The position numbers were made by a program, and so were the translations under genes. Shown here piece after piece: positions 1 to 64,000 of a DNA stretch of 64,000 nucleotides. The stretch comes from Ornithinibacillus sp. 4-3 (GTDB lineage Bacteria; Bacillota; Bacilli; Bacillales; Amphibacillaceae): NCBI RefSeq assembly GCF_040958695.1, contig NZ_CP162599.1:2700001-2764000 (forward strand), given 5' to 3'. Position 1 is the first letter of the stretch. The number at the start of each line of letters is the position of its first letter. Below the pieces are notes generated by a model, which did no database searches, was not told the origin of the DNA, and saw only the letters and a list, made by a program, of their open reading frames with translations.

Positions 1-863
1 TAAGCAACAAATGCCATCATCGTTCCCATTGTGAGGTCTCCATTAATCACCTGATAAGATGCAAAAGCAATTACTAATAATGGTGCTAAATCTGTAATCG
101 TATTTGTTACTGCAAAAGTTTTTGCATTCCATGCGGTATGTGTAATAGCTTTATTTAAAAATGTTTTATTACGTTCATCAAATTGGTCTTGTTCATGCTC
201 TTCTAAAGCAAAACTACGAGTCACTGGAATCCCTTGTACACGTTCATGTAAATGTCCTTGTACTTCAGCCAGTGCTTGAGAACGTTCACGCGTTAAATGT
301 CGTAATCTGCCGTAGAAGTATTTAATCGAAAATCCGTAAAAAGGAAACAAAATAATTGCAACAATAGTCAACCACACATCCATCGTTAGCATAATCGTTA
401 TAGCGATAGCAATCGTTACAACATCTAGCCAAACATTCATTAATCCTGTGATAACAAAGGTTTTCGTCTGCTCCACATCATGTATTACCCGGGAAATAAT
501 TTCTCCTGTTTTTGTATTCGAATAGAAACGCAAACTCATTTTTTGAATATGATCGAATAATTTATCTCGGATATCATATAATATTTTACTACCAACCCAT
601 TGCGCCAAATATTGTCGAAGATATTCGACTGGTGGACGTAAAAAGAGAAATATGACAAGGGAAGTTCCCATGAGCCAGAATAGTTTGCTTGTTTTTTCCC
701 CTGCAGTTAACCCTTCTGCATCAATGATATTATCAATCACAAATTTTAAGATGAGTGGTATTAGTAATGGAATAGCAAATTTTACTACACCTATTACGAT
801 TGTCCAAAGTATTTTCCATTTGTATGGTTTTACAAATGTCATATATTGTTTAATTGTATTCAT
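1..863 (-). CDS. ygaD: ABC transporter permease/ATPase, YgaD-like (N-terminal part)
   Basis: This is the first ~287 codons of a fused ABC exporter half-transporter; the rest, including the nucleotide-binding domain, lies beyond the left edge. The protein begins MNTIKQYMTFVKPYKWKILW and shows the type-1 exporter membrane domain: several hydrophobic helices and the coupling-region pattern KMSLRFYSNTKTGEIISRV (about residues 100-120). Such proteins act as dimers exporting lipids or drugs; the substrate is unknown. The YgaD assignment rests on the adjacent ygaC and sspE, the same order as in B. subtilis. The start is the ATG complementary to 861-863, preceded by AAGGAAGAT. Confidence 0.85.
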   Translation of the reverse strand, partial: MNTIKQYMTFVKPYKWKILWTIVIGVVKFAIPLLIPLILKFVIDNIIDAEGLTAGEKTSKLFWLMGTSLVIFLFLRPPVEYLRQYLAQWVGSKILYDIRDKLFDHIQKMSLRFYSNTKTGEIISRVIHDVEQTKTFVITGLMNVWLDVVTIAIAITIMLTMDVWLTIVAIILFPFYGFSIKYFYGRLRHLTRERSQALAEVQGHLHERVQGIPVTRSFALEEHEQDQFDERNKTFLNKAITHTAWNAKTFAVTNTITDLAPLLVIAFASYQVINGDLTMGTMMAFVA

Positions 864-901
864 ACTTATAATCTTCCTTTATCTGCAGAACGAAAAGCAC
901 A

Positions 902-1026
902 GAGCACCCGCTTAAAAACGTAGAGATTGGAGTGGCGCAACCGAGATAAAGGAAACACGGTGAGGTCACGAACCGATGTTAGCTTATTGTAGGGTGTAAC
1001 GCGAAATCTCTTATTTTTTGGCGCTC
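902..1026. repeat. candidate MITE-like or structured intergenic element
   Basis: A GC-richer block of about 125 bp lies between two AT-rich flanks and carries imperfect terminal inverted repeats: the left end reads GAGCACCcgctt-AAAAA-cgt-AGAGATT and the reverse complement of the right end reads GAGCGCCa-AAAAA-taAGAGATT. No ORF with a ribosome binding site is present. It resembles the short non-coding repeat families of Bacillaceae intergenic regions, but no second copy was found in this window, so the repeat status is inference. Confidence 0.4.
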
Positions 1027-1103
1027 AGAGCTAGACAACGCTATCTCTGCCTAAGAATTAATTTGTGCAAAACCTTTATACTTTCTTACTGTATTAAAAA
1101 ATT

Positions 1104-1133
1104 GAAAAGCCTTGCTACATACGTAACAAGGTT
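1104..1133 (-). terminator. intrinsic terminator of ygaC
   Basis: On the minus strand AACCTTGTTAC and GTAGCAAGG form a hairpin with one mismatch, followed by a T-rich run. It lies 20 bp past the ygaC stop codon. Confidence 0.7.
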
Positions 1134-1154
1134 CTATTTGATTCTTGTTCTTAC

Positions 1155-1682
1155 TTAACGATAAGTTAAATATCGCTCATACCAGCTATCGATAAAGTCC
1201 GGAGAAAATGGCCCTTTTCGCTGGCGGATCCAATTATGTAATTGGATTAATTGATTCTCCAGAATGCCATGGAGTTCTTTTGGATATTGCATTTTCACTC
1301 TGTTTACTTCATATTCTTCTTCATCTAATAAATCATACGTCATATCTGGAAAAACTTTAACATCTAAATCATAATCAATATACTTTAATGCTTCACGATC
1401 ATATACGAACGGAGAACTAATATTACAATAATAATGTATTCCATCCTCTTTCATCATGCCAATAATATTAAACCAATGATCTGTATGAAAATAAAAAATT
1501 GCTGGCTCCCTTGTCATCCAAATACGACCATCAGCTTCTATTACTCTCGTCCGATCATTTGCACCAATTATTACCGATTGTGTTGCTTGTAAAACAAAAT
1601 TCGTTTCCCAGATACGATGTATTTTTCCATTATGCTTGTAGCTTTGAATCTGCATTTTAGATGCTACTTTCGGAGATAACAT
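1155..1682 (-). CDS. ygaC: DUF402 nucleoside di-/triphosphatase family protein YgaC
   Basis: A 175-residue protein matching the DUF402 family along its length (B. subtilis YgaC has 176). Characterised family members are metal-dependent nucleoside tri- and diphosphate hydrolases; cytosolic. Family landmarks are visible: [11 protein letters not shown] near the start, [17 protein letters not shown], the acidic patch [13 protein letters not shown] and the C-terminal [26 protein letters not shown] lies a few bases before the ATG. It stands between ygaD and sspE as in B. subtilis, although ygaB is absent. The cellular substrate is not known. Confidence 0.9.
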
Positions 1683-1861
1683 CGTATCTTCCTCTCCTTA
1701 ACTCTCATCTTTTGTTCTTTTAGTATAAGCCATGTTACTTATAAATAGAAAGCATTTTGACTATAAGACGAATATACTTATTCTATTTTCCCTAAGCTTT
1801 CAGACAAAAGATGATAATAATTCCAAAAATACGACTAACACTTATTGCCTGGAAATAATTC

Positions 1862-1893
1862 AACCACCTGATATCCATAAGAATCAGGTGGTT
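1862..1893 (-). terminator. hairpin downstream of sspE
   Basis: AACCACCTGAT and ATCAGGTGGTT form a perfect 11-bp stem with a 10-nt loop, 76 bp past the sspE stop. The minus-strand side lacks a strong T-run, so it could also be a transcript-stabilising hairpin. Confidence 0.55.
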
Positions 1894-1968
1894 GGTAATT
1901 TGTTTTATGATAACTTGATGTATGTGGCTTTTTAAAGCCAAACTGTAGCTTTTGCTTTTTGCTCTGTC

Positions 1969-2247
1969 TTATTGCTGGTTTTTCTTTTGTGCTGATTGCT
2001 GGTTTCTCTGTTTCACTTCTTGAACATCAGTATCAGAAGCGAATTCTGTACCATACTGATTTTGTTGTTGCTGTTGTTGTTGATTTTGTTGCTGTTTCTT
2101 TTGCTCTGATTGCTGATTGTTCTTTTTCACTTCTTGAACATCAGTTTCAGATGCAAACTCTGTACCAAACTGATTTTGTTGCTGCTGTTGTTGCTTTTTC
2201 ATTTTCTTACCATTTGCACCAGATTGTTGTTTTTGGTTATTAGGCAA
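1969..2247 (-). CDS. sspE: gamma-type small acid-soluble spore protein
   Basis: A 92-residue, very Gln/Lys/Asn-rich protein with no hydrophobic core. It has two copies of the family repeat (NQFGTEFASETDVQEVK and NQYGTEFASDTDVQEVK), each carrying the GPR protease site EFAS(E/D)TD. Gamma SASP is a forespore amino-acid reserve degraded at germination; it does not coat DNA. The start is TTG: GGAGGTG sits 6 nt upstream and the protein then begins MPNNQKQQ as in other SspE proteins; the longer open frame upstream lacks family similarity. Forespore sigma-G control is expected; a poor TGACTA/CATAACA-like pair lies upstream. Long CAA runs encode the Gln tracts. Confidence 0.93.
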   Translation of the reverse strand: MPNNQKQQSGANGKKMKKQQQQQQNQFGTEFASETDVQEVKKNNQQSEQKKQQQNQQQQQQQNQYGTEFASDTDVQEVKQRNQQSAQKKNQQ

Positions 2248-2332
2248 ATTTATCACCTCCACAACTATAACTTCTCCAATTCTACAAATGTTATGCAAAA
2301 TTTTTGGATGATTATAGTCAGGAAACATGTGA

Positions 2333-3412
2333 TTAATCTTCCATTTTTTTCATAATATTAATATGTGAGGTTGGGAAAGGATATGTATCAAGCTCTTCTT
2401 TTAAAACAAATTGAAAAGCATGGTCTTCCTCATCTTCTATAACTTGTGCATGATATATTTCAATTTCCCAAATAATATGTGAAAAGACATGTCTTAATTC
2501 TCCACATTTTTTTCCTAATTGAATGGTGAGACCATACTCTGCTTGTACCCAATTTTCGATATGATCAAATCCAATTTCAGCAATTGGTATCATTGGAAAT
2601 TGCCATAAATTAGCAAGCAGACCTTCACTTGGACGTTGCTGAATCGCATAAGATCCATTCGCTTTCTCAAGCAGCAATACGACATATGGAATTACTCTTT
2701 GTTTCTTCGCCTTGCTTTTAATTGGTAATTCTGATTCAATCCCTTCTTGAAATGCACGGCAATATTGTTGGACAGGGCATAATAAACAAGATGGTGATTT
2801 AGGTGTACATACTAAGGCACCTAATTCCATAACTGCTTGATTGAATGAAGAAGGATCTTGAACCGCAATTGTTTCACGAACGACTGATTCAAACAGCTTT
2901 CTTACTTTTTGATCAGCAATATTCTCTTCTATTTTTAATAAGCGAGAATATACACGCATTACATTTCCATCTACTGCTGGTTCAGGCTGATTAAAGGCAA
3001 TTGATAAAATGGCTCCTTTTGTATATGGGCCAATTCCTTTTAAAGCACCTAATTCTTTTGGATTGGAAGGCATGACTCCATCATATTGCTCAACAATTTG
3101 CTTTGCAGCATGATGCAAATTTCTTGCTCGGGAATAATAACCTAATCCCTCCCAAGCTTTCAGCACAGCTTGTTCATCAGCCTTTGCTAAATCGAAGACT
3201 GTAGGAAATAATTGCTTAAAACGATTAAAATAGGGAATAACAGTATCAACCTTCGTTTGTTGGAGCATAATTTCAGAGATCCAAATGGAGTATGGATCTT
3301 TATTCTCTCTCCAAGGTAGTTTACGCTGATGATGTTCATACCATGCTAATAAATCATTTTGAAAGCTTATAATGTCAAATTTATGTAAATAATTCATACT
3401 CAATTCTTTCAC
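2333..3412 (-). CDS. mutY: A/G-specific adenine glycosylase MutY
   Basis: A 359-residue DNA repair enzyme that removes adenine opposite 8-oxoguanine. The HhH-GPD domain shows Glu47 in WISEIMLQQT, the helix-hairpin-helix LGALKGIGPYTKGAI (121-135) and catalytic Asp148 in AVDGNVMRV. The 4Fe-4S ligands are Cys202, 209, 212 and 218 (C-x6-C-x2-C-x5-C). The C-terminal MutT-like domain contains the FSH motif (310-312), which reads 8-oxoG in Geobacillus MutY. It is divergent from yfhP and upstream of sspE; B. subtilis has fabL and yfhS between mutY and sspE, both missing here. ATG starts at residues 1 and 6 are both possible. Confidence 0.96.
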   Translation of the reverse strand: MKELSMNYLHKFDIISFQNDLLAWYEHHQRKLPWRENKDPYSIWISEIMLQQTKVDTVIPYFNRFKQLFPTVFDLAKADEQAVLKAWEGLGYYSRARNLHHAAKQIVEQYDGVMPSNPKELGALKGIGPYTKGAILSIAFNQPEPAVDGNVMRVYSRLLKIEENIADQKVRKLFESVVRETIAVQDPSSFNQAVMELGALVCTPKSPSCLLCPVQQYCRAFQEGIESELPIKSKAKKQRVIPYVVLLLEKANGSYAIQQRPSEGLLANLWQFPMIPIAEIGFDHIENWVQAEYGLTIQLGKKCGELRHVFSHIIWEIEIYHAQVIEDEEDHAFQFVLKEELDTYPFPTSHINIMKKMED

Positions 3413-3492
3413 ACCTTATGATATAATAATATTATGTATCCATTTGTGATACGATGAAGCGTATATAACACATACAAGGAGGCAACTACTGA

Positions 3493-4482
3493 ATGGATAC
3501 AGGTACCCATATTGCTATGGGTGTTGCACTGGGCGGTATAGCAACATTAGACCCAGTTGTTGCTAATGACCCTGTCTTATTTCAAGCTGTGCTTGTCGGC
3601 ACTGTTGTCGGCTCACATGCTCCTGACTTTGACACGGTTTTAAAGCTTAAAAACAACGCAACATACATTCGACACCACCGCGGCTTGACTCATTCTGTAC
3701 CAGCAATTATTATATGGGGTATTTTAATTGCTAGTATCATTTACATGTTTGTACCAAGCGTTAACTTTTTCCATTTATGGGCTTGGACGTTTTTAGCCGT
3801 CGTCATTCATGTAATTGTTGACATCTTTAACGCATACGGGACACAGGCAATTCGGCCATTTTCCAATAAGTGGATAGCACATGGGTTTATAAACACTTTT
3901 GATCCGTACATTTTCGGACTTCACATTGTCGGTATATGTATTTGGTTAATTGGTGCACACCCTGGCTACACATGGTTGATTATTTATAGCATCATTTTAA
4001 TATACTATTTTAAACGATATTTAGATAAAAGAGAAATTGTTGAAAGTCTTAAGAGCTATTTCCCAGATGTAGAAAAGGTGGCTACTTCACCAACTATGAA
4101 ACAGAATTATTGGCGTATAGCAGTTACGACAACAAATCATTTCTATGTTGGCACAGTAGAGGATGGACATATTCAAATCCATGATGAATTTGAAAAGGTG
4201 GATTTACCAGACTCACCTATGATGAACATTGCTTTAACGGATGAAAATATCTCCGCATTCCTATCCTTTTCACCAGTGTATCGTTGGGAAATTACAGAAC
4301 GACATGAATATGTAGAAGTCCGTTTTATTGATTTACGTTACCGATCGAAAGGACATTACCCTTTTGTTGCTGTTGTTCAAATTAACCCGGAAAACCATCA
4401 AATTATTAGCTCTTATACAGGCTGGATTTTCTCTGAGAAAAAATTACAGCATAAATTACAGTACGATAATCATCCAATTTAA
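3493..4482 (+). CDS. yfhP: membrane-bound YdjM/DUF457-type putative hydrolase YfhP
   Basis: A 329-residue protein with an N-terminal membrane region (residues 1-180, four or five hydrophobic helices) and a soluble C-terminal half. The DUF457 metal-site motifs are present: MDTGTHIAMG, GSHAPDFDTV and HHRGLTHS. B. subtilis YfhP (327 aa) is reported to repress its own gene, mutY and sspE; the same genes lie together here, so that link may be conserved (inference). Start at ATG after CAAGGAGGCAACTACTGA. Catalytic activity is unproven in the family. Confidence 0.88.
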   Translation: MDTGTHIAMGVALGGIATLDPVVANDPVLFQAVLVGTVVGSHAPDFDTVLKLKNNATYIRHHRGLTHSVPAIIIWGILIASIIYMFVPSVNFFHLWAWTFLAVVIHVIVDIFNAYGTQAIRPFSNKWIAHGFINTFDPYIFGLHIVGICIWLIGAHPGYTWLIIYSIILIYYFKRYLDKREIVESLKSYFPDVEKVATSPTMKQNYWRIAVTTTNHFYVGTVEDGHIQIHDEFEKVDLPDSPMMNIALTDENISAFLSFSPVYRWEITERHEYVEVRFIDLRYRSKGHYPFVAVVQINPENHQIISSYTGWIFSEKKLQHKLQYDNHPI

Positions 4483-4483
4483 G

Positions 4484-4528
4484 AAAGGTATTGTTGGGAG
4501 AATTCATATCCCCAGCAATACCTTTTTT
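4484..4528. terminator. bidirectional terminator between yfhP and yfhH
   Basis: AAAGGTATTGTTGGG pairs with CCCAGCAATACCTTT (one G-T pair), with T-runs outside the stem on both strands. It serves the convergent yfhP and yfhH genes. Confidence 0.85.
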
Positions 4529-4536
4529 ATTTATAA

Positions 4537-4875
4537 TTATTTTGTTTCAATTTTATCTCCTAGCAAAGAAATTGGTAATGCCTCTTCATCAATATATTGT
4601 TCTCCAAGCAAATTAACACGATGGCCCCATGCCATAATTCCATTAATATAATTAATTTTAAACGTATGTCCTGGATCTCCTTGTATTTGATGTGTATCAC
4701 CTGCAGAAAAATCTGCCGGATTCAACATATAAGAACGGACGAAATGCATTTTTCGCTCCTGAATTGCAACTTCACTAATATTTCCTTGCTGCTCTGCTTT
4801 CAAAGCTAATTCCTTTAACTTACCTAATTCTTCACGCAGTTGTTCCATTGTATAATCACTATATAGAAATTTCAT
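4537..4875 (-). CDS. yfhH: DUF1811 family protein YfhH
   Basis: A small soluble protein of 112 residues. An N-terminal helical hairpin (YTMEQLREELGKLKELALKAEQQG and ERKMHFVRSYMLNP) is followed by a beta-rich end with INYINGIMAWGHRVNL and EEALPISLL, all features of B. subtilis YfhH. The biochemical role is unknown. It follows recX with a 35-bp gap and is probably cotranscribed with it; the same pairing in B. subtilis supports the name. Confidence 0.85.
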   Translation of the reverse strand: MKFLYSDYTMEQLREELGKLKELALKAEQQGNISEVAIQERKMHFVRSYMLNPADFSAGDTHQIQGDPGHTFKINYINGIMAWGHRVNLLGEQYIDEEALPISLLGDKIETK

Positions 4876-4910
4876 TTTTGTCCTCCTGCTGTTCCTTGAA
4901 TAAATTAACT

Positions 4911-5735
4911 TTACTCTGCCTTTAGCTCCTCGTCAATAAATTGCTGAATGATGTCTGTTTGAAAGCCTTGACGATATAAGCCTTCTTTTATTTTCATTTC
5001 TAACTCATAACCCGAAAATTTTCGTTCATGCTTGCGCATTAACTTATGCCCTTGCTCTATCATCGCATCCCATTCACTAGCTTCATTCTTATTTTCTTCC
5101 AACTGTTTAATTACCTCTGAAATAATATCTGAAGAAAATCCTGAACGAAGCAAATAAATTTGAATACTTTGGATTTGTTTGCGGAAAGATTGTTTACCTG
5201 TTTGTTTCAGACGTTTTTTTACAATTTTCCTTACTTTATCTAGTTGTTCTTCCTGTTCAAATAATTGAATTGCTTCCGTAATAATTGAATCTTTTATTCC
5301 CTTCTGTCGCAATTCATTCTTTATAAATACAGGTCCTTTGGTCGATGTATTCATTCTTGTTTGTACAAACATTTTCGCAAATGCAAAATCATCAATTAAA
5401 TTTTGTTCAGTAAGCTTGCTCATAATAGAAGCAATTTGTTCTTCCTCTACTTCATGCCTCTTTAAATAATCTAGAATCTCTTTCTCTGAACGCATACGAA
5501 AGCTCAGAAAATAAATTACCTTTAAATAAAACTTCTGTGTTTCATCTTGCTTTGTAATTTCCTCAAGAAGTGCTTCATCTAATTCCTGCCCTTTATGTAA
5601 TTGATACTGTAAGAGCACATCTTCATCTACGCTAAATGCATACGCATCAGCTTGACCTCTATCGACATAAATATTATAGCGATGCTTATTTTTCTTTTGA
5701 GTAGTGATACGGGCAATTTTCAACAAAATCTTCAC
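4911..5735 (-). CDS. recX: recombination regulator RecX
   Basis: A 274-residue protein of the RecX family, which binds RecA filaments and modulates strand exchange. It has the extra N-terminal part of Bacillus homologues, then the three-helix tandem repeats: FLSFRMRSEKEILDYLKRH, LIDDFAFAKMFVQTR and KGPVFIKNELRQKGI, repeated toward the C-terminus. Length is near B. subtilis RecX (264). It is divergent from yfhF, with both promoters in about 90 bp. The ATG is preceded by GAAGGGGTGAAG. Confidence 0.93.
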   Translation of the reverse strand: MKILLKIARITTQKKNKHRYNIYVDRGQADAYAFSVDEDVLLQYQLHKGQELDEALLEEITKQDETQKFYLKVIYFLSFRMRSEKEILDYLKRHEVEEEQIASIMSKLTEQNLIDDFAFAKMFVQTRMNTSTKGPVFIKNELRQKGIKDSIITEAIQLFEQEEQLDKVRKIVKKRLKQTGKQSFRKQIQSIQIYLLRSGFSSDIISEVIKQLEENKNEASEWDAMIEQGHKLMRKHERKFSGYELEMKIKEGLYRQGFQTDIIQQFIDEELKAE

Positions 5736-5826
5736 CCCTTCTTTTTTTTATCTTATCATACTTAGCTTTTTTATCTCAGTTGAAGTTGTTATACTTATAA
5801 TAAATCATTACGAGGAGGCATACCTT

Positions 5827-6717
5827 ATGAATTTTCTAATTACTGGTGGAACAGGATTTGTAGGAAAACAATTTATACAGACATTTACAAGCCAGGATCA
5901 TCATTTTTATGTCTTCACTCGAACTCCAGAAAAATACGAAGCAACCTCTGAAATAACTTACTTATCTTTCACTCATCCTAGTCAAGAATTACCACAAATT
6001 GACGCTGTGATTAATCTAGCAGGGGAGTCTATTTTCGGTTATTGGACAGCTAAAAAGAAGGAAAGAATTCTCTCTAGCCGCTTAGAAACAACAAAAAAGT
6101 TACTCACCTATGTTAAACAATTACCTAAAGCTCCTTCTGTTTGGATTAATGCTTCAGCAATTGGTTTTTATGGAACATCAGATGAAAAGCAATTTACAGA
6201 AAAGACAACAGAACCAGGAGATGATTTTCTAGCAGAGGTAGTTTATCAATGGGAGGAAACAGCTAGAGAAGCAGAAAAATCAGGCATTCGTACAGTGTTC
6301 TTACGTTTTGGAATTATTTTAGGGCATGAAGGCTCCTTACCAATTATGAGACTTCCTGTAAAATTACTTGCAGGTGGAAAAATTGCTACCGGAGAGCAAT
6401 GGATGAGCTGGGTACATATTCATGATACCGTCCAGCTGATTATGTTTGCTATTAACACATCAGAGATCGCTGGAGCACTCAATGTTACTGCCCCAGAGCC
6501 TGTTCAAAATAAAGATTTTATGAAGCTATTAGCAAAATCCTTAAAACGACCATATTGGTTCCCAACTCCAGGCTTTGCAATGAAAACTGTTTTAGGCGAA
6601 ATGAGTGAGCTTGTCACAAAAGGACAATTTGTTATTCCACAAAAAGCATTAGATCATCAATATACCTTTGCATTTCCACAGCTAAAGGAAGCTTTAGATG
6701 ATTTGGCGAGTAAATAG
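5827..6717 (+). CDS. yfhF: NAD(P)-dependent epimerase-like protein YfhF (TIGR01777 family)
   Basis: A 296-residue extended short-chain dehydrogenase-like protein. The Rossmann motif TGGTGFVG is at residues 6-13, INLAGESIFGYWTAKKKERI marks the TIGR01777 family, and the C-terminal DUF1731 region ends near FAFPQLKEALDDL. The substrate is unknown. The start is ATG 5827, just after GAGGAGGCATACCTT; an upstream in-frame extension runs into the recX promoter and has no similarity. Divergent from recX as in B. subtilis. Confidence 0.9.
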   Translation: MNFLITGGTGFVGKQFIQTFTSQDHHFYVFTRTPEKYEATSEITYLSFTHPSQELPQIDAVINLAGESIFGYWTAKKKERILSSRLETTKKLLTYVKQLPKAPSVWINASAIGFYGTSDEKQFTEKTTEPGDDFLAEVVYQWEETAREAEKSGIRTVFLRFGIILGHEGSLPIMRLPVKLLAGGKIATGEQWMSWVHIHDTVQLIMFAINTSEIAGALNVTAPEPVQNKDFMKLLAKSLKRPYWFPTPGFAMKTVLGEMSELVTKGQFVIPQKALDHQYTFAFPQLKEALDDLASK

Positions 6718-6814
6718 GAAAATGGAGTATTGATGTACAATTTTCTACTACACCTACCCTTGTAGAAGAAACACTGGAAAAAAGATAATAAGTATAAATA
6801 ATGAAGGTGATAAG

Positions 6815-6931
6815 ATGGCATTCATAGGAACAGCAAATGTCAGTAAAAAAGCAGGGACACAAGAAGAACCAAAAATAGAAATTGTATTTGATGATATAGA
6901 TAAGATATGGATACCACATCTTGTAAAGTAA
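6815..6931 (+). CDS. small hypothetical ORF
   Basis: A 38-residue ORF with a good ribosome binding site (GAAGGTGATAAG) and ATG start. The protein (MAFIGTANVSKKAGTQEEPK...) is not recognised; the C-terminus is mixed and there is no membrane segment. It overlaps the next ORF by 25 bp in another frame, which suggests translational coupling or a frameshifted remnant of one longer gene. Reality of the product is uncertain. Confidence 0.4.
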   Translation: MAFIGTANVSKKAGTQEEPKIEIVFDDIDKIWIPHLVK

Positions 6932-7377
6932 CTTTTTACTATAAATTCACTAGTGACAAAGATGTTATTTCAAACAGACAGAGAAAAGATGTCCCTGCTA
7001 TTCTCGATGTCACTACAAATTTTAAGATTTATATAAATTCCGATCTTTATTTTGATCAAGAGGAATTTCCTATATTAGAATTTTATAAACATCTATATAA
7101 ATGGATTAATAAGAACGGAAAAAATAATAAAATACAAGAATTTCATTATTTTTCAATAGAATATGATGATTATGATGATGGAGCACTTATTTCTTTGCTG
7201 CCTTTTGGAGGAAACAAAGCCAGACTAAAGTCAATATGGGCAGAACAAGAGCTTTATAATATTTTTGTATTAAATGATATCGTAAAAGAATTTATAGTTT
7301 TAGAACAACGTTTAAAAGTAGACATAGAGAACTATTATGGAATAAAGCTAGCAAAGTTTATAAAACATATACCTTAA
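6907..7377 (+). CDS. hypothetical protein, family not recognised
   Basis: A 156-residue soluble protein rich in Lys, Tyr, Phe and Asp (YYKFTSDKDVISNRQRKD near the start, YFSIEYDDYDDG in the middle). No catalytic motif, signal peptide or membrane helix is visible. The ATG has no clear ribosome binding site of its own, so it may rely on the overlapping 38-codon ORF. It is followed by a strong bidirectional terminator. Codon use is AT-richer than in the neighbouring yfh genes, compatible with accessory origin. Function cannot be assigned. Confidence 0.6.
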   Translation: MDTTSCKVTFYYKFTSDKDVISNRQRKDVPAILDVTTNFKIYINSDLYFDQEEFPILEFYKHLYKWINKNGKNNKIQEFHYFSIEYDDYDDGALISLLPFGGNKARLKSIWAEQELYNIFVLNDIVKEFIVLEQRLKVDIENYYGIKLAKFIKHIP

Positions 7378-7402
7378 TAAAATTCATTAAGCTATGATAT
7401 TT

Positions 7403-7447
7403 AAGAGAGTATTGACTAGTTATACAGCTTAATCAATACTCTCTTTT
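7403..7447. terminator. bidirectional terminator
   Basis: AAGAGAGTATTGA and TCAATACTCTCTT form a 13-bp perfect stem with a T-run. It separates the hypothetical gene from the convergent ABC operon. Confidence 0.85.
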
Positions 7448-7452
7448 CCATC

Positions 7453-8220
7453 CTAATCCCTCTTTTCAAAAGTAAAGAAAGAAGCCATGATCAAAATCGC
7501 AGATAAAACAACTGTAATAATAGCAGTCATTATCAAGTCTGTGGAAACTTCCTGGGTAATAAGATATTCATGAATGTACGTAGATATATTATTCGGACTC
7601 CAAGTGATAAAACGACCAAATATTTGTGTAAGTACACTCATAGATAGCACAATGATAATTGATAAAAATGCAATGATTCCAGCATTTTTAAATAAGGTAT
7701 TTAGAAAAACGACAATCGAAACTACAAACATTAACCAAAGACCATAGAAGAAAATAACATAAAGCAATGAAATAAATGAGATTTCCCCAAATAATAAATT
7801 TGTATAGTACCAGCTTCCGACCATTGCTAAGAAGAAGGATATCCATACCATTGTCATTATTGCGACGAATTTTGCTGTAATATAATGAGAATGTGCAACA
7901 GGCTTAACCAAAATTAATTCAGCAACTCCACTTTTCCTTTCCCCAGCAATAGTACCCATTGAAATTAATACAATAACTAATATCCCAATACTCCCAATTT
8001 GCCCAAGGCTCATCATTAATACTTCACGAGGTAATGGAGTAGGTATTTCCATCACCGCACCATCCGGTAATCCACCAACAGATTCAATGATTAACGGCAT
8101 GTAATAGGAGGATATTGGATCCATAATCGCTAGAACGATCAGTACAAGCGGGAACCATATCCATTTATAATTTCTCCAGCTTTCTAATAGTTCCTTTTGA
8201 AACAATGTTAACCATTGCAT
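7453..8220 (-). CDS. ABC-2 type transporter permease (YxlG-like)
   Basis: A 255-residue integral membrane protein with six predicted helices. It starts with an amphipathic entry, FQKELLESWRNYKWIWFPLV, and contains the ABC-2 signature region IAGERKSGVAELILVKPV before helix 3. It is the last gene of a five-gene leftward operon and overlaps the ATPase gene by 13 bp, indicating translational coupling. With the ATPase it would form an exporter; linked genes of the YxlEFG and YhcFGHI types suggest a role in peptide or envelope-stress tolerance, which is inference. Confidence 0.88.
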   Translation of the reverse strand: MQWLTLFQKELLESWRNYKWIWFPLVLIVLAIMDPISSYYMPLIIESVGGLPDGAVMEIPTPLPREVLMMSLGQIGSIGILVIVLISMGTIAGERKSGVAELILVKPVAHSHYITAKFVAIMTMVWISFFLAMVGSWYYTNLLFGEISFISLLYVIFFYGLWLMFVVSIVVFLNTLFKNAGIIAFLSIIIVLSMSVLTQIFGRFITWSPNNISTYIHEYLITQEVSTDLIMTAIITVVLSAILIMASFFTFEKRD

Positions 8221-9125
8221 GTGTCGTTCACCGCCTTCATAAATAAATCTTCTAATGAAGTTTGATTAATAGAAAAGCCTTGAATTGGCCAATTTTCCGA
8301 TAATGCTTTTTCTAGAATTTTCTTCCGTGTCTCTTCTTCATCCACTAAAGGAACATGTAGAACATTTTTCTCTGTATAACAATTCGTTTGAAGAAGCTGA
8401 TCGATAGCTTCTTTATAAATCTCTGCATCAGCAGGAAAATTAATAACCATTTTCTTCGTTTGGTATTTTGCACGTAATGTTTCAATAAGTCCTGATTCAA
8501 TCAAATTCCCTTGATGAAGTAAAATTAATTCATCACATACTTCGTCAGCATCAGATAAAATATGTGTAGAGAAAAGAATTGTCATCTGCTCTTTCAGCTC
8601 ATCCATTAACTCAAGTACTTCTCTACGTCCAATTGGATCTAGAGAGGATACAGGTTCATCCAATAAAAGAATTTTAGGCTCATGAATAATAGCCTGAGCA
8701 ATTCCTAGGCGTTGCTTCATTCCGCCAGAATATTTTCCAATTCTCCTATTCTTCACATCTCCTAATCCTACTTTATCTAGGAGTTTATCGGCTCTATCTG
8801 CTGCCTCTTTTTTCGTTAATTTTGCAAGCCTACCACTATATACTAAAAATTCCTTTCCGCTCATCCATGAATAGAAAACTGGATACTGTGGTAAATAACC
8901 AATCCATTGTCTGAAATCATCTTTAATTGTTTGTTCTTTAAAATCAATTTTTCCTGTGGTTGGCTTTAAAGAACCTGCCAACATTCGAAGCACCGTCGTT
9001 TTTCCAGCCCCATTTGGGCCAATTAAAGCGATACATCGTCCAGCAGTAAATAGATAATCCATTGGCTTAACAGCTTCTATTCCGCGATAAGATTTAGATA
9101 GATTTTTCACTGAAAGTAAATTCAT
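8208..9125 (-). CDS. ABC transporter ATP-binding protein (YxlF-like)
   Basis: A 305-residue ATPase subunit. Walker A GPNGAGKTT is at 36-44, the signature SGGMKQR at 133-139 and Walker B ILLLDEP at 152-158, with an H-loop in FSTHILSD. The C-terminal extension after residue 215 is typical of drug or bacitracin-type exporter ATPases. The start chosen is the ATG at 9125 because AAGGAGA sits 10 nt upstream; an in-frame TTG 7 codons earlier overlaps that site. It begins directly after the stop of the small membrane gene. Confidence 0.92.
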   Translation of the reverse strand: MNLLSVKNLSKSYRGIEAVKPMDYLFTAGRCIALIGPNGAGKTTVLRMLAGSLKPTTGKIDFKEQTIKDDFRQWIGYLPQYPVFYSWMSGKEFLVYSGRLAKLTKKEAADRADKLLDKVGLGDVKNRRIGKYSGGMKQRLGIAQAIIHEPKILLLDEPVSSLDPIGRREVLELMDELKEQMTILFSTHILSDADEVCDELILLHQGNLIESGLIETLRAKYQTKKMVINFPADAEIYKEAIDQLLQTNCYTEKNVLHVPLVDEEETRKKILEKALSENWPIQGFSINQTSLEDLFMKAVNDTCNG

Positions 9126-9126
9126 C

Positions 9127-9336
9127 TTAATATTGTCTCCTTCCAATTACAAAATAAAGTACTGGTCCGATAAGAGATAGAAATAGAATAATCGGAAGCC
9201 ATAACAATTTTGGACCATTTGTTTCTTCTGCTTTTATCCAATCAACTAGTGCAAAAATCATTATAATAAAATTAATAATAATTAGTGGTGCAACCAGTCC
9301 CCAATTTATCTCTGCAAAAACATCCATTTTCTCCAC
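9127..9336 (-). CDS. PLDc_N-domain small membrane protein (YxlE-like)
   Basis: A 69-residue protein with two transmembrane helices (about 14-33 and 45-63). It matches the phospholipase D N-terminal-type family: ALVDWIKAE between helices and the end LSLIGPVLYFVIGRRQY. In B. subtilis the similar YxlE sits beside an ABC pair and takes part in negative control of SigY. No sigma factor gene is present here; the position between the DUF1648 protein and the ATPase suggests it helps the transporter or senses membrane state (inference). Confidence 0.85.
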   Translation of the reverse strand: MEKMDVFAEINWGLVAPLIIINFIIMIFALVDWIKAEETNGPKLLWLPIILFLSLIGPVLYFVIGRRQY

Positions 9337-9338
9337 TC

Positions 9339-10448
9339 CTATCTACTTAGTAATATTGGTATGCCAGCAGCTAATGCAATAATTCCGATTAGAATTAACC
9401 ATGCAAGCGGATTAGCGAGATTTATCGTCCATCCAACTCCAAAACGTTTTTCTAAAAATAATGAAGGATCTTTTCGATTAAAATAAAATTGACCAAGTTT
9501 CCAATAATGATCATCATCACGATTTATCACTGTACCATCTGACGTTCTTACATTTTTTACACGACTCCCACCTTGACCAGTTGTAATAGTGAGTATAATC
9601 GCACCAATAATCATGATTCCTGTAATCATTAGCGAAATCACAGTCATATAACTCGCTAAAACCGTATAAATAAATGATAGCTGGATGACACTTAAAAGAA
9701 CGGTAAGCATAATTCCACTAGCAATTAGAAAAATTGACCATCTTCTTCTAAAAATAATATTTTGTTCTATCGATTCGTCTGGATTTTGGGCATTCAATTG
9801 CTGTTTAGACCTTCCGATCATCCAATTAATAAACATGAATAAAATAATCATATAAATTTGTGTAACTGGCATGATTAAAACAGATCGATATGACTTTTCC
9901 GTCCAATTGGTCACCTCGCCAGAGAAGTTATATTGCATCGGAATCTGTTCTGGAATCCTCGCATATTGTGTAAAGGTAATAAATAACGTGACAGCAACTA
10001 AAGCAAAAGCAATTAAAAACCAGTAATTAGAATGAATTAATTTTTGTTGATAAAAATTTGTTTGTAGTACAACCTTTTGTTGTCTTTGCTCATTCCATTT
10101 CTCCTGCTCTTTAAGTTGTTTCATTTGCTTATGAAACAACAAATAGATTAAAAATGAAATAATTAGAAAACCAATTATGGTTGTTGATAATACAATCCCC
10201 ATTACTTCTTCATCATTTGGAGGATAATTTCCTACGATAAAATAAAAAGTAAGTAGTATAACAATGCTAAAAACTGTCATAACTGAAGCATATTTTTTTC
10301 GCATTCTTTTTAGCTTTTCATCCATATAGACATCAGACGGAATAGAGACTCCAAAGCTCTCAGTGTGTCGTGTCCAATATGGCATACCAATCAAAAGAAT
10401 AAAAACAGGTATGAATAAAAGAATTGAAATCCAAATGATTTGATCCAT
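9339..10448 (-). CDS. DUF1648/DUF5808 membrane protein
   Basis: A 369-residue polytopic membrane protein with about nine hydrophobic segments. DUF1648 is recognisable from IPEQIPMQYNFSGEVTNW (about 175-195), the motif shared with SdpI-type immunity proteins. DUF5808 is near the C-terminus: DDDHYWKLGQFYFNRKDPS and KRFGVGWTINLANPLAW. Such proteins commonly sit after GntR regulators of the YhcF/YtrA type. It is separated by 3 bp from both neighbours in the operon. A sensor or immunity role against membrane-active peptides is plausible but not shown. Confidence 0.85.
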   Translation of the reverse strand: MDQIIWISILLFIPVFILLIGMPYWTRHTESFGVSIPSDVYMDEKLKRMRKKYASVMTVFSIVILLTFYFIVGNYPPNDEEVMGIVLSTTIIGFLIISFLIYLLFHKQMKQLKEQEKWNEQRQQKVVLQTNFYQQKLIHSNYWFLIAFALVAVTLFITFTQYARIPEQIPMQYNFSGEVTNWTEKSYRSVLIMPVTQIYMIILFMFINWMIGRSKQQLNAQNPDESIEQNIIFRRRWSIFLIASGIMLTVLLSVIQLSFIYTVLASYMTVISLMITGIMIIGAIILTITTGQGGSRVKNVRTSDGTVINRDDDHYWKLGQFYFNRKDPSLFLEKRFGVGWTINLANPLAWLILIGIIALAAGIPILLSR

Positions 10449-10451
10449 CGT

Positions 10452-10841
10452 TTAACTTTCCTCCTTAACATATGAAGTAAAAATCTCTTCACAAAGCTTC
10501 ATAAAATCTTTTTTATTTACATCTCGACAAATGGCCTCTGCAATAAGAGGATGCAATATTTCTTGCATTTCTTCTTGAAAAGATACATCTGCCTTTGGAA
10601 CTCCATCTGGGTTAATCACAACCCCTTTTTGACGATGATTTAAAATAAATCCTTTTTGTTCCAGCTCTTTATATGCTTTATTCACGGTGTGTAAATTGAT
10701 TCCGATATCTGCTGCTAATGAACGAACAGATGGCAATCGTTCACCTGCAACAAGCTCCTGCTTGGCAATACCTGCAATAATACGATGAATAAGCTGTACA
10801 TAAATTGGCGTTTTAGACTCAAACTCTAAATGAATAATCAA
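10452..10841 (-). CDS. GntR-family repressor (YhcF/YtrA type)
   Basis: A 129-residue regulator. Residues 9-75 form the GntR winged helix (TPIYVQLIHRIIAGIAKQEL, LPSVRSLAADIGINLHTVNKAYKELEQKG); the short C-terminal helical tail lacks a large ligand domain, which defines the YtrA subfamily. It is the first gene of the operon and probably represses it. A palindrome 30-52 bp upstream of the ATG (10871-10893) is the likely operator. Release is expected on exposure to cell-wall antibiotics or peptides, as for YtrA, but the inducer is unknown here. Confidence 0.9.
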   Translation of the reverse strand: MIIHLEFESKTPIYVQLIHRIIAGIAKQELVAGERLPSVRSLAADIGINLHTVNKAYKELEQKGFILNHRQKGVVINPDGVPKADVSFQEEMQEILHPLIAEAICRDVNKKDFMKLCEEIFTSYVKEES

Positions 10842-10870
10842 AGGAATCCATACTCCTTTCTAAAGAATTC

Positions 10871-10893
10871 ATGTTATACTTGTAATATAACAT
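10871..10893 (-). promoter_or_regulatory. candidate GntR operator
   Basis: ATGTTATA-N7-TATAACAT is a perfect 8-bp inverted repeat located just before the GntR gene and overlapping a TATATT-like -10 region on the minus strand. Position and symmetry suit an autorepressor dimer. Confidence 0.65.
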
Positions 10894-10923
10894 ACATTCC
10901 GAATATATCAAAGAGGTTTCATA

Positions 10924-10969
10924 AAAAACTGCCTTAATTGTTTTTATAAAAACAATTAAGGCAGTTTTT
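10924..10969. terminator. perfect 46-bp palindrome, terminator-like
   Basis: A 23-bp arm (AAAAACTGCCTTAATTG...) is repeated exactly in inverted form with no loop, giving A-runs and T-runs on both sides. It looks like an intrinsic terminator but lies between two divergent genes where no transcript needs ending. It may insulate the promoters or mark a lost gene. Confidence 0.6.
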
Positions 10970-11138
10970 CATTGGATTGGGAATTATCATTATTAAGTTG
11001 ATTTAGAAATTAGGATATGTAAGTATTATTATTTGAATGAAAAATGCAGTATTTAACAGGACGATTACCAAAAAAACCATCTTGTAGTATTAATAAAGAA
11101 GGCAAGGAAAAATAAAGAGTAATAAAAGCGAGGGAATT

Positions 11139-11786
11139 ATGGACAATATATTGTATAAGATAGCTAAATTAATCAGAAGTAATGAAAGAAAAGTCATAAT
11201 CGGTGTTTCGGGTCATGGTGCTGCTGGAAAAACAACGTTCACTAATCAACTTATAAAATTATTAGGACAAGATGATGTAAATTATATTAATACAGACCCT
11301 TACATCATTAGTACTTCTAATATGAGAAAGTATGCTGTTATTAATTACGAATATAAGAATGAAAACCACCGTTATAAGATGACAGCTTGTCACCCAGCTG
11401 CTCATAATATATCAATTTTAGAGCGTGATATACATATGATTAGAGATGGTTTAGATATTTATACATTAAGCATAGATAATACGAAGAGTAAATTGAGCTC
11501 TTCCGAAAAAAAGATACATATTATAGAAGGTATGAGTGTTGCATTTACCAATCCAGATTTATTTGATTTAAAAATTTACTTGTATACGGATGGAGAAACG
11601 GAATTAATGAGAAGGTCTTTTCGTGATGTTACTGAAAGAAGAGTAAACTTAGATTTTTTAAGGCAATCTCACGAAGAGCGTAGAATTCAATATGAGCTTT
11701 TTATGCATCCTTACCATCAGGATTTTGATATTGTTATAAGAAATTCCAATGAAGGTTTCTTTCTAGAAAAAGACAATCTAAATTAA
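11139..11786 (+). CDS. uridine-kinase-like P-loop NTPase
   Basis: A 215-residue protein of the phosphoribulokinase/uridine kinase-like class. The Walker A motif is GVSGHGAAGKTT (22-33), followed by a substrate-binding NTDPYII segment, a basic LMRRSFRDVTERR lid region and a Walker B-like HIIEGMSVAF strand (IIEG). Family members phosphorylate nucleosides, pantothenate or small metabolites; the substrate is not evident. It is monocistronic, with GCGAGGGAATT before the ATG and a perfect terminator after it. Confidence 0.75.
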   Translation: MDNILYKIAKLIRSNERKVIIGVSGHGAAGKTTFTNQLIKLLGQDDVNYINTDPYIISTSNMRKYAVINYEYKNENHRYKMTACHPAAHNISILERDIHMIRDGLDIYTLSIDNTKSKLSSSEKKIHIIEGMSVAFTNPDLFDLKIYLYTDGETELMRRSFRDVTERRVNLDFLRQSHEERRIQYELFMHPYHQDFDIVIRNSNEGFFLEKDNLN

Positions 11787-11813
11787 ATGTGATGTGTTGT
11801 AATTCAATGAGGT

Positions 11814-11854
11814 CAAAAGACCTTCAATATAGGTATTATATTGAAGGTCTTTTG
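11814..11854 (+). terminator. intrinsic terminator
   Basis: CAAAAGACCTTCAATATA and its exact inverse complement form an 18-bp stem with a 5-nt loop, 27 bp after the kinase-like gene. Confidence 0.85.
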
Positions 11855-11981
11855 ATACAAGAAAATATTCTTTTAATAAATTTTTACCCATTTGTTAATT
11901 CGTATATCCTTGATATAAATCAGGCTATAATGATCTGTTTAAACTTAAAATTTCTCAATACAGTTCTCGCAAAAAAACCGT

Positions 11982-12161
11982 TCACTCTTCATCTTCCTGC
12001 TGGTGTTTCTTCGGCAGACGACCAGCCCGCTTGACTGCATCGCGTAAGATAAATTCTAGATGGCTGTTAACACTTCGAAATTCATCCTTTGCCCATGCTT
12101 GCAAGACATCGTATAATTTCGGGTCTATGCGCAAAGGAAAGCTCTTCTTTTTATTCGACAT
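11982..12161 (-). CDS. Arc-like ribbon-helix-helix small protein
   Basis: A 59-residue basic protein: MSNKKKSFPLRIDPKLYDVL, then AWAKDEFRSVNSHLEFILRDAVKRAGR. This is the Arc/ribbon-helix-helix pattern: a strand with alternating residues (SFPLRI), helix A, and a conserved SVN turn before helix B. AAAGGGG precedes the ATG. It starts 97 bp past the SPFH gene on the same strand and is probably in its operon. In related Bacillaceae small Arc-domain proteins accompany SPFH genes; a DNA-binding role is likely but the target is unknown. Confidence 0.8.
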   Translation of the reverse strand: MSNKKKSFPLRIDPKLYDVLQAWAKDEFRSVNSHLEFILRDAVKRAGRLPKKHQQEDEE

Positions 12162-12258
12162 AGAACCCCTTCTTTCTTATCAATATTTTCATCTTCAACT
12201 TATCTAAGTATCGCCTAATGAGTAACATTTTGACAAGTGGTTTAGATGGAAAAATCAT

Positions 12259-13104
12259 TTATTGATATAGAGATCCCGTGTTAAGGACTGGCTGTGTACC
12301 ATTTTCCGACACAATTGCTACTAATAAATTATTAATCATTGTCACTCGACGTTCATCATCCAATTCAATAATTCCTTCTTGTTCAATTTTTTCAATTGCA
12401 TGCTGAACCATACCTACAGCACCTTCCACAATTAATTTACGCGCTTCGATAATAGCACTTGCTTGTTGACGTTGTAACATAGCTTGAGCAATTTCAGTAG
12501 AATATGCTAAATGTGTTAATCGTGTTTCAATCACTTCTACACCTGCTACCTTTAAACGCTCTTGCAATTCTACTGCTAACTCGTCTGAAATCCCTTCCGT
12601 ATTGCTCCGTAAAGTGAGTACTGAATCATCAAATGAATCATAAGGATATTTTGTTGCTACTGCCCGAATTGCAGTTTCACTTTGAATAGATACAAATTGC
12701 TCATATTTATCAACATCAAAAATAGCCTTTGCTGAATCTACCACTTTAAAAACAATAACCGCTGCAATTTCAATGGGATTACCATTTATATCGTTTACTT
12801 TTAATGTTTTACTATTAAAGTTACGGACACGTAAGGAGACTATTTTACGTACTGAAAATGGAACAGTAATTAAAATACCTTCTTGGCGTATACTCCCCAT
12901 ATATTTCCCAAGAAAAATGACAACTGCTGCTTGATTCGGTTGAACTAATGTAACTCCACTTCCCAGTGCTGCAGCAATAAGTAATGCAATTACTCCAATA
13001 ATAAATTGTTGTTGAATAAAACTAAAAACCGTTGCACCAATAAGCAGAATAATAATGAAAATACCTACATAACCATTGATCGTCCAAGCTTTTTTCTCCT
13101 GCAT
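12259..13104 (-). CDS. SPFH/band-7 domain membrane protein
   Basis: A 281-residue protein with two N-terminal transmembrane helices (about 10-50) followed by an SPFH domain: [45 protein letters not shown] and the [18 protein letters not shown] helix. Such proteins oligomerise at the membrane and organise lipid microdomains or proteases. The start chosen is the ATG with GAGGAG eight bases upstream; a GTG three codons earlier overlaps that site. The Arc-like gene follows. The partner is unknown. Confidence 0.88.
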
Positions 13105-13231
13105 TTTATTCACTCCTCTATAATCAAATCATTTATATATTAAAATGATATCACTTTAATATAACTTTATGCAAGAATTATCTTTTAAGAAGTCGGAATT
13201 TCAAGTATCAATTTTTGAAAGATTAAATATC

Positions 13232-13265
13232 TAAACAAAAAAACCCTGAGAAAATTTTCTCAGGG
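13232..13265 (-). terminator. intrinsic terminator of clpE
   Basis: CCCTGAGAAAA and TTTTCTCAGGG form an 11-bp palindrome, followed on the minus strand by a run of seven T. It lies 13 bp past the clpE stop. Confidence 0.9.
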
Positions 13266-13277
13266 GGCATTTATACA

Positions 13278-15416
13278 TTATTTACTTTGTACAACGATCT
13301 CTTCATCTACTACATCTACTTGTACATGGTCAATTTCATCATTTTCTAATAAGAGATCTGTTAATTGATCTTCAATTTTATCTTGAATAACTCGGCGTAA
13401 AGGTCTAGCACCAAATCGCTTATCGTAGCCAAGTCTCACTAATTCTTGCTTCGCTTCATCTGAAATAGCGATTTGAATATTACGTTCTTCCACTGTTTCT
13501 TCTAGCTCGACAAGCATTAAGTCTACAATTTGTAGTAAATCTTCTTCTGTTAATTCATTAAATGGAATAATCGCATCAAATCGATTTAGAAACTCTGGTT
13601 TAAAGTAATTATTTAAGTTTTCTAGGATAGATACTGACTCGTGGTTCGGTGAATTAAATCCAACGTTTGTGATTTTATCGCCAGTTCCAGCATTACTTGT
13701 CATAATAATTACCGTATCCTTAAAGCTAACTGTACGACCATGAGAATCTGTCAAATGACCATCTTCCATAATTTGTAGGAACATATTCTGTACATCTGGA
13801 TGTGCTTTTTCAATTTCGTCTAATAAAAGAATTGAGTATGGGTTGCGACGAATTCTTTCCGTTAACTGTCCTGCCTCCTCATGTCCTACATATCCTGGAG
13901 GTGAACCAATAATTTTTGATACAGAATGCCTTTCCATGTATTCACTCATATCTAAGCGAACATATGCGTCACGACTTCCAAATAATTCTTCAGCTAGAAC
14001 CTTCGTTAGCTCTGTCTTACCTACTCCAGTAGGCCCAACAAATAAGAAAGATCCAATTGGTCGATGTTTTGCCTTTAATCCTGCTCTACTACGACGGATA
14101 GCCTTAGCAATCTTATCGACTGCTTCTTTTTGACCAATTACTTTTGCACCTAATTGTACGGCTAAATTTTGCATTTTTTTCTGTTCATCAGCTTGTAGTT
14201 TCGTAACAGGAATACCTGTTTTTTCTTCTACAATCAATTGTACATCTTCTAAAGTAACTTCAGCATGTGCTTCTTTAGCATTTTCTTTTGCTTTCTCTAA
14301 TTGCTTTTGTAATTGTATTTCTTGGAATCGTAAGTTAGCAGCTCTTTCATAATCTTCTACTTCTGCTGCTGCTTCCTTCTCCTTAACGATTTCCTGCAAA
14401 CGGAGTTCAATCGAATCAGAATCTTTCTCTCCATTTAATAAATTAATTCGTGAACCAACTTCATCCATTAAATCAATTGCTTTATCTGGTAAGAATCGAT
14501 CTTGAATATAACGTGCAGAAAGTGCAACAAATGCTTCAATAATCTCATCTGAGTACTTCACTTCATGAAATGCCTCGTAACGATCTTTAATTCCATGTAA
14601 AATTTGAATAGCATCCTCTTTAGATGGCTCTTTCACAATAATTGGTTGGAAACGACGTTCTAATGCAGCATCTTTTTCAATTTGACGATATTCTTTTAAT
14701 GTTGTTGCCCCAATGATCTGCATATCCCCACGAGCTAGAGCAGGTTTTAAAATATTTCCGGCATCCATTTGTGAATTCTCCGCAGAGCCAGCTCCAACAA
14801 GTAAATGAATCTCATCAATAAATACAATTACTTCCTCACGGTTGCGAATTTCTTCAATTAATTGCTTCATACGCTCTTCAAATTGTCCTCGAATACCTGT
14901 ATTAGCAACTAATGACGCTACATCGAGAATATATACTTCCTTGTCCATCAATTTAGCAGGTACATCGCCTTCGACAATTTTTACAGCTAAGCCTTCCGCA
15001 ATTGCTGTTTTACCTACGCCTGGTTCCCCAATAAGCACTGGATTATTTTTATTTCGACGATTTAATGTCTCAATAACTCGCTTAATTTCATTTGTTCTAC
15101 CAATTACTGGATCAATTTCATTTGCTCTTGCCTCATCTGTTACATTTTTACCTAATTGATCAAGGAGACCTTGTTGTTTATTCTTTTGTTTCTGCTTTGT
15201 TTGTACATTTCCTTGAGGAAAGCCACCTTGGAAAAATCGTTTAGCAAAATCATCATTTGCTCCACCAAAAGATGAGAAGCCTGTTGAACCAAACATTTGA
15301 CCTTGTAGCTCTTTATAACATTCCTGGCAAACCTGTAATTGCATTTTTTGACCATTTATTTGTACGGCTAATTTAATATTTGCTTCATTTGTTTGACAAT
15401 GTTGGCATTTCATCAT
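13278..15416 (-). CDS. clpE: ATP-dependent Clp protease ATPase subunit ClpE
   Basis: A 712-residue HSP100 unfoldase that works with ClpP. The N-terminal zinc finger is present (Cys4, Cys7, Cys30, Cys33), which distinguishes ClpE from ClpC. AAA module 1 has Walker A GEPGVGKT at 130-137; a UVR/coiled-coil linker follows ([13 protein letters not shown]); module 2 has GPTGVGKT at about 457-464 and the ClpP loop region. Transcription is from a near-consensus sigma-A promoter overlapped by two CtsR boxes, so it is heat and disulphide-stress inducible through CtsR. AAAGGAGGAAG precedes the double ATG. Confidence 0.97.
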
Positions 15417-15530
15417 TAACTTCCTCCTTTTATTTATCTTAATTTATACAGTCATCTGTTATACGAGTTGTTTAGTTAAATACATAGGTCTTAACAGCTG
15501 TCATCCTTTCTGTTATAAAAGGGTTTTGAC

Positions 15531-15547
15531 TTTGACTAACTTTGACC
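15531..15547 (-). promoter_or_regulatory. CtsR operator 1 of clpE
   Basis: Read on the minus strand: GGTCAAA-GTT-AGTCAAA, a direct heptad repeat with 3-nt spacing that matches the CtsR consensus. It covers the expected transcription start. A further GTCAAAA heptad abuts it at 15524-15530. Confidence 0.9.
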
Positions 15548-15555
15548 TTAATCAT

Positions 15556-15584
15556 ATTATACTCTGACCTTTTTTGACTTTCAA
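15556..15584 (-). promoter_or_regulatory. clpE sigma-A promoter with CtsR operator 2
   Basis: Minus strand TTGAAA (15579-15584), a 17-bp spacer and TATAAT (15556-15561). Inside the spacer is AGTCAAA-AAA-GGTCAGA (15563-15579), a second CtsR box with one mismatch. Confidence 0.9.
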
Positions 15585-15682
15585 GTACTTTTTACCATTT
15601 TTTTTACTTTTTTCTTTAATATGTAGGATTAAATATTGTTCAAACGTAAACTAACGTCCCCTACGCCTTCTAAAATCACCAG

Positions 15683-15717
15683 AAAAAATGCCCAATTAAA
15701 ATTTGATTTAACTGGGC
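15683..15717 (-). terminator. intrinsic terminator of yfkD-pdaA
   Basis: GCCCAATTAAA/TTTAACTGGGC hairpin (minus strand GCCCAGTTAAA first), followed by TTTTTTCT on the minus strand; 11 bp beyond the pdaA stop. Confidence 0.85.
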
Positions 15718-15727
15718 GTCTGATATA

Positions 15728-16501
15728 TTAAGTTATGGATGGTATATTGTTTTTGACCAATAGATCATTTAAGCTTTTAAATTGATAGCCTTGTCGTTTT
15801 AATTCTACAATCACGCGTTCCAATGCTTTGGCATTGTCTTCAGATACCGTATGCAATAAAATGATTGCACCAGGATGAATTTGTTCTATGATTTGATCAT
15901 ATGCATATTGCCAGCCTTTTTGTTTATTCGTATCCCAATCATGGAATGCAACCGACCAGAAAACATGAACATATCCTAATTCCTCTGCATGAGCTAATGT
16001 TTGTTCGGAAAAAGTTCCCCGCGGTGGTCTGAGAAAATTCATTTCCTTTTGATCAGATATTTTTGCTACTGCATCTTTCACTAAATCCAATTCTTTTTTT
16101 ATCTCTTCCTTAGATAATGTTGTAAAATCTGGATGGCTATGGGAGTGATTTCCGATAATATGTCCATCCTCAACCATCCTCTTAATTAATGCAGGCTGGT
16201 CCTTCACATAATGACCAGTTACAAAAAAGGTTGCAGGTACATTTAATTTCTTCAAGGTATCTAAAATTTCCTCTGTATATCCTTGTTCATAACCATTATC
16301 AAAGGTTAAATAAATGTTCTTTTCCTCTGAAAAATCGGCATAGTATGCTTGATGCCCTTCAATAATTTCTTTATATTTACCTACGTCTGGAATTTCTTGA
16401 TTATTATTCTTCTGATAGCCCCAGCCATAGCCCGCTGCTTCTACAATATTTGTTCCCAACATGAAACTAAGTGCGCAAAAAATTACAAATAATATTCTCA
16501 T
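15728..16501 (-). CDS. pdaA: muramic-delta-lactam peptidoglycan de-N-acetylase PdaA
   Basis: A 257-residue secreted polysaccharide deacetylase (B. subtilis PdaA 263). A signal peptide occupies residues 1-22 (cleavage near VEAA). NodB motifs: TFDNGYE (Asp68), the zinc pair His119 and His123 in NHSHSHPD, RPPRGTFS, and LLHTVSEDN at the end. PdaA removes the N-acetyl group of muramic acid during muramic-delta-lactam formation in spore cortex. The ATG overlaps the yfkD stop by 4 bp (ATGA), so the two genes are coupled. Sporulation-specific expression is expected from the family. Confidence 0.93.
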   Translation of the reverse strand: MRILFVIFCALSFMLGTNIVEAAGYGWGYQKNNNQEIPDVGKYKEIIEGHQAYYADFSEEKNIYLTFDNGYEQGYTEEILDTLKKLNVPATFFVTGHYVKDQPALIKRMVEDGHIIGNHSHSHPDFTTLSKEEIKKELDLVKDAVAKISDQKEMNFLRPPRGTFSEQTLAHAEELGYVHVFWSVAFHDWDTNKQKGWQYAYDQIIEQIHPGAIILLHTVSEDNAKALERVIVELKRQGYQFKSLNDLLVKNNIPSIT

Positions 16502-17316
16502 TCTGCTTCAGTCCCTTGCTTCAATTGAAAAGAGAAAGTTAAATAATCCTGAAGTGGCATCCAAGCTGCAATCCCTTGCTTCGTTACATTTTTTAGAATA
16601 ATTTCTGTTTCTTTTCCTTTTAATTGCACATATACTTCACCAAATACAATCTGTCCTTTTTCATATACTGCTGGTACAAATGTCGTTAATGTCCCAGCTT
16701 TATTTGGTGGAATAGTGTATGCATTTTCCTTTTTTGTTCCTTGACCAATAGTTGTTTGAAAAGTCAATGGAAGATCCGTTTTCTTTCTTGCAGCAAATAA
16801 CATCATTTGTTTTACAGCATCTGCATGTTCTATTTTACTTGTTAGTACTCCACTTATTTGTTTGGTTACATTTTGGTCGTAATGGAGCTTCTGATTCACT
16901 GTTGATTCAATATTATTCCATTCATTTTCATGGACTTTTTGATACTCCCAATTGACCTTTGTTTCCTTTGTTTCATATTGAATTGGCCAACGTCCAAGAT
17001 AAATCATTCCACGATATCCAATAGCTATTGGTGAAGGTTTGATTGTTGTTTCATTTAATAATTCAATTAATGCCTGATTATCAATATTGTACTTTAATCC
17101 ATCTATCCATCCTTTTGTTGTTTCACTTGCTTCGACCTCTTCATCAGCCTCGTTATTATTTGTGTATGTGTTTTCTTTATCTATTGGTAACACATGATTA
17201 GGAATGGTAAAAGGAGTGGAATCTGACTTCTTATCAGCGGCAAATGTTAAAGCAGGATAAAATAAATTAAAAATAAGAAAGAGCAAAAATGTCTTTTTCC
17301 AGATCTTTTTTTGCAT
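16498..17316 (-). CDS. yfkD: YfkD-like secreted protein
   Basis: A 272-residue protein with an N-terminal signal peptide (KKTFLLFLIFNLFYPALTFAA, cleavage after about 27) and an otherwise soluble beta-rich sequence. Family landmarks are IPNHVLPIDKENTYTNN and the C-terminal GIAAWMPLQDYLTFSF. B. subtilis YfkD (264 aa) is uncharacterised. Here it is the promoter-proximal partner of pdaA, with a 4-bp overlap, suggesting a role in the spore or cell envelope (inference). Confidence 0.88.
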   Translation of the reverse strand: MQKKIWKKTFLLFLIFNLFYPALTFAADKKSDSTPFTIPNHVLPIDKENTYTNNNEADEEVEASETTKGWIDGLKYNIDNQALIELLNETTIKPSPIAIGYRGMIYLGRWPIQYETKETKVNWEYQKVHENEWNNIESTVNQKLHYDQNVTKQISGVLTSKIEHADAVKQMMLFAARKKTDLPLTFQTTIGQGTKKENAYTIPPNKAGTLTTFVPAVYEKGQIVFGEVYVQLKGKETEIILKNVTKQGIAAWMPLQDYLTFSFQLKQGTEAE

Positions 17317-17470
17317 CCATACATCTCCCTTCTTTTCCTTTTAGCTTTTTCGTAACGAGTCAAATATATACATTTGATAAATGGTAACATTTTCAGCAAG
17401 CTAATATTTTTTGTTTTTTTAGAAAATATGTTAAATTTAATTTAATTTTATAAAGAAGGTGTTGAAAAAA

Positions 17471-18748
17471 ATGAGTTCCTCGAAACCAAAATGGTACTAT
17501 GGCTGGTACATTGTCATAGCCGCTTCAGTCATTACATTATTTACATCAGGATTACGGATGAGTTTTGGTCCATTTTTCAATCCTATTTTAAACGACTTTC
17601 AATTGTCTCGTACAGATTTATCTATTATTGTTGCAATTGGAATGATCGTTTATGGAGTAGCAATGCCACTTGCTGGTTATCTAGAAAGCCTTTGGAGCGC
17701 GAAGAAGGTTTTATTAATTGGTTCTTTTTTCGTTCTCGGTTCTTCGCTTTGGATGACAGTGGCAAATAGTGCTACAGAGTTATTGTTATCATTCGGTATC
17801 GCTTTATCCATTGGATTAGCTTTCACCAGTCAGACACCATTAACTCCTGTTATTGCACGTTGGTTTATTAAACGTCGAGGACAAGCGCTTTTTTATCTAT
17901 CGACAGGCTCTATGACAGGAATTGCAATTATGAATCCTGTCTCTAATATTCTGATCCAAAACTTCACTTGGCAAAATACAATGTTAATTTTTGGAATTAC
18001 TTTTTTTATTTTAATTATTCTTGTTGCTTTATTTGTTCTTCGTGAAAATGTACCTGAGGGAGCAGATGAATCAATTGCCAAGACGAAGGTCATCAAGACA
18101 ACAAAAATACCTATCGAAGAGCCAGCAGTTCAATTACGACTTATTGATTCCATCAAAACATTACCTTTTTGGCAAATTTCTATTGGTTTATTCGCATGTG
18201 GATACAGCATGAACCTACTTGGAAGTCACGGGGTACCAATGTTAATCGACCATGGGTTCTCATCTTCCATTGCGTCGGGTGCCATTGGCTTCATTGGACT
18301 TGTCGCCATTCCTGGCACACTAATTTTAGGAAGTTTAGCAGATAAAGTACCGAAGAAAAATATGCTTGCATTAATTTATATTGCACGGGGTATTGGATTT
18401 ATTTTTATCGTTCTCGTTATTAGCACCTTCCAATTATATATGGTCGCATTAATTGCAGGATTAGCCTGGGCTGGAAATGCTGCTTTAGGTTCTGCAATTC
18501 TTTCGGATATATATGGTGTACGTCAAGTAGGGATGCTATATGGCCTTGCTTTATTTATACACCAGATTGGAGCTTCTATTAGTACGATACTAGGTGGATG
18601 GGCATATGAAACTTTTCATACTCACCTTATTTCATTTGGAAGTGCAGCAATCCTCTTATTAATTGTTGGAGTGATTTCACTAAGAATCCCGCAACGTTTA
18701 AAATTAAGAGTTCCAGTTGCTAGTGAAGCTGTACCTGTTACAAAATAA
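17471..18748 (+). CDS. MFS transporter, monocarboxylate/OFA-like
   Basis: A 425-residue carrier with 12 predicted membrane helices and a cytoplasmic loop after helix 6 (about residues 200-225). N-terminal WYYGWYIVIAASVITLFTSGLRMSFGPFF is typical of the OFA/MCT-like branch of the major facilitator superfamily. The substrate is probably an organic anion but cannot be read from sequence. The start is ATG 17471, nine bases after AAGAAGGTG; an in-frame GTG four codons earlier overlaps the ribosome binding site. Monocistronic. Confidence 0.87.
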   Translation: MSSSKPKWYYGWYIVIAASVITLFTSGLRMSFGPFFNPILNDFQLSRTDLSIIVAIGMIVYGVAMPLAGYLESLWSAKKVLLIGSFFVLGSSLWMTVANSATELLLSFGIALSIGLAFTSQTPLTPVIARWFIKRRGQALFYLSTGSMTGIAIMNPVSNILIQNFTWQNTMLIFGITFFILIILVALFVLRENVPEGADESIAKTKVIKTTKIPIEEPAVQLRLIDSIKTLPFWQISIGLFACGYSMNLLGSHGVPMLIDHGFSSSIASGAIGFIGLVAIPGTLILGSLADKVPKKNMLALIYIARGIGFIFIVLVISTFQLYMVALIAGLAWAGNAALGSAILSDIYGVRQVGMLYGLALFIHQIGASISTILGGWAYETFHTHLISFGSAAILLLIVGVISLRIPQRLKLRVPVASEAVPVTK

Positions 18749-18754
18749 ATCTAA

Positions 18755-18803
18755 AAAGCCATCACCTATTTTTATGTAAAAATGAGATGATGGCTTTATT
18801 TTT
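18755..18803 (+). terminator. terminator of the MFS gene
   Basis: AAAGCCATCA and TGATGGCTTT pair around an AT-rich inner stem and are followed by ATTTTTATT. It also faces the convergent OsmC gene end. Confidence 0.8.
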
Positions 18804-19185
18804 ATTCTTTTATCGTAATATATTCTTTAATTTCAATACTATCTTCAACAGAGCGAACCATTGGACAATTCTTTCTTGCTAGCTTTAAATTTCGTTCTAA
18901 TTTTTCTAAGCTTATATCTGTTTTTCCTACTTCAAAATGTAAAGTAATCTTAGTAATTTTATTTGCCTCATCTGGATTTCTTTCTACATCAGCAGTAATT
19001 TCCAACTCGTTAAGTTCCAAACGCTGTTTTACTAGAATTTTACGAAATACAGAACCACTACAGCCAGCAATAGAAGCAACTAGTAATTCTCCCGGGCGGA
19101 AACCATGCTCCTTTTCACCAGACATCTTTAATGTACCATGAGGTAATTCTGTTTCTATTCCAGTTTCAGTTAAAATATATTTCAT
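18802..19185 (-). CDS. OsmC/Ohr family protein
   Basis: A 127-residue protein with the two conserved redox cysteines of the family, in VASIAGCSGSVF and ARKNCPMVRSV. OsmC-type proteins reduce organic hydroperoxides using these cysteines; this one resembles the YhfA-like general branch rather than Ohr. The start is ATG 19185, with GGGAGGAC upstream; a TTG five codons earlier lies within the ribosome binding site. Monocistronic, convergent with the MFS gene. Confidence 0.87.
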   Translation of the reverse strand: MKYILTETGIETELPHGTLKMSGEKEHGFRPGELLVASIAGCSGSVFRKILVKQRLELNELEITADVERNPDEANKITKITLHFEVGKTDISLEKLERNLKLARKNCPMVRSVEDSIEIKEYITIKE

Positions 19186-19368
19186 TTTCTGTCCTCCCAA
19201 ATATTCTTATCATAAAAGTACTTATATCTATTATAGATGGACCTATTATGAAAAAACAAAAATTTGAGTCTATAAAAATATCTTCTTTCTTCTTATTTAA
19301 GAATAATAGATATTAAAGTCATTAATAAAAGCGATATCTCGCTATTAAAGAAGTTATTTGACTAAAAA

Positions 19369-19415
19369 ATAAGGCTGTTTGAAAAATCAATCTTAATGAT
19401 TTCAAAAACAGCCTT
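19369..19415 (-). terminator. terminator of the amino-acid ABC genes
   Basis: AAGGCTGTTT...AAACAGCCTT hairpin with inner AAATCA/TGATTT pairing; a T-rich run (TTATTTTTTAG) follows on the minus strand. It lies 11 bp past the permease stop, so no ATPase gene follows in the operon. Confidence 0.85.
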
Positions 19416-19425
19416 ACTTATATGT

Positions 19426-20109
19426 TTATATATATTTACTATTCCTAGCTTCTAAACGATCTTGGAAGAATCCGATAATGATACAAATTGGCCAATAAAT
19501 AAAGGCAACTAATATATATAAGGTTAGTGAATCAAATTCTCGCCCTGCTACAATTTGTGCCTTTTGAAATAACTCTGGCACTGTTATCACCGCAGCAAGT
19601 GATGTTGCTTTCACAATATCCATAAACACATTGGTTAATGGTGGAATTGCAATTCTTGCAGCTTGAGGAATGATAATATGAAATAAGGTTTGCCAGTAAG
19701 TTAAATTTAATGCTCTCGCTGATTCCCATTGCCCTCGATCAATACTGTTCAAAGCGGATCTATTAATTTCTGCAATATAAGCAGCACTATTTAAACCAAA
19801 TCCTAATGAAGCTGCTGTCAGTGCTGTAAATTGAATTCCAACAACAGGCAATCCAAAATACAGAATAAATAAGAATACAAGCATTGGCGTACCACGCATA
19901 AAGGATATATAAATACGAGCAGGCCAGCGTAAAATTATCTGATTAGATCCACGCATTAAAGCTAATGGCATACCAAGTGCTAGTCCCATTGCCATTCCAA
20001 TAATAGATACAAGCAAGGTTATTGGTAGTCCTTCTAAAACAAATGGGAGACTTTCTATTGCTAATTCAATATTAAATAATCCACCGAAATCAAACCCATT
20101 GAAGTCCAT
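19426..20109 (-). CDS. amino-acid ABC transporter permease (TcyB/HisM type)
   Basis: A 227-residue permease with five hydrophobic helices. The polar amino-acid transporter EAA loop is visible as WESARALNLTYWQTLFHIIIPQAARIAIPP (about 145-175), and LPITLLVSIIGMAMGLALG marks the first helix. It is most like the cystine permease branch, though glutamine or histidine systems cannot be excluded. It follows the binding-protein gene by 12 bp. No ATP-binding subunit lies in the cluster. Confidence 0.88.
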   Translation of the reverse strand: MDFNGFDFGGLFNIELAIESLPFVLEGLPITLLVSIIGMAMGLALGMPLALMRGSNQIILRWPARIYISFMRGTPMLVFLFILYFGLPVVGIQFTALTAASLGFGLNSAAYIAEINRSALNSIDRGQWESARALNLTYWQTLFHIIIPQAARIAIPPLTNVFMDIVKATSLAAVITVPELFQKAQIVAGREFDSLTLYILVAFIYWPICIIIGFFQDRLEARNSKYI

Positions 20110-20121
20110 TTTTATCTACTC

Positions 20122-20970
20122 CTATAAATCTAACCCTTCAATTTCCTGAATATCACCTTCTGGTTTCTCTGATGCATCTTCAATATAGAACTTCTTAGCT
20201 AATTCGGATAATGTACCATCTTCACGCATTTCAGCTAATACTTCATTAATTTTTTCTGTTAATTCGTCTTCATCTTTTGGTATAACAACAGCTTGCTCTG
20301 TTGGATGAATTTTTAAATCTGGGTGTAAATGGATATCAAATTCTGGAAATGCTTCTACACCAAATTTTGATAAATAATAATCATTAATAATTACATCTGT
20401 TCTTCCATTATGCACATCACGTAAATATGCTTCATTTGGCGCATTTCCGTATGTAATAATTTCCGCTCCAAAATGCTCAGCAATTTGTCCGAAAATAGTT
20501 GTTGCTCCACCACCATACTTCTTACCTTCTAAGTCCTCTAATGAGTTAATTCCTGAATTATCTTCCTTACGCACGACCATTGTTGTATAGGAATATTTAT
20601 AAGGCTCACTAAAATTAAATTCTTCTCTTCTTTTATCTGTTGCTTCGATATCATTTGCTGCTACATCAATTCTGCCACTATTAATTGCTGGTAACATACT
20701 ATCAATACCCATGATTTCAAACTTCACATCAAGATCTAAACGTTTAGCAATTTCTCGCATTACTTCTACATCATAACCTGTTAATTGGTCTTCTGTTTCT
20801 TCTTCCCCATCAAAGTAAGATGCTGCAATCAATGTTCCAGAAGTACCAACTACTATTTCACCCGCTTCTTCAATTTCTTCCCAGCGGTTTTTGTCTCCAT
20901 CACTACTATTACTACAAGCCGTTATCAGTAAAACGGACATAAATATAAATAAACAAAGCCATTTTTTCAT
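20122..20970 (-). CDS. amino-acid ABC transporter substrate-binding lipoprotein
   Basis: A 282-residue lipoprotein. The signal ends in the lipobox LLITAC (Cys about 19). The mature part is a family 3 solute-binding protein: EIVVGTSGTLIAASYF, GYDVEVMREIAKRLDLDVKFE, AINSGRIDVAANDIEATDKRREEFNFSEPY. These residues match TcyA/FliY-type cystine binders, so cystine or a related amino acid is likely (inference). The start is ATG 20970 after AAGGAGCG; the upstream open frame is not signal-like. With the permease it forms an importer lacking a local ATPase. Confidence 0.88.
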   Translation of the reverse strand: MKKWLCLFIFMSVLLITACSNSSDGDKNRWEEIEEAGEIVVGTSGTLIAASYFDGEEETEDQLTGYDVEVMREIAKRLDLDVKFEIMGIDSMLPAINSGRIDVAANDIEATDKRREEFNFSEPYKYSYTTMVVRKEDNSGINSLEDLEGKKYGGGATTIFGQIAEHFGAEIITYGNAPNEAYLRDVHNGRTDVIINDYYLSKFGVEAFPEFDIHLHPDLKIHPTEQAVVIPKDEDELTEKINEVLAEMREDGTLSELAKKFYIEDASEKPEGDIQEIEGLDL

Positions 20971-21102
20971 TATGAAACTACGCTCCTTTTTTATTGTTAT
21001 ATTTTTTTTACAAGACTTATTGTAACAACAATCCACTCTACATTCAATGTTTTTAACTCTGTTACATTATTATCAACCTATCTGTATTAATAAAAAGACA
21101 AC

Positions 21103-21139
21103 AAAAAACAGGCTCTATATTTTTATAGAAACCCGTTTT
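21103..21139 (-). terminator. terminator of the yfkJIH operon
   Basis: Minus-strand hairpin GGGTTTCTATA/TATAGAGCC followed by TGTTTTTTG, 10 bp past the yfkH stop. Confidence 0.75.
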
Positions 21140-21148
21140 AAATAATGC

Positions 21149-21997
21149 TTAATCTTCGTCATTTTTATCAATTTTTTCTTTTATTAATTTATCTTTTTTA
21201 TTCACTGCGTTAATTACGCCACCTGTAATAATAATAATGCCAGAAATGTAGAACCAAATCATTAAAATAATTACTGTACCTAAGCTTCCATAGGTTGCTG
21301 AATAATTTCCAAGTGTATTTACATAATAGGAGAAAGCGAGGGAAATTAACTGCCAACCAATTGTTGCAAATAAAGCTCCCCAAAGAACTTCTCTCAATCT
21401 AACCTTTACATTTGGAATGAAGATGTACAATGCTAGTAAAACAAGAAAGATAGCTGCCGAAGAAACGACCCAGCGTAAGGAGTTCCAAATGGGTACAAAT
21501 TCATCTGATAAACCAACGAAAGAAAATAGATATATCCCAATCATTTCACCAAATATCGGTAATAAAAGAGAAATAATAATAACAAGTACCATTGCGATTG
21601 TCATTGCCACAGCAATTAATCTTGAAATAAGAAAAAACCTTGTATCTTCTACTCTATATGCTTTATTCAATGCTTTTGTTATCGCATTTAAACCATTAGA
21701 GGCAGACCATAGAGTACCAACGATACTAATGGAAAGCAATCCTCCATTTTGCTGACTGAGTAGCTGTGATACATTTGTATTAATAAAGCTCGCAATTTCT
21801 GTTGGCATATAGTCACTGATAAAATCAACAACAGAAATCTCATTTAATGGTAAATAACCAACTAAAGTAACTACAAAGAGAAGGAAAGGAAACAGAGATA
21901 GTAAAAAGAAATAGGATAACTGAGCAGCTAAACCGAGTACATCAGCATCTCCAATTCCTTTTACTAACCGTTTAGAATATTCAATGATTTTTTGCAT
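21149..21997 (-). CDS. yfkH: YihY/virulence factor BrkB family membrane protein YfkH
   Basis: A 282-residue integral membrane protein with six hydrophobic helices and the family signature AAQLSYFFLLSLFPFLLF near the N-terminus, plus LWSASNGLNAITKALNKAYRVED and the YSATYGSLGTVIILMIWFYISG end. The molecular role is unknown; the former RNase BN assignment is obsolete. GGGGGAG precedes the ATG. It is third in a yfkJ-yfkI-yfkH operon as in B. subtilis. Confidence 0.9.
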   Translation of the reverse strand: MQKIIEYSKRLVKGIGDADVLGLAAQLSYFFLLSLFPFLLFVVTLVGYLPLNEISVVDFISDYMPTEIASFINTNVSQLLSQQNGGLLSISIVGTLWSASNGLNAITKALNKAYRVEDTRFFLISRLIAVAMTIAMVLVIIISLLLPIFGEMIGIYLFSFVGLSDEFVPIWNSLRWVVSSAAIFLVLLALYIFIPNVKVRLREVLWGALFATIGWQLISLAFSYYVNTLGNYSATYGSLGTVIILMIWFYISGIIIITGGVINAVNKKDKLIKEKIDKNDED

Positions 21998-22020
21998 TTA
22001 ACTCCCCCTCTTTATTTCTA

Positions 22021-22299
22021 TTATTTTTTATCCACTACTTTTCCAATCGTTTTTTCTACTTGTTCTAAAGCATTGATTGCTCCTTCTGTTGTAGAAGCAA
22101 TTCTTTGATTAAAAGAATCTACTGCCTTTCGAACTCCTCCTATTGCTTCTGTTGGATTTTGAATACATTGCTTCGCACAGTTTGATGTACTTTTCATTTT
22201 CTCTACAACATATCCTCGAGCATCTTTATTAAACAAAGCTACTATTCCACCAATCACAGCACCTGCAATAATTCCTTGACATAAAATTCGTTTACCCAT
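22021..22299 (-). CDS. yfkI: YtxH-like general-stress protein YfkI
   Basis: A 92-residue protein: one N-terminal hydrophobic helix (ILCQGIIAGAVIGGIVALFN) then an amphipathic helical tail ending in EQVEKTIGKVVDKK. It resembles small YtxH/YfkI proteins of unknown function. The start is ATG 22299 because AAAGGAGCGG stands just upstream; the frame extends seven codons further into that site. It lies between yfkJ and yfkH, matching B. subtilis. Confidence 0.8.
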   Translation of the reverse strand: MGKRILCQGIIAGAVIGGIVALFNKDARGYVVEKMKSTSNCAKQCIQNPTEAIGGVRKAVDSFNQRIASTTEGAINALEQVEKTIGKVVDKK

Positions 22300-22320
22300 A
22301 ATTACCGCTCCTTTAAACAT

Positions 22321-22785
22321 TTATATTAGAGTTGTCTTGATTTCTTTCAATAAATTTCTGCATCCGAGTGTGACAAGTTCATATGTATAATTAAAATCTC
22401 CTGTATAATATGGATCTGGAACATATGTCACATCATCATCTTCTATGAAATCCGTTAATTTCGCAAGTACCACATCATCATTTTCTTTTTTCAATTGTAA
22501 ATCAGCAATATTTTGATCATCCATCGCAATCATATAATGAAAAAGATGCCAATCTCTAGTATGTATTTGTCTTGAAGTAATGCCATGATGACTAATTTGA
22601 TGCTTTTCTAATATTTCCTGTGTACCTTGATGAGGTGGCTCACCTGCATGCCAACCGGCTGTCCCTGCAGAGTCTACCATGATTTGATCAGCTAATCCTT
22701 CCTCTTCAACCAATTTTCGAAAAACAGCCTCAGCCATCGTCGAACGACAAATATTTCCTAGACAAACAAATAGAACACGTACCAT
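22321..22785 (-). CDS. yfkJ: low-molecular-weight protein-tyrosine phosphatase YfkJ
   Basis: A 154-residue cytosolic phosphatase. The phosphate-binding loop VCLGNICRS gives Cys8 as nucleophile and Arg14; the general acid Asp sits in YVPDPYYTGDF near the C-terminus. It removes phosphate from protein tyrosine. The start chosen is the ATG at 22785, eight bases after GGGG. An upstream extension of the frame would begin inside the -35 box, so it is not used. First gene of yfkJIH. Confidence 0.92.
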   Translation of the reverse strand: MVRVLFVCLGNICRSTMAEAVFRKLVEEEGLADQIMVDSAGTAGWHAGEPPHQGTQEILEKHQISHHGITSRQIHTRDWHLFHYMIAMDDQNIADLQLKKENDDVVLAKLTDFIEDDDVTYVPDPYYTGDFNYTYELVTLGCRNLLKEIKTTLI

Positions 22786-22807
22786 TATCATGTCCCCTTT
22801 TTTCTCT

Positions 22808-22836
22808 ATTATAAAAATATAAAATAAAAGCTTCAA
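22808..22836 (-). promoter_or_regulatory. sigma-A promoter of yfkJIH
   Basis: Minus strand TTGAAG (22831-22836), a 17-bp spacer and TATAAT (22808-22813), ending 23 bp before the yfkJ ATG. No sigma-B consensus was seen, although the B. subtilis genes are listed as general-stress genes. Confidence 0.75.
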
Positions 22837-22862
22837 GTTGATAAAACGAAACTGTATAAATC

Positions 22863-23531
22863 CTACTGTTTAAAAACTTCTATACATGTTGGATCATTAT
22901 TTTTAGCTTTGTTAATATAATCAGAGACTGGATATGCTGTGAGAGGCTCCATTTCTATACATTGTAAAAAGTGATAAGCATTCATCGCTCGATTCATCTC
23001 AGGCCTAATCCACTCCTCTTCATTATCTTTTGGTAAAATAATCGGCATCCGATGATGAATATTTTGCATAAAGGCATTAGATTCCCTTGTTAAAACAGTA
23101 CAAGTAAAAATAACCTTATCTCCTTGTTGCCAGCGGTCCCATAATCCGGCAAAAGCAAATAGTTCTCGATCTTCTACTTGAATACGGTAAGGTTGGTTTG
23201 TTTCCTCTGTTTTATGCCATTCATAGAAGCTATCCGCTATAATTAAACATCTCTTGCGTGCCATCAAATTTTGAAAACTTAGTTTTTCATGAGCTGTTTC
23301 ACTTCTTGCATTAAATATTTTATAAGCCATTTTTTCGTCCTTTGCCCAGGATGGTACAAGACCCCAACGTAAATATCCAGCACGTCTTTCTTTCCCATCA
23401 TGAATAACAACCAATATTTTACGCCCTGGAGCAACATTATAACTAGGTTCAAAGTCATTTATCTTATTTTGAATTTGAAATGCTTCTATTAATTTTTCTT
23501 CATCCACTAGTATGGTATAACGTCCACACAT
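22863..23531 (-). CDS. SRAP domain protein (HMCES/YedK family)
   Basis: A 222-residue protein beginning MCGRYT, where Cys2 becomes the catalytic N-terminal residue after Met removal. Other SRAP landmarks: PSYNVAPGRKILVV, WGLVPSWAKDEK, NARSETAHEK, SFYEW and the His in NIHHRMPIIL. The family forms a thiazolidine crosslink to abasic sites in single-stranded DNA and shields them. It stands alone between yfkJ and the CAP-domain gene. B. subtilis YoaM/YoqW are homologues. Confidence 0.92.
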   Translation of the reverse strand: MCGRYTILVDEEKLIEAFQIQNKINDFEPSYNVAPGRKILVVIHDGKERRAGYLRWGLVPSWAKDEKMAYKIFNARSETAHEKLSFQNLMARKRCLIIADSFYEWHKTEETNQPYRIQVEDRELFAFAGLWDRWQQGDKVIFTCTVLTRESNAFMQNIHHRMPIILPKDNEEEWIRPEMNRAMNAYHFLQCIEMEPLTAYPVSDYINKAKNNDPTCIEVFKQ

Positions 23532-23604
23532 TTACGCACCCCCTATTCTCTTATCTATTTTATCATTCTCAAGAGGAAAACGACCACTCATACATCACCT
23601 CAAA

Positions 23605-23654
23605 AAAGAAAAGAGTGATTGAAAAGCGCTTATATCATGCACTTTCAATCACTC
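23605..23654 (-). terminator. terminator of the CAP-domain gene
   Basis: GAGTGATTGAAAAG and CTTTCAATCACTC form a 12-13-bp stem; minus-strand T-rich tail CTTTTCTTTTTTG. Confidence 0.8.
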
Positions 23655-23671
23655 CTTATTGAATCAAATCT

Positions 23672-24442
23672 TTATTTACCAATAAACTGTTGTGTCCAAT
23701 GATTTCCTTGCTCTACAAAACCAACACCAATATGAGTGTAATTAGCATTTAAAATGTTTGCACGGTGACCTGAACTATTCATCCAAGCTTGTACAACCTC
23801 TTGTGGTGTTCTCTGTCCTTTGGCAATATTCTCACCTGCTGTTTGGTATGTAATGCCGAAAGAACGCATCATATCAAATGGTGATCCATATGTTGGACTT
23901 TGGTGATCAAAATAATTTTTTGCAGCCATATCACGAGATTTTTCACGAGCAACTTTACTTAATTCTTGATCTACTTTTAATGCAGACAAACCATTTTTAG
24001 CTCGCTCTTGGTTTGTTAATTCAACAACTTGCTGTTCAAACTCACTAAGCTCTGTTCCAGCATTGTCTGTCTCATTTTGTTTTGGCGGATTATTTTGTTC
24101 AGTCTCTTGCTTCGGTGGAGTTGTTTGTTCCACTTCTTGTTTTGGTGGATTTACTGGCTCCGCTTCTTGCTTCTCTTGCTCTTGTTTATCTTGATCTTGT
24201 ACTTCTTGTTCTTGCTTATCTTGCTTATTTGGCTTCCATTGCTTCTTAGGAGTTTCTCCATTTATTCCAAAACAGTTTGAAAAATAATTTTGGAATATCT
24301 TTATCGCCTGTGCATCATCTGCAACAAAGCGTACATTCTCCTTCACCATATCTGGTTTAGCAGCTGCCTCTGCTGCTGGTATTGCTCCTCCGAAAATAAG
24401 AATGGAGCCTGTTGCTATAACGGCAATAACTTTCTTAAACAT
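23672..24442 (-). CDS. secreted CAP-domain protein (YkwD-like)
   Basis: A 256-residue exported protein. Residues 1-27 form a signal peptide (cleavage near AEAAA). A low-complexity Gln/Glu/Lys/Pro linker (about 65-130) contains a repeat built on PPKQE(V/T)EQ. The C-terminal CAP/SCP domain runs from TELSEFEQQVVELTNQERAKNGL with the metal-like residues in YFDHQSPTYGSPFD, GENIAKG, SSGHRANILNANYTHIGVG. B. subtilis YkwD is a spore-associated relative. The cysteine in SNCFGIN is unusual for a secreted Bacillus protein. Confidence 0.9.
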   Translation of the reverse strand: MFKKVIAVIATGSILIFGGAIPAAEAAAKPDMVKENVRFVADDAQAIKIFQNYFSNCFGINGETPKKQWKPNKQDKQEQEVQDQDKQEQEKQEAEPVNPPKQEVEQTTPPKQETEQNNPPKQNETDNAGTELSEFEQQVVELTNQERAKNGLSALKVDQELSKVAREKSRDMAAKNYFDHQSPTYGSPFDMMRSFGITYQTAGENIAKGQRTPQEVVQAWMNSSGHRANILNANYTHIGVGFVEQGNHWTQQFIGK

Positions 24443-25158
24443 CTTTGCATCTCTCCCTTTGTTTTTTCTTACGCATTTATCTTAACACCAGTTTTTTTGT
24501 CATAATTACGGGAGAATTTGCCAAATGTCTATTCTAGGCCTTCCTTTCTAACAAATGCTTTTATATCTATATTTTTTCATTAGTAAAAAATCCCTTCGCT
24601 AACATAATTTAGATGTAATGGCGAAAGATACATAAATATGACTATTGACAACTTTTTTCAAGCCGACTTTTGTTACAAACGTCCCTTTTTTTGTAATCAT
24701 TTTGTTACTTTTATCATCTAAATAAAACATTGATATAGAGCGCTTTATTAGCATTTCAATACCATTTTTTTACAACTGAATAACTACCCCCAAAAAACCT
24801 CTTCTGCATGAGAAGTTTATAGGTAGTAATATTTTTAGTATTTATGCTTTGAAATAACGATGTCCAGATTTTTTTAAACTCGCCTCACTATTAATGAGGG
24901 GTTAGCCCCCTTCCTTAAATCTGAGACATTTATCAAAGCTGTTATTTTAGTTTCAATTGAGGTTTAACATTTGCTAAGTAGGCTAAATTTAAAAGAAGCA
25001 GAAACCTTATATTGAGCAAAGATAAATGAATAATGAAAAGGATCCAAACGAGATCTTTCATTGGAGTAACCTTATAAAAGATCTAATTTGAGCAATAGGA
25101 AGTCAACTACTGGCTGCCCTTGACGCACTTAATTGAATGTTATTGGAGGATTATTAAT
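24443..25158. other. 716-bp intergenic region without a supported gene
   Basis: No ORF with a ribosome binding site was found on either strand. On the minus strand ATGACA/ATAAAT may serve the CAP-domain gene. Near 24850-24947 two arms share AAATAAC and TGTC-AGATTT in inverted orientation, around an inner CTCACTATTAATGAG hairpin and a GGGGTTAGCCCCC hairpin, so a structured leader or relic element is possible. CTTCTgcatgAGAAG (about 24800-24815) is another small hairpin. The mreBH-like promoter must lie here but was not located. Confidence 0.4.
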
Positions 25159-26169
25159 ATGTTAGCAAAAGCAGAAATCGGGATAGACTTAGGTACAGCA
25201 AATGTACTCATTCATGCGAAATCAAAAGGAATTATTTTAAATGAACCAGCAATTGTTGCTATTGATACACAAACAAATCAAGTAGTTGCAGCAGGATCAA
25301 AAGCAAAGAACATGGTAGGTAAGACACCACGTCATATTCGATTAGTCCAACCTTTGCGTGGTGGAGTTATTGCAGATTTCGAAATAGCAGCCCAAATGCT
25401 AAAGGAATTTATGCAAGTAGCAAGTAAGAAGGTAGGTAGTTCTTTAAGAAAGCCGACAGTTGTTGTTTGCGTTCCTTCTGGAAGTACAGCAATTGAACGA
25501 CGAGCAATTCATGATGCGGTAGTAAGCTTTAGCTCAAAGAAAGTATTTCTAATTGATGAACCTGTTGCCGCAGCAATTGGTGCTGATTTACCGATTGACG
25601 AACCTGTTGCAAGCGTTGTAGTAGATATAGGTGGGGGAACTTCAGAAGTTGGCATTATTTCCTTCGGTGGAATTGTATCTGGAAATGCCATTCGAGTTGG
25701 CGGAGATGATATTGACCAAGAAATCGCACTTCATATTCGTAAGCAACATAATGTTTTAATTGGAGAGCGCACTGCAGAACAAATAAAAATAACGATTGGA
25801 AATGCACAAAAAAATCATGAAAAGGAAACAATGGAAATTCGCGGACGTGATCTTGTAACAGGATTACCGAAGACAATCACTATTACCTCTGATGAAATTC
25901 ATGAAACAATTGAGAGTGTACTATCACAAATCTTAGAAAATATTCGGGCTGCACTAGAAAATTGCCCACCGGAATTAAGTGGAGATATTGTCGATCAAGG
26001 TATTGTTGTTACTGGTGGAGGTGCTTTATTAAAAGGAATGAAAGAATGGCTAACTGAGGAACTAGATGTACCTGTACATCTTGCTCCAAGCCCTCTTGAA
26101 TCTGTAGCTATTGGTACAGGCCGCTCCGTTTCAATGATTCATAAACTGCAATGGAATATGAAAATATAG
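25159..26169 (+). CDS. mreBH: MreB-like actin MreBH
   Basis: A 336-residue bacterial actin guiding sidewall peptidoglycan synthesis (B. subtilis MreBH 335). Phosphate-1 region [13 protein letters not shown] (6-18), the connector and phosphate-2 [16 protein letters not shown], and adenosine motif [12 protein letters not shown] are intact. [16 protein letters not shown] and [17 protein letters not shown] are shared across MreB/Mbl/MreBH; the overall fit and lack of mreCD neighbours favour MreBH. The start is ATG 25159 after GGAGGATTATTAAT; the frame extends 13 codons upstream without similarity. Monocistronic, followed by the erm promoter. Confidence 0.88.
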
Positions 26170-26207
26170 GATATTCCGCTTATGACTTGGAGAAAATCCA
26201 TTTTACA

Positions 26208-26236
26208 TTGATTTATTTTAAAGAAGATTATAGAAT
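26208..26236 (+). promoter_or_regulatory. promoter of the erm leader transcript
   Basis: TTGATT (26208-26213), a 17-bp spacer and TAGAAT (26231-26236), placing the transcript start about 30 nt before the leader peptide gene. Confidence 0.65.
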
Positions 26237-26272
26237 GAGAGTTAGATTTTACATTTAGGAGGATTATTAAAA

Positions 26273-26314
26273 ATGACGCATATGAGACTTCGATTCCTAA
26301 CTTTGAACCAGTAA
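26273..26314 (+). CDS. Erm leader peptide (macrolide-arrest type)
   Basis: A 13-codon ORF, MTHMRLRFLTLNQ, starting 8 nt after AGGAGGATTATT. It is almost identical to the ErmD/ErmK leader MTHSMRLRFPTLNQ, whose Met-Arg-Leu segment makes the ribosome stall when a macrolide is bound. The MRLRF core is kept; Ser4 is lost and Pro is replaced by Leu. Codons 10-12 lie in the left arm of an 8-bp hairpin (CTTTGAAC, 26301-26308, with GTTCAAAG, 26323-26330), so a stalled ribosome would open it. Confidence 0.9.
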   Translation: MTHMRLRFLTLNQ

Positions 26315-26416
26315 TTAAATACGTTCAAAGGCTCTGTTTTGTGTTTGCAGAGTAAACGGGATAAGTCTGTCCTTTTTTAATAACCTTTATGTCATATAAA
26401 AATATATGTAATATAG

Positions 26417-26450
26417 AGAAAGGCGGATTTTTCTGCCTTTCTTTATTTTT
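26417..26450 (+). terminator. attenuator terminator 1 in the erm leader
   Basis: AGAAAGGC and GCCTTTCT form an 8-bp stem with a 10-nt loop, followed by TTATTTTTT. It lies between the leader peptide and erm, so it would stop most transcripts unless an antiterminator forms. The freed arm AAAGGC (26327-26332) can pair with GCCTTT (26435-26440). Confidence 0.75.
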
Positions 26451-26559
26451 TATATTAAATTTAGCCATTCTTTGTTTTTACCAAAGACAGGTTTATTTGC
26501 TGATGGGCTCTAATGGCCTCTCATTAAATAAAGATGGGTATTTCCCTTTACTCTCCAGT

Positions 26560-26585
26560 CGCAAGCAGGTGCTTGTGATTTTTTT
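26560..26585 (+). terminator. attenuator terminator 2 just before erm
   Basis: CGCAAGC and GCTTGTG form a 7-bp stem (one G-T pair) with a 4-nt loop, followed by ATTTTTTT. It ends a few bases before the erm ribosome binding site. Confidence 0.65.
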
Positions 26586-26604
26586 ATGGAAAGGAAGAGG
26601 AAAT

Positions 26605-27465
26605 ATGCAGACAAAGAGAAATAAACGAATGAAAAAAATAAATCATGGGAAACCACCAAATTTTTCTGGACAGCATTTAATGCATAATAAGAGGCTGGTC
26701 CATGAGATTATAGATCAAGCAAAAATCAACACAGATGATTTAGTATTAGATTTAGGTGCTGGAAAAGGAGCTTTAACAGCTGTTTTAAATAAAAAAGCGA
26801 AGCATGTACTCGCTGTGGAATATGATAATAAGTTCGTTGAAATTTTAAAACAAAAATTAGGCGATGATCCGAATACTAAAATTATTCATCAAGACATTTT
26901 GAAGATTCATCTACCAAAGCAACCATTTATCGTTGTTTCTAATATCCCATATTCTATTACTACACCAATTATGAAAATGCTGCTAAATAAACCTTCAAAT
27001 AGTTTTCAAAGAGGTGTTATTGTCATGGAAAAAGGCGCTGCTAAAAGGTTCACATCGCATTTTGTGAAAGATTCATATGTGCTCGCTTGGAGAATGTGGT
27101 TTGATATTAGATATGTTAAAGGAATTTCAAGAAATAATTTTTCACCACCTCCAAAAGTAGATTCAGCGATAATTACAATAAATAGAAAGTCTAAACCACT
27201 TGTACCTATTAACGATTATTTAACTTTTTGGGGATTGATTGATTTTGCTCTTAAAAATCCCCAATCACCTATTGATTTTGCACTAAGAGGTGTATTTACC
27301 CCAACTCAAATTAAGCATTTAAAAAGAAATCTTCGAATAAATCATGAGTCTCCAGTTGCGACTTTATCAGAACAGCAATGGGAAGGCATTTTTGAAACAA
27401 TGATAAAGCATGTTCCAAAATTTAGATGGCCGAAGATAAATCAAGCTAAAATAAAACATTTTTGA
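26605..27465 (+). CDS. erm: 23S rRNA (adenine-N6)-dimethyltransferase, Erm(D) type
   Basis: A 286-residue methyltransferase that dimethylates A2058 of 23S rRNA and gives macrolide-lincosamide-streptogramin B resistance. [11 protein letters not shown] (19-29), SAM motif DLGAGKGAL (49-57) and motif IV SNIPYS (112-117) are intact. Long stretches match Erm(D)/Erm(K) of Bacillus licheniformis (287 aa), including [12 protein letters not shown] and LAWRMWFDI. The start is ATG 26605 after GGAAGAGGAAAT; the longer open frame overlaps the leader hairpins. Expression is probably induced through the leader peptide by transcriptional attenuation, as in ermK. No mobile element flanks it. Confidence 0.93.
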
Positions 27466-27846
27466 ATTGTTATGGTTGATTAAAAGGCGAGCTTTTAAAT
27501 TCAATACGCAAATTTTTCTTCTATTGAAGAAGTTTTTAGACGATAATTTATTCTTTTTTATATAAAATTTAACTTTTTCGTGATATTACCTAGCATTTGC
27601 TTATTATTCAGAATATAATAGAAGATAAGAGTCATGTATAAACATCTCACCATGTGATAAACACATGACCATTCCAAATTATCTATATAAAATAACTGCA
27701 ATAATCTGTTCGCAGTTCCATTCCAGAACTATCCCAACAGATAAAGGCCAGTTCAAGTCGACTTGTTGCTTTTTTCCGTAGAAAGTGGGAGTTGATTTGA
27801 AGTGGCCACTTTTTGATATATCATGTTTTTAGAAGGGAGTGAGAAT
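27466..27846 (+). promoter_or_regulatory. long leader region of the glutarate operon
   Basis: No ORF is supported in these 381 bases. A TATAAT at about 27615 has a poor -35, so a 5' untranslated region near 225 nt is likely. It holds a nested hairpin (GTCATGT...ACATGAC around ACAT...ATGT, about 27632-27668), the inverted repeat AGTTC-N7-GAACT (near 27715-27735) and a terminator-like AAAGTGG...CCACTTTTT hairpin (27781-27813) just before the CoA-transferase start. It does not fit a riboswitch class I recognise. Confidence 0.4.
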
Positions 27847-29001
27847 GTGGCTGGCGCATTAAATAATATTCGTATTCTCGACCTATCTCGAGTTCTTGCT
27901 GGCCCCTACTGTACAATGGTTTTAGGCGACTTAGGTGCAGAAGTGATTAAAGTGGAAGCACCTGGTGGCAGTGATGAAACTAGAAAATGGGGACCGCCTT
28001 TCCAAGAGGGTGTAAGCGCATACTACTTATGTGCAAACCGAAATAAGAAAAGTATCACAGCAAACTTGAAGTCTGAAGAAGGAATAAAGATAATTAAAGA
28101 GCTTGTTAAAAATAGCGATGTCATTATTAATAACTTTAAAACAGGCACGATGGAAAAATTTGGTCTCGACTATGAGACGTTATCGGAAATCAATCCAAGT
28201 ATCGTGTATGCATCCATTACAGGGTTTGGCGAAAATGGACCATATAAAGATATTCCAGGTTATGATTTTATTATCCAAGCAATGAGCGGATTGATGAGCA
28301 TTACGGGTGATGAAGAATCTGGGCCTCAAAAGCTTGGTGTTGCGATTGTTGATGTACTTACAGGACTTTATACAACCATTGGTATTCAAGCAGCTTTACT
28401 CGAAAGAACAGTATCTGGTAAAGGGCAGAAAATTGATATTTCCCTTTATGATACAGCAGTAAGCTCCCTTGTTAATATTGGTAGTAACTACTTAATGTCT
28501 GGTAAAATCCCTCAAGCACTTGGGAATTCCCATGCTAATATTGTTCCATATCAAACGTTTAAAACACTTGATGGAGAAATGGTGATTGCTGTTGGGAATG
28601 ATCATCAATACCGTGCACTATGTAATGTATTAGGAAAACCAGAGCTTGGAAATGATGAGAGATTTTTAACAAATCCTGATCGTGTAAAACATCGCGATAT
28701 CATTGTACCGCTACTACAAGAAGTATTTTTAACAGAAACATCTAATTATTGGCAAGAAAAATGTCATGAGAATAATATTCCTTGTGGGGCTATTCAAAAC
28801 ATTGAACAAGTTACACAAGATCCGCAGCTCCAAGCTCGAAACATGTTTATTGAGCATGAACATCCAGTTGCGGGAACCATTAAAATGATTAATAGTCCAT
28901 TGAAATTATCTCGTACACCAGTAAATGTGAGACAACATCCTCCAGAGCCTGGTGAGCATAATGATGAAATTATTAATCCATTGAATTTATCAAAAGAATA
29001 A
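27847..29001 (+). CDS. family III CoA-transferase (CaiB/BaiF), probable glutarate CoA-transferase
   Basis: A 384-residue family III CoA-transferase. N-terminal RILDLSRVLAGPYCTMVLGDLGAEVIKVE and the catalytic Asp of this family in PGYDFIIQAMSGLMSITG are present. These enzymes move CoA between dicarboxylic or other acids. The next gene encodes a glutaryl-CoA-dehydrogenase-like protein, so glutarate with succinyl-CoA as donor is the likely substrate, like mammalian SUGCT (inference). The start is GTG 27847, five bases after GAAGGGAGTG; the frame runs eight codons further upstream. First gene of a rightward operon. Confidence 0.88.
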   Translation: MAGALNNIRILDLSRVLAGPYCTMVLGDLGAEVIKVEAPGGSDETRKWGPPFQEGVSAYYLCANRNKKSITANLKSEEGIKIIKELVKNSDVIINNFKTGTMEKFGLDYETLSEINPSIVYASITGFGENGPYKDIPGYDFIIQAMSGLMSITGDEESGPQKLGVAIVDVLTGLYTTIGIQAALLERTVSGKGQKIDISLYDTAVSSLVNIGSNYLMSGKIPQALGNSHANIVPYQTFKTLDGEMVIAVGNDHQYRALCNVLGKPELGNDERFLTNPDRVKHRDIIVPLLQEVFLTETSNYWQEKCHENNIPCGAIQNIEQVTQDPQLQARNMFIEHEHPVAGTIKMINSPLKLSRTPVNVRQHPPEPGEHNDEIINPLNLSKE

Positions 29002-29025
29002 TAAAACCATTTAGGAGATGAAAAT

Positions 29026-30213
29026 ATGAATTTTGATTTCACAGAAGAACAGGATATGTTACGTAGTACAGTAAGAAGCTTTGTTGATAAAGAGATTATT
29101 CCAAATATTTCTGAATGGGATCGTCAAGGAAAATTTGATCCAGCGATCTTTAACAAATTATCTGAATTAGGTTTAATGGGTGTTTGTATTCCTGAAGAAT
29201 ATGGCGGAAGTGGAATGGATTATAATTCTTTAGCTATTGTTTGTGAAGAGCTAGAGCGTGGAGATACAACTTTCCGTACAGCTGTTTCTGTACATATCGG
29301 TTTAAACAGTATGACTCTATTACAATGGGCAAATGACGAGCAAAAGAAAAAATATCTAGCACCACAAGCTGTAGGTGAGCAAATTGGTGCATTTGGATTA
29401 ACAGAACCTGGCGCTGGTTCCGATGTTGCTGCAATGCAATCAACTGCAACCAAAGATGGCGATCATTACATCTTAAATGGTTCAAAAACATGGATCTCTT
29501 TATGTGATGTTGCAGATAACTTCATCGTATTCGCTTATACAGATAAGTCGAAGAAACACCATGGAATTTCTGCATTTATCGTAGAAAGAACAATGGAAGG
29601 ATTCTCTTCACAAGCAATCAAAGGAAAAATGGGTATTCGTGCTGGTAACACAGGAGAAATTTTCTTCGATAATATCCGTGTGCCAAAAGAAAACCTTCTT
29701 GGTGAAGAAGGTGAAGGATTTAAAATTGCAATGGCTGCATTAGATAATGGACGTTTCACTGTTGCCGCTGGAGCAGTTGGACAAATTATGGCTTGTCTAG
29801 AAGCTAGTGTGAGCTACTGCCATGAGCGTGAAACATTCGGACAGCCGATTGGTAAGCATCAATTAGTTCAACAAATGATTGCTAACATGGAAGCAGGACT
29901 TCAAATGAGCCGCTTACTTGTTTATCGTGCGGGTGAATTAAAGAACCAAGGAAAGCGTAATACTCGCGAAACTTCATTAGCTAAATGGCAAGCATGTGAT
30001 TTTGCTAATAAGGCTGCAGACGATGCAGTACAAGTTCATGGTGCATACGGATTCTCTGATGAGTACCCAGTAGAAAGATTCCTACGTAACTCTAAAGCAC
30101 CAGTTATTTATGAAGGAACAAGAGAAATTCATACCATTTTACAAGCAGAATATGCTTTAGGTTATCGTGAAGATAAACCTTTAAACAAAATGCTACCTGC
30201 TTGGAATAATTAA
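29026..30213 (+). CDS. acyl-CoA dehydrogenase, probable glutaryl-CoA dehydrogenase
   Basis: A 395-residue flavoprotein. FAD/substrate signature GLTEPGAGSDV (124-134), catalytic Glu363 in VIYEGTREIHT, and the C-terminal QAEYALGYREDKPL resembles bacterial glutaryl-CoA dehydrogenases. Arg84 in TTFRTAVSV lines up with Arg94 of human GCDH (YRSAMSV), which binds the gamma-carboxylate; ordinary acyl-CoA dehydrogenases lack it. Predicted reaction: glutaryl-CoA to crotonyl-CoA plus CO2 with an ETF acceptor. A non-decarboxylating variant cannot be excluded. RBS TTAGGAGATG; 24 bp after the CoA-transferase. Confidence 0.88.
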   Translation: MNFDFTEEQDMLRSTVRSFVDKEIIPNISEWDRQGKFDPAIFNKLSELGLMGVCIPEEYGGSGMDYNSLAIVCEELERGDTTFRTAVSVHIGLNSMTLLQWANDEQKKKYLAPQAVGEQIGAFGLTEPGAGSDVAAMQSTATKDGDHYILNGSKTWISLCDVADNFIVFAYTDKSKKHHGISAFIVERTMEGFSSQAIKGKMGIRAGNTGEIFFDNIRVPKENLLGEEGEGFKIAMAALDNGRFTVAAGAVGQIMACLEASVSYCHERETFGQPIGKHQLVQQMIANMEAGLQMSRLLVYRAGELKNQGKRNTRETSLAKWQACDFANKAADDAVQVHGAYGFSDEYPVERFLRNSKAPVIYEGTREIHTILQAEYALGYREDKPLNKMLPAWNN

Positions 30214-30228
30214 TTAAAAAACTTGATC

Positions 30229-30268
30229 AGATATCGTACCTCAACAATAGAGCGTACGATATCTTTTC
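30229..30268 (+). terminator. intercistronic terminator
   Basis: AGATATCGTAC and GTACGATATCT form an 11-bp perfect stem with TTTTCT after it, between the acyl-CoA dehydrogenase and the semialdehyde dehydrogenase. It would reduce or stop read-through. Confidence 0.75.
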
Positions 30269-30300
30269 TATCACTAATATCATAGTTGGAGGGATAATAA

Positions 30301-31743
30301 ATGTTCGAAAAACAAACAAAAAGTATTTTTATTAATGGAGAATGGCAAGAACTAGGCCGTACAGAAACTGTTTATAATCCTGCTACAATGGAAGCTATTA
30401 CAGAGATTGCTTATGGTGGAGCTGAAGAAGCAGAAGCTGCAATTGCTGCTGCAGATGAAGCTTTTAAATCATGGAGTAGTCTAACTGGACGTGAGCGTTC
30501 AAAAGTTTTATATAAAGCATATGAACTTATGGTAGAAGATGCAGATCGTCTTGCTACTATTTTAACTTCAGAACAAGGAAAGCCTTTCGCAGAAGCAAAA
30601 GGAGAAATTCTAAGTGGCGCAAGTTTCCTACTCTGGTATGCAGAGGAAGCTAGCCGTGCATACGGAGAAATTATCCCTGCCCCAGCAAAAGGAAAGCGTC
30701 TTCTAGTTATCCCACAAGCAATTGGGGTAGTTGGGGCGATTACACCTTGGAATTTCCCTAGCTCAATGATTACTCGTAAGCTTGGTCCAGCATTAGCTGC
30801 TGGTTGTACAGTTGTACTAAAACCTGCTGGTGTAACACCACTTTCTGCAATTGAATTAGTGAAAGTTTTTGAACGTGCTGGTTTACCAAAAGGTGTTATT
30901 AATTTAGTAACTGGAAATTCACAAGAAATTGGGAATGCAATGTTAACGAATAAGAAGGTTCGTTTAATCACATTTACTGGCTCTACTGAAGTTGGAAAGC
31001 ACTTAATGCGTGAAGGTGCTAACCATGTGAAGAAGCTTGCATTAGAACTTGGTGGACATGCACCAATCCTAGTATTTGAAGATGCTGATATTGAAAAATC
31101 AACTACATTAGCATTAGGTAGTAAATTCCGTAATGCTGGTCAAACTTGTATTTGTGCAAACCGTTTATACGTTCATGAATCCATTGCTGAGAAATTCACT
31201 ACTCGTTTGAAAGAAAAAGCAGAAGCAATGAAAATTGGTAATGGTTTAGAAGAAGGTACTGAAATTGGTCCACTAATTAATGAACAAGCAATTGAAAAAG
31301 TAGAAGAACATCTAAATGACGCATTAACAAAAGGAGCTGCCGTTATTACTGGTGGTTCGAAATGGGATGGAGATTTAGAGGGTAATTTCTATAAACCTAC
31401 TATTATTTCTAATGTTAAAGATGACATGATTATCATGAGTGAAGAAACATTTGGACCAATTATTCCAATCCAAACATTCAATGATGAAGATGTTGCGATT
31501 GCTAAAGCAAATGACTCCGATTATGGTTTAGCTGCTTATGTATTCACTGAAAATACAAGCCGTGCTGTTCGTGTATCTGAAAAATTAGATTATGGTATTG
31601 TTGGTGTAAACGATGTATTCCCTGCTACACCAGAAGCTCCATTTGGAGGAATTAAACAATCAGGTATCGGTAAAGAAGGCGGTCATTACGGACTTGAAGA
31701 ATTCATGGAGCAGAAGTTTATTTCTTTAGGTATTGATGAATAA
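30301..31743 (+). CDS. succinate/glutarate-semialdehyde dehydrogenase (GabD-like)
   Basis: A 480-residue aldehyde dehydrogenase of the succinate-semialdehyde class. Catalytic Cys283 lies in NAGQTCICANR and general base Glu249 in LALELGGHAP; GSTEVG (227-232) marks the cofactor site and ITPWNFPSS the substrate loop. Homologues oxidise succinate and glutarate semialdehyde with NAD(P). Its place after the CoA-transferase and glutaryl-CoA dehydrogenase-like genes points to glutarate semialdehyde as substrate (inference). GTTGGAGGGATAATA precedes the ATG. The next gene is convergent. Confidence 0.9.
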   Translation: MFEKQTKSIFINGEWQELGRTETVYNPATMEAITEIAYGGAEEAEAAIAAADEAFKSWSSLTGRERSKVLYKAYELMVEDADRLATILTSEQGKPFAEAKGEILSGASFLLWYAEEASRAYGEIIPAPAKGKRLLVIPQAIGVVGAITPWNFPSSMITRKLGPALAAGCTVVLKPAGVTPLSAIELVKVFERAGLPKGVINLVTGNSQEIGNAMLTNKKVRLITFTGSTEVGKHLMREGANHVKKLALELGGHAPILVFEDADIEKSTTLALGSKFRNAGQTCICANRLYVHESIAEKFTTRLKEKAEAMKIGNGLEEGTEIGPLINEQAIEKVEEHLNDALTKGAAVITGGSKWDGDLEGNFYKPTIISNVKDDMIIMSEETFGPIIPIQTFNDEDVAIAKANDSDYGLAAYVFTENTSRAVRVSEKLDYGIVGVNDVFPATPEAPFGGIKQSGIGKEGGHYGLEEFMEQKFISLGIDE

Positions 31744-31752
31744 GAATTACAA

Positions 31753-31796
31753 TAAAAATAGGTGTAAGGGCTTTTAATACCCCTTCACCTATTTTT
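31753..31796. terminator. bidirectional terminator
   Basis: AAAAATAGGTGTAAGGG and CCCTTCACCTATTTTT pair with one bulge; T-runs lie on both outer sides. It overlaps the stop codon of the convergent DUF3870 gene. Confidence 0.8.
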
Positions 31797-32106
31797 CCTT
31801 TTTTGTATACAATACATATTGCTTATATAAGTCCTTTAATGCTGATTCTAGCGCACTTCCAGCTTTCCCTAGATAATGTCCCTTTACTTGCTCGACAGGA
31901 AATTCGATACCGTCTTGCAGACTATATCCTCGTAATAAATGTTGAACAAATTCGCGACCATGCAATGTTGCTAATGTACAGCTTGCTGTTACAATAACCC
32001 CATATTTCTTATCAATTTCAGCTGTAATTGTTAATGTTTCATAGATGCTTTTTGCAGCCATTCCAGATGGAAGACGTGCATGCCCTGCAATAAAAACTGT
32101 GTTCAT
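31789..32106 (-). CDS. DUF3870 domain protein
   Basis: A 105-residue soluble protein: MNTVFIAGHARLPSGMAAKSIYETLTI, then KYGVIVTASCTLATLHGREFVQHLLRG and GHYLGKAGSALESALKDLYKQY. These match DUF3870, a family of unknown function often found near CoA-ester and amino-acid catabolism genes. The start is ATG 32106 after GGTAGGAATTAGT; the open frame continues upstream without similarity. It stands between the glutarate operon and iclR, so a helper role in this pathway is possible. Confidence 0.75.
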   Translation of the reverse strand: MNTVFIAGHARLPSGMAAKSIYETLTITAEIDKKYGVIVTASCTLATLHGREFVQHLLRGYSLQDGIEFPVEQVKGHYLGKAGSALESALKDLYKQYVLYTKKEK

Positions 32107-32278
32107 ACTAATTCCTACCTTATCATTTATTTCACATGGATGATTATACAAGCTTATAGAACGATAGTCTATCAAGAAAATTAAGATCAGGCTAACCAAG
32201 ATACTTTAAATAAGCATCCTCGTTATAAAAAGTTGATTAAAAAAGTTTCTTTAATAATAAGCTTTTTTATTCTTGATC

Positions 32279-33046
32279 TTATGCGTTTTCACGATATCCT
32301 AATTCTTTAGAAATGCGTTGTGCTGTCTCTTCTGTTTTTAATTTTATCATCTGAAGACGTTCTCCTTCAAAATTACTGGAAAGCCCGCTTACCGCTAATG
32401 CAGCAACCACTTCTTCTTGATAATTAAAAATAGGATAAGATACACCTGTTGTATCTTCATCTTGCTCAGCAACACTAAAACCAAAACCATTTACTCGAAT
32501 TTCATCAAGCTCACGTCTAAGTTTTTCCTTATCTATTAGTTTATTACCATCAATAGAATACATTGCTGCATCCTCTAGAATTTCTTCTTGCTTTTCTTTT
32601 GGTAAATGAGCTAATAAAAGTTTTGGTCCAGAGCCTAAATGCAATGGTAAACTCTTTCCGATTCTAGTAAATAGACGAAGCGCACGTTTGCTTTCTACTT
32701 TCTCAATATATGTAGCTTTTTTCTGATTCACAATAACAAGGTGAACAACTTCATTTATTTCATTTCCTAGTTCTTCCATATACGGAAGAGCAATACTTCT
32801 TAATTCCATTTGTTCGGAAGCAAGCTGGCCAAGTATTAATAATTTTAAGCCTAATCGATAACGGCTGTCATGTATTGAATGCTTGGTTTTGGATAAAAGC
32901 TCACCTTCCTCTAATGTTGTTAAAATACGGTAGGCGGTAGATTTAGGTATGCCTGTTTTTTCAGAAACCTCATGTAAAGTAAGTTCTCCCGCTTCTGCAA
33001 TAAAAAGGTCTAATATTTGTAATGCCTTGCTTACACTTTGATTCAT
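32279..33046 (-). CDS. IclR-family transcriptional regulator
   Basis: A 255-residue regulator. The N-terminal winged helix runs SVSKALQILDLFIAEAGELTLHEVSEKTGIPKSTAYRILTTLEEG (about 4-50); the C-terminal IclR effector domain includes LGSGPKLLLAHLP and VAEQDEDTTGVSYPIFN. Members bind small organic acids. It lies between the rightward glutarate genes and the leftward lysine genes, so it probably controls both halves (inference). The start is ATG 33046 after TAGGAGC. A TTCC-ACG-GGAA palindrome at 33072-33082 upstream may be its own operator. Confidence 0.88.
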   Translation of the reverse strand: MNQSVSKALQILDLFIAEAGELTLHEVSEKTGIPKSTAYRILTTLEEGELLSKTKHSIHDSRYRLGLKLLILGQLASEQMELRSIALPYMEELGNEINEVVHLVIVNQKKATYIEKVESKRALRLFTRIGKSLPLHLGSGPKLLLAHLPKEKQEEILEDAAMYSIDGNKLIDKEKLRRELDEIRVNGFGFSVAEQDEDTTGVSYPIFNYQEEVVAALAVSGLSSNFEGERLQMIKLKTEETAQRISKELGYRENA

Positions 33047-33071
33047 ATAAATAGCTCCTATCATGATTTGG

Positions 33072-33082
33072 TTCCACGGGAA
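33072..33082 (-). promoter_or_regulatory. candidate IclR autoregulatory site
   Basis: TTCC-ACG-GGAA, an 11-bp palindrome 26 bp upstream of the iclR-type ATG. The 27.7-kb leader contains a loosely similar GTTCCA...GAAC. Short and not unique, so support is weak. Confidence 0.35.
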
Positions 33083-33117
33083 AATTTAACTTCTATCGCA
33101 GAAAGCTCAACTAGTTT

Positions 33118-33151
33118 GTCTATTAGCAGGAAATTAATCCCACTAATAGAC
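33118..33151. terminator. hairpin after lysDH
   Basis: GTCTATTAG and CTAATAGAC form a 9-bp perfect stem between lysDH and the IclR gene. The T-run lies on the plus-strand side, where no gene needs it, so it may act on the minus strand without a U-tract. Confidence 0.5.
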
Positions 33152-33163
33152 TTTTTATAATTC

Positions 33164-34306
33164 TTATACTTCTTCGATATTTACTCCACGCTTAGCAATT
33201 TCCTCAATGTACTCTTTACCAGGTACTACTTGTTCTGGAGGATATACTCCACGTTTTGTAATTGTTCCATTTCCAATCATTTGTGCAGCAATAGAAATTG
33301 TGTTTGCTGTTGCTCTAGCCATTGCTGTCACATTGTTTTCACGGTCTTTATATGTAGACATTTCGTATTCATAAGTTGTTTCTACACCGTCTTTATCACC
33401 AGAAACAAGCACTTTTAATAGTACTACATCATCTTTATCACCAAGCTCTACAATTGGCTCAAGTACTTTTAATAGTACTTCACGTGGATTGATTTTTTCT
33501 CCTTTTACTTCTACTTCATAGTCAGAACGAGTTAAGTTTAAGTCAACAAGTAACTGAAACTTCTCTGCATGTCCTTTATAGCGAATTGTCTTATATTCTA
33601 ATGTTTCTAATTCTGGGTAAGAAATAGATAATGTTGAAGTTCCACCAGATGTGTGGAATGCTTCTAAAGGTCCAAATTTGGCGAAATGAATTTCTTCAAT
33701 TTCTGATAAAGAAGGAATTTCTTGCCCAACTCCATTACGCACAATAAAAGAAGGATCTGTATAGTGATCGAATACACCTTCCATAGAGAATACATGATTA
33801 TATTCAATTGGTGGATCTGGACGAAGTGGAATACCACCTACATAAAGTTTAATGGATTTAACTTCATCTAATTTACTAGCACCGTATCCAGATAAGATGT
33901 TAATCATCCCTGGAGCTACTCCTAAATCAGGAATTAAAGTAACATTTGCTGCTTCAGCTTGTTCTTTAAGTGCTAATACTTTATCTGTCATATGACCAAT
34001 ATGACCACCTAAATCAACGGAATGAACGCCTACTTCAATTGCTGTTTTAGCAACAATTTCGTTAAATGAATAGAATAAAGCATTCACAATAACATCAAAT
34101 TGCTTCATATAATTAGCTAATTCTTCTGTATTACTTGCATCTACTTGATAAGCTGTTAATTTAGAAGAATTTAATTGATCGACAACACTTTGTGCTCTAG
34201 ATAATTCAATATCAGCTAAACCAACTGCTGTTACACCTTCACTTGATACTAAATCACGTGCTGTTTCTTTACCCATTAAACCTGAACCAAGTACTCCTAC
34301 TTTCAT
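33164..34306 (-). CDS. lysDH: L-lysine 6-dehydrogenase (saccharopine dehydrogenase fold)
   Basis: A 380-residue enzyme very similar along its length to the NAD-dependent L-lysine 6-dehydrogenase of Geobacillus stearothermophilus. It shows the Rossmann motif GSGLMG (7-12), [52 protein letters not shown] and [13 protein letters not shown]. Reaction: lysine to 2-aminoadipate 6-semialdehyde plus ammonia, the product cyclising to piperideine-6-carboxylate. The start is ATG 34306, eight bases after GGGGAG; GTG three codons earlier is less likely. The next leftward gene encodes IclR; upstream is an aldehyde dehydrogenase able to use the product. Confidence 0.88.
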
Positions 34307-34350
34307 TACATTCACTCCCCAAATTATTATCTTTGTTTATTAGTATATTT

Positions 34351-34395
34351 ATTTATGAATCGTGCTCCCCCTTAGCTAAGAAAAGAGAGCACGAT
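34351..34395 (-). terminator. terminator between ALDH and lysDH
   Basis: AATCGTGCTC and GAGCACGATT form a 10-bp perfect stem. It follows the aldehyde dehydrogenase stop codon, so lysDH probably has its own promoter. Confidence 0.75.
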
Positions 34396-34418
34396 TTACA
34401 AAACAATAGCATTAAAAA

Positions 34419-35915
34419 TTAGTTATTATCAATTTGTGCACGCTGTAATTTACCACTGTAGTCTACATAAATTGCTTTCCACTCTGTAAATACATCTAGT
34501 GCTTGAACTCCGGAATCACGGTGTCCATTACCAGTACCTTTTGTACCACCAAATGGTAAATGAATCTCAGCTCCTGTAGTTCCCGCATTCACATAAACAA
34601 TACCTGTATCTAAATCACGCTGTGCAGCAAATACACGGTTTACATCTTTTGTAAAGATGGAGCTAGATAAACCATAAGTTACACTATTATTTACTTCAAT
34701 TGCTTCTTCAAAGCTCTTCACTGGAATTAGTGATAAAACTGGTCCAAATACTTCTTCTAAAGCAATACGCATATCTGGTTTAACGTCTGTAAACAGAGTT
34801 GGCTCGAAGTAGTTTCCGTTTGCATATTCGCCTTCATTCATAATACTTCCTCCAGCAACAAGCTTCGCGCCTTCGTTTTTAGCGATATCGATGTAGCTAT
34901 TGATTTTCTCTAAGCTACCTTTATTAATAACTGGTCCAACCTTAACAGATGAATCTAAACCATTACCAATTGTTAAAGACTTCATTTCTTCAAGTAGGCG
35001 TTTTTCTAATTCTTCCTTCACATCTTCATGTACGATTACTCGGCTACAAGCTGTACATCTTTGACCACTTGTACCAAATGCACTCCATAAAATACCTTCA
35101 ACAGCTAGGTTTAAATCTGCATCATCCATAACGATTACAGCATTCTTACCGCCCATTTCTAGGGATACTTTCTTCAATTGCTGACCACATTTTCCTGCAA
35201 TATCACGTCCTACATCATTAGAACCTGTGAAAGAAATAACACGGATTCCATCATGGTGTACCATTGCGTCTCCTACTTCAGAACCAGAACCATACACAAC
35301 GTTAATAACACCTTTTGGTAGTCCAGCACTTTCGAAAATTTTCACAAGCTCATGTGCCATAATTGGAGTTTCTGTTGCCGGCTTCCACACTACTGCATTT
35401 CCTGAAACAATTGCTGGGAAAGATTTCCATGTTGCAATTGCAATCGGGAAGTTCCATGGTGTGATAATTCCCACTACACCAAGTGGAGAGCGTACACTCA
35501 TCGCAAACTTATTTCTTAGCTCACTAGGTGTTGTTTGTCCAAATAGGCGACGCCCTTCTCCAGCCATATAGTACGCCATATCAATTCCCTCTTGAACTTC
35601 TCCACGAGCTTCCTCGATTACCTTACCGTTTTCTAAAGTAAGTAGTTGTGCAATTTCTTCCTTACGCTCTTTCATTAGGTCTCCAACACGATAAAGTACT
35701 TCTGCACGCTCAGGAGCCGGTACTAATGCCCATTCTTTTTGTGCAGCTTTTGCAGCTTTTACAGCGTCATCTACACTTTTAGCACTTGATAATGGTACTT
35801 CAACAACTGCTTCGCCTGTTGCTGGGTTGATAACATCTGTGTGCTTATCTCCTTCAACCCATTCACCATTAATATAATTTTTTAGTTTTGAAACATCTAC
35901 TTTTACTTCTGCCAT
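34419..35915 (-). CDS. aldehyde dehydrogenase, probable 2-aminoadipate-semialdehyde dehydrogenase
   Basis: A 498-residue NAD(P)-linked aldehyde dehydrogenase with Glu253 in SLEMGGKN and catalytic Cys287 in GQRCTACSR. The C-terminal GGTKGTGNGHRDSGVQALDVF segment differs from the GabD-like enzyme at 30.3 kb and is closer to semialdehyde dehydrogenases of lysine and uronate catabolism. With lysDH next to it, oxidation of 2-aminoadipate 6-semialdehyde to 2-aminoadipate is the best guess (inference). The start is ATG 35915 after GGAGGTAATTTGC. The frame runs 17 codons upstream without homology. Confidence 0.85.
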   Translation of the reverse strand: MAEVKVDVSKLKNYINGEWVEGDKHTDVINPATGEAVVEVPLSSAKSVDDAVKAAKAAQKEWALVPAPERAEVLYRVGDLMKERKEEIAQLLTLENGKVIEEARGEVQEGIDMAYYMAGEGRRLFGQTTPSELRNKFAMSVRSPLGVVGIITPWNFPIAIATWKSFPAIVSGNAVVWKPATETPIMAHELVKIFESAGLPKGVINVVYGSGSEVGDAMVHHDGIRVISFTGSNDVGRDIAGKCGQQLKKVSLEMGGKNAVIVMDDADLNLAVEGILWSAFGTSGQRCTACSRVIVHEDVKEELEKRLLEEMKSLTIGNGLDSSVKVGPVINKGSLEKINSYIDIAKNEGAKLVAGGSIMNEGEYANGNYFEPTLFTDVKPDMRIALEEVFGPVLSLIPVKSFEEAIEVNNSVTYGLSSSIFTKDVNRVFAAQRDLDTGIVYVNAGTTGAEIHLPFGGTKGTGNGHRDSGVQALDVFTEWKAIYVDYSGKLQRAQIDNN

Positions 35916-35996
35916 GCAAATTACCTCCATTTTTTTATAAAAATATATAACATTATCTGCCTTCATTCTTATTTAGAAGTCGTTAGGCTATCTTAC

Positions 35997-37673
35997 TTAC
36001 TTTTTATTAGCTCGTAGTTGCGCAATAGTTGCACCTACAGAGATTTGTTCTTTATCTATAATAATTTCTATTACAGATGTTTTTTTACTTGCCAAAGCAT
36101 CCTCTAATGCTTTTTCAAATGCTTCAGCAGTATCTACAGAATATCCGTTTGCTCCAACGCTTTTCGCAAAATCAGCAAACTTCACTTTGCCAAGATCAGT
36201 TGCAATAACCTTTTCTGGGTAATGCATTTCTTGGTGCATTCGAATGGTACCATAGCTGTTGTTATTAAACACTAGGCTAATAATCGGAATATCATAACGA
36301 ACTGCTGTTTCAATCTCTTGAGCTGTCATCATGAATCCACCATCTCCGGATAAAGATACAACTACTTTGTCTGGAAAGGCAAGCTTTGCCCCAACTGCTG
36401 CTGGCATACCATAGCCCATTGCACCAGAGGTTGGGCCAACATACGTATGCTTTTCACGGAAAGAATAGAAGCTGTGTAACCAGCCTGCAAAATTTCCTGC
36501 ATCATTAGTAATTAAAGCATCATTAGGTAATTTCTTATCTAATACCGCAATAATCTTCTTATTAATATAATCAGTATCTGTAACGCTTAATTCACTAACT
36601 GCTTCGTATACAGCACGTTTTTCCTTAGCCCATTCTTCCCAGCTTGATGTTAATTCCATACTTTCTAATGCTTTTAGAGCTTCTTTCACATCAGCTACAA
36701 TTCCTATCTCAGGAACATAAATCTTACCAATCGTATCAAAATCAATATCGATATGAATAAGCTTCTTATCATTTGTAATGATACTATAATCCTGAGTCGT
36801 ATTCTCAGAAAACCTTGTACCAAGTCCTATAATCAAATCTGCTTCATCCACTGTTTTACGAATATCCTTCGCCAAACCTAAACCAAGATGCCCTACATAT
36901 AAAGGATGTTGATGTGGAAAGCTATCATGTCTTCTAAATGCTGCTACTACAGGAATGGAATATTTTTCAGCAAACTGTATTAGCTCCTGCTCTGCTTGGG
37001 AGCTCTTCACTCCTCCACCTGCGATAATCAGTGGGTGTTTTGCTGCTGATAAAATTTCTTGAACTGCTTTTACCTCATCACTTGCTGGGGCTGGTGTCGG
37101 TTTCTTTAATGTTGGTCCAAAATGCATTTCCGCTTCTACTGGCAATACATCTTCTGGCAAAGAAATAACAACAGGTCCAGGTCTACCTGTTTGGGCAATA
37201 CGAATGGCCTTCTGCACAATTTCTGGCATGCGTTCTGGGTCACGAACTTCCACTGCCCATTTTGCAATAGGCTTGAAGAATTGATCTAGCTCCACTTCCT
37301 GAAATGCTTCTCTCCCCTTTACCTTGCTATGTACTTGCCCAAGAAATACTAACATCGGAGTAGAATCCTGATAAGCGGTATGTACACCGATCGTTAAATT
37401 TCCTGCTCCTACTCCACGAGTCGCCATTACCACGCCTGGTTTTAAAGCTGATTTCGCATAGCCTTCTGCCATAAAGGATGCACCACCTTCATGACGTGCT
37501 GATATAACTTCCATAGCAGGTTCATCATAAAGTGCATCTAATACTGGTAAATAACTTTCTCCTGGAACACAGAATACCTTTGTAATATCTTCGCGTTTCA
37601 GACATTCAACAAGCGCCGCTGCCGCAGTCATTGTTTTTGTTTCTTTTGCTGGAATGTTTGCTACCACTATCAT
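35997..37673 (-). CDS. thiamine-diphosphate-dependent decarboxylase/synthase (acetolactate synthase-like)
   Basis: A 558-residue ThDP enzyme with the three usual domains. Catalytic Glu62 lies in SARHEGGASFMAEGYAK, and the ThDP/Mg motif begins at GDGG (443-446) and ends NNNSYG (470-475). It is similar to ilvB-type proteins, but there is no small subunit and no ilv gene near. It is the first gene of the leftward lysine group, 81 bp before the ALDH. The hypothesis is 2-oxoadipate decarboxylation to glutarate semialdehyde; acetolactate synthase-like or other 2-oxoacid activity remains possible. The start is ATG 37673, six bases after GAGGAG. Confidence 0.82.
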   Translation of the reverse strand: MIVVANIPAKETKTMTAAAALVECLKREDITKVFCVPGESYLPVLDALYDEPAMEVISARHEGGASFMAEGYAKSALKPGVVMATRGVGAGNLTIGVHTAYQDSTPMLVFLGQVHSKVKGREAFQEVELDQFFKPIAKWAVEVRDPERMPEIVQKAIRIAQTGRPGPVVISLPEDVLPVEAEMHFGPTLKKPTPAPASDEVKAVQEILSAAKHPLIIAGGGVKSSQAEQELIQFAEKYSIPVVAAFRRHDSFPHQHPLYVGHLGLGLAKDIRKTVDEADLIIGLGTRFSENTTQDYSIITNDKKLIHIDIDFDTIGKIYVPEIGIVADVKEALKALESMELTSSWEEWAKEKRAVYEAVSELSVTDTDYINKKIIAVLDKKLPNDALITNDAGNFAGWLHSFYSFREKHTYVGPTSGAMGYGMPAAVGAKLAFPDKVVVSLSGDGGFMMTAQEIETAVRYDIPIISLVFNNNSYGTIRMHQEMHYPEKVIATDLGKVKFADFAKSVGANGYSVDTAEAFEKALEDALASKKTSVIEIIIDKEQISVGATIAQLRANKK

Positions 37674-37739
37674 CAACAACTCCTCTTCATATGTTTGAAT
37701 ACAAAATCTATTTTGCTAGATAGACACTTTCATCACTGA

Positions 37740-38921
37740 TTAAAGTGTATCTAATGCTTTCCATACATTCTGCACTTGTAATGCCGCTCCAATTGACAGA
37801 CTATCTTCATCAATATCAAATTGACTTGTATGCCCGCCATGGATAATTCCTTTTTCTTCATTACGGCACCCTAATTGGAAAAACGCAGATGGAACTGCAG
37901 CTGCAAAATATGCAAAATCTTCTACACCCATATTAGGTAAGTCCATCCACTGGACATTTTCCTTACCAAGAAGCTCGTCACCACTTGCTTTAACAATATC
38001 AACCATTTTATTATCATTAATTAAAGAAACATATCCTGGATGATGTTCAAAATCATAATCCCCACCAAGACTGCGGGTGGTAAAAGATAAAACTTCTTTA
38101 ACTCTTTCAATAACTAACTCTCTTACTTCAGGGTCTAATGTACGTACTGTTCCATTTATTACTACTTCATCTGCAATTACATTACTCTGTGTTCCTCCAG
38201 AAATAGTACCTAATGAAATAACAGCGGCCTTTCTTGGATCAACGTTACGGCTTACAATCGTTTGCATAGCTGTAATCACATGTGCAGCAATGACAATAGC
38301 GTCACGTCCATTATGTGGGTATGCCCCATGTCCCTTTGCTCCTTTTATAGTAAGCTTGATTGAATCAGAAGACGCATTCATTTGATCATAAATAACACCA
38401 ATTTTTCCAGTAGGTATTCCAGTTGACATATGTAACCCAAAAGAAGCATCTACCTTGGGATCTTCTAATACTCCTTCAGCAATCATTGGTTCTGCTCCCC
38501 CAACAGTCTCTTCTGCTGGTTGGAACATTAACTTCACATTTCCTTGTAGTTCATCACGATGTACTTGCAAAAGCTTAGCAGCTCCTAATAACACTGTCAT
38601 ATGCGCATCATGACCACAAGCATGCATTTTTCCTGGAATAGTAGATTTATAATCTACATCATTTTGTTCATCAATTGGCAAAGCATCCATATCTGCTCGA
38701 AGTGCAATTGTTTTTCCTGGCTTCACACCTTTAATAAAACCAACTACACCTGTATTGGCTATTTTTTTACACGGAATTCCCATCTCTGTTAAATACGTTA
38801 TTATTTTTTCCTGGGTACGAAATTCTTCCATTCCAAACTCTGGGTGACGGTGAAAATCTCTACGCACATCCACTAACCAAGGCTGGATTCGTTTCGCTTC
38901 CGATAATATTTCGTGTGGCAT
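37740..38921 (-). CDS. M20 family amidohydrolase (hippurate hydrolase-like)
   Basis: A 393-residue binuclear-metal hydrolase. M20D motifs are HRHPEFGMEEF, MHACGHDAHMTVLL, the catalytic Glu pair in QPAEETVGGAEP, GGTQSNVIADEV and MGVEDFAYF. Family members cleave N-acyl amino acids such as hippurate or N-acetyl-amino acids. It is preceded by a sigma-A promoter and palindromes shared with the binding-protein gene at 40.7 kb, so the two genes are probably co-regulated. ATG 38921 is used; a GTG five codons upstream lies in the ribosome binding site. Confidence 0.88.
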   Translation of the reverse strand: MPHEILSEAKRIQPWLVDVRRDFHRHPEFGMEEFRTQEKIITYLTEMGIPCKKIANTGVVGFIKGVKPGKTIALRADMDALPIDEQNDVDYKSTIPGKMHACGHDAHMTVLLGAAKLLQVHRDELQGNVKLMFQPAEETVGGAEPMIAEGVLEDPKVDASFGLHMSTGIPTGKIGVIYDQMNASSDSIKLTIKGAKGHGAYPHNGRDAIVIAAHVITAMQTIVSRNVDPRKAAVISLGTISGGTQSNVIADEVVINGTVRTLDPEVRELVIERVKEVLSFTTRSLGGDYDFEHHPGYVSLINDNKMVDIVKASGDELLGKENVQWMDLPNMGVEDFAYFAAAVPSAFFQLGCRNEEKGIIHGGHTSQFDIDEDSLSIGAALQVQNVWKALDTL

Positions 38922-38945
38922 CTCTATTTCCAGCACCTTTCAATT

Positions 38946-39012
38946 ATTTCATTTAATGAAATGTCATTTCAACTACCATAACTAGTATAATCTGTAATTT
39001 TATTATTTTCAA
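38946..39012 (-). promoter_or_regulatory. promoter/operator module of the M20 gene
   Basis: Minus strand TTGAAA (39007-39012), a 17-bp spacer and TATACT (38984-38989). Downstream is ATTTCAT-TTA-ATGAAAT (38946-38962), overlapped by GAAATG-T-CATTTC (38958-38970). The same promoter and a 13-of-17 match to the first palindrome occur before the binding-protein gene. Confidence 0.75.
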
Positions 39013-39054
39013 ATATTTAATCGGAATTTATTTAGGAAAATTAATCAGAAGAAG

Positions 39055-39090
39055 ACAACAGCCCTTCTAAAGAGCTGTTGACTAAATACA
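39055..39090 (-). terminator. hairpin after the binding-protein gene
   Basis: CAACAGC and GCTGTTG with inner CTT/AAG pairing; weak T-tract on the minus strand. It lies just past the stop codon at 39097. Confidence 0.5.
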
Positions 39091-39096
39091 TACTAT

Positions 39097-40701
39097 TTAT
39101 TCTGTTTTAGTAATATTCCATAAAATAGGTCCTGAAATAAATTGTAATCCATCAATATTTTCTCGTAGTGACACAATATTGGTAGTATTTCCAGCTTTTA
39201 ATGCTGGCATCTCCTCATAATAAACTCGGTGAAATTCCTCTGAGAAGGATTGTGCTTCTTCAAGAGATGATGCTTGTAAAATTTGTTCAGATAAACGCTG
39301 TAATTCTTCACTTTCCGGCCAACCAATATACTCAGGGTTTAAGAATAGTTGCTGAATCGGCATCGGGCGAAATGCAAATCCAGAGTAGAATGCATCAAAT
39401 GCAGATGGATCTTCTGCCATTTCGATCGCAGTTGGCCAATCTCTTACATCCATTGTTACATTCATTCCAACTGCTTCTAATTGTGATTGCATAATCACAG
39501 CTGTATTATAATGTGTTTCATAATCACGATTTGTTAACAGCACTACTTCTTCACCATCATATCCAGCTTCATCTAATAACTGCTCTGCTAATTCAGGATC
39601 ATATGTGTGATAAATATCACTTCCAGCATCCGTATACCAACCTGCCTGTTCCTCTTTAACTAATGCATGATCCTTAATATAGTATTCTTCATTTACAAAA
39701 GATGCTGTTAGTATATCTTCCATATTAATAGCAGCATTTGCAGCTTGCCTTATTTTTTGGTTAGAAAAGACGCCTTCTTTATTATTTAACATGATGATTA
39801 ACATAGAACTTGCAAACACTTCATTCCTTACATCTCCAGCAGCTTCTAATGTAGCTGCATCATCATGTGGTATATCAATTGCAATATCATATTCACCAGT
39901 TTGTATTCCTGCAAGTCGAGTGGAAGAATCAGTTATAAAATGGAAATACATATCATCCATAGGCGCTTTCTTTTCACCCGCAAGTCCGTCAGCCGGTTCA
40001 GAACGTGATTGATAATCAGCAAACTTCTTCAGATGAATATATTGATCCTGCCGCCATTCTTCTAATGCATATGGTCCTGTACCAACGATTTCTTCTACTC
40101 CATCATCACTTACATTTTCAATAACATCTTTAGGCATAATCGCAGCAAATTGTGTCATATCTGCCAAAACGTACATATCTAATGTAGAAGGGTTTTCAAT
40201 TTCTGCGACAACAGTATAATCATCCTCTGCTGTAAAAACGGTTTGACTGTGGTAAGTTTTTGCTTGAGCTGACTGTCCTTGCCATCTTTCTAATGAGGCG
40301 ATAACATCTTCTGCTGTCATGTCTTCACCATTGTGAAACTTGATTCCTTCGCGAAGATAAAATGTAATTGTTTTTCCATCCTCACTTATTTCATAAGATT
40401 CAGCTAACATTGGCTCTACTTCTAAGCTCGAATTTAAAGTAACAAGTGGCTCAAATATATGTTGGGAAATATCTCTTGTGGCAGTTGCAGTTGAAAGGTG
40501 GATATCTAATGTTGGTGGTTGTGCACTAAATGCAATATTTAATTCCCCACCTTGAGTTACTTCGTTCTCTTCTTCATTTTCCTGGTCCCTGTCATTGTCT
40601 TCATCGTTATTGGTGTTTGATGAATCACTACATGCGATTAAAATACCTCCTAATAACAGGATAATCAGGATGCTCATTATTCGTTTTACATGCATATTCA
40701 T
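39097..40701 (-). CDS. peptide/nickel-type ABC transporter substrate-binding lipoprotein
   Basis: A 534-residue solute-binding protein of family 5. The lipobox is ILIAC (Cys24), followed by an acidic linker. GGELNIAFSAQPPTLDIHLSTA, LAESYEISEDGKTITFYLREGIKFHNGEDMTAEDVIASLERW and VGTGPYALEEW are family landmarks. It would capture oligopeptides or another large solute outside the membrane. No permease or ATPase genes adjoin it, so it must use a transporter encoded elsewhere. The shared promoter/operator with an M20 amidase suggests uptake of acylated amino acids or peptides (inference). Confidence 0.88.
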   Translation of the reverse strand: MNMHVKRIMSILIILLLGGILIACSDSSNTNNDEDNDRDQENEEENEVTQGGELNIAFSAQPPTLDIHLSTATATRDISQHIFEPLVTLNSSLEVEPMLAESYEISEDGKTITFYLREGIKFHNGEDMTAEDVIASLERWQGQSAQAKTYHSQTVFTAEDDYTVVAEIENPSTLDMYVLADMTQFAAIMPKDVIENVSDDGVEEIVGTGPYALEEWRQDQYIHLKKFADYQSRSEPADGLAGEKKAPMDDMYFHFITDSSTRLAGIQTGEYDIAIDIPHDDAATLEAAGDVRNEVFASSMLIIMLNNKEGVFSNQKIRQAANAAINMEDILTASFVNEEYYIKDHALVKEEQAGWYTDAGSDIYHTYDPELAEQLLDEAGYDGEEVVLLTNRDYETHYNTAVIMQSQLEAVGMNVTMDVRDWPTAIEMAEDPSAFDAFYSGFAFRPMPIQQLFLNPEYIGWPESEELQRLSEQILQASSLEEAQSFSEEFHRVYYEEMPALKAGNTTNIVSLRENIDGLQFISGPILWNITKTE

Positions 40702-40807
40702 TTTCTCTCCTTTTCTTTAAAAGGATAAATAACCACACTTAAGGATGACTATTTATTCTGATATTTTATGTTAAATTCTAGTAAGCTGTCTTTTTTACCT
40801 CCTTTTT

Positions 40808-40868
40808 GTTTCATTTATCGAAATAAAATTCCAATTTTTAGTATAATTTATAATTTTACCCGTTTCAA
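40808..40868 (-). promoter_or_regulatory. promoter/operator module of the binding-protein gene
   Basis: Minus strand TTGAAA (40863-40868), 17-bp spacer, TATACT (40840-40845), then GTTTCATTTATCGAAAT (40808-40824), a partly symmetrical copy of the palindrome at 38946-38962. Bases upstream of the -35 also match the first module. Confidence 0.7.
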
Positions 40869-40889
40869 ATATTTTAGAAAATTAATCAA

Positions 40890-40936
40890 AAAAATAGAAG
40901 AAAGCATTTAATAATGTAATGCTTCTCCTATTTCTA
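40890..40936 (-). terminator. terminator of the second M20 gene
   Basis: AAATAG...AGCATT pairs with AATGCT...CTATTT (minus strand followed by TTTTTTTGATT), just past the stop codon of the gene at 40944. Confidence 0.7.
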
Positions 40937-40943
40937 CATAATC

Positions 40944-42122
40944 TTATTTTGTTTTTTGTGCTTCTAATGTTGCCGCTCCTAGTGTGCTTGCCGCAACTAG
41001 CATTGTTCTTTCATCAATATCGAATTTCGGATGATGGTGTGGGTATGCATGATCCCAATCTGGGTGTTTAGCTCCTGTAAAGAAGAAATTCCCTTTCACA
41101 TGCTCTAAGTAATATGAAAAATCTTCTCCACCCATTGTTGGTACCATTTCTTTTACTTCTTCCACATTTGGTACAGATTTCGCCACATCCATTAAAAATT
41201 CTGTTTCTTCCTTATGGTTTACTACAGCGGGATATCCACGATAGTAGTTAAGCTTATATTCAACATCTGCAGCTACGCATACACCTTCAACAATACGTCC
41301 GATTTCTTTTTCAATTAAATCGCGAATCTCTGGTGTAAATGTACGAACAGTTCCACCTAAAGTAGCTTTATCTGCGATAACATTAAATGCGTTTTGTGCA
41401 ACAAAGTTTCCTACTGTTACAACAGCTGACTCAATTGGATCCACACGGCGACTTACGATTTGCTGTAATTGATTTACTAAAGTAGAAGCAACAACTACTG
41501 CATCCTTCGTTAAATGAGGCTGTGCACCGTGTCCACCTTTTCCTTGAATTTCAATTTCAAAACGATCAGATGCAGCCATAATTGGTCCCGTTACTGTTTC
41601 AATTGTACCCAGTGGGAAAATTGACCAAATATGTGTACCAAAAATCACATCTACACCATCTAAACAGCCATCTTCAATCATTGGTTTCGCTCCACCTGGT
41701 GCAAGCTCTTCTGCATGCTGATGAATAAATACAACATTTCCTTCTAGCTCGTCCTTCATACCGTTTAGAACTTTAGCTAGTACAAGTAAAGTCGCTGTAT
41801 GTGCATCATGACCACAAGCATGCATTACACCATCGACTTTAGAACGAAATGGAACATCTGTCTCTTCATGGATTGGTAAAGCATCAAAATCCGCTCGAAG
41901 TGCTACTGTCTTACCTGGTTTCGCACCCTTAAGAGTTGCAACCACACCATTACCACCAACATTAGTTCTCACATCATGTCCCAAGTTACGATGATATTCT
42001 GCAATATATTTAGGTGTTTCTGATTCTTGGTGAGATAGCTCTGGATGCTGGTGCAAATGACGACGAATTTCAACCATCTCATCATAATGTGCTTCTAATT
42101 GCTTAAATAAGGTTTCCTTCAT
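40944..42122 (-). CDS. M20 family amidohydrolase
   Basis: A 392-residue M20D hydrolase with HLHQHPELSHQESET, MHACGHDAHTATLL, HQHAEELAPGGAKP, MGGEDFSYYLE and the C-terminal HHHPKFDIDE. It is related to but clearly distinct from the M20 protein at 37.7 kb. The expected reaction is hydrolysis of an N-acyl amino acid or related amide. The start is ATG 42122 after GGAGGAAATATAC; the frame begins five codons earlier inside the ribosome binding site. Divergent from kynU, sharing about 130 bp of promoter DNA. Confidence 0.88.
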   Translation of the reverse strand: MKETLFKQLEAHYDEMVEIRRHLHQHPELSHQESETPKYIAEYHRNLGHDVRTNVGGNGVVATLKGAKPGKTVALRADFDALPIHEETDVPFRSKVDGVMHACGHDAHTATLLVLAKVLNGMKDELEGNVVFIHQHAEELAPGGAKPMIEDGCLDGVDVIFGTHIWSIFPLGTIETVTGPIMAASDRFEIEIQGKGGHGAQPHLTKDAVVVASTLVNQLQQIVSRRVDPIESAVVTVGNFVAQNAFNVIADKATLGGTVRTFTPEIRDLIEKEIGRIVEGVCVAADVEYKLNYYRGYPAVVNHKEETEFLMDVAKSVPNVEEVKEMVPTMGGEDFSYYLEHVKGNFFFTGAKHPDWDHAYPHHHPKFDIDERTMLVAASTLGAATLEAQKTK

Positions 42123-42256
42123 GTATATTTCCTCCATTTGTTCATTGTTCTTACATCTTAAATTATAGAGTTATACTTCCTAATCAGCAATTAGAATGTT
42201 TTTTATGTATACTAAAACTATTAAACTAATTACAATCATATAAAGAGGTGAATTCA

Positions 42257-43528
42257 TTGGATACAACAAAAGCTTATGCGCAAAAACTTGATCAAGAAGA
42301 TATATTAAAATCCTTTCGTAATGATTTTTATTTACCAAAGGAAACCATTTATTTTGACGGTAATTCACTTGGGCTCATGTCCAAACAAGCTGAATCTACT
42401 TTACACACTTTGCTAGATTCTTGGAAAACGTACGGAATTGATGGATGGACAGAAGGAGAGCATCCATGGTTCTATCTATCTGAGAAATTAGGAGAAATGA
42501 CTGCACCACTAGTAGGTGCTCATAAAAATGAGGTAATTATTACAGGCTCTACAACAACGAATCTACACCAGTTAGTTGCAACGTTTTTTAAACCAGAAGG
42601 AAATCGCAATAAAATTTTAGCAGATGAATTGAATTTTCCATCCGATATCTATGCATTACAAAGTCAATTAAAACTAAAAGGACTTGATCCAAAAGAGCAT
42701 TTGATTCGTGTGAAAAGTAAAGATCACAATACATTAGCTACTGAAGACATTATTGCAGCAATGACAGATGATATTGCATTAATTGTTCTCCCAAGTGTTT
42801 TATATCGTAGTGGACAAATATTGGATATGAAAACATTAACAACTGAAGCGCATCGTCGTGGCATTATCATTGGTTTTGACCTTTGCCATTCTGTCGGTGC
42901 TATTCCACATGAATTAGCTGAATGGGGAGTAGATTTTGCTTTTTGGTGTACGTATAAGCATTTAAACGGTGGACCTGGAAGTGTTGGGGGACTCTATGTT
43001 CATCAAAAGCATTTTGGACATGCACCAGGATTAGCTGGTTGGTTTAGCTCAAAAAAGGACAAGCAATTTGATATGGAGCATACATTGACACATGCTGATA
43101 CTGCAGGCGCTTATCAAATCGGTACACCTCATGTGCTTAGCGCTGCTCCATTACTTGGTTCTTTAGAGATTTTCCAGCAGGCAGGAATTCATGCCATTCG
43201 TCAAAAATCTCTACAATTAACCTCCTATTTCTTAGAGTTGCTTAAAACGGAATTAGGAGATTATGATTTCGTTATTGCCAATCCACTTGATGAGGAAATT
43301 AGAGGTGCCCATGTCTTCTTAGAACATCCAGATGCTGCACGTATTTGTAAAGCATTAAAAGCAGAGAAAATAATTCCAGACTTCCGCAGTCCTAACGGAA
43401 TTAGAATTGCTCCTGTAGCACTTTATAATACTTTTGAAGAAGTCTGGAACGTTATTCAAATATTGAAGAAGATTATGGAAGAAAAACGTTATGAAAAATT
43501 TGAAAATGTGCGAGGTGTGATTGCATAG
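42257..43528 (+). CDS. kynU: kynureninase
   Basis: A 423-residue PLP enzyme that cleaves L-kynurenine to anthranilate and alanine. [12 protein letters not shown] near the N-terminus, [15 protein letters not shown] (Asp and His around the cofactor) and the Schiff-base Lys in [14 protein letters not shown] fix the assignment. The start is TTG 42257, six bases after GAGGTG; a GTG at 42248 overlaps that site. It is the first of three genes with overlapping ends (kynU-kynB-kynA), arranged from last to first step. Confidence 0.95.
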
Positions 43529-44175
43529 TGAGACAACCATGGATTGATATTTCTCAAGCCTTAACAAATGATATGGCTCATTGGCCAGGAGACACACCAT
43601 TTACCCGTGAATTAACATTTTCCAAAGCTGAAACAGGATCTGTTAATATCGGACAAATCACTACAAGCTTACATACGGGAACACATGTAGACGCACCATT
43701 CCATTTTGATAATGATGGAAAAACAATTGAACAGCTTGATATTAATGATTTTATTGGTAAAGCAAGGGTTTTTGATATTTGTGAAGCAGAAGAAATTAAT
43801 GTAGAGGTTTTAAAACAATTTACATGGGAAAATGTAACCCGAGCATTATTTCGTACCTCTTTCATTGATAATCTAAAGCAATTTCCAGAAACAATTCCAA
43901 CGATTGATCCTGCAATAGCACCCTTCCTAGCAAGTAAAGGTGTCAAACTATTTGGGATTGATTTACCATCTGTTGATGCATTGGATAGCAAAACATTAGA
44001 AACACATCACGCGTTTGCTGAACATGGAATCCATATTTTAGAAAATATCGTGCTTTCTGATATACAACCTGGAGTATATGAATTGATTGCTCTACCACTA
44101 GCAATACATGGAGCTGATGGAAGTCCTGTCCGTGCTGTGATTCGTAAAATCAAGGAGGAAAAGCAACATGGATAA
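43528..44175 (+). CDS. kynB: kynurenine formamidase (arylformamidase)
   Basis: A 215-residue cyclase-family metal hydrolase. [16 protein letters not shown], the metal motif [12 protein letters not shown] and [12 protein letters not shown] identify KynB. It hydrolyses N-formyl-kynurenine to kynurenine and formate. The start is GTG, whose G is the last base of the kynU TAG stop, and the gene overlaps kynA by 8 bp; both overlaps suggest translational coupling. Confidence 0.95.
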
Positions 44176-45010
44176 AAAAGATTTGGCCTATTCCAATGAA
44201 AAAGAAATCCATACTGATTTTAAAAAGAAAATGACTTATGGAGAGTACCTAAATCTAGATATGATTTTAAATAGCCAACAGCGTCGTTCTGGTCATCATG
44301 ACGAAATGCTTTTCATCATCATTCACCAAGTCAGTGAACTATGGCTAAAATTAATTCGCCATGAAACAAAGGCAGCTATCGAAGCAATTCAACATAATGC
44401 TTACCAAGAATCCTTTAAGATGCTAGCACGTGTATCTAGAATTCAATCACAAATTATTCAAGCTTGGGATGTTCTCTCTACATTAACGCCTGCTGAATAT
44501 ATGGAATTTCGCGATACTCTAGGCAATGCATCTGGATTCCAATCTTATCAATATCGTTTAATTGAATTTGCACTTGGCTATAAAACACCACATATTTTAA
44601 AAATTTATCGTAAAGACCCTGAATTACTAAAAGAATTAGAAGAAGCTTATCATGCTCCAGGTCTTTATGATGTTGCTATTGAAGCATTAGCAAAAGCAGG
44701 ATTGGAGCTTGATGAGGAAATAATCAACCGTGATTATTCTGTTTTATATGAATACAATGAATCTGTAGAAAAAGCATGGATGGAAGTTTACCGAGATGTA
44801 GATAAATATTGGAATTTATATCAATTAGCAGAGAAATTAGTAGATATCGAGGATTGGTTCCAGCAGTGGCGATTCCGTCATATGAAGACAGTCGAAAGAA
44901 TTATTGGTCATAAGATGGGTACAGGTGGTTCTTCCGGTGTAGGCTATTTAAAGAAAGTTATCGACCATTACTTCTTCCCAGAGCTCTGGGCATTACGTAC
45001 GAAATTATAA
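44168..45010 (+). CDS. kynA: tryptophan 2,3-dioxygenase
   Basis: A 280-residue heme dioxygenase converting tryptophan to N-formyl-kynurenine. [13 protein letters not shown], the active-site region [29 protein letters not shown] and the heme-proximal end [25 protein letters not shown] are all typical. GAGGAAAAGCAAC lies before the ATG, inside kynB. It completes a tryptophan-to-anthranilate module; no anthranilate-degrading gene is present nearby, so anthranilate may be excreted or reused by trp genes. Confidence 0.96.
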
Positions 45011-45015
45011 TAATC

Positions 45016-45054
45016 AAGAGGATTGAGCAGGAAAATATGCTTAATCCTCTTTTA
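45016..45054. terminator. bidirectional terminator after kynA
   Basis: AAGAGGATTGAGCA and TGCTTAATCCTCTT (one G-T pair) with a TTTT tail on the plus strand. Confidence 0.8.
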
Positions 45055-45074
45055 AAATGCTCTCTATCCTTCGT

Positions 45075-46127
45075 CTAATATTCCTCTTTATCCATATGTA
45101 AGAAAAAAGCTTCTGTATCAAGCTCTCCAATCATTCGTTTAATAAACAGCTTTTCTCCCGATAGCCATTTGGCAAAATCAAAAATAACTGGTCGAGCATT
45201 GCCACCTAAACCAAACCATACTTCCTTTTGCTTTGGTAAATACGCAGAAGTATGAATGGTTCCAGACCAGCTCTTATATTGATGGGCAAATACATCCCCT
45301 TCTCGATTATTCATATAATGAAAAGCATCGCTGACAGTATTTAAATTTTGCTTTTCTGCTTGGATTGCTGCCATTCTTCGGAATGAATCATCAAGATGAT
45401 AACGATTTTCGTCTGTTAATTCTTCAAAGTGATTCGTGCAGATATTTGCTTCTCTTACAATAATCTTCCTTGGAGTCGCTTCAACTGCGTAGGTAATCCC
45501 CTTTGTATCTAACACGACATAAGTAAAGGAGTGACGATGCGGAATTTCTTTTAATACCTCGCATGCTTGTTCTACATTTTCACATGTTTCTAAAATAATT
45601 CTAGCGATCATATTACAGACAAAACCTGCTCCTGGCTTCTTTTGATGGATATAATTATAACCAATCGCCAACCCATGCTCATTCATCCCATCCATGCGCC
45701 CTGTGATCAACTGCGAAGGCCCAATAATAGCATGTCCTTTATCAGTCGGTTGAAATAATACAAAACGCCCTTCATATGTTTTTGGATGATAGTCATAATT
45801 TCGAATCATATAATCTTCTGTTGTGTAAATGGAACAACCACTTTTACGATATTCCATCTGGTATCCACTAAAGAATTTTATTATCTCTTCTATCGGCCAT
45901 TCTAATGCATCCTGCAAGCCAAGTAATTCATCCCAAATTTGTGGCGCAAAGGTGAAAATAACCTCTTTAGCTTCCTGTTCATCAACAGAAAACCGTGGTC
46001 TATTCACCTTCCACTGTTTCTTACGATTCTTCAATACTAACCCATCTTTTAAAGCGTTCCCTTGCATCCAACCTAAATCATAATGACTGCCTCTACATTG
46101 GATAATCTCACTGTATATTTGCTTCAA
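45075..46127 (-). CDS. C45-type autoproteolytic acyltransferase/amidase
   Basis: A 350-residue Ntn-hydrolase related to isopenicillin N acyltransferase and linear-amide hydrolases. The expected self-cleavage point is Gly97-Cys98 in YRKSGCSIYTTEDYMIRNYDYHP, which would expose Cys98 as nucleophile. GRMDGMNEHGLAIGYN and the late NHFEELTDENRYHLDDS are family landmarks. The substrate is unknown; nearby M20 amidases suggest acyl-amino-acid chemistry. The start is TTG 46127, with AAAAGGAG eight bases upstream. Convergent with kynA. Confidence 0.82.
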   Translation of the reverse strand: MKQIYSEIIQCRGSHYDLGWMQGNALKDGLVLKNRKKQWKVNRPRFSVDEQEAKEVIFTFAPQIWDELLGLQDALEWPIEEIIKFFSGYQMEYRKSGCSIYTTEDYMIRNYDYHPKTYEGRFVLFQPTDKGHAIIGPSQLITGRMDGMNEHGLAIGYNYIHQKKPGAGFVCNMIARIILETCENVEQACEVLKEIPHRHSFTYVVLDTKGITYAVEATPRKIIVREANICTNHFEELTDENRYHLDDSFRRMAAIQAEKQNLNTVSDAFHYMNNREGDVFAHQYKSWSGTIHTSAYLPKQKEVWFGLGGNARPVIFDFAKWLSGEKLFIKRMIGELDTEAFFLHMDKEEY

Positions 46128-46155
46128 TATTTTCTCCTTTTCATATGTTGTAGTA

Positions 46156-48036
46156 TTATTTTAGTTCTTCAACAAGTAAGGACAGCTCTTCCCAACGCTC
46201 CATCTTTATTTCTAATTGTGTATCGACTTCCTGTTGTTCCGCAAATAAATCCTGTACCCGATCAAAGTCACTTCCAGCCTCAGCAATAGCCGCTTGTAAT
46301 GCTTCTTGCTTCTCTTCTAGCTCCATAATTTCATTTTCTATGGAATCCCATTCCCTTTGCTCCATATAAGAAAGCTTCTTCTTTTTCTTTTCAGTGACTT
46401 CAGGAGCTTTAGGCTGCTGGCGGACTGGCACTACTTCCTCAAATATCGCTTTTTCCTTCTCTAAAAATTCACTGTAATTACCGTAAAAATTCTTGATTGA
46501 ACCACTTCCTGTAAATACAAGTAATTCTTCTACAATTCGGTCAAGAAAATAACGATCATGTGAAACGGTTATTACTACACCAGGGAAATCCTGTAAATAT
46601 TCTTCTAATACACCTAATGTCTGTGTATCCAAATCATTTGTCGGCTCATCCAGTAGTAAAACATTCGGCTCTGTCATTAAAATCTTTAATAAATATAAAC
46701 GGCGCTTCTCTCCACCAGATAATCGACGAATGTATGTCCATTGCTCTGCACGAGAGAATAAGAAATGTTCAAGCATCTGTTCAGCTGTTATTGGTCGACC
46801 ATCCTTCGTATAAATAACTTCAGCCACGTCTTTAATATACTCAATAATTCGTTTTTCACCGTTAAGCTCTTCGTCACCCTGAGTATAATAGCCAAATTTT
46901 ACTGTTTCACCTACTTCAACTTCTCCTTGATCTGCTTGTAGGCGACCAGCAATGATTTGGAGCATTGTTGTTTTCCCAGTACCATTTGGACCAATAATCC
47001 CTATGCGATCTTCTGGTTTAATTAAACGGCTAAATGGAGCAATAATCTGCTTTCCATCAAAGGATATGGCTACATCTTTTAGTTCCACTACTTTATTTCC
47101 TAGACGAGTAGAACCTACTTGAAAATCAACCGCATTATGATCAGCTGTAAATTTTTTATCCTGTAACTCCTCCACTCGTTCAATACGAGCTTTTTGTTTC
47201 GTTGTCCTAGCACGAGCACCTCGGCGTAGCCAAGCCAATTCTCTACGCAATGTACTGCGATGCTTTTGCTGTTCTTTCGCTTCTACTTCCTCACGCTCTG
47301 CTTTTTTCTCTAAAAACACTTCATAATTACCTTCATACGTATATAAAACACCATGATCCAATTCATAAATTCGGTTGGTGACACGATTTAAGAAATAACG
47401 ATCATGTGTTACCAATAATAAAGCCCCTTGATAAGTCGTTAGATATGTTTCCAACCATTCAATTGTCATATTATCTAAATGGTTTGTTGGCTCATCTAAA
47501 ATTAGTAAGTCCGCAGGCTGAATTAAAGCATTTGCCAAAGCAACGCGTTTTTGCTGTCCACCTGATAAAGCGCCAATTTTCTTTTGGAAATCTTTAATCC
47601 CCAATTTCGTTAAAATCGTTTTAGCCTTTGTATTTGCTTCCCAAGCTTCATGTTCATCCATTGCTTGCTGCATCTTCATTAAACGATTTTGTGCTCCTTC
47701 GTTCATTGGGTCTGCTTCCAGCTCGAGAAGCGCTTTTTCATAGTCACGCATCACCTGCATCACAGTGGTTTCACCCAGATATATTTGCTCTAAGACAGTT
47801 AACGCAGGATCTAGATCTGGATCCTGCGCTAAGTATTCAATCCGATAATCCTTTGCTGCTTTAATTGTCCCTTGATCAGCTGTTTCTATTGATGCGATTA
47901 TTTTTAATAAGCTTGACTTTCCTGTACCATTCACACCAATTAAACCAATTCTGTCTAGGGGACGAATAGTGAAATCAAGTGATTGAAATAATACTTTATC
48001 TCCATATGACTTTTGTAAGTTTTCTACTGTAAGCAT
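46156..48036 (-). CDS. yfmR: ABC-F ATPase, YfmR/Uup type
   Basis: A 626-residue soluble protein with two ABC domains, Walker A GVNGTGKSS and GPNGTGKTT, signatures LSGGQQKR and LSGGEKRR, and Walker B LLILDEPTNHLD and LLLDEPTNDLD. An arginine-rich P-site tip linker (RRGARARTTKQKARIE) joins them, and a C-terminal coiled coil begins at about residue 555 (SYMEQREWDSIENEI), as in Uup and YfmR. ABC-F factors of this class rescue stalled ribosomes. No membrane domain is present, so it is not a transporter. Confidence 0.93.
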   Translation of the reverse strand: MLTVENLQKSYGDKVLFQSLDFTIRPLDRIGLIGVNGTGKSSLLKIIASIETADQGTIKAAKDYRIEYLAQDPDLDPALTVLEQIYLGETTVMQVMRDYEKALLELEADPMNEGAQNRLMKMQQAMDEHEAWEANTKAKTILTKLGIKDFQKKIGALSGGQQKRVALANALIQPADLLILDEPTNHLDNMTIEWLETYLTTYQGALLLVTHDRYFLNRVTNRIYELDHGVLYTYEGNYEVFLEKKAEREEVEAKEQQKHRSTLRRELAWLRRGARARTTKQKARIERVEELQDKKFTADHNAVDFQVGSTRLGNKVVELKDVAISFDGKQIIAPFSRLIKPEDRIGIIGPNGTGKTTMLQIIAGRLQADQGEVEVGETVKFGYYTQGDEELNGEKRIIEYIKDVAEVIYTKDGRPITAEQMLEHFLFSRAEQWTYIRRLSGGEKRRLYLLKILMTEPNVLLLDEPTNDLDTQTLGVLEEYLQDFPGVVITVSHDRYFLDRIVEELLVFTGSGSIKNFYGNYSEFLEKEKAIFEEVVPVRQQPKAPEVTEKKKKKLSYMEQREWDSIENEIMELEEKQEALQAAIAEAGSDFDRVQDLFAEQQEVDTQLEIKMERWEELSLLVEELK

Positions 48037-48058
48037 TTATAATCCGCCTCGCGTTTTC

Positions 48059-48286
48059 TTAGGATTTCTTATTCGGATGATCTTGCTTTTCTTTTCTTTC
48101 TCGAATGAATTGTTTAATAAATAGAACAATCAAAAATAATAACCAAGATGTAATCGCATAAAAAATATAGACACCTGTTTGGTATAAATCATTGAAAAAA
48201 GCAAGCATTCCTAGCCAAATAACACTAATTGCAATGATTTGATATAGTAAAATCTTCGCTGGTATGATAATCTCCCCCATATTCAA
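48059..48286 (-). CDS. small two-helix membrane protein
   Basis: A 75-residue protein with two hydrophobic helices (about 9-30 and 38-59) and a charged C-terminal tail (FIRERKEKQDHPNKK). Not recognised. The TTG start has AGGA five bases upstream; a GGGGGAG further in is followed only by ATT/ATA codons, so the exact start is uncertain. It lies 22 bp upstream of the ABC-F gene and is probably transcribed with it. Confidence 0.55.
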   Translation of the reverse strand: MNMGEIIIPAKILLYQIIAISVIWLGMLAFFNDLYQTGVYIFYAITSWLLFLIVLFIKQFIRERKEKQDHPNKKS

Positions 48287-48479
48287 TAGAATCCTATGTC
48301 CATTCTAGCTCAATCTAGCAATATTTTCTATAAAAAGAGCTATAGCTCCTGGTTTTTAAAATTTTATGAACACAATTAATCAATCACATGGAGAGTTCTG
48401 TCTATTCTCATTTATTCTTCTAGCATGTGCTATAATGAACTTGTTTTCTAATCCATTATATCGTAAAGGAGAATTACAT

Positions 48480-49469
48480 ATGCAACTTCCAAAAGGAGCC
48501 AAAAATTGTATTACGGATATTGCAGGTGTTCAAGTTGGACATGTAACTTTATATGAAAAACTCAATGATAAAGATGTGATTTGTACAGGAGTCACTGCGA
48601 TATTACCACATACTGGTAATCTCTTCAGAGAAAAGGTCCGTGCTGCAAGCTATGTTGTGAACGGATTTGGAAAAACTGCTGGTCTGATACAAGTAGATGA
48701 ACTAGGGTTAATTGAATCACCAATTATGCTAACTAATACTTTTAGTGTAGGTCCTGTATTACAAGGGGCATTAACCTATATGTTAGAGGAAACAGAGGAA
48801 ATTGGAGATTCTACAAGCTCTATTAATATTGTGGTTGGTGAATGTAATGATAGCCATCTGAACTCTATGCGCCTACAAGCTATCAAACCAGAGCATGCGA
48901 TAGAAGCTATTCAAAAAGCAACCAATGAACCAGCTGAAGAAGGTGCTGTTGGTGCAGGAAAAGGAATGGTTTGCTTTGGTCATAAAGGTGGAATTGGTAC
49001 ATCCTCAAGGGTGGTAACGGTGGAAGAGAAGGATTATACGGTTGGTTGCCTAGTACTATCTAATTTCGGAAAACGTGACGATGCACTATTTGCTGATCTA
49101 ACTCCTCAAGGAGAAATAGATACTCCAGATGGTTCTATTATGATGATTATTGCTACAGATGCCCCATTATATGATCGTCAATTACGCAGAATTGCAAAAC
49201 GTGCCGGTGCTGGACTTGCCCGCACAGGTAGTAGCTATGATAATGGTAGTGGAGATATTGTTATTTCTTTCTCTACGGCAAACAGATACAAACATCATTA
49301 TGAAGGTGCAGAAGAAGCACTAACACATCTTCGCGACGATCACTCAACCATGAATAGATTTTTTCAAGCTGTTACAGAAGCAACGGAAGAAGCTATTCTT
49401 AGCTCACTTAGAAATGCAGAAACAACAGAAGGGAGAAATGGACGAGTTATCTATCAAGCAAAATTTTAA
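48480..49469 (+). CDS. P1 family (S58/DmpA) peptidase
   Basis: A 330-residue Ntn-type hydrolase. ITDIAGVQVGHVTLYE at the N-terminus, FSVGPVLQGAL, VVGECNDSHLN and the autocleavage region GKGMVCFGHKGGIGTSSR followed by VGCLVLSNFGKR are typical of DmpA/BapA-like aminopeptidases. Cleavage before the Ser/Thr in GTSS would give alpha and beta chains. The start is ATG 48480 after AAAGGAGAATTACAT; the upstream open frame overlaps an extended -10 promoter (TGC-TATAAT, near 48430). Substrates are likely N-terminal amino-acid amides or beta-peptides; not established. Confidence 0.85.
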   Translation: MQLPKGAKNCITDIAGVQVGHVTLYEKLNDKDVICTGVTAILPHTGNLFREKVRAASYVVNGFGKTAGLIQVDELGLIESPIMLTNTFSVGPVLQGALTYMLEETEEIGDSTSSINIVVGECNDSHLNSMRLQAIKPEHAIEAIQKATNEPAEEGAVGAGKGMVCFGHKGGIGTSSRVVTVEEKDYTVGCLVLSNFGKRDDALFADLTPQGEIDTPDGSIMMIIATDAPLYDRQLRRIAKRAGAGLARTGSSYDNGSGDIVISFSTANRYKHHYEGAEEALTHLRDDHSTMNRFFQAVTEATEEAILSSLRNAETTEGRNGRVIYQAKF

Positions 49470-49482
49470 TATAATTTCATAG

Positions 49483-49532
49483 AAAAATGTGTCCAGCAAA
49501 TCAGCGAAATGATTTACCTGGACACATTTTTT
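49483..49532. terminator. bidirectional terminator
   Basis: AAAATGTGTCCAG and CTGGACACATTTT form a 13-bp stem with T-runs on both sides. It overlaps the stop codon of the convergent membrane gene. Confidence 0.85.
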
Positions 49533-49945
49533 CCTTGTAAAGATATCTTTGCATCTACAAACAAATTTAACTTATCAAACAAGAAGGATACAATAAAGAA
49601 AGTAAAAGTAGCACAACAACATGTTAGTATTATTCCTATATATATTAGGTCATTACTCATCAAATAAAGAGTCGTACCAATCCCCATTCCAGCGATAATA
49701 TACCATAAGGAATTTATGAAATGATTCATTTGTTTATGCCTATTTACAAATTCTATCAAATAAGCAAAAGAGATACCAAGTAGCAAATAAAATAGGATAG
49801 AATAGGATATTGTTATTATAATCATATCTATGAAGGAGTATGATTCTCTTCCCTCTACACCTGCTAATAAGTAAGCTATGGTTGTAAAAACTATACTAAA
49901 AACTAAGCAAGAACAAAGAGCTATAGCCAATTTTCTATACATCAA
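49514..49945 (-). CDS. hypothetical four-helix membrane protein
   Basis: A 143-residue protein with four predicted transmembrane helices (about 5-28, 40-65, 78-97, 101-125) and no charged motif. No family recognised. The ATG lies 22 bp past the ung stop region on the same strand, so it may be cotranscribed with ung. Confidence 0.6.
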   Translation of the reverse strand: MMYRKLAIALCSCLVFSIVFTTIAYLLAGVEGRESYSFIDMIIITISYSILFYLLLGISFAYLIEFVNRHKQMNHFINSLWYIIAGMGIGTTLYLMSNDLIYIGIILTCCCATFTFFIVSFLFDKLNLFVDAKISLQGKNVSR

Positions 49946-49967
49946 TGCACCTACATTCCCTTTTCCA

Positions 49968-50639
49968 TCACAACCGCCAATCTATTTCTTCTAATCCAGC
50001 TTGACGCAAAAATTCATTAGTTTTTGAAAACGGCTGACTTCCGAAAAAGCCGCGATAAGCAGATAATGGGCTTGGATGTGGCGATTTAATAATAAAATGC
50101 TTGCTTGTATCTATTAAAGCTTGTTTACTTTGCGCGGCACTTCCCCATAGGATATAAACAACTGGTTTTTCTTTTTGATTTAATGTTTGAATAACTTGGT
50201 CTGTAAATATTTCCCAGCCTTTACCACGATGGGAGTGTGCTTGTCTGCTCCGAACAGTTAGGACCGTATTTAATAAGAGCACACCTTGTTTTGCCCAGCC
50301 TACTAAATATCCGTCTTTTGGTGGTTGATATCCTAAATCACTTTCTAATTCTTTAAAAATATTCTGCAGTGATGGCGGATGTGGAATTCCTTTTTGAACT
50401 GAAAAGCTTAAACCATGTGCCTGATTTGGCCCATGATACGGATCCTGCCCTAAAATAACAACCTTAACATCTGCAAATGCTGTATAGTGTAGAGCATTAA
50501 AAATATCATTCATATGTGGAAATATTGTCTGCGTTGCATATTCTTGCTTTAAAAATTCGCGTAGCTGTAAATAATACTCTTTCTTGAATTCATCTTGCAG
50601 CAAATCATGCCAGTCATTTTGTAATATTCTTTTTCCCAT
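49968..50639 (-). CDS. ung: uracil-DNA glycosylase
   Basis: A 223-residue family 1 UDG that removes uracil from DNA. The water-activating loop [10 protein letters not shown] contains Asp66, and the minor-groove loop [16 protein letters not shown] holds the catalytic His; [12 protein letters not shown] is the uracil pocket. All signature residues are intact. AAGGAAGGCAAAC precedes the ATG. Confidence 0.97.
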
Positions 50640-50713
50640 TTGTTTGCCTTCCTTTATCTTGTTTCTTTATTCTAGAATAACATAACTCGATGGTTTGTTC
50701 GCTTCACTTCCTG

Positions 50714-53700
50714 TTACTCATCTACATCAAATGTTGGTAAGGTGAAGGAAAATATTGTCCCTTTTCCAACATTGCTTTTTACATTTATTTCCCCTTTATG
50801 TTGCATAATAATCTCTTTTGTTATTGCTAGTCCAAGCCCATGGGTTGCTTGTCCATTTGCAGGTTTATTTGAATAAAAACGATCAAATATAAAAGGAAGA
50901 TCCTCTCCAGTAATTCCTTTGCCATTGTCAATAACGTGAATAGTAACTTCATTAGGATTTGAAAACTCTAACCGAAGTTCAATCCTTGTTGGCTGCGCAT
51001 GTTTCACAGCGTTAAACACTAAATTATTCATTACTTGCTCTAGGCGACTTATATCTGCTTCTACTAATGGGTAACGATCTTCAGGCTCATCCATACTCCA
51101 TTTATAAATAATTTCTTCATACCGCATCTCAAAATCAAATTGTTTACACAAGTACTTAAATAACTGATCGACTGGAATAGCTTCAAATTGAAAAAGAAAA
51201 TTACCAGATTCTAGCCGAGTCATATCAAATAAATCTTGAATTAGTTTATTTAAAGAAGTAAGGCGATCTTTCACCACATGCAAATAATGATGCTGTTTTT
51301 CTGGATCTTCAATTACTCCTTCTAATAAAGCCGTAACATGATTTCGAGCAATTAAAATCGGTGATCGTAAATCATGAGAAATATTCGCCAGTAATTGTCG
51401 ACGTTGTTCCTTTGATAAAGCAAGGGATTGATTGGCTTGAATTAATTTTCCATTTACTTGATTTAACTGTATGGTTCTCTCTTTTACCTTATCTTCTAAG
51501 TCTTGATAGAAATAGGCATTTTCAATAGAGGTTGCTGTCTGAGATGCTAATAAAGTTAACAAGACAACTCGGTCCTTTGTAAAAGTATATGATGTCTTAT
51601 TATTTTCTAAATAAAGGATTCCTGTAACATGTTGTTGAAAGACAATAGGAATACATAAGACAGATTTCACTTCATTATTCTTAATATAAGGATCGTTTAC
51701 AAAATCTCCATCTTTATTTGCTTGACCTAATACAACAGTATCCTGACTTTGATGCACATAATGAATAATGGAAATTGGTAAATTATCCATGTTCTCGACT
51801 TTCTGCGTTTGTGGATACAACTTTAAGCCTTTCTCAGCATTATTGGAGGCTGCAAGTTCTAATTCTCCGTCAACCATAATCATTACATATACATCGACCG
51901 CACCCGCATATGTCATAATAATATTTAACAGCTTCGATATTAACTGATCGAAGTTTACTTCACGAGCAATCGTTGTCATGGATTCCATTACTGTTTCAAC
52001 ATCAATAAATTCATTTTCTAATGTAATATTTGTTACATTTTTTGTATAACGATCAGTAATATAATCAGAATGCATGGAATACAGCACATGAGCAATTCGC
52101 TCCGCTCCCCATTTTAAATAGCCATCATACGCTTCTGTCATATATGCTTTTGCTGGTGTATATAATTCTTCATCAATAAAGTATAATGCTGCATACTCAT
52201 TAATAATGGCTGCATCTTGAAGAAATCCATGTTTTTCTGCGTACTGTAGCGCTTCATTATACATTTGAATTAAGCCGGCCTTTTGATTACTCATTCTTAA
52301 GAATTCTGCTTTAATTAATAAGTATTTATGTCGATAATTCTCAGGACAAAGCTTTGCCCATTCTTTCAACCTTTTTAGTTTCTTGTTTATTTTCCTTTTG
52401 GCAGCAGATAAGGTCATTGTATTTCTATCCACGAATTTCAATATCCATAAGCAATAATAAAAATAATATTCTGGTGTAGCAATAAGTGTTGGTAAGGCCT
52501 TTGACTTCTCTTCCAAAATTTCAATAATTTCCCGTGCCTTTTTTTCATTTAAAAACAAATATGTCATTTGTAATCGGAAGGTATAGTGAATGATAAGTGC
52601 AGCTTCATCCTCTGTAAATAAAGGAAATTCCCAAACTACTTCACTATCTCCTTTTGAGAGAATTTCAAGCCAATCCTGCATTTCCGATAGAAAGTCATTG
52701 GCTAATGTATATTTATATTGTTTCGCTAAGGAAAGTTGACGTTCGATTGTTTCTAATATCGTACGCAAATTTTCTCCTTTATAAAACATTACACAACCAA
52801 TAAAAGCGCTACATGCTCCGGCTAAATGGAGGTTTCCAGCTTCAATATTTAGCTGCTGTGAACGTTCTAAATATTGTAAACTAAGTCTTAGCTGTGCCTT
52901 CCAATGATTAACAAAACTACCAAATACAAAATAGATTCTTCCTTTTAAGCTTGCGTCATTAAATTTCTCAACATGTTGCATCGCCAGTTGTGAAAATTGA
53001 AAGCTACCTTCATAATCATTGAATCCCGCACTTAAAGTTAATGCATAATTATTATATACGAGACAAGTAGTATCCATATCTCCATACTTTATTGTTAGTT
53101 GTAATGCCTTTAACATCAATAATGTTGCCATTTTGTGGTTAACATGATATGCAGAGCCATTCGTATTAATTAGTGTTTGCATCAACAGCTTTGGGTGCTC
53201 TGCTGTAGCAGCAGATAGCATCAATAATTTTTCAGGTGATTTCCTACCAATTGCTAGTTTTGTTTTCATAAATTCTTTTAGTAATACTGCATTTGATGGT
53301 GTTTGATTAATTTCTAAGCCTAATAACCGCAAGCCTTCCATTCCAGCCCTTACTGCATTTTTGACTTGATGTGTATGGGTGTACAGACGCACCTTCAAAT
53401 TATAGACAGCTATCTTCTCTTTTAATTGTAAAGGGAAGGTTAGCATCTCATCTAAAATAGCTTCAGCTTCTGGAAATTTTTGATTTAAATAATGCACCTC
53501 TGCCAAACCAAAAACGATATTACATATTAATTCATAAGAAAAAGGATTCTGCCATACTGCTGTTGGTAAAAGCTCACGTGCTTTCTGATAATAAAGGAGA
53601 GCAGACATCGTTGCCCCTCTTTGTATGGCTGACTCACCAGCTTCTTTATTCATTTTAATTAATTCGATTTTTTCCTCTGTTGTTAAATAATCAGCAACAG

Positions 53701-55909
53701 AATTTAGATGTGAAACGATATCAAACAAGTATTGACTTTCAGATTCTGTATCTGCCGCTCTTAAATATCTACCAATCCTCAAATGATACTGCTCCCGCTT
53801 TTCCAAAGACATCATGTCGTAAAAAGCTTGCTGAACCTTATCATGTAAAAATAAATATTTTGGTGATTCCTGTTTTAGCAAAGGAAATATTTCATTAGGA
53901 TAAACCCATTTATAATGTGCATCCTGCGGTAAAATAAGACCTTCTGTTAGTGCACACCAAAGCTGTTCTGATAATACAGAAGCATCTATTTCCACAATGG
54001 ATGCCAGTGTATGATGTTCAAATTGATTTCCAAGACAAGCTGCAATTTGTAGGATTTCTATTGTTTCTTTTGGTAGTTTTTCTATCCGTTTCATGATGAC
54101 TTGAATAATGGTATCCGTAAGATCTAAATCTGTTAGATGTTCAGGATACAATTGCCATTTCCCAACTTGACTATCAAAATCAATAATTTTCTCTTCTACA
54201 AAAGAAGTTAATAATTGTACGATAAACAACGGATTACCTTGTGTAATACGATAGATAATTTTAGCCAATGCTACTTTTTCTTCTTGTTCAATAGAAATGG
54301 TGTCACTTATCCATTGCAAAATATGATTAAGCTCTAATGGTTTCATATTTATTTCTACAATAGGTTTATGTTGATCTCTTAGTTCAGATAACATTAGTTC
54401 AAGTGGATGACCAACCATAACCTCCTGATCACGATAGGCACCAACAACCATAAAGTGCTCTGATTCATGATTCAAGATTATATGTTTAATTAAATCTAAT
54501 GTGGCATAATCTGCCCACTGTAGATCATCAATAAAGAATACAAGCGGATGGTCCTTACTAGCGAAGATACTAATAAATTGACTTACTGCTTGTAAAAAAC
54601 GAAAATGAATCCCTTCTACCGCAATAATTGGTACTACTGTTTGTTTTCCAACTAACCATTCTATTTCTGGAATCAAATCGGCAATAACGCTAATATAAAC
54701 GGGAGACATCATTTGTTTGATTTTTTCTTTCCACTTAGATGTCGCTTCTTCTCCTTCAGCCATAATTTGTTTTAATAATGTTCGAAATGCCTGTACAATT
54801 GGAGCATATGGAATTCGATTTTGAAACTGAATAAACTTTCCTGAAATAAAATAACCTTTATGAATAATTATCGATTTTTCCAATTCACCGACCAACGCTG
54901 TTTTTCCTATACCAGAACGACCAGTAATAAGAGTAAGTCGTGAGCCTGTTTCTTTCGTTTTATAAAAATGATCTAATAATTGCTTGAGCTGATCATCCCT
55001 TCCGTATAATTTGTTTGTAGGATTAAACAAAACATACTGGTCCTTCTCTCCTAATGAGAAATCAGCTATTTCTCCTTCACGAGTTAACATTTGCATGCAT
55101 TTCTCAAGATCCTCTTTTAATCCATAGGCACTTTGATAACGGTCTTCAGGAGATTTCTCAAGTAACTTCATAACAATATTAGAAACAGTCACTGGAATAG
55201 TTTTATCTATTTCATGTGGCGGTTTTGCTTCTAATGCTAAATGTGCATGGATCATGTCTACCACTTTATCAAATTTAAATGGAATTTCACCGACAAGAAT
55301 TTCATATAAAATAACTCCTAGAGAATATAAATCAGAACGATTATCTAGTAAGCGATTCATTCTTCCAGATTGCTCTGGAGACCAGTAAATTGCATCATAA
55401 ATTAAATTACGATAATAAACCGGTTGAACCATTTCTGATTGCAGCATTGTTGATTGATGTAAACCAGTAATTTTGATCTCCTTTTGATGCATATCCATTA
55501 AAATAAATTGCGGCTGTAAAAATTTATGAATAATAGATTCTTGGTGTACAGATGCTAATATACTTGCAAGCTTTGATGCAATATGAAGAAAGGTATGAAG
55601 ATCAAGAACTAGATGCTTACGCTCATCTATCCATTGCCTTAATGTTTTTCCTGAAAAGTATTCTGTAACAGCCAGAACTTTATTCCCGTGTTTTTCTATT
55701 TTCGATGGCTGTAAAACAAAGCTAGGTGACAGACGACTACTCATATGAAAATCATGGATGGCTTCCGCAGCACATAATGCTAAATTTGTATTTTTCAATT
55801 GTTTTAATGTAACGATTTTATGATCATCTTTACCATAAACTTTATATAAATTCCATGAACGTTCATCGATAAGCTGTTCTAACACACGATAGCCTAAAAT
55901 ATCTTTCAT
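50714..55909 (-). CDS. pseudokinase-AAA-GAF-histidine kinase hybrid sensor
   Basis: A 1731-residue protein. Domains: Ser/Thr kinase-like fold (1-275), AAA/STAND ATPase with Walker A GRSGIGKT (330-337) and Walker B VFFIDDLQWAD, a helical TPR-like region (about 750-1280), GAF (about 1318-1466), coiled coil, and histidine kinase with His1512 in ISHDLRSP and HATPase motifs NAVKHA, DNGKGI and GLGLAITK. In the kinase part Lys36 remains, but the catalytic loop reads HKFLQPQF (Asp, Lys and Asn all lost) and DFG is TGL, so it is predicted inactive. Full kinase/AAA/HK hybrids are known in cyanobacteria and Gram-positives. An OmpR-type regulator lies upstream beyond the IS. The start is ATG 55909 after GGAG. 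Confidence 0.88.
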   Translation of the reverse strand: MKDILGYRVLEQLIDERSWNLYKVYGKDDHKIVTLKQLKNTNLALCAAEAIHDFHMSSRLSPSFVLQPSKIEKHGNKVLAVTEYFSGKTLRQWIDERKHLVLDLHTFLHIASKLASILASVHQESIIHKFLQPQFILMDMHQKEIKITGLHQSTMLQSEMVQPVYYRNLIYDAIYWSPEQSGRMNRLLDNRSDLYSLGVILYEILVGEIPFKFDKVVDMIHAHLALEAKPPHEIDKTIPVTVSNIVMKLLEKSPEDRYQSAYGLKEDLEKCMQMLTREGEIADFSLGEKDQYVLFNPTNKLYGRDDQLKQLLDHFYKTKETGSRLTLITGRSGIGKTALVGELEKSIIIHKGYFISGKFIQFQNRIPYAPIVQAFRTLLKQIMAEGEEATSKWKEKIKQMMSPVYISVIADLIPEIEWLVGKQTVVPIIAVEGIHFRFLQAVSQFISIFASKDHPLVFFIDDLQWADYATLDLIKHIILNHESEHFMVVGAYRDQEVMVGHPLELMLSELRDQHKPIVEINMKPLELNHILQWISDTISIEQEEKVALAKIIYRITQGNPLFIVQLLTSFVEEKIIDFDSQVGKWQLYPEHLTDLDLTDTIIQVIMKRIEKLPKETIEILQIAACLGNQFEHHTLASIVEIDASVLSEQLWCALTEGLILPQDAHYKWVYPNEIFPLLKQESPKYLFLHDKVQQAFYDMMSLEKREQYHLRIGRYLRAADTESESQYLFDIVSHLNSVADYLTTEEKIELIKMNKEAGESAIQRGATMSALLYYQKARELLPTAVWQNPFSYELICNIVFGLAEVHYLNQKFPEAEAILDEMLTFPLQLKEKIAVYNLKVRLYTHTHQVKNAVRAGMEGLRLLGLEINQTPSNAVLLKEFMKTKLAIGRKSPEKLLMLSAATAEHPKLLMQTLINTNGSAYHVNHKMATLLMLKALQLTIKYGDMDTTCLVYNNYALTLSAGFNDYEGSFQFSQLAMQHVEKFNDASLKGRIYFVFGSFVNHWKAQLRLSLQYLERSQQLNIEAGNLHLAGACSAFIGCVMFYKGENLRTILETIERQLSLAKQYKYTLANDFLSEMQDWLEILSKGDSEVVWEFPLFTEDEAALIIHYTFRLQMTYLFLNEKKAREIIEILEEKSKALPTLIATPEYYFYYCLWILKFVDRNTMTLSAAKRKINKKLKRLKEWAKLCPENYRHKYLLIKAEFLRMSNQKAGLIQMYNEALQYAEKHGFLQDAAIINEYAALYFIDEELYTPAKAYMTEAYDGYLKWGAERIAHVLYSMHSDYITDRYTKNVTNITLENEFIDVETVMESMTTIAREVNFDQLISKLLNIIMTYAGAVDVYVMIMVDGELELAASNNAEKGLKLYPQTQKVENMDNLPISIIHYVHQSQDTVVLGQANKDGDFVNDPYIKNNEVKSVLCIPIVFQQHVTGILYLENNKTSYTFTKDRVVLLTLLASQTATSIENAYFYQDLEDKVKERTIQLNQVNGKLIQANQSLALSKEQRRQLLANISHDLRSPILIARNHVTALLEGVIEDPEKQHHYLHVVKDRLTSLNKLIQDLFDMTRLESGNFLFQFEAIPVDQLFKYLCKQFDFEMRYEEIIYKWSMDEPEDRYPLVEADISRLEQVMNNLVFNAVKHAQPTRIELRLEFSNPNEVTIHVIDNGKGITGEDLPFIFDRFYSNKPANGQATHGLGLAITKEIIMQHKGEINVKSNVGKGTIFSFTLPTFDVDE

Positions 55910-56145
55910 TATCCTCATCTCCACTCAGCATCCCATTCATTAAATACCTAGCGAATCCATTTGCCTATGTTTAATATTGTTACTAGAGCCCCCTATTTGT
56001 TCTTTCCTTCTTGTGAAATCTCTTATTTCAAAGAGGAAAATTGATTATATATTATCCTACATTCTATTTCTAAGAAATTTGAATTAACTTTCTCTAATGA
56101 ACAATCAGCGTTCTTATTAATGATAATATTAAGAATAATTAATCT

Positions 56146-56154
56146 AAACTTAAT
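56146..56154. repeat. IS target duplication, left copy
   Basis: AAACTTAAT directly before the IS left end; identical to 57558-57566. Confidence 0.9.
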
Positions 56155-57557
56155 CACTAGCGTCGCATTAAAAAACAAAAGTATAAAGTAAAATACTGAA
56201 TTTTCTTTAACTATATTTTTCCATAAAAAAATCCTTTATAATGGGGTTTGGTAGTAAACTATCCAAATCCAATATAAAGGACATACACATGGATAAGTTT
56301 ACACGAAAAACATCATTTGAACAATGGTTTTCACCGATTTCGACTGAACTTTTTAATGAAATGGTTGGAAACTTTCAATTAGATTACTATACAAAGAAGC
56401 TTTATATGGCGCCATTCATGAAGTTACTGCTGTTTGCGCAACTTCATGGTACCGAAAGTTTACGGGCGTTAGCTGACGCTGTTTTTTCAGATGATCTTCA
56501 AAAAGCAGTTGGGTTTGAATCCATTAGCTTTTCACAATTAGGCAGAAGACTAAATGAAGTGCCTACTTCTTTTTTTGAAGCCATCTTCTTAAATCTAGTA
56601 GCGAAAATTCATGAAAAAACAGACTTTCAGCACAGAAGAAAAACGTCTACACCTTGGATGTTGATTGATTCTACCACATTACCTTTAAATTTAACGAATC
56701 ACAGATGGGCTGAATTCCGAAAAACAAAGTCTGGCGTAAAGCTTCATCTGCGCCTTGTATTTATGGAAAAAGGCCTTTCTTATCCGGACAAAGCAGTCAT
56801 GACGAACGCAATAGAACACGACCGTGGACAGTTAGAAGTATTTGTTGACGATAAAGAATGCATGTACGTTTTTGACCGTGGCTACTTGGATTACGAGCGT
56901 TTCGATCGCATGACAGATGACGGCTATTTCTTTGTATCACGTTTAAGGAAAAACGCTGTCGTTCGGGTAATTAAAACACTTGAAGTTCCATCAAACTCAT
57001 CTATTTTATCAGATGAAATGGTCGTTCTCGGATCAACTCAAAACCGAACAGAACACGTTTTTCGTAAAATAAAAGTACTGGATGATAAAGGGAAAGAACT
57101 CACGTTAATTTCAAATCGGTTTGACATTAGCGCAGTTGAAATCGCCGATGTTTACAAGTCCAGATGGGCAATCGAACTCTTTTTCAAATGGATGAAACAA
57201 CATCTCTCAATCAAAAAGTTCTACGGGCATAGCGAACAAGCAGTCCATAATCAAGTGTACGTAGCGATGATTGTCTATTGTTTAAACGTACTCGCGCAGC
57301 TAAGCACAAACAGCTCGCGGACTTATCTCCAAATCAGTCGTTATTTAAAAGCCGCAATTTGGAAATCTGCCCATATTTGGATTCGTAAAATCAAAGGAAA
57401 AGGTGTCCCGTAAAACTTTTTAATTTTTGTCGCACTCGTCTTTGGCTATAGTCAAAAAAATGGATGTTTACTACCTTTGTTTAGGTGCTTTCAATTTTTT
57501 CTTTAAAACCAGAAATGTAGTTCAGAACATTCTGCATTTATTTATGCGACGCTAGTG
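56155..57557 (+). mobile_element. IS4-family insertion sequence (IS4Bsu1-like)
   Basis: A 1403-bp element. The left end CACTAGCGTCGCATTAAA and the reverse complement of the right end CACTAGCGTCGCATAAAT share 14 leading bases. It carries one intact transposase gene and sits between perfect 9-bp direct repeats, so the insertion looks recent and the element potentially active. It lies between the hybrid kinase gene and the sinI-like gene. Confidence 0.95.
56289..57413 (+). CDS. IS4-family transposase
   Basis: A 374-residue DDE transposase beginning MDKFTRKTSFEQWFSPIST, closely similar to IS4Bsu1-type transposases of Bacillus. DDE residues: Asp in WMLIDSTTLPL, Asp in YVFDRGYLDYERF (Y-x2-R motif near), and Glu in KSRWAIELFFKWMKQHLSIKKF, the IS4 signature Y-(2)-R-(3)-E-(6)-K. 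The reading frame is uninterrupted. The start is ATG 56289 near AAAGGAC; an earlier in-frame ATG at 56241 is possible. Confidence 0.93.
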   Translation: MDKFTRKTSFEQWFSPISTELFNEMVGNFQLDYYTKKLYMAPFMKLLLFAQLHGTESLRALADAVFSDDLQKAVGFESISFSQLGRRLNEVPTSFFEAIFLNLVAKIHEKTDFQHRRKTSTPWMLIDSTTLPLNLTNHRWAEFRKTKSGVKLHLRLVFMEKGLSYPDKAVMTNAIEHDRGQLEVFVDDKECMYVFDRGYLDYERFDRMTDDGYFFVSRLRKNAVVRVIKTLEVPSNSSILSDEMVVLGSTQNRTEHVFRKIKVLDDKGKELTLISNRFDISAVEIADVYKSRWAIELFFKWMKQHLSIKKFYGHSEQAVHNQVYVAMIVYCLNVLAQLSTNSSRTYLQISRYLKAAIWKSAHIWIRKIKGKGVP

Positions 57558-57566
57558 AAACTTAAT
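57558..57566. repeat. IS target duplication, right copy
   Basis: AAACTTAAT directly after the IS right end; identical to 56146-56154. Confidence 0.9.
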
Positions 57567-57572
57567 CTAAAC

Positions 57573-57602
57573 TTGATTTATTTTTTAACCTTCCTCTATA
57601 TA
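57573..57602 (+). promoter_or_regulatory. candidate promoter of the sinI-like gene
   Basis: TTGATT, 18-bp spacer and TATATA, about 40 bp before the ATG. Just upstream, before IS insertion, the sequence contained two direct copies of AATCTAAACTT at 11-bp spacing, a pattern used by OmpR-type regulators. Confidence 0.45.
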
Positions 57603-57640
57603 CTTTGAAGTAGTAACAAGTTAAAGGGGGAGAAATACAA

Positions 57641-57778
57641 ATGAAAATAAAAACTAAAGATAAAAATAAAGTTTCCTATGATCCTGAATGGGTTGCTCTA
57701 ATTATAGAAGCAAAAAAATTAGGTTTAAGCGCAAAAGAAATTCGACAGTTCATCAAATATCAACTTATGCATCAATAA
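57641..57778 (+). CDS. SinI-like antirepressor
   Basis: A 45-residue protein starting MKIKTKDKNKVSYDPEWVALIIEA. Residues 13-40 (DPEWVALIIEAKKLGLSAKEIRQFIK) match the SinI/SlrA dimerisation domain; B. subtilis SinI has DQEWVELMVEAKEANISPEEIRKYL. SinI binds and disarms the biofilm repressor SinR. AAAGGGGGAG stands seven bases before the ATG. It ends 14 bp inside the convergent response-regulator gene. No sinR is in the window, so its partner must be elsewhere. The promoter lies within 75 bp of the IS end. Confidence 0.85.
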   Translation: MKIKTKDKNKVSYDPEWVALIIEAKKLGLSAKEIRQFIKYQLMHQ

Positions 57779-58493
57779 ACCCATTAAACTTGTATCCAAT
57801 TCCACGAAATGTTTGAATATATTCAATGTCATTTCTGTTTTGTTCTAGTTTCTTTCGTAGATTACTAATATGGACAAGTACAGTACGATAATCGCCTAAG
57901 CTATCTTCACCCCACACCATGTCAAAAAGCTGCTCTACACTGTAAATGCGGTCAGGATTCTTCGCAAGGACACATAAGAGTTGGTATTCTTTCGCTGACA
58001 GCTTCACAGACTCTTCATCTAGTAGAACATCCGCACTTTCCAGCTTAATAATCAAACCAGGAAACATTAAATTATTTCCATTCTCTCTACTTGTTTTAAG
58101 ACTAGTATTTTCTTGAGCTGGAAATGTCCGTGTTCTTCGTAAATGCGCCCGCACTTTGGCAACAATCACAGAAAAGCTTGTTGATTTTTCAATAAAATCA
58201 TCCGCACCAATACTCAAGCCAATTATTTTATCCATATCTTCATTTTTAGAACTATAAAATAAAATAGGTACTTCTGTTTTCTTTCGTATATATTGACAAA
58301 GTTCAAAGCCATCTAAATGCGGCATCATTACATCTAGAATAATTAAATCAGGAATATCTTCATCAATTAATTGTAAAGCTTGATAACCGTTTGAGGAGGT
58401 AACGACTTGAAAATGATTCTTCTCTAAATATACTTGCAAAACGTCTCGTACATCAGCATCATCATCGATGATTAAGATTTTTTCATTAGCCAT
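57765..58493 (-). CDS. OmpR/PhoB-family response regulator
   Basis: A 242-residue regulator. The receiver domain has the acidic cluster IIDDDAD, phosphoacceptor Asp54 in LIILDVMMP and Lys in FIEKSTSF (the usual Pro after Lys is replaced by Ser). The C-terminal winged helix (about 145-240) ends YIQTFRGIGYKF. The start is ATG 58493 after GGAAGGAGGGATAAAG. It is the nearest candidate partner for the hybrid histidine kinase at 50.7 kb, now separated by the IS and the sinI-like gene. Confidence 0.92.
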   Translation of the reverse strand: MANEKILIIDDDADVRDVLQVYLEKNHFQVVTSSNGYQALQLIDEDIPDLIILDVMMPHLDGFELCQYIRKKTEVPILFYSSKNEDMDKIIGLSIGADDFIEKSTSFSVIVAKVRAHLRRTRTFPAQENTSLKTSRENGNNLMFPGLIIKLESADVLLDEESVKLSAKEYQLLCVLAKNPDRIYSVEQLFDMVWGEDSLGDYRTVLVHISNLRKKLEQNRNDIEYIQTFRGIGYKFNGFIDA

Positions 58494-58942
58494 CTTTATC
58501 CCTCCTTCCTTATATAAAATATTGATTATCAATTATTATTAAGAAAATGTCCAGTTTTTGAATAGTTCGAGTATTCATTATATCGTTTTCCACCCTTATT
58601 TACCATGACTTTATTCCTGTTCATCTTAATCTTTCGGAATTATAAGTAAAGAATATATCGTGTAAGTTTTCTTTAAAACAATGAAGTGTTAAGCAAAGCA
58701 CATAAAAAAATAGCATGCTAATTCTTTCTGAATAACCCATGCTATTTTCATATTCATGACGTCATTAAAACTATAATATGAAACAATCTATTGAATAATA
58801 CATAAGTAAAGGATAGTAGAAATTGTGAAAAATCAGTTTCAGAATTCGAATATCGATATAAAAATAAGGATACGAAAGACTAGATGATTTCGTATCCTTA
58901 TATATTGATTTACACGCTTGAAAAGAATTAATAGGAATAGCT
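58494..58942. other. intergenic region with two hairpins
   Basis: 449 bases without a supported gene. ATTGAT-T-ATCAAT (58521-58533) is a perfect palindrome just upstream of the response regulator, near a TATATAA element. AAAATAGCATG/CATGCTATTTT (58707-58748) is a terminator-like hairpin with no adjacent gene end, possibly left from a lost gene. Confidence 0.5.
58864..58901 (-). terminator. terminator of the Gfo/Idh/MocA gene
   Basis: ATAAGGATACGAAA and TTTCGTATCCTTAT form a 14-bp perfect stem, with TTTTTATATC following on the minus strand. Confidence 0.85.
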
Positions 58943-59899
58943 TTAGTTCTTTCCTAATAATTTCTCCAGTACTGCTTGAACTTCATAACCTTCTTGGAAA
59001 TCAATTAAGTGAGCTGGTTCTCCTTTAGCCGCCTTCACCAATTCATCTACCAGTAGCATTTTCGCTTCACGATCACGATGAGATAATACTTCCTCTTCCT
59101 GATCTAAAGAAGAGAATGTTAATGTTCCCCAGTTTAATAGAGATAATACTCCCTTCTCCCCATAAGCACGTAATGCAACATCTTCCTGCTTCGCAATATT
59201 ACTTAGTCCATTTACTAAAATAGGTGTTCCATCCTCAAGCTCTAGACGAGCAATGATGCCAATCTCACAGTCTTCTTCATTATCTGGATAATCAATAAAT
59301 GAATTTACATTCGTTACCTTCCCAAAAATTTGTTGGATAAATTGAAGATAATGTGGCATTACTTCACGAATGTATCCACCTTGCTCTCTTTTAGCAATCC
59401 ATGGATTTTGTTGCCATGCCCTAGGCCATGTTGTAAAATGCATTTTAAAATCAATTCGTCTTAATTTGCCAATGATACCGCTGTTCAGCTTCTCTTCAAA
59501 GAGCTGTACAGGTGGTGTGTATGGCAATGGGAAATTCATTGCGGTCATTACTCCTGCTTCAGCAGCTTTTTCTGCCATATCTTTTGCTTCTTCATATGTA
59601 TTTGCAAGCGGTTTTTCACATAAAATATTTTTCCCTGCTGCCATTACATCAAGTGCAATTCCATGATGGAACTTTGGTGGTACTGCTACATAAACCAATT
59701 CGACACGATCATCATGGATCAAATCCCTATGGTCTTCATATGAAGTCGCCTCTACATATGTCTCTCTAATTTCATTCATTCTGTTAACGCTTACATCACA
59801 AATCGCAACAATTTCTGTTTCTGGATGAGCGATAAATTGTTTAATTAATCTTTCTCCAACTGCTCCTAAACCAATAATACCTATGTTTAGTTTTCCCAT
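58943..59899 (-). CDS. Gfo/Idh/MocA family oxidoreductase
   Basis: A 318-residue NAD(P)-dependent oxidoreductase. Rossmann motif GIIGLGAVGERLI near residue 5, the family EKPLANTYEEAKDMAEKA motif (catalytic Lys) and a C-terminal beta domain including GGYIREVMPHYLQFI. Members act on sugars, inositol or related polyols; the substrate is not evident and no transporter adjoins. The start is ATG 59899 after AAGGTGAT; a TTG five codons upstream lies in the ribosome binding site. Divergent from the catalase gene. Confidence 0.9.
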   Translation of the reverse strand: MGKLNIGIIGLGAVGERLIKQFIAHPETEIVAICDVSVNRMNEIRETYVEATSYEDHRDLIHDDRVELVYVAVPPKFHHGIALDVMAAGKNILCEKPLANTYEEAKDMAEKAAEAGVMTAMNFPLPYTPPVQLFEEKLNSGIIGKLRRIDFKMHFTTWPRAWQQNPWIAKREQGGYIREVMPHYLQFIQQIFGKVTNVNSFIDYPDNEEDCEIGIIARLELEDGTPILVNGLSNIAKQEDVALRAYGEKGVLSLLNWGTLTFSSLDQEEEVLSHRDREAKMLLVDELVKAAKGEPAHLIDFQEGYEVQAVLEKLLGKN

Positions 59900-60229
59900 T
59901 ATTATCACCTTCAATAAATAGTATAATTAGTAATCCGAATAAATCATAACATATTTTCGAAAATTCTTCCTCTTTTGCCTACCTGAAAGTAGAGAAACTT
60001 TTTTAATAATCTAGTAGCATAATTCGGTTTCCATATAGCAATTAAAAATTAAAGCTATTTAAATGATTATTATTGATAGGTAAATTTTAAAATAATTAGA
60101 CAATCGTCACATATTATTTATAATTATTACAAGAAAAAAGCCATTAAATTTACTATCAAATTCTGATTACTCATGTTATAATAATCATTATAAAGAAGTA
60201 TAGATTATAATTTATGAGGAGTGAATGAA
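59900..60229. other. divergent intergenic region upstream of katA
   Basis: 330 AT-rich bases. The only clear signals are the catalase promoter and PerR box at the right end; no ORF with a ribosome binding site was found. Confidence 0.6.
60177..60193 (+). promoter_or_regulatory. PerR box overlapping the catalase -10
   Basis: TAATAATCATTATAA (60179-60193) matches 14 of 15 bases of the PerR consensus TTATAATNATTATAA, and overlaps the -10 TATAAT (60177-60182). The -35 is weak. Peroxide would relieve repression. Confidence 0.8.
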
Positions 60230-61714
60230 TTGGAAGATAAGAAAAAGAAGTTAACTACAGTAGCAGGGGCTCCCGTGCCGAATAACCAAGATTCATTAAC
60301 AGCAGGCCCAAGAGGTCCTATGCTCCTTCAAGATGTTTGGTTTTTAGAGAAATTGGCACATTTTGACCGTGAAGTAATTCCAGAGCGTCGTATGCATGCG
60401 AAGGGTTCAGGTGCTTATGGAACATTTACCGTTACACATGATATTACACAATATACATCTGCAAAGATTTTCTCTGAAATAGGAAAGCAAACAGATATGT
60501 TTGTTCGTTTTTCTACAGTAGCTGGTGAGCGTGGAGCAGCCGATGCTGAGCGCGATATTCGCGGATTTTCTATGCGTTTCTACACAGAACAAGGAAATTG
60601 GGACCTTGTTGGAAATAATACGCCTGTATTTTTCTTTAGAGATCCATTAAAATTCCCTGATCTTAACCATGCAGTAAAACGTGATCCACGTACTAATATG
60701 CGTAGCGCTAATAATAACTGGGATTTTTGGTCTTCTCTTCCTGAGGCATTGCATCAAGTAACCATTGTAATGAGTGACCGTGGTATTCCAAAATCTTATC
60801 GTACGATGCATGGATTCGGAAGCCATACCTTCAGTATGATTAATGCAAAAAATGAGCGTGTTTGGGTTAAATTCCATCTTCGTTCACAACAAGGCATTGA
60901 GAACTTAACAGATCAAGAAGCTGAAGATGTTGTAGGTAAAGATCGTGAAAGTCATCAAAAGGATTTATATGAAGCAATTGAAAATGAAAATTATCCGAAA
61001 TGGAAAATGTACATTCAAGTAATGACAGAAGAAGAAGCAAATAACATGCCTTACAATCCATTTGACTTAACAAAAGTTTGGTATAAAGGTGACTTCCCAC
61101 TTATCGAAGTTGGAGAATTTGAACTTAATCGTAATCCAGAAAACTACTTTGCAGAAGTAGAACAAGCAGCATTTACACCTGCAAACGTAGTTCCAGGAAT
61201 TGGCTTCTCTCCTGATAAAATGTTACAGGGACGTCTATTCTCATATGGAGATGCACAGCGCTATCGTTTAGGTGTAAACCATCACCAAATTCCAGTGAAC
61301 CAACCGAAATGCCCTGTACATAGCTTCCATCGTGATGGAGCAATGCGTGTAGATGGGAATATGGGAAGCACACTTCACTATGAGCCAAACTCTTATGGTG
61401 AATGGCAAGAACAGCCAGATCATAGTGAACCAGCATTAGATTTGTATGGAAATGCCGATCGTTGGAATTTCCGGGAAGATGATAACCTTTATTATGAACA
61501 ACCTGGTAAGTTATTCAACCTAATGAGTGACGATCAAAAAGAATATTTATTCGGTAACACTGCTCGCAATATGGCAGATGCAGAAAAACATATTCAAATT
61601 CGTCATATTATTAATTGCTATAAAGCTGACCCAGCATATGGTCAAGGTGTTGCAAAAGCGGCAAATATTGCTTGGGAAGAAGTCGAAGCAGCATTAGATA
61701 CAGAAAATGCGTAA
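60230..61714 (+). CDS. katA: monofunctional heme catalase
   Basis: A 494-residue small-subunit (clade 3) catalase. Distal His56 in [12 protein letters not shown], Asn in [11 protein letters not shown], and proximal Tyr in [14 protein letters not shown] are present; NADPH-binding residues around [10 protein letters not shown] are kept. It disproportionates hydrogen peroxide in the cytosol. The start is TTG 60230, eight bases after GAGGAG; a GTG at 60221 overlaps the site. PerR box upstream, strong terminator downstream. A globin chemoreceptor gene follows in convergent orientation. Confidence 0.95.
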
Positions 61715-61721
61715 GAAATTT

Positions 61722-61772
61722 AAGCCTTTCACAGAAACCAGCTTTTGCTGATTTTCTGTGAAAGGCTTTTTT
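61722..61772 (+). terminator. terminator of katA
   Basis: AAGCCTTTCACAGAAA and TTTCTGTGAAAGGCTT form a 16-bp stem, with TTTT after it. Confidence 0.9.
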
Positions 61773-61777
61773 AAAGA

Positions 61778-61836
61778 GAAAAAATCGTCCTTTCTAAAAT
61801 AGAGTACTCTATTTTAGAAATAAGACGATTTTTTAT
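61778..61836 (-). terminator. terminator of the chemoreceptor gene
   Basis: AAAATCGTC/GACGATTTT outer stem encloses the perfect palindrome CTAAAATAGAGTACTCTATTTTAG (given in two arms: CTAAAATAGAGT, ACTCTATTTTAG). It ends 8 bp past the stop codon. Confidence 0.85.
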
Positions 61837-61843
61837 TTTATAA

Positions 61844-63583
61844 TTAAAGAACTGCCTCTAATTGAGTTAATAGGGAAATAACTTCCTCGGAAGCTTCTGA
61901 TAAACGTTGGAAGCTTTGTTCAGCTTCTACCATATTTCCAGCCTGATATTCACGTACTGCTCGAGCAGCATATTCATGAACAGACTTGTGCGGTCCTTCT
62001 AGCTGCTGGAAAATAGCATTACTTCTTAATTTCTCCGATTTCACACTATAGTACCAGTTTCCTAGTCTACAATTTTCATAAGATCCAGCTTGTTTAATGC
62101 CGATTGTTTCTAACCCTAATAGCATATTATAAACTTTCCACTTCCATAATAAATGGTCTGTTTTCGTTATACGAATAATATCTTTTTCCGATAGTTTAAC
62201 ATTTGTCGAAAATACTTGATTCCGATGCCCCTCCATTTGCTTACTTAAATCAAAAATAATTTCGGCTGTGTCTAATGCTAGTTTTTGTGAACTATTTGTT
62301 TGTTCAAATATTTTCGAGTTACGTTGCGCAATCTCCTCTACTGCAGAAGTTTGCTCTTCTGACATAGCTGCAATTTGTGATGTGGATTGATTTATATTTT
62401 GCATCGCTGAAACGATTTTATTTAATGCCTCATCAGCTATTTGAGCATCTGATACGCTTTTAGCAATTAACTTTTCTGTATTTTCCATTTGATTCGTAAC
62501 GATACCAGACACATTTTGTAAAGAGGACATGTTTGAAATAATCTGCATCGTTTGATCTTTTGTATGCTCAGCAAGCTTGCGCACTTCATTTGCCACAACA
62601 GAGAATCCGCGGCCGTGCTCTCCTGCCCGTGCTGCTTCAATGCTCGCATTTAAAGCTAATAAATTTGTTTGATCTGTAATATCCTGAATAACTTCTACAA
62701 TATGCTGTGTTTGATCAATTTCCTGATTCAATTCCTCAACATGTGTTACTACTTGGCGATAGACTTCACCAACTTCTTCTATCTTCCCAAGTGTGCTATT
62801 CACAATTTTCCTGCTATCTTCTGCTGATTGTACAGCAGCATCTGTTTCCTCAGCAACACGTACTGCGTAATTAGCTACTTCAAAAATAGATGCATTCATT
62901 TCCTCTGTCGCGCTGGATACACTATGACTTTCTTCATTCATCGAGTTCATCTCTGAAATTAGTTGTTTGGATGTATCTAATTGTGTCGTATAATCTAATG
63001 TTTTAGAAATTCCAAATAGGAATGATTTGAATGTCTCTTCCATATATACTTCTACAATAAGCTGCTGATCAAATGCCATTAATTTCTGCATCGATAAAAC
63101 ACATTGCATCATTTGATCTGGATTCTTATACATTTTCTCCATAATAATGGTCGTTAGTAAATGCATTAATAAATGATGTGCAGAAATAAAATGCTCTGCA
63201 GTTAAATTAATGCGGCTATGTACTTGTCCAATCATAATACGATTTCGAATATAATCCCGATCTACATTTGCATCTAGTAGCCGTTGTACGTATTGTTCCA
63301 TTGTCCCTTGTAGACGATCTAATGTAGAGTTCTCAATAATCATCTGATGTAAATGTTTATCTGATGTAATTTGACTATAAAGTTCACTTACAGCCTCTTT
63401 CTTATAAGGGAGTAAAAATTCTGAAGCTTGTTTTACATCTACTAATGTTTGTTCTGAGATTCCTAAATATGCGAGACGCTGTTTTACACGTTCTCCAACA
63501 TCCTTAACATCCGTATCTCCTGTCCGCTCAATATATTCATTCCAAGTTTTTGGCTTTTTAAATAATATTTTCATCATCATCAC
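61844..63583 (-). CDS. globin-coupled chemoreceptor with CZB domain (HemAT-like)
   Basis: A 579-residue soluble methyl-accepting protein. Residues 25-190 form a sensor globin: distal Tyr69 in SELYSQIT and proximal His122 in [10 protein letters not shown] align with Tyr70 and His123 of HemAT. The signalling domain contains the hairpin [40 protein letters not shown]. From residue 473 a chemoreceptor zinc-binding (CZB) domain follows, with ligands His477, Cys505, His532 and His536. Oxygen sensing by heme plus zinc or hypochlorite sensing by CZB is expected. The start is one of GTG-ATG-ATG-ATG after AGCAGGTG; numbering is from the first. Confidence 0.93.
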
Positions 63584-63611
63584 CTGCTATTTCCTATATT
63601 TAAAAGAAAGT

Positions 63612-64000
63612 CTAACTAAACGAAGCTAAATATTGTTCAAACTTTTCTACGGATAATGGCTTGCTAAAGAAATATCCTTGGCCATTTGTACATTGCTTAT
63701 TTTTTAAGAAATCCCGCTGTTCTTCCGTTTCAATTCCCTCAGCGATTATCACAATTTCTAAGTTTTTTGCTAACGAAATAATTGCTGATACAATTGCTTG
63801 ACTCTCTTCATTCTTATCTATGTCTTGAATAAATGAAGCATCAATTTTTAAAATATCTATTGGTAAATTTTTAATATAACTAAACGAACTGTATCCTGTT
63901 CCAAAATCATCTATGGAAATATGTACACCTAGGTTACGGATTTCTTGTAATGTAGAGAAAACCTCATTATTATCTACTAATACGCTTTCCGTAATTTCTA
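63612..64000 (-). CDS. EAL-domain protein (C-terminal part)
   Basis: The final 129 codons of a cyclic-di-GMP phosphodiesterase-type domain; the rest lies past the right edge. Active-site residues seen: ISIDDFGTGYSS, LKIDASFIQDI (Lys and Asp) and IAEGIETEEQ, so the domain looks catalytically complete. Upstream sensory or GGDEF parts cannot be judged. It lies upstream of the chemoreceptor gene on the same strand with a 28-bp gap and may be cotranscribed. Confidence 0.9.
   Translation of the reverse strand, partial: EITESVLVDNNEVFSTLQEIRNLGVHISIDDFGTGYSSFSYIKNLPIDILKIDASFIQDIDKNEESQAIVSAIISLAKNLEIVIIAEGIETEEQRDFLKNKQCTNGQGYFFSKPLSVEKFEQYLASFS

Follow-up and report, generated by a model that had tools for sequence, protein, structure and literature searches.

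The 64,000-nt stretch of Ornithinibacillus sp. 4-3 DNA analyzed here (the window) contains a cluster of genes for a family III CoA-transferase, a glutaryl-CoA dehydrogenase (GCDH)-like protein, a GabD-like ALDH, an IclR-family regulator, a predicted lysine 6-dehydrogenase (LysDH), a second ALDH and a ThDP-dependent enzyme (Table 1). An earlier, sequence-only reading had named these genes around the IclR gene, and each is an intact ORF at its given place. The CoA-transferase gene lies where it had been put, but it starts at 27823, with the earlier 27847 being an alternative GTG start. The DUF3870 and M20 genes are cluster members absent from that reading. The intergenic gaps from M20 down to DUF3870 are 60, 30, 103, 99, and 79 bp, and M20 is probably the head of the same operon as the ThDP, ALDH, and LysDH genes in this genome, occupying the slot held by an aminotransferase in most relatives. 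The window itself holds no aminotransferase gene, as had been stated.

Table 1. Features of the cluster, with positions in the window
Feature	Position	Strand	Support
Family III CoA-transferase, predicted succinyl-CoA:glutarate CoA-transferase	27823..29001	+	PF02515, 445 bits
Glutaryl-CoA dehydrogenase, predicted decarboxylating type	29026..30213	+	Arg84, Tyr362, Glu363 conserved
GabD-like ALDH, predicted glutarate semialdehyde dehydrogenase	30301..31743	+	TIGR01780 (SSADH), 636 bits (cut-off 646.35)
DUF3870 protein, co-conserved with cluster	31789..32199	-	PF12986, 102.5 bits
IclR-family regulator, predicted operon repressor	32279..33064	-	PF01614 and PF09339
Predicted lysine 6-dehydrogenase (saccharopine dehydrogenase fold)	33164..34315	-	PF16653 and PF03435
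ALDH, predicted piperideine-6-carboxylate / 2-aminoadipate semialdehyde dehydrogenase	34419..35966	-	PF00171
ThDP-dependent enzyme, predicted 2-oxoadipate decarboxylase	35997..37679	-	PRK08199 subfamily model NF006052, 746.5 bits (cut-off 539)
M20 amidohydrolase, probable first operon gene	37740..38936	-	PF01546
Putative IclR operator TGAAATGACATTTCATTAAATGAAA	38947..38971	-	exact at all 18 fixed motif positions
Oligopeptide-type substrate-binding protein (SBP family 5), probable regulon member	39097..40701	-	PF00496, 249 bits
Second putative IclR operator, 2 mismatches	40809..40833	-	motif match

The predicted LysDH combines the NADP-binding and C-terminal domains of saccharopine dehydrogenase in a short protein of 383 amino acids, which is the domain content looked for in a lysine 6-dehydrogenase. 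Its nearest solved relative is 3abi (140.6 bits), and close homologues are named by their sources either lysine 6-dehydrogenase or saccharopine dehydrogenase family. The LysDH of Bacillus thermoamylovorans oxidizes lysine at C6 in engineered E. coli (PMC9437556, in excerpt). The ALDH next to LysDH scores below the P6CDH model NF050084 (435.2 bits, cut-off 730) and higher, although also under the cut-off, with the alpha-ketoglutarate semialdehyde dehydrogenase model (547, cut-off 770). It adjoins LysDH in all ten of the LysDH loci read among the 20 genomes that have LysDH and lack the ThDP enzyme.

None of the curated NCBIfam models names ALDH1, the CoA-transferase, GCDH, or GabD above its own cut-off. 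The GabD-like ALDH falls just short of its SSADH model, and the best model for the CoA-transferase is succinate--glutarate CoA-transferase NF052585 (444 bits, cut-off 750). The GCDH-like protein passes neither NF045552 (383.7, cut-off 470), which we take to represent the non-decarboxylating Desulfococcus type, nor the acryloyl-CoA reductase model, which scores higher (400.6, cut-off 640). Its Arg84, presumably the side chain that binds the distal carboxylate, lines up with an Arg in 3mpi, a glutaryl-CoA dehydrogenase, and with an Ile in acyl-CoA dehydrogenase 4l1f. Among the orthologues Arg84 is found in 28/28, and Tyr362 and Glu363 (the latter presumably the catalytic Glu) are found in all 27 that have a residue there. 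The pairing of GabD with a CoA-transferase suggests that free glutarate would be formed from its semialdehyde; a 2-oxoadipate dehydrogenase complex would yield glutaryl-CoA directly.

The ThDP enzyme passes the PRK08199 subfamily model and falls below the AHAS model TIGR00118 (442.7 bits, cut-off 538). At two AHAS positions, the Arg that serves the second 2-oxo acid and the Trp of the substrate pocket, which we take to be R276 and W464 of E. coli AHAS II, all 47 Bacillaceae-type sequences, that of the window included, have other residues. Position 293 is Asn in the window enzyme, Val (37) or Ile (5) in the remaining 42 sequences of that group, and Ala in four Geomicrobium-type sequences; position 482 is His in all 47. 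These replacements argue against acetolactate synthase as the identity of the enzyme. ThDP-dependent 2-oxo acid decarboxylases possess a conserved Glu for the ThDP pyrimidine and a GDG-X25-30-N(C)N motif (PMC10418658, in excerpt). In alignment A1, Glu64, GDG 445-447, and N473 are found in 39/39 sequences and N472 in at least 90%, and the motif was counted as present; the spacer from GDG to N472 is 24, one below the quoted range, while N473 lies 27 residues beyond Asp446, the same distance as from Asp435 to Asp462 in MaKGD. The predicted structure (pLDDT 92) has carboligases as its closest neighbours: the ThDP-dependent 'HKA synthase' (BbmA), AHAS, and glyoxylate carboligase. The Arg/His signature of the enzyme also occurs in Proteobacterial members with other gene neighbours, so these residues do not single out 2-oxoadipate, and no PRK08199 member with a known substrate was found in the literature searched. 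It is from gene context that the enzyme is considered a likely 2-oxoadipate decarboxylase.

A 25-bp palindromic site (palindrome TGAAAT-N3-ATTTCA) precedes the operon, the peptide-binding protein gene, and a peptide transporter operon. The motif, with 18 fixed positions, was derived from sequence upstream of the aminotransferase in relatives, and the window contains two matches at no more than two mismatches versus 0.07 expected. One is separated by 10 bp from the GTG listed as the start of M20, on its upstream side, and the other lies 107 bp upstream of the SBP family 5 gene start. Presence of the IclR gene tracks the site, which is probably the IclR operator. With an M20 amidohydrolase apparently heading the operon and copies of the putative operator before peptide-uptake genes, what the pathway takes in physiologically may be N-acyl-lysine or a lysine-containing peptide instead of free lysine.

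The cluster arrangement recurs across Bacillaceae, and its parts co-occur at the whole-genome level far beyond chance. The hosts are salt-loving Bacillus relatives. A survey of 156 genomes of the family (73 with and 83 without the ThDP enzyme; raw genome counts, with shared ancestry ignored) served as a possible refutation of the sequence-only reading on co-conservation, and the reading withstood it: LysDH, CoA-transferase, GCDH, and the aminotransferase occur in 73, 73, 72, and 68 of the 73 ThDP-containing genomes versus 20, 4, 7, and 4 of the 83 others. GabD orthologues (at least 65% identity) are present in 50/73 versus 3/83. LysDH lies within 5 kb of the ThDP gene in 63 of the 73, and the aminotransferase lies within 500 bp of it on the same strand in all 68 genomes having both, which agrees with the transamination step predicted earlier. 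Within one genus with 25 LysDH-containing genomes, GCDH is present in 13/13 with the ThDP enzyme versus 2/12 without it, so the occurrence of the ThDP enzyme follows the glutaryl-CoA module rather than LysDH by itself. DUF3870 adjoins the ThDP/LysDH/IclR or the GCDH/GabD genes in many loci. Several observations count against the decarboxylase route: 23 of the 73 genomes lack a cluster-type GabD, seven ThDP-less genomes retain GCDH, four (G019, G032, G076, and G137) keep the aminotransferase while missing the ThDP enzyme, G032 with the remaining cluster, and no close aminotransferase orthologue was found in the genome of Ornithinibacillus sp. 4-3 itself.

HglS (PF07063, DUF1338/HGLS) was found in 0/156 family genomes, this one included, and in 2/14 control genomes by the same search. 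A Kordiimonadales MAG carries LysDH, ThDP, and P6CDH genes together, a 14-kb span of Azospirillum argentinense includes LysDH together with a ThDP-P6CDH pair, and Rhizobium sullae has HglS-P6CDH-AT-D2HGDH with LysDH; the ALDHs of all three pass the P6CDH model (803, 818, and 803.5, respectively; cut-off 730). It is as if ThDP and HglS genes had been swapped at the 2-oxoadipate step beside LysDH and P6CDH in Alphaproteobacteria. Counting against the decarboxylase route, none of ten alphaproteobacterial loci picked via LysDH has the ThDP gene in the stretch read, and six have neither it nor HglS.

Gene order and co-occurrence strongly back a lysine catabolic route, and it is quite probable that the ThDP enzyme acts in it as a non-oxidative 2-oxoadipate decarboxylase, its substrate above all being deduced from context. 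First, LysDH would convert lysine to 2-aminoadipate semialdehyde/piperideine-6-carboxylate, which the adjacent ALDH would oxidize to 2-aminoadipate. Next, an aminotransferase (beside ThDP in most relatives, with none identified in this genome) would give 2-oxoadipate. The ThDP enzyme would then form an adduct with 2-oxoadipate, lose CO2, and release glutarate semialdehyde, which the GabD-like ALDH would oxidize to glutarate. Finally, the CoA-transferase would produce glutaryl-CoA, and GCDH would convert it to crotonyl-CoA and CO2. The IclR repressor would control the LysDH operon via the palindrome, its regulon here also including the M20 and peptide-uptake genes. The lysine-to-crotonyl-CoA reading proposed from the sequence alone thus gains support from co-occurrence, aminotransferase adjacency, HglS absence, ThDP/HglS alternation, and the GCDH residues.

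Other readings place the ThDP enzyme differently. Lysine could be transaminated at C2, with the ThDP enzyme converting 2-oxo-6-aminocaproate to 5-aminopentanal, ALDH1 giving 5-aminovalerate, and a transamination giving glutarate semialdehyde for the same lower pathway. AT, ThDP, and ALDH1 genes are grouped without LysDH in loci L012, L017, L018, and L027 (in a different order in L021), aminotransferases that appear by eye to be class III lie near the GCDH module in L007, L092, and L095, and an artificial pathway of such design is known (PMC7900509, in excerpt). This route is nonetheless quite improbable: LysDH would be useless in it, yet is present in every ThDP-containing genome and mostly close by, the Kordiimonadales grouping suits the 2-aminoadipate route, and a 5-aminovalerate aminotransferase is not among the recurring members of the conserved operon. 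It is also quite improbable that the general 2-oxoglutarate dehydrogenase complex turns 2-oxoadipate into glutaryl-CoA and leaves the ThDP enzyme another task, such as acyloin-forming carboligation. The carboligase neighbours and the four genomes with the aminotransferase alone would fit, but the GabD-CoA-transferase pair and AT-ThDP adjacency would go unexplained, and 2-oxoadipate is described as a weak, inactivating substrate of the human enzyme (PMC12655727, in excerpt).

That the enzyme is an acetolactate synthase, in the cluster by chance, can hardly be credited; the general fold and the labels of some database entries point that way, but the cluster is conserved, the AHAS Arg and Trp are replaced, and both are retained in L082, a distinct AHAS-like paralogue that this genome encodes. 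An input of pipecolate, D-lysine, or a lysine peptide, not free L-lysine, overlaps with the preferred 2-oxoadipate decarboxylation, differing in the inlet alone. In its favour, several loci carry genes resembling FAD oxidase and ornithine-cyclodeaminase/P2C-reductase next to AT-ThDP-ALDH1, and M20 and peptide-uptake genes stand behind putative operators here; such genes, however, look like extra inlets, and LysDH is present in every ThDP-containing genome. This reading is unlikely.

2-Oxoadipate is the branch point of lysine degradation. The exits found described are a multienzyme complex yielding glutaryl-CoA and an iron oxygenase yielding 2-hydroxyglutarate; no natural ThDP-type 2-oxoadipate decarboxylase was found in the literature searched, and the earlier reading likewise knew of no bacterial pathway described with this step. 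We tentatively propose, with somewhat less than even confidence, that the PRK08199 clade provides a natural, O2-independent 2-oxoadipate decarboxylase taking the place of HglS in lysine catabolism in Bacillota and Pseudomonadota, two phyla at the least, so that lysine degradation in bacteria would have a new branch point, and that a related member may also feed glutaryl-CoA, hence biotin, via 2-oxoadipate and glutarate in Alphaproteobacteria. If true, there would be a third way past 2-oxoadipate, by a simple ThDP decarboxylase with no oxygen required, Bacillaceae without HglS would gain a lysine pathway, and the acetolactate synthase labels would be corrected. Its product, glutarate semialdehyde, is a C5 monomer precursor that engineers now reach via a borrowed general decarboxylase, and a possibly selective enzyme would be on offer.

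The proposed route shares features with several known systems, described here from excerpts of the cited sources. The human 2-oxoadipate dehydrogenase complex (DHTKD1) likewise uses ThDP chemistry on 2-oxoadipate and ends at glutaryl-CoA, but is oxidative and multienzyme and requires no GabD or CoA-transferase (PMC9367764, PMC12655727). In the HglS route, by which Pseudomonas putida breaks down D-lysine and plants break down lysine, 2-oxoadipate is also an intermediate, but HglS is an Fe(II)/O2 enzyme whose product is D-2-hydroxyglutarate (PMC7286885). Agrobacterium biotin synthesis, which is supported by lysine, 2-oxoadipate, and glutarate alike, needs CaiB, a CoA-transferase of the same family III, acting on glutarate; the enzyme acting on 2-oxoadipate is not named in the excerpt (PMC7645780). 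The cyanobacterial 2-oxoglutarate decarboxylases ScKGD and MaKGD, from organisms without the dehydrogenase complex, similarly make a dicarboxylate semialdehyde that is then oxidized by a semialdehyde dehydrogenase, but their substrate is one carbon shorter and their role is in the TCA cycle; MaKGD was active on 2-oxoglutarate alone among six acids tried, a set without 2-oxoadipate (PMC10418658). Engineered KivD with GabD performs the same two reactions from 2-oxoadipate to glutarate, although that route is artificial, employs a general 2-oxo acid decarboxylase and does not come from a natural lysine operon (review, PMC12861294).

The gene cluster is best read as a conserved and coherent route from lysine to crotonyl-CoA in which a ThDP-dependent decarboxylase acts at the 2-oxoadipate step, and we regard this reading as highly probable. 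Along the proposed route, lysine would pass through 2-aminoadipate, 2-oxoadipate, glutarate semialdehyde, glutarate and glutaryl-CoA. The cluster is made up of two convergent units, and all of the genes named in the sequence-only reading are present as open reading frames with assigned domains, with DUF3870 and M20 as additions. The intergenic gaps of the minus-strand unit, from M20 to DUF3870, are 60, 30, 103, 99 and 79 bp. DUF3870 is co-conserved with the lysine cluster across genera. A tryptophan-to-anthranilate set (kynureninase, formamidase and tryptophan 2,3-dioxygenase, named by eye; 42248-45010, plus strand) adjoins the cluster, and kynureninase orthologues lie close to the ThDP gene in 11/46 Bacillaceae-type loci.

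Open reading frames of the lysine cluster and their positions in the window
Product	Position	Strand	Basis
Family III CoA-transferase	27823-29001	+	domain assignment
Acyl-CoA dehydrogenase, glutaryl-CoA dehydrogenase (GCDH)-like	29026-30213	+	domain assignment and residue alignment
GabD-like ALDH	30301-31743	+	domain assignment
DUF3870	31789-32199	-	domain assignment
IclR regulator	32279-33064	-	domain assignment
Lysine 6-dehydrogenase (LysDH), saccharopine-dehydrogenase fold	33164-34315	-	domain assignment
ALDH (LysDH side)	34419-35966	-	domain assignment
ThDP enzyme	35997-37679	-	PRK08199 subfamily
M20 amidohydrolase	37740-38936	-	domain assignment; first in reading order of its unit

The ThDP enzyme scores 746.5 bits (cut-off 539) against the function-free PRK08199 subfamily model, the one model passed among the best 25 of 56 matching families. 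The top models for the CoA-transferase and the GabD-like ALDH are succinate--glutarate CoA-transferase (444 bits) and succinate semialdehyde dehydrogenase (636 bits), both under cut-off, while the ALDH on the LysDH side reaches 435 bits, under the cut-off of 730, with the model for piperideine-6-carboxylate dehydrogenase (P6CDH). The GCDH-like protein is above cut-off for no model. An Arg of this protein aligns with the Arg of the glutaryl-CoA dehydrogenase 3mpi, a position occupied by Ile in the acyl-CoA dehydrogenase 4l1f; the Arg is kept in 28/28 orthologues, and the catalytic Glu in 27/27 of those with a residue there. A Tyr precedes the catalytic Glu, where 3mpi has Val, and this Tyr is a mark of decarboxylating enzymes.

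The best Foldseek matches to the AlphaFold model of the ThDP enzyme (pLDDT 92) are a ThDP-dependent 'HKA synthase' (BbmA), AHAS, 2-hydroxyacyl-CoA lyase and glyoxylate carboligase, at 24-33% identity. Glu64 and the GDG at 445-447 are invariant in 39 sequences. In E. coli AHAS II, the substrate Arg and Trp are R276 and W464; other residues stand at these two positions in 47/47 Bacillaceae-type sequences, and both residues are kept in the AHAS-like paralogue of the same genome. On the strength of these replacements and of the gene context, we reject acetolactate synthase as the function of the ThDP enzyme. Arg88, Arg289, Arg480 and His482 are likewise invariant in the 39 sequences, which makes them candidate dicarboxylate-binding residues. 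The residues alone cannot name the substrate, because proteobacterial members with other neighbours have all four in common and the AHAS-like paralogue also has Arg289 and Arg480. Some other members of the subfamily adjoin aminotransferase and ALDH genes, or a GabD-like ALDH, neighbours that would fit a general role as 2-oxo acid decarboxylase. A further ThDP-family paralogue in the genome (3263598-3265247, minus strand; 32% identity) has two stop codons within the match.

The survey of co-conservation proposed in the sequence-only reading bears out a linked gene set. A threshold of E<=1e-120 retrieved the ThDP enzyme in 76 of 156 genomes of the family; three (G026, G113 and G148; 45-48% identity) were set aside as paralogues and tallied with the genomes lacking it, giving 73 with and 83 without, and the two of these three loci that were read (L099, L100) have gene neighbours unlike those of the cluster. 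Matches at 43-44% to the aminotransferase (AT) found beside the ThDP gene in relatives (G036, G040), and CoA-transferase matches at or below 50% identity, were left out of the counts. Genomes with the ThDP gene contain LysDH in 73/73 cases versus 20/83 without it, CoA-transferase in 73/73 versus 4/83, GCDH in 72/73 versus 7/83, AT in 68/73 versus 4/83 and specific GabD in 50/73 versus 3/83 (Fisher p < 1e-18, in p-values that ignore shared ancestry). The AT lies within 500 bp of the ThDP gene on the same strand in 68/68, LysDH within 5 kb in 63/73 and GCDH within 20 kb in 58/72. Within a single genus (g14), the 25 genomes with LysDH have GCDH in 13/13 with the ThDP gene versus 2/12 without, with identical counts for AT and CoA-transferase; the ThDP gene is therefore linked to the glutaryl-CoA half of the route. 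The ALDH is supported as the partner of LysDH because the two are adjacent even in genomes lacking the ThDP gene (10/10 LysDH loci read, from 20 such genomes).

The exceptions are four genomes with AT and no ThDP orthologue (G019, G032, G076 and G137), where genome searches for a second close ThDP enzyme gave only paralogues of 30-37%. At L091, in G032, the whole remaining cluster is present in the same order, except that the ThDP gene is missing from its place after AT and before ALDH; the ThDP paralogues elsewhere in this genome reach only 36-37%. Genes resembling class III aminotransferases lie near the GCDH module in G076 and G137, and we infer that they might be another source of glutarate semialdehyde. 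G069 is the sole genome with the ThDP gene and no GCDH match, and has space for GCDH between GabD and CoA-transferase.

The neighbourhoods of relatives were read in one genome per species, from the best 80 of 93 confirmed loci, among which 46 are Bacillaceae-type (L001-L045 and L049; ThDP identity 51-71%). Clustering of open reading frames places a class I AT in at least 38 of the 46, and in 37 it immediately precedes the ThDP gene; in L021, the ALDH sits between the two. The other partners are ALDH (at least 36), LysDH (at least 32), GCDH and IclR (at least 27 each) and CoA-transferase (at least 26), counts that are lower bounds because no more than 10 kb of flank was read and some contigs stop sooner. 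The nearest group to this AT is LL-diaminopimelate aminotransferase, and it fills the single gap named in the sequence-only reading. That reading rightly placed no aminotransferase in the window, and the search of the whole genome also gave no close orthologue (best 38% with a 110-residue query; none with the full-length protein at E<=1e-105). G005, from the same genus, has the AT in its place. A second locus of the genome (L105, 3408000-3426000) contains M20 genes, an SBP5-like gene and an ornithine-cyclodeaminase-like gene, and also encodes an aminotransferase 38% like the AT of relatives, a possible source of the missing transamination.

In six loci (L012, L017, L018, L026, L027 and L094; Oceanobacillus, Heyndrickxia and Virgibacillus among the hosts), AT-ThDP-ALDH or AT-ALDH is flanked by an FAD amino-acid oxidase-like gene, mostly together with ornithine-cyclodeaminase/P2C-reductase-like and sodium:solute symporter-like genes, perhaps an inlet for D-lysine or pipecolate. 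L029, titled Roseburia sp. 1XD42-34, contains a Virgibacillus-type cluster (ThDP identity 62%), and its assembly is perhaps misnamed or mixed.

A common element upstream of AT in relatives, TGAAAT-N3-ATTTCA-N3-A-N-TGAAA, is a putative IclR operator. Allowing up to 4 mismatches over its 18 fixed positions, it occurs in 23/24 loci having both IclR and AT versus 3/14 with AT and no IclR gene in the locus, a count that is not independent because the motif was read from the same loci. Two of these three are 4-mismatch sites; the other (L049) has 1 mismatch, and its contig ends before the expected place of IclR. The window, left out of the motif derivation, contains two matches versus 0.07 expected by chance: an exact one immediately ahead of the M20 gene (38947-38971) and one with 2 mismatches ahead of a peptide-binding protein gene (40809-40833). 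At a tolerance of 2 mismatches, the whole genome yields 7 sites versus 1 for a reversed control. An oligopeptide ABC transporter operon begins ~250 bp after the second-best site (179216, 1 mismatch), and four further 2-mismatch sites, which may be chance, are inside or before genes of no evident link, one within a further SBP5-like gene. Judging from the genes behind these sites, lysine may enter the pathway in this genome as a peptide or N-acyl-lysine. Upstream of the CoA-transferase operon the element is not conserved, with only 3-4-mismatch matches in a few loci.

The known alternatives act on the same intermediate. A search for HglS, the Fe(II)/O2 enzyme that yields D-2-hydroxyglutarate, elsewhere in these genomes gave PF07063 in 0/156, and in 2/14 control genomes. 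2-Oxoadipate could be a substrate of the general 2-oxoglutarate dehydrogenase, but the product would be glutaryl-CoA directly, and GabD and the CoA-transferase would have no role. In Agrobacterium, biotin is reportedly formed from lysine, 2-oxoadipate or glutarate, and a glutarate CoA-transferase is needed (PMC7645780); an enzyme converting 2-oxoadipate to glutarate would explain this result, with which a direct glutaryl-CoA route is also compatible.

The alphaproteobacterial loci look as if the ThDP enzyme and HglS had been swapped beside LysDH and P6CDH. One Kordiimonadales MAG has, in order, an Lrp-type regulator (opposite strand), a LysDH-type gene, a ThDP gene (41% to that of the window) and an ALDH that clears the P6CDH model (803, cut-off 730); of 8 GCDH matches in this genome, 4 were given as loci and one of these (L136) has the Arg and the Tyr-Glu motif. 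Azospirillum argentinense has Lrp/LysDH and a ThDP-P6CDH pair (P6CDH 818, cut-off 730) inside 14 kb with unrelated genes between; the pair is also present in A. oryzae and in A. brasilense, where LysDH is 147 kb off on the same plasmid. A different ThDP enzyme is convergent with LysDH in Azospirillum (L141, 4778-6532, minus strand, 28% to that of the window; L154, 13159-14913, minus strand). Rhizobium sullae has LysDH and P6CDH of the same types, here in the company of HglS (751.5, cut-off 550), D-2-hydroxyglutarate dehydrogenase (1462, cut-off 1350) and an aminotransferase. The stretches read around 13 LysDH loci contain HglS in 4, ThDP in 3, both in 0 and neither in 6, in a small, mixed sample where the 3 ThDP loci were fetched through ThDP (one, Pseudochrobactrum, with no P6CDH in the stretch) and the other 10 through LysDH (HglS 4, ThDP 0, neither 6).

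The titles and abstract openings of mostly open-access literature, bioRxiv excluded, gave no natural 2-oxoadipate decarboxylase or such pathway. The 'ketoadipate decarboxylase' of PMC10164729 is unrelated, referring to beta-ketoadipate, as is PMC10102578, a list of breath metabolites. The lysine route combines known enzyme kinds in a manner that we could not find described in the literature searched. An artificial KivD-GabD version of the conversion of 2-oxoadipate to glutarate is described in PMC12861294, and the nearest natural relative in function is the cyanobacterial 2-oxoglutarate decarboxylase (PMC10418658).
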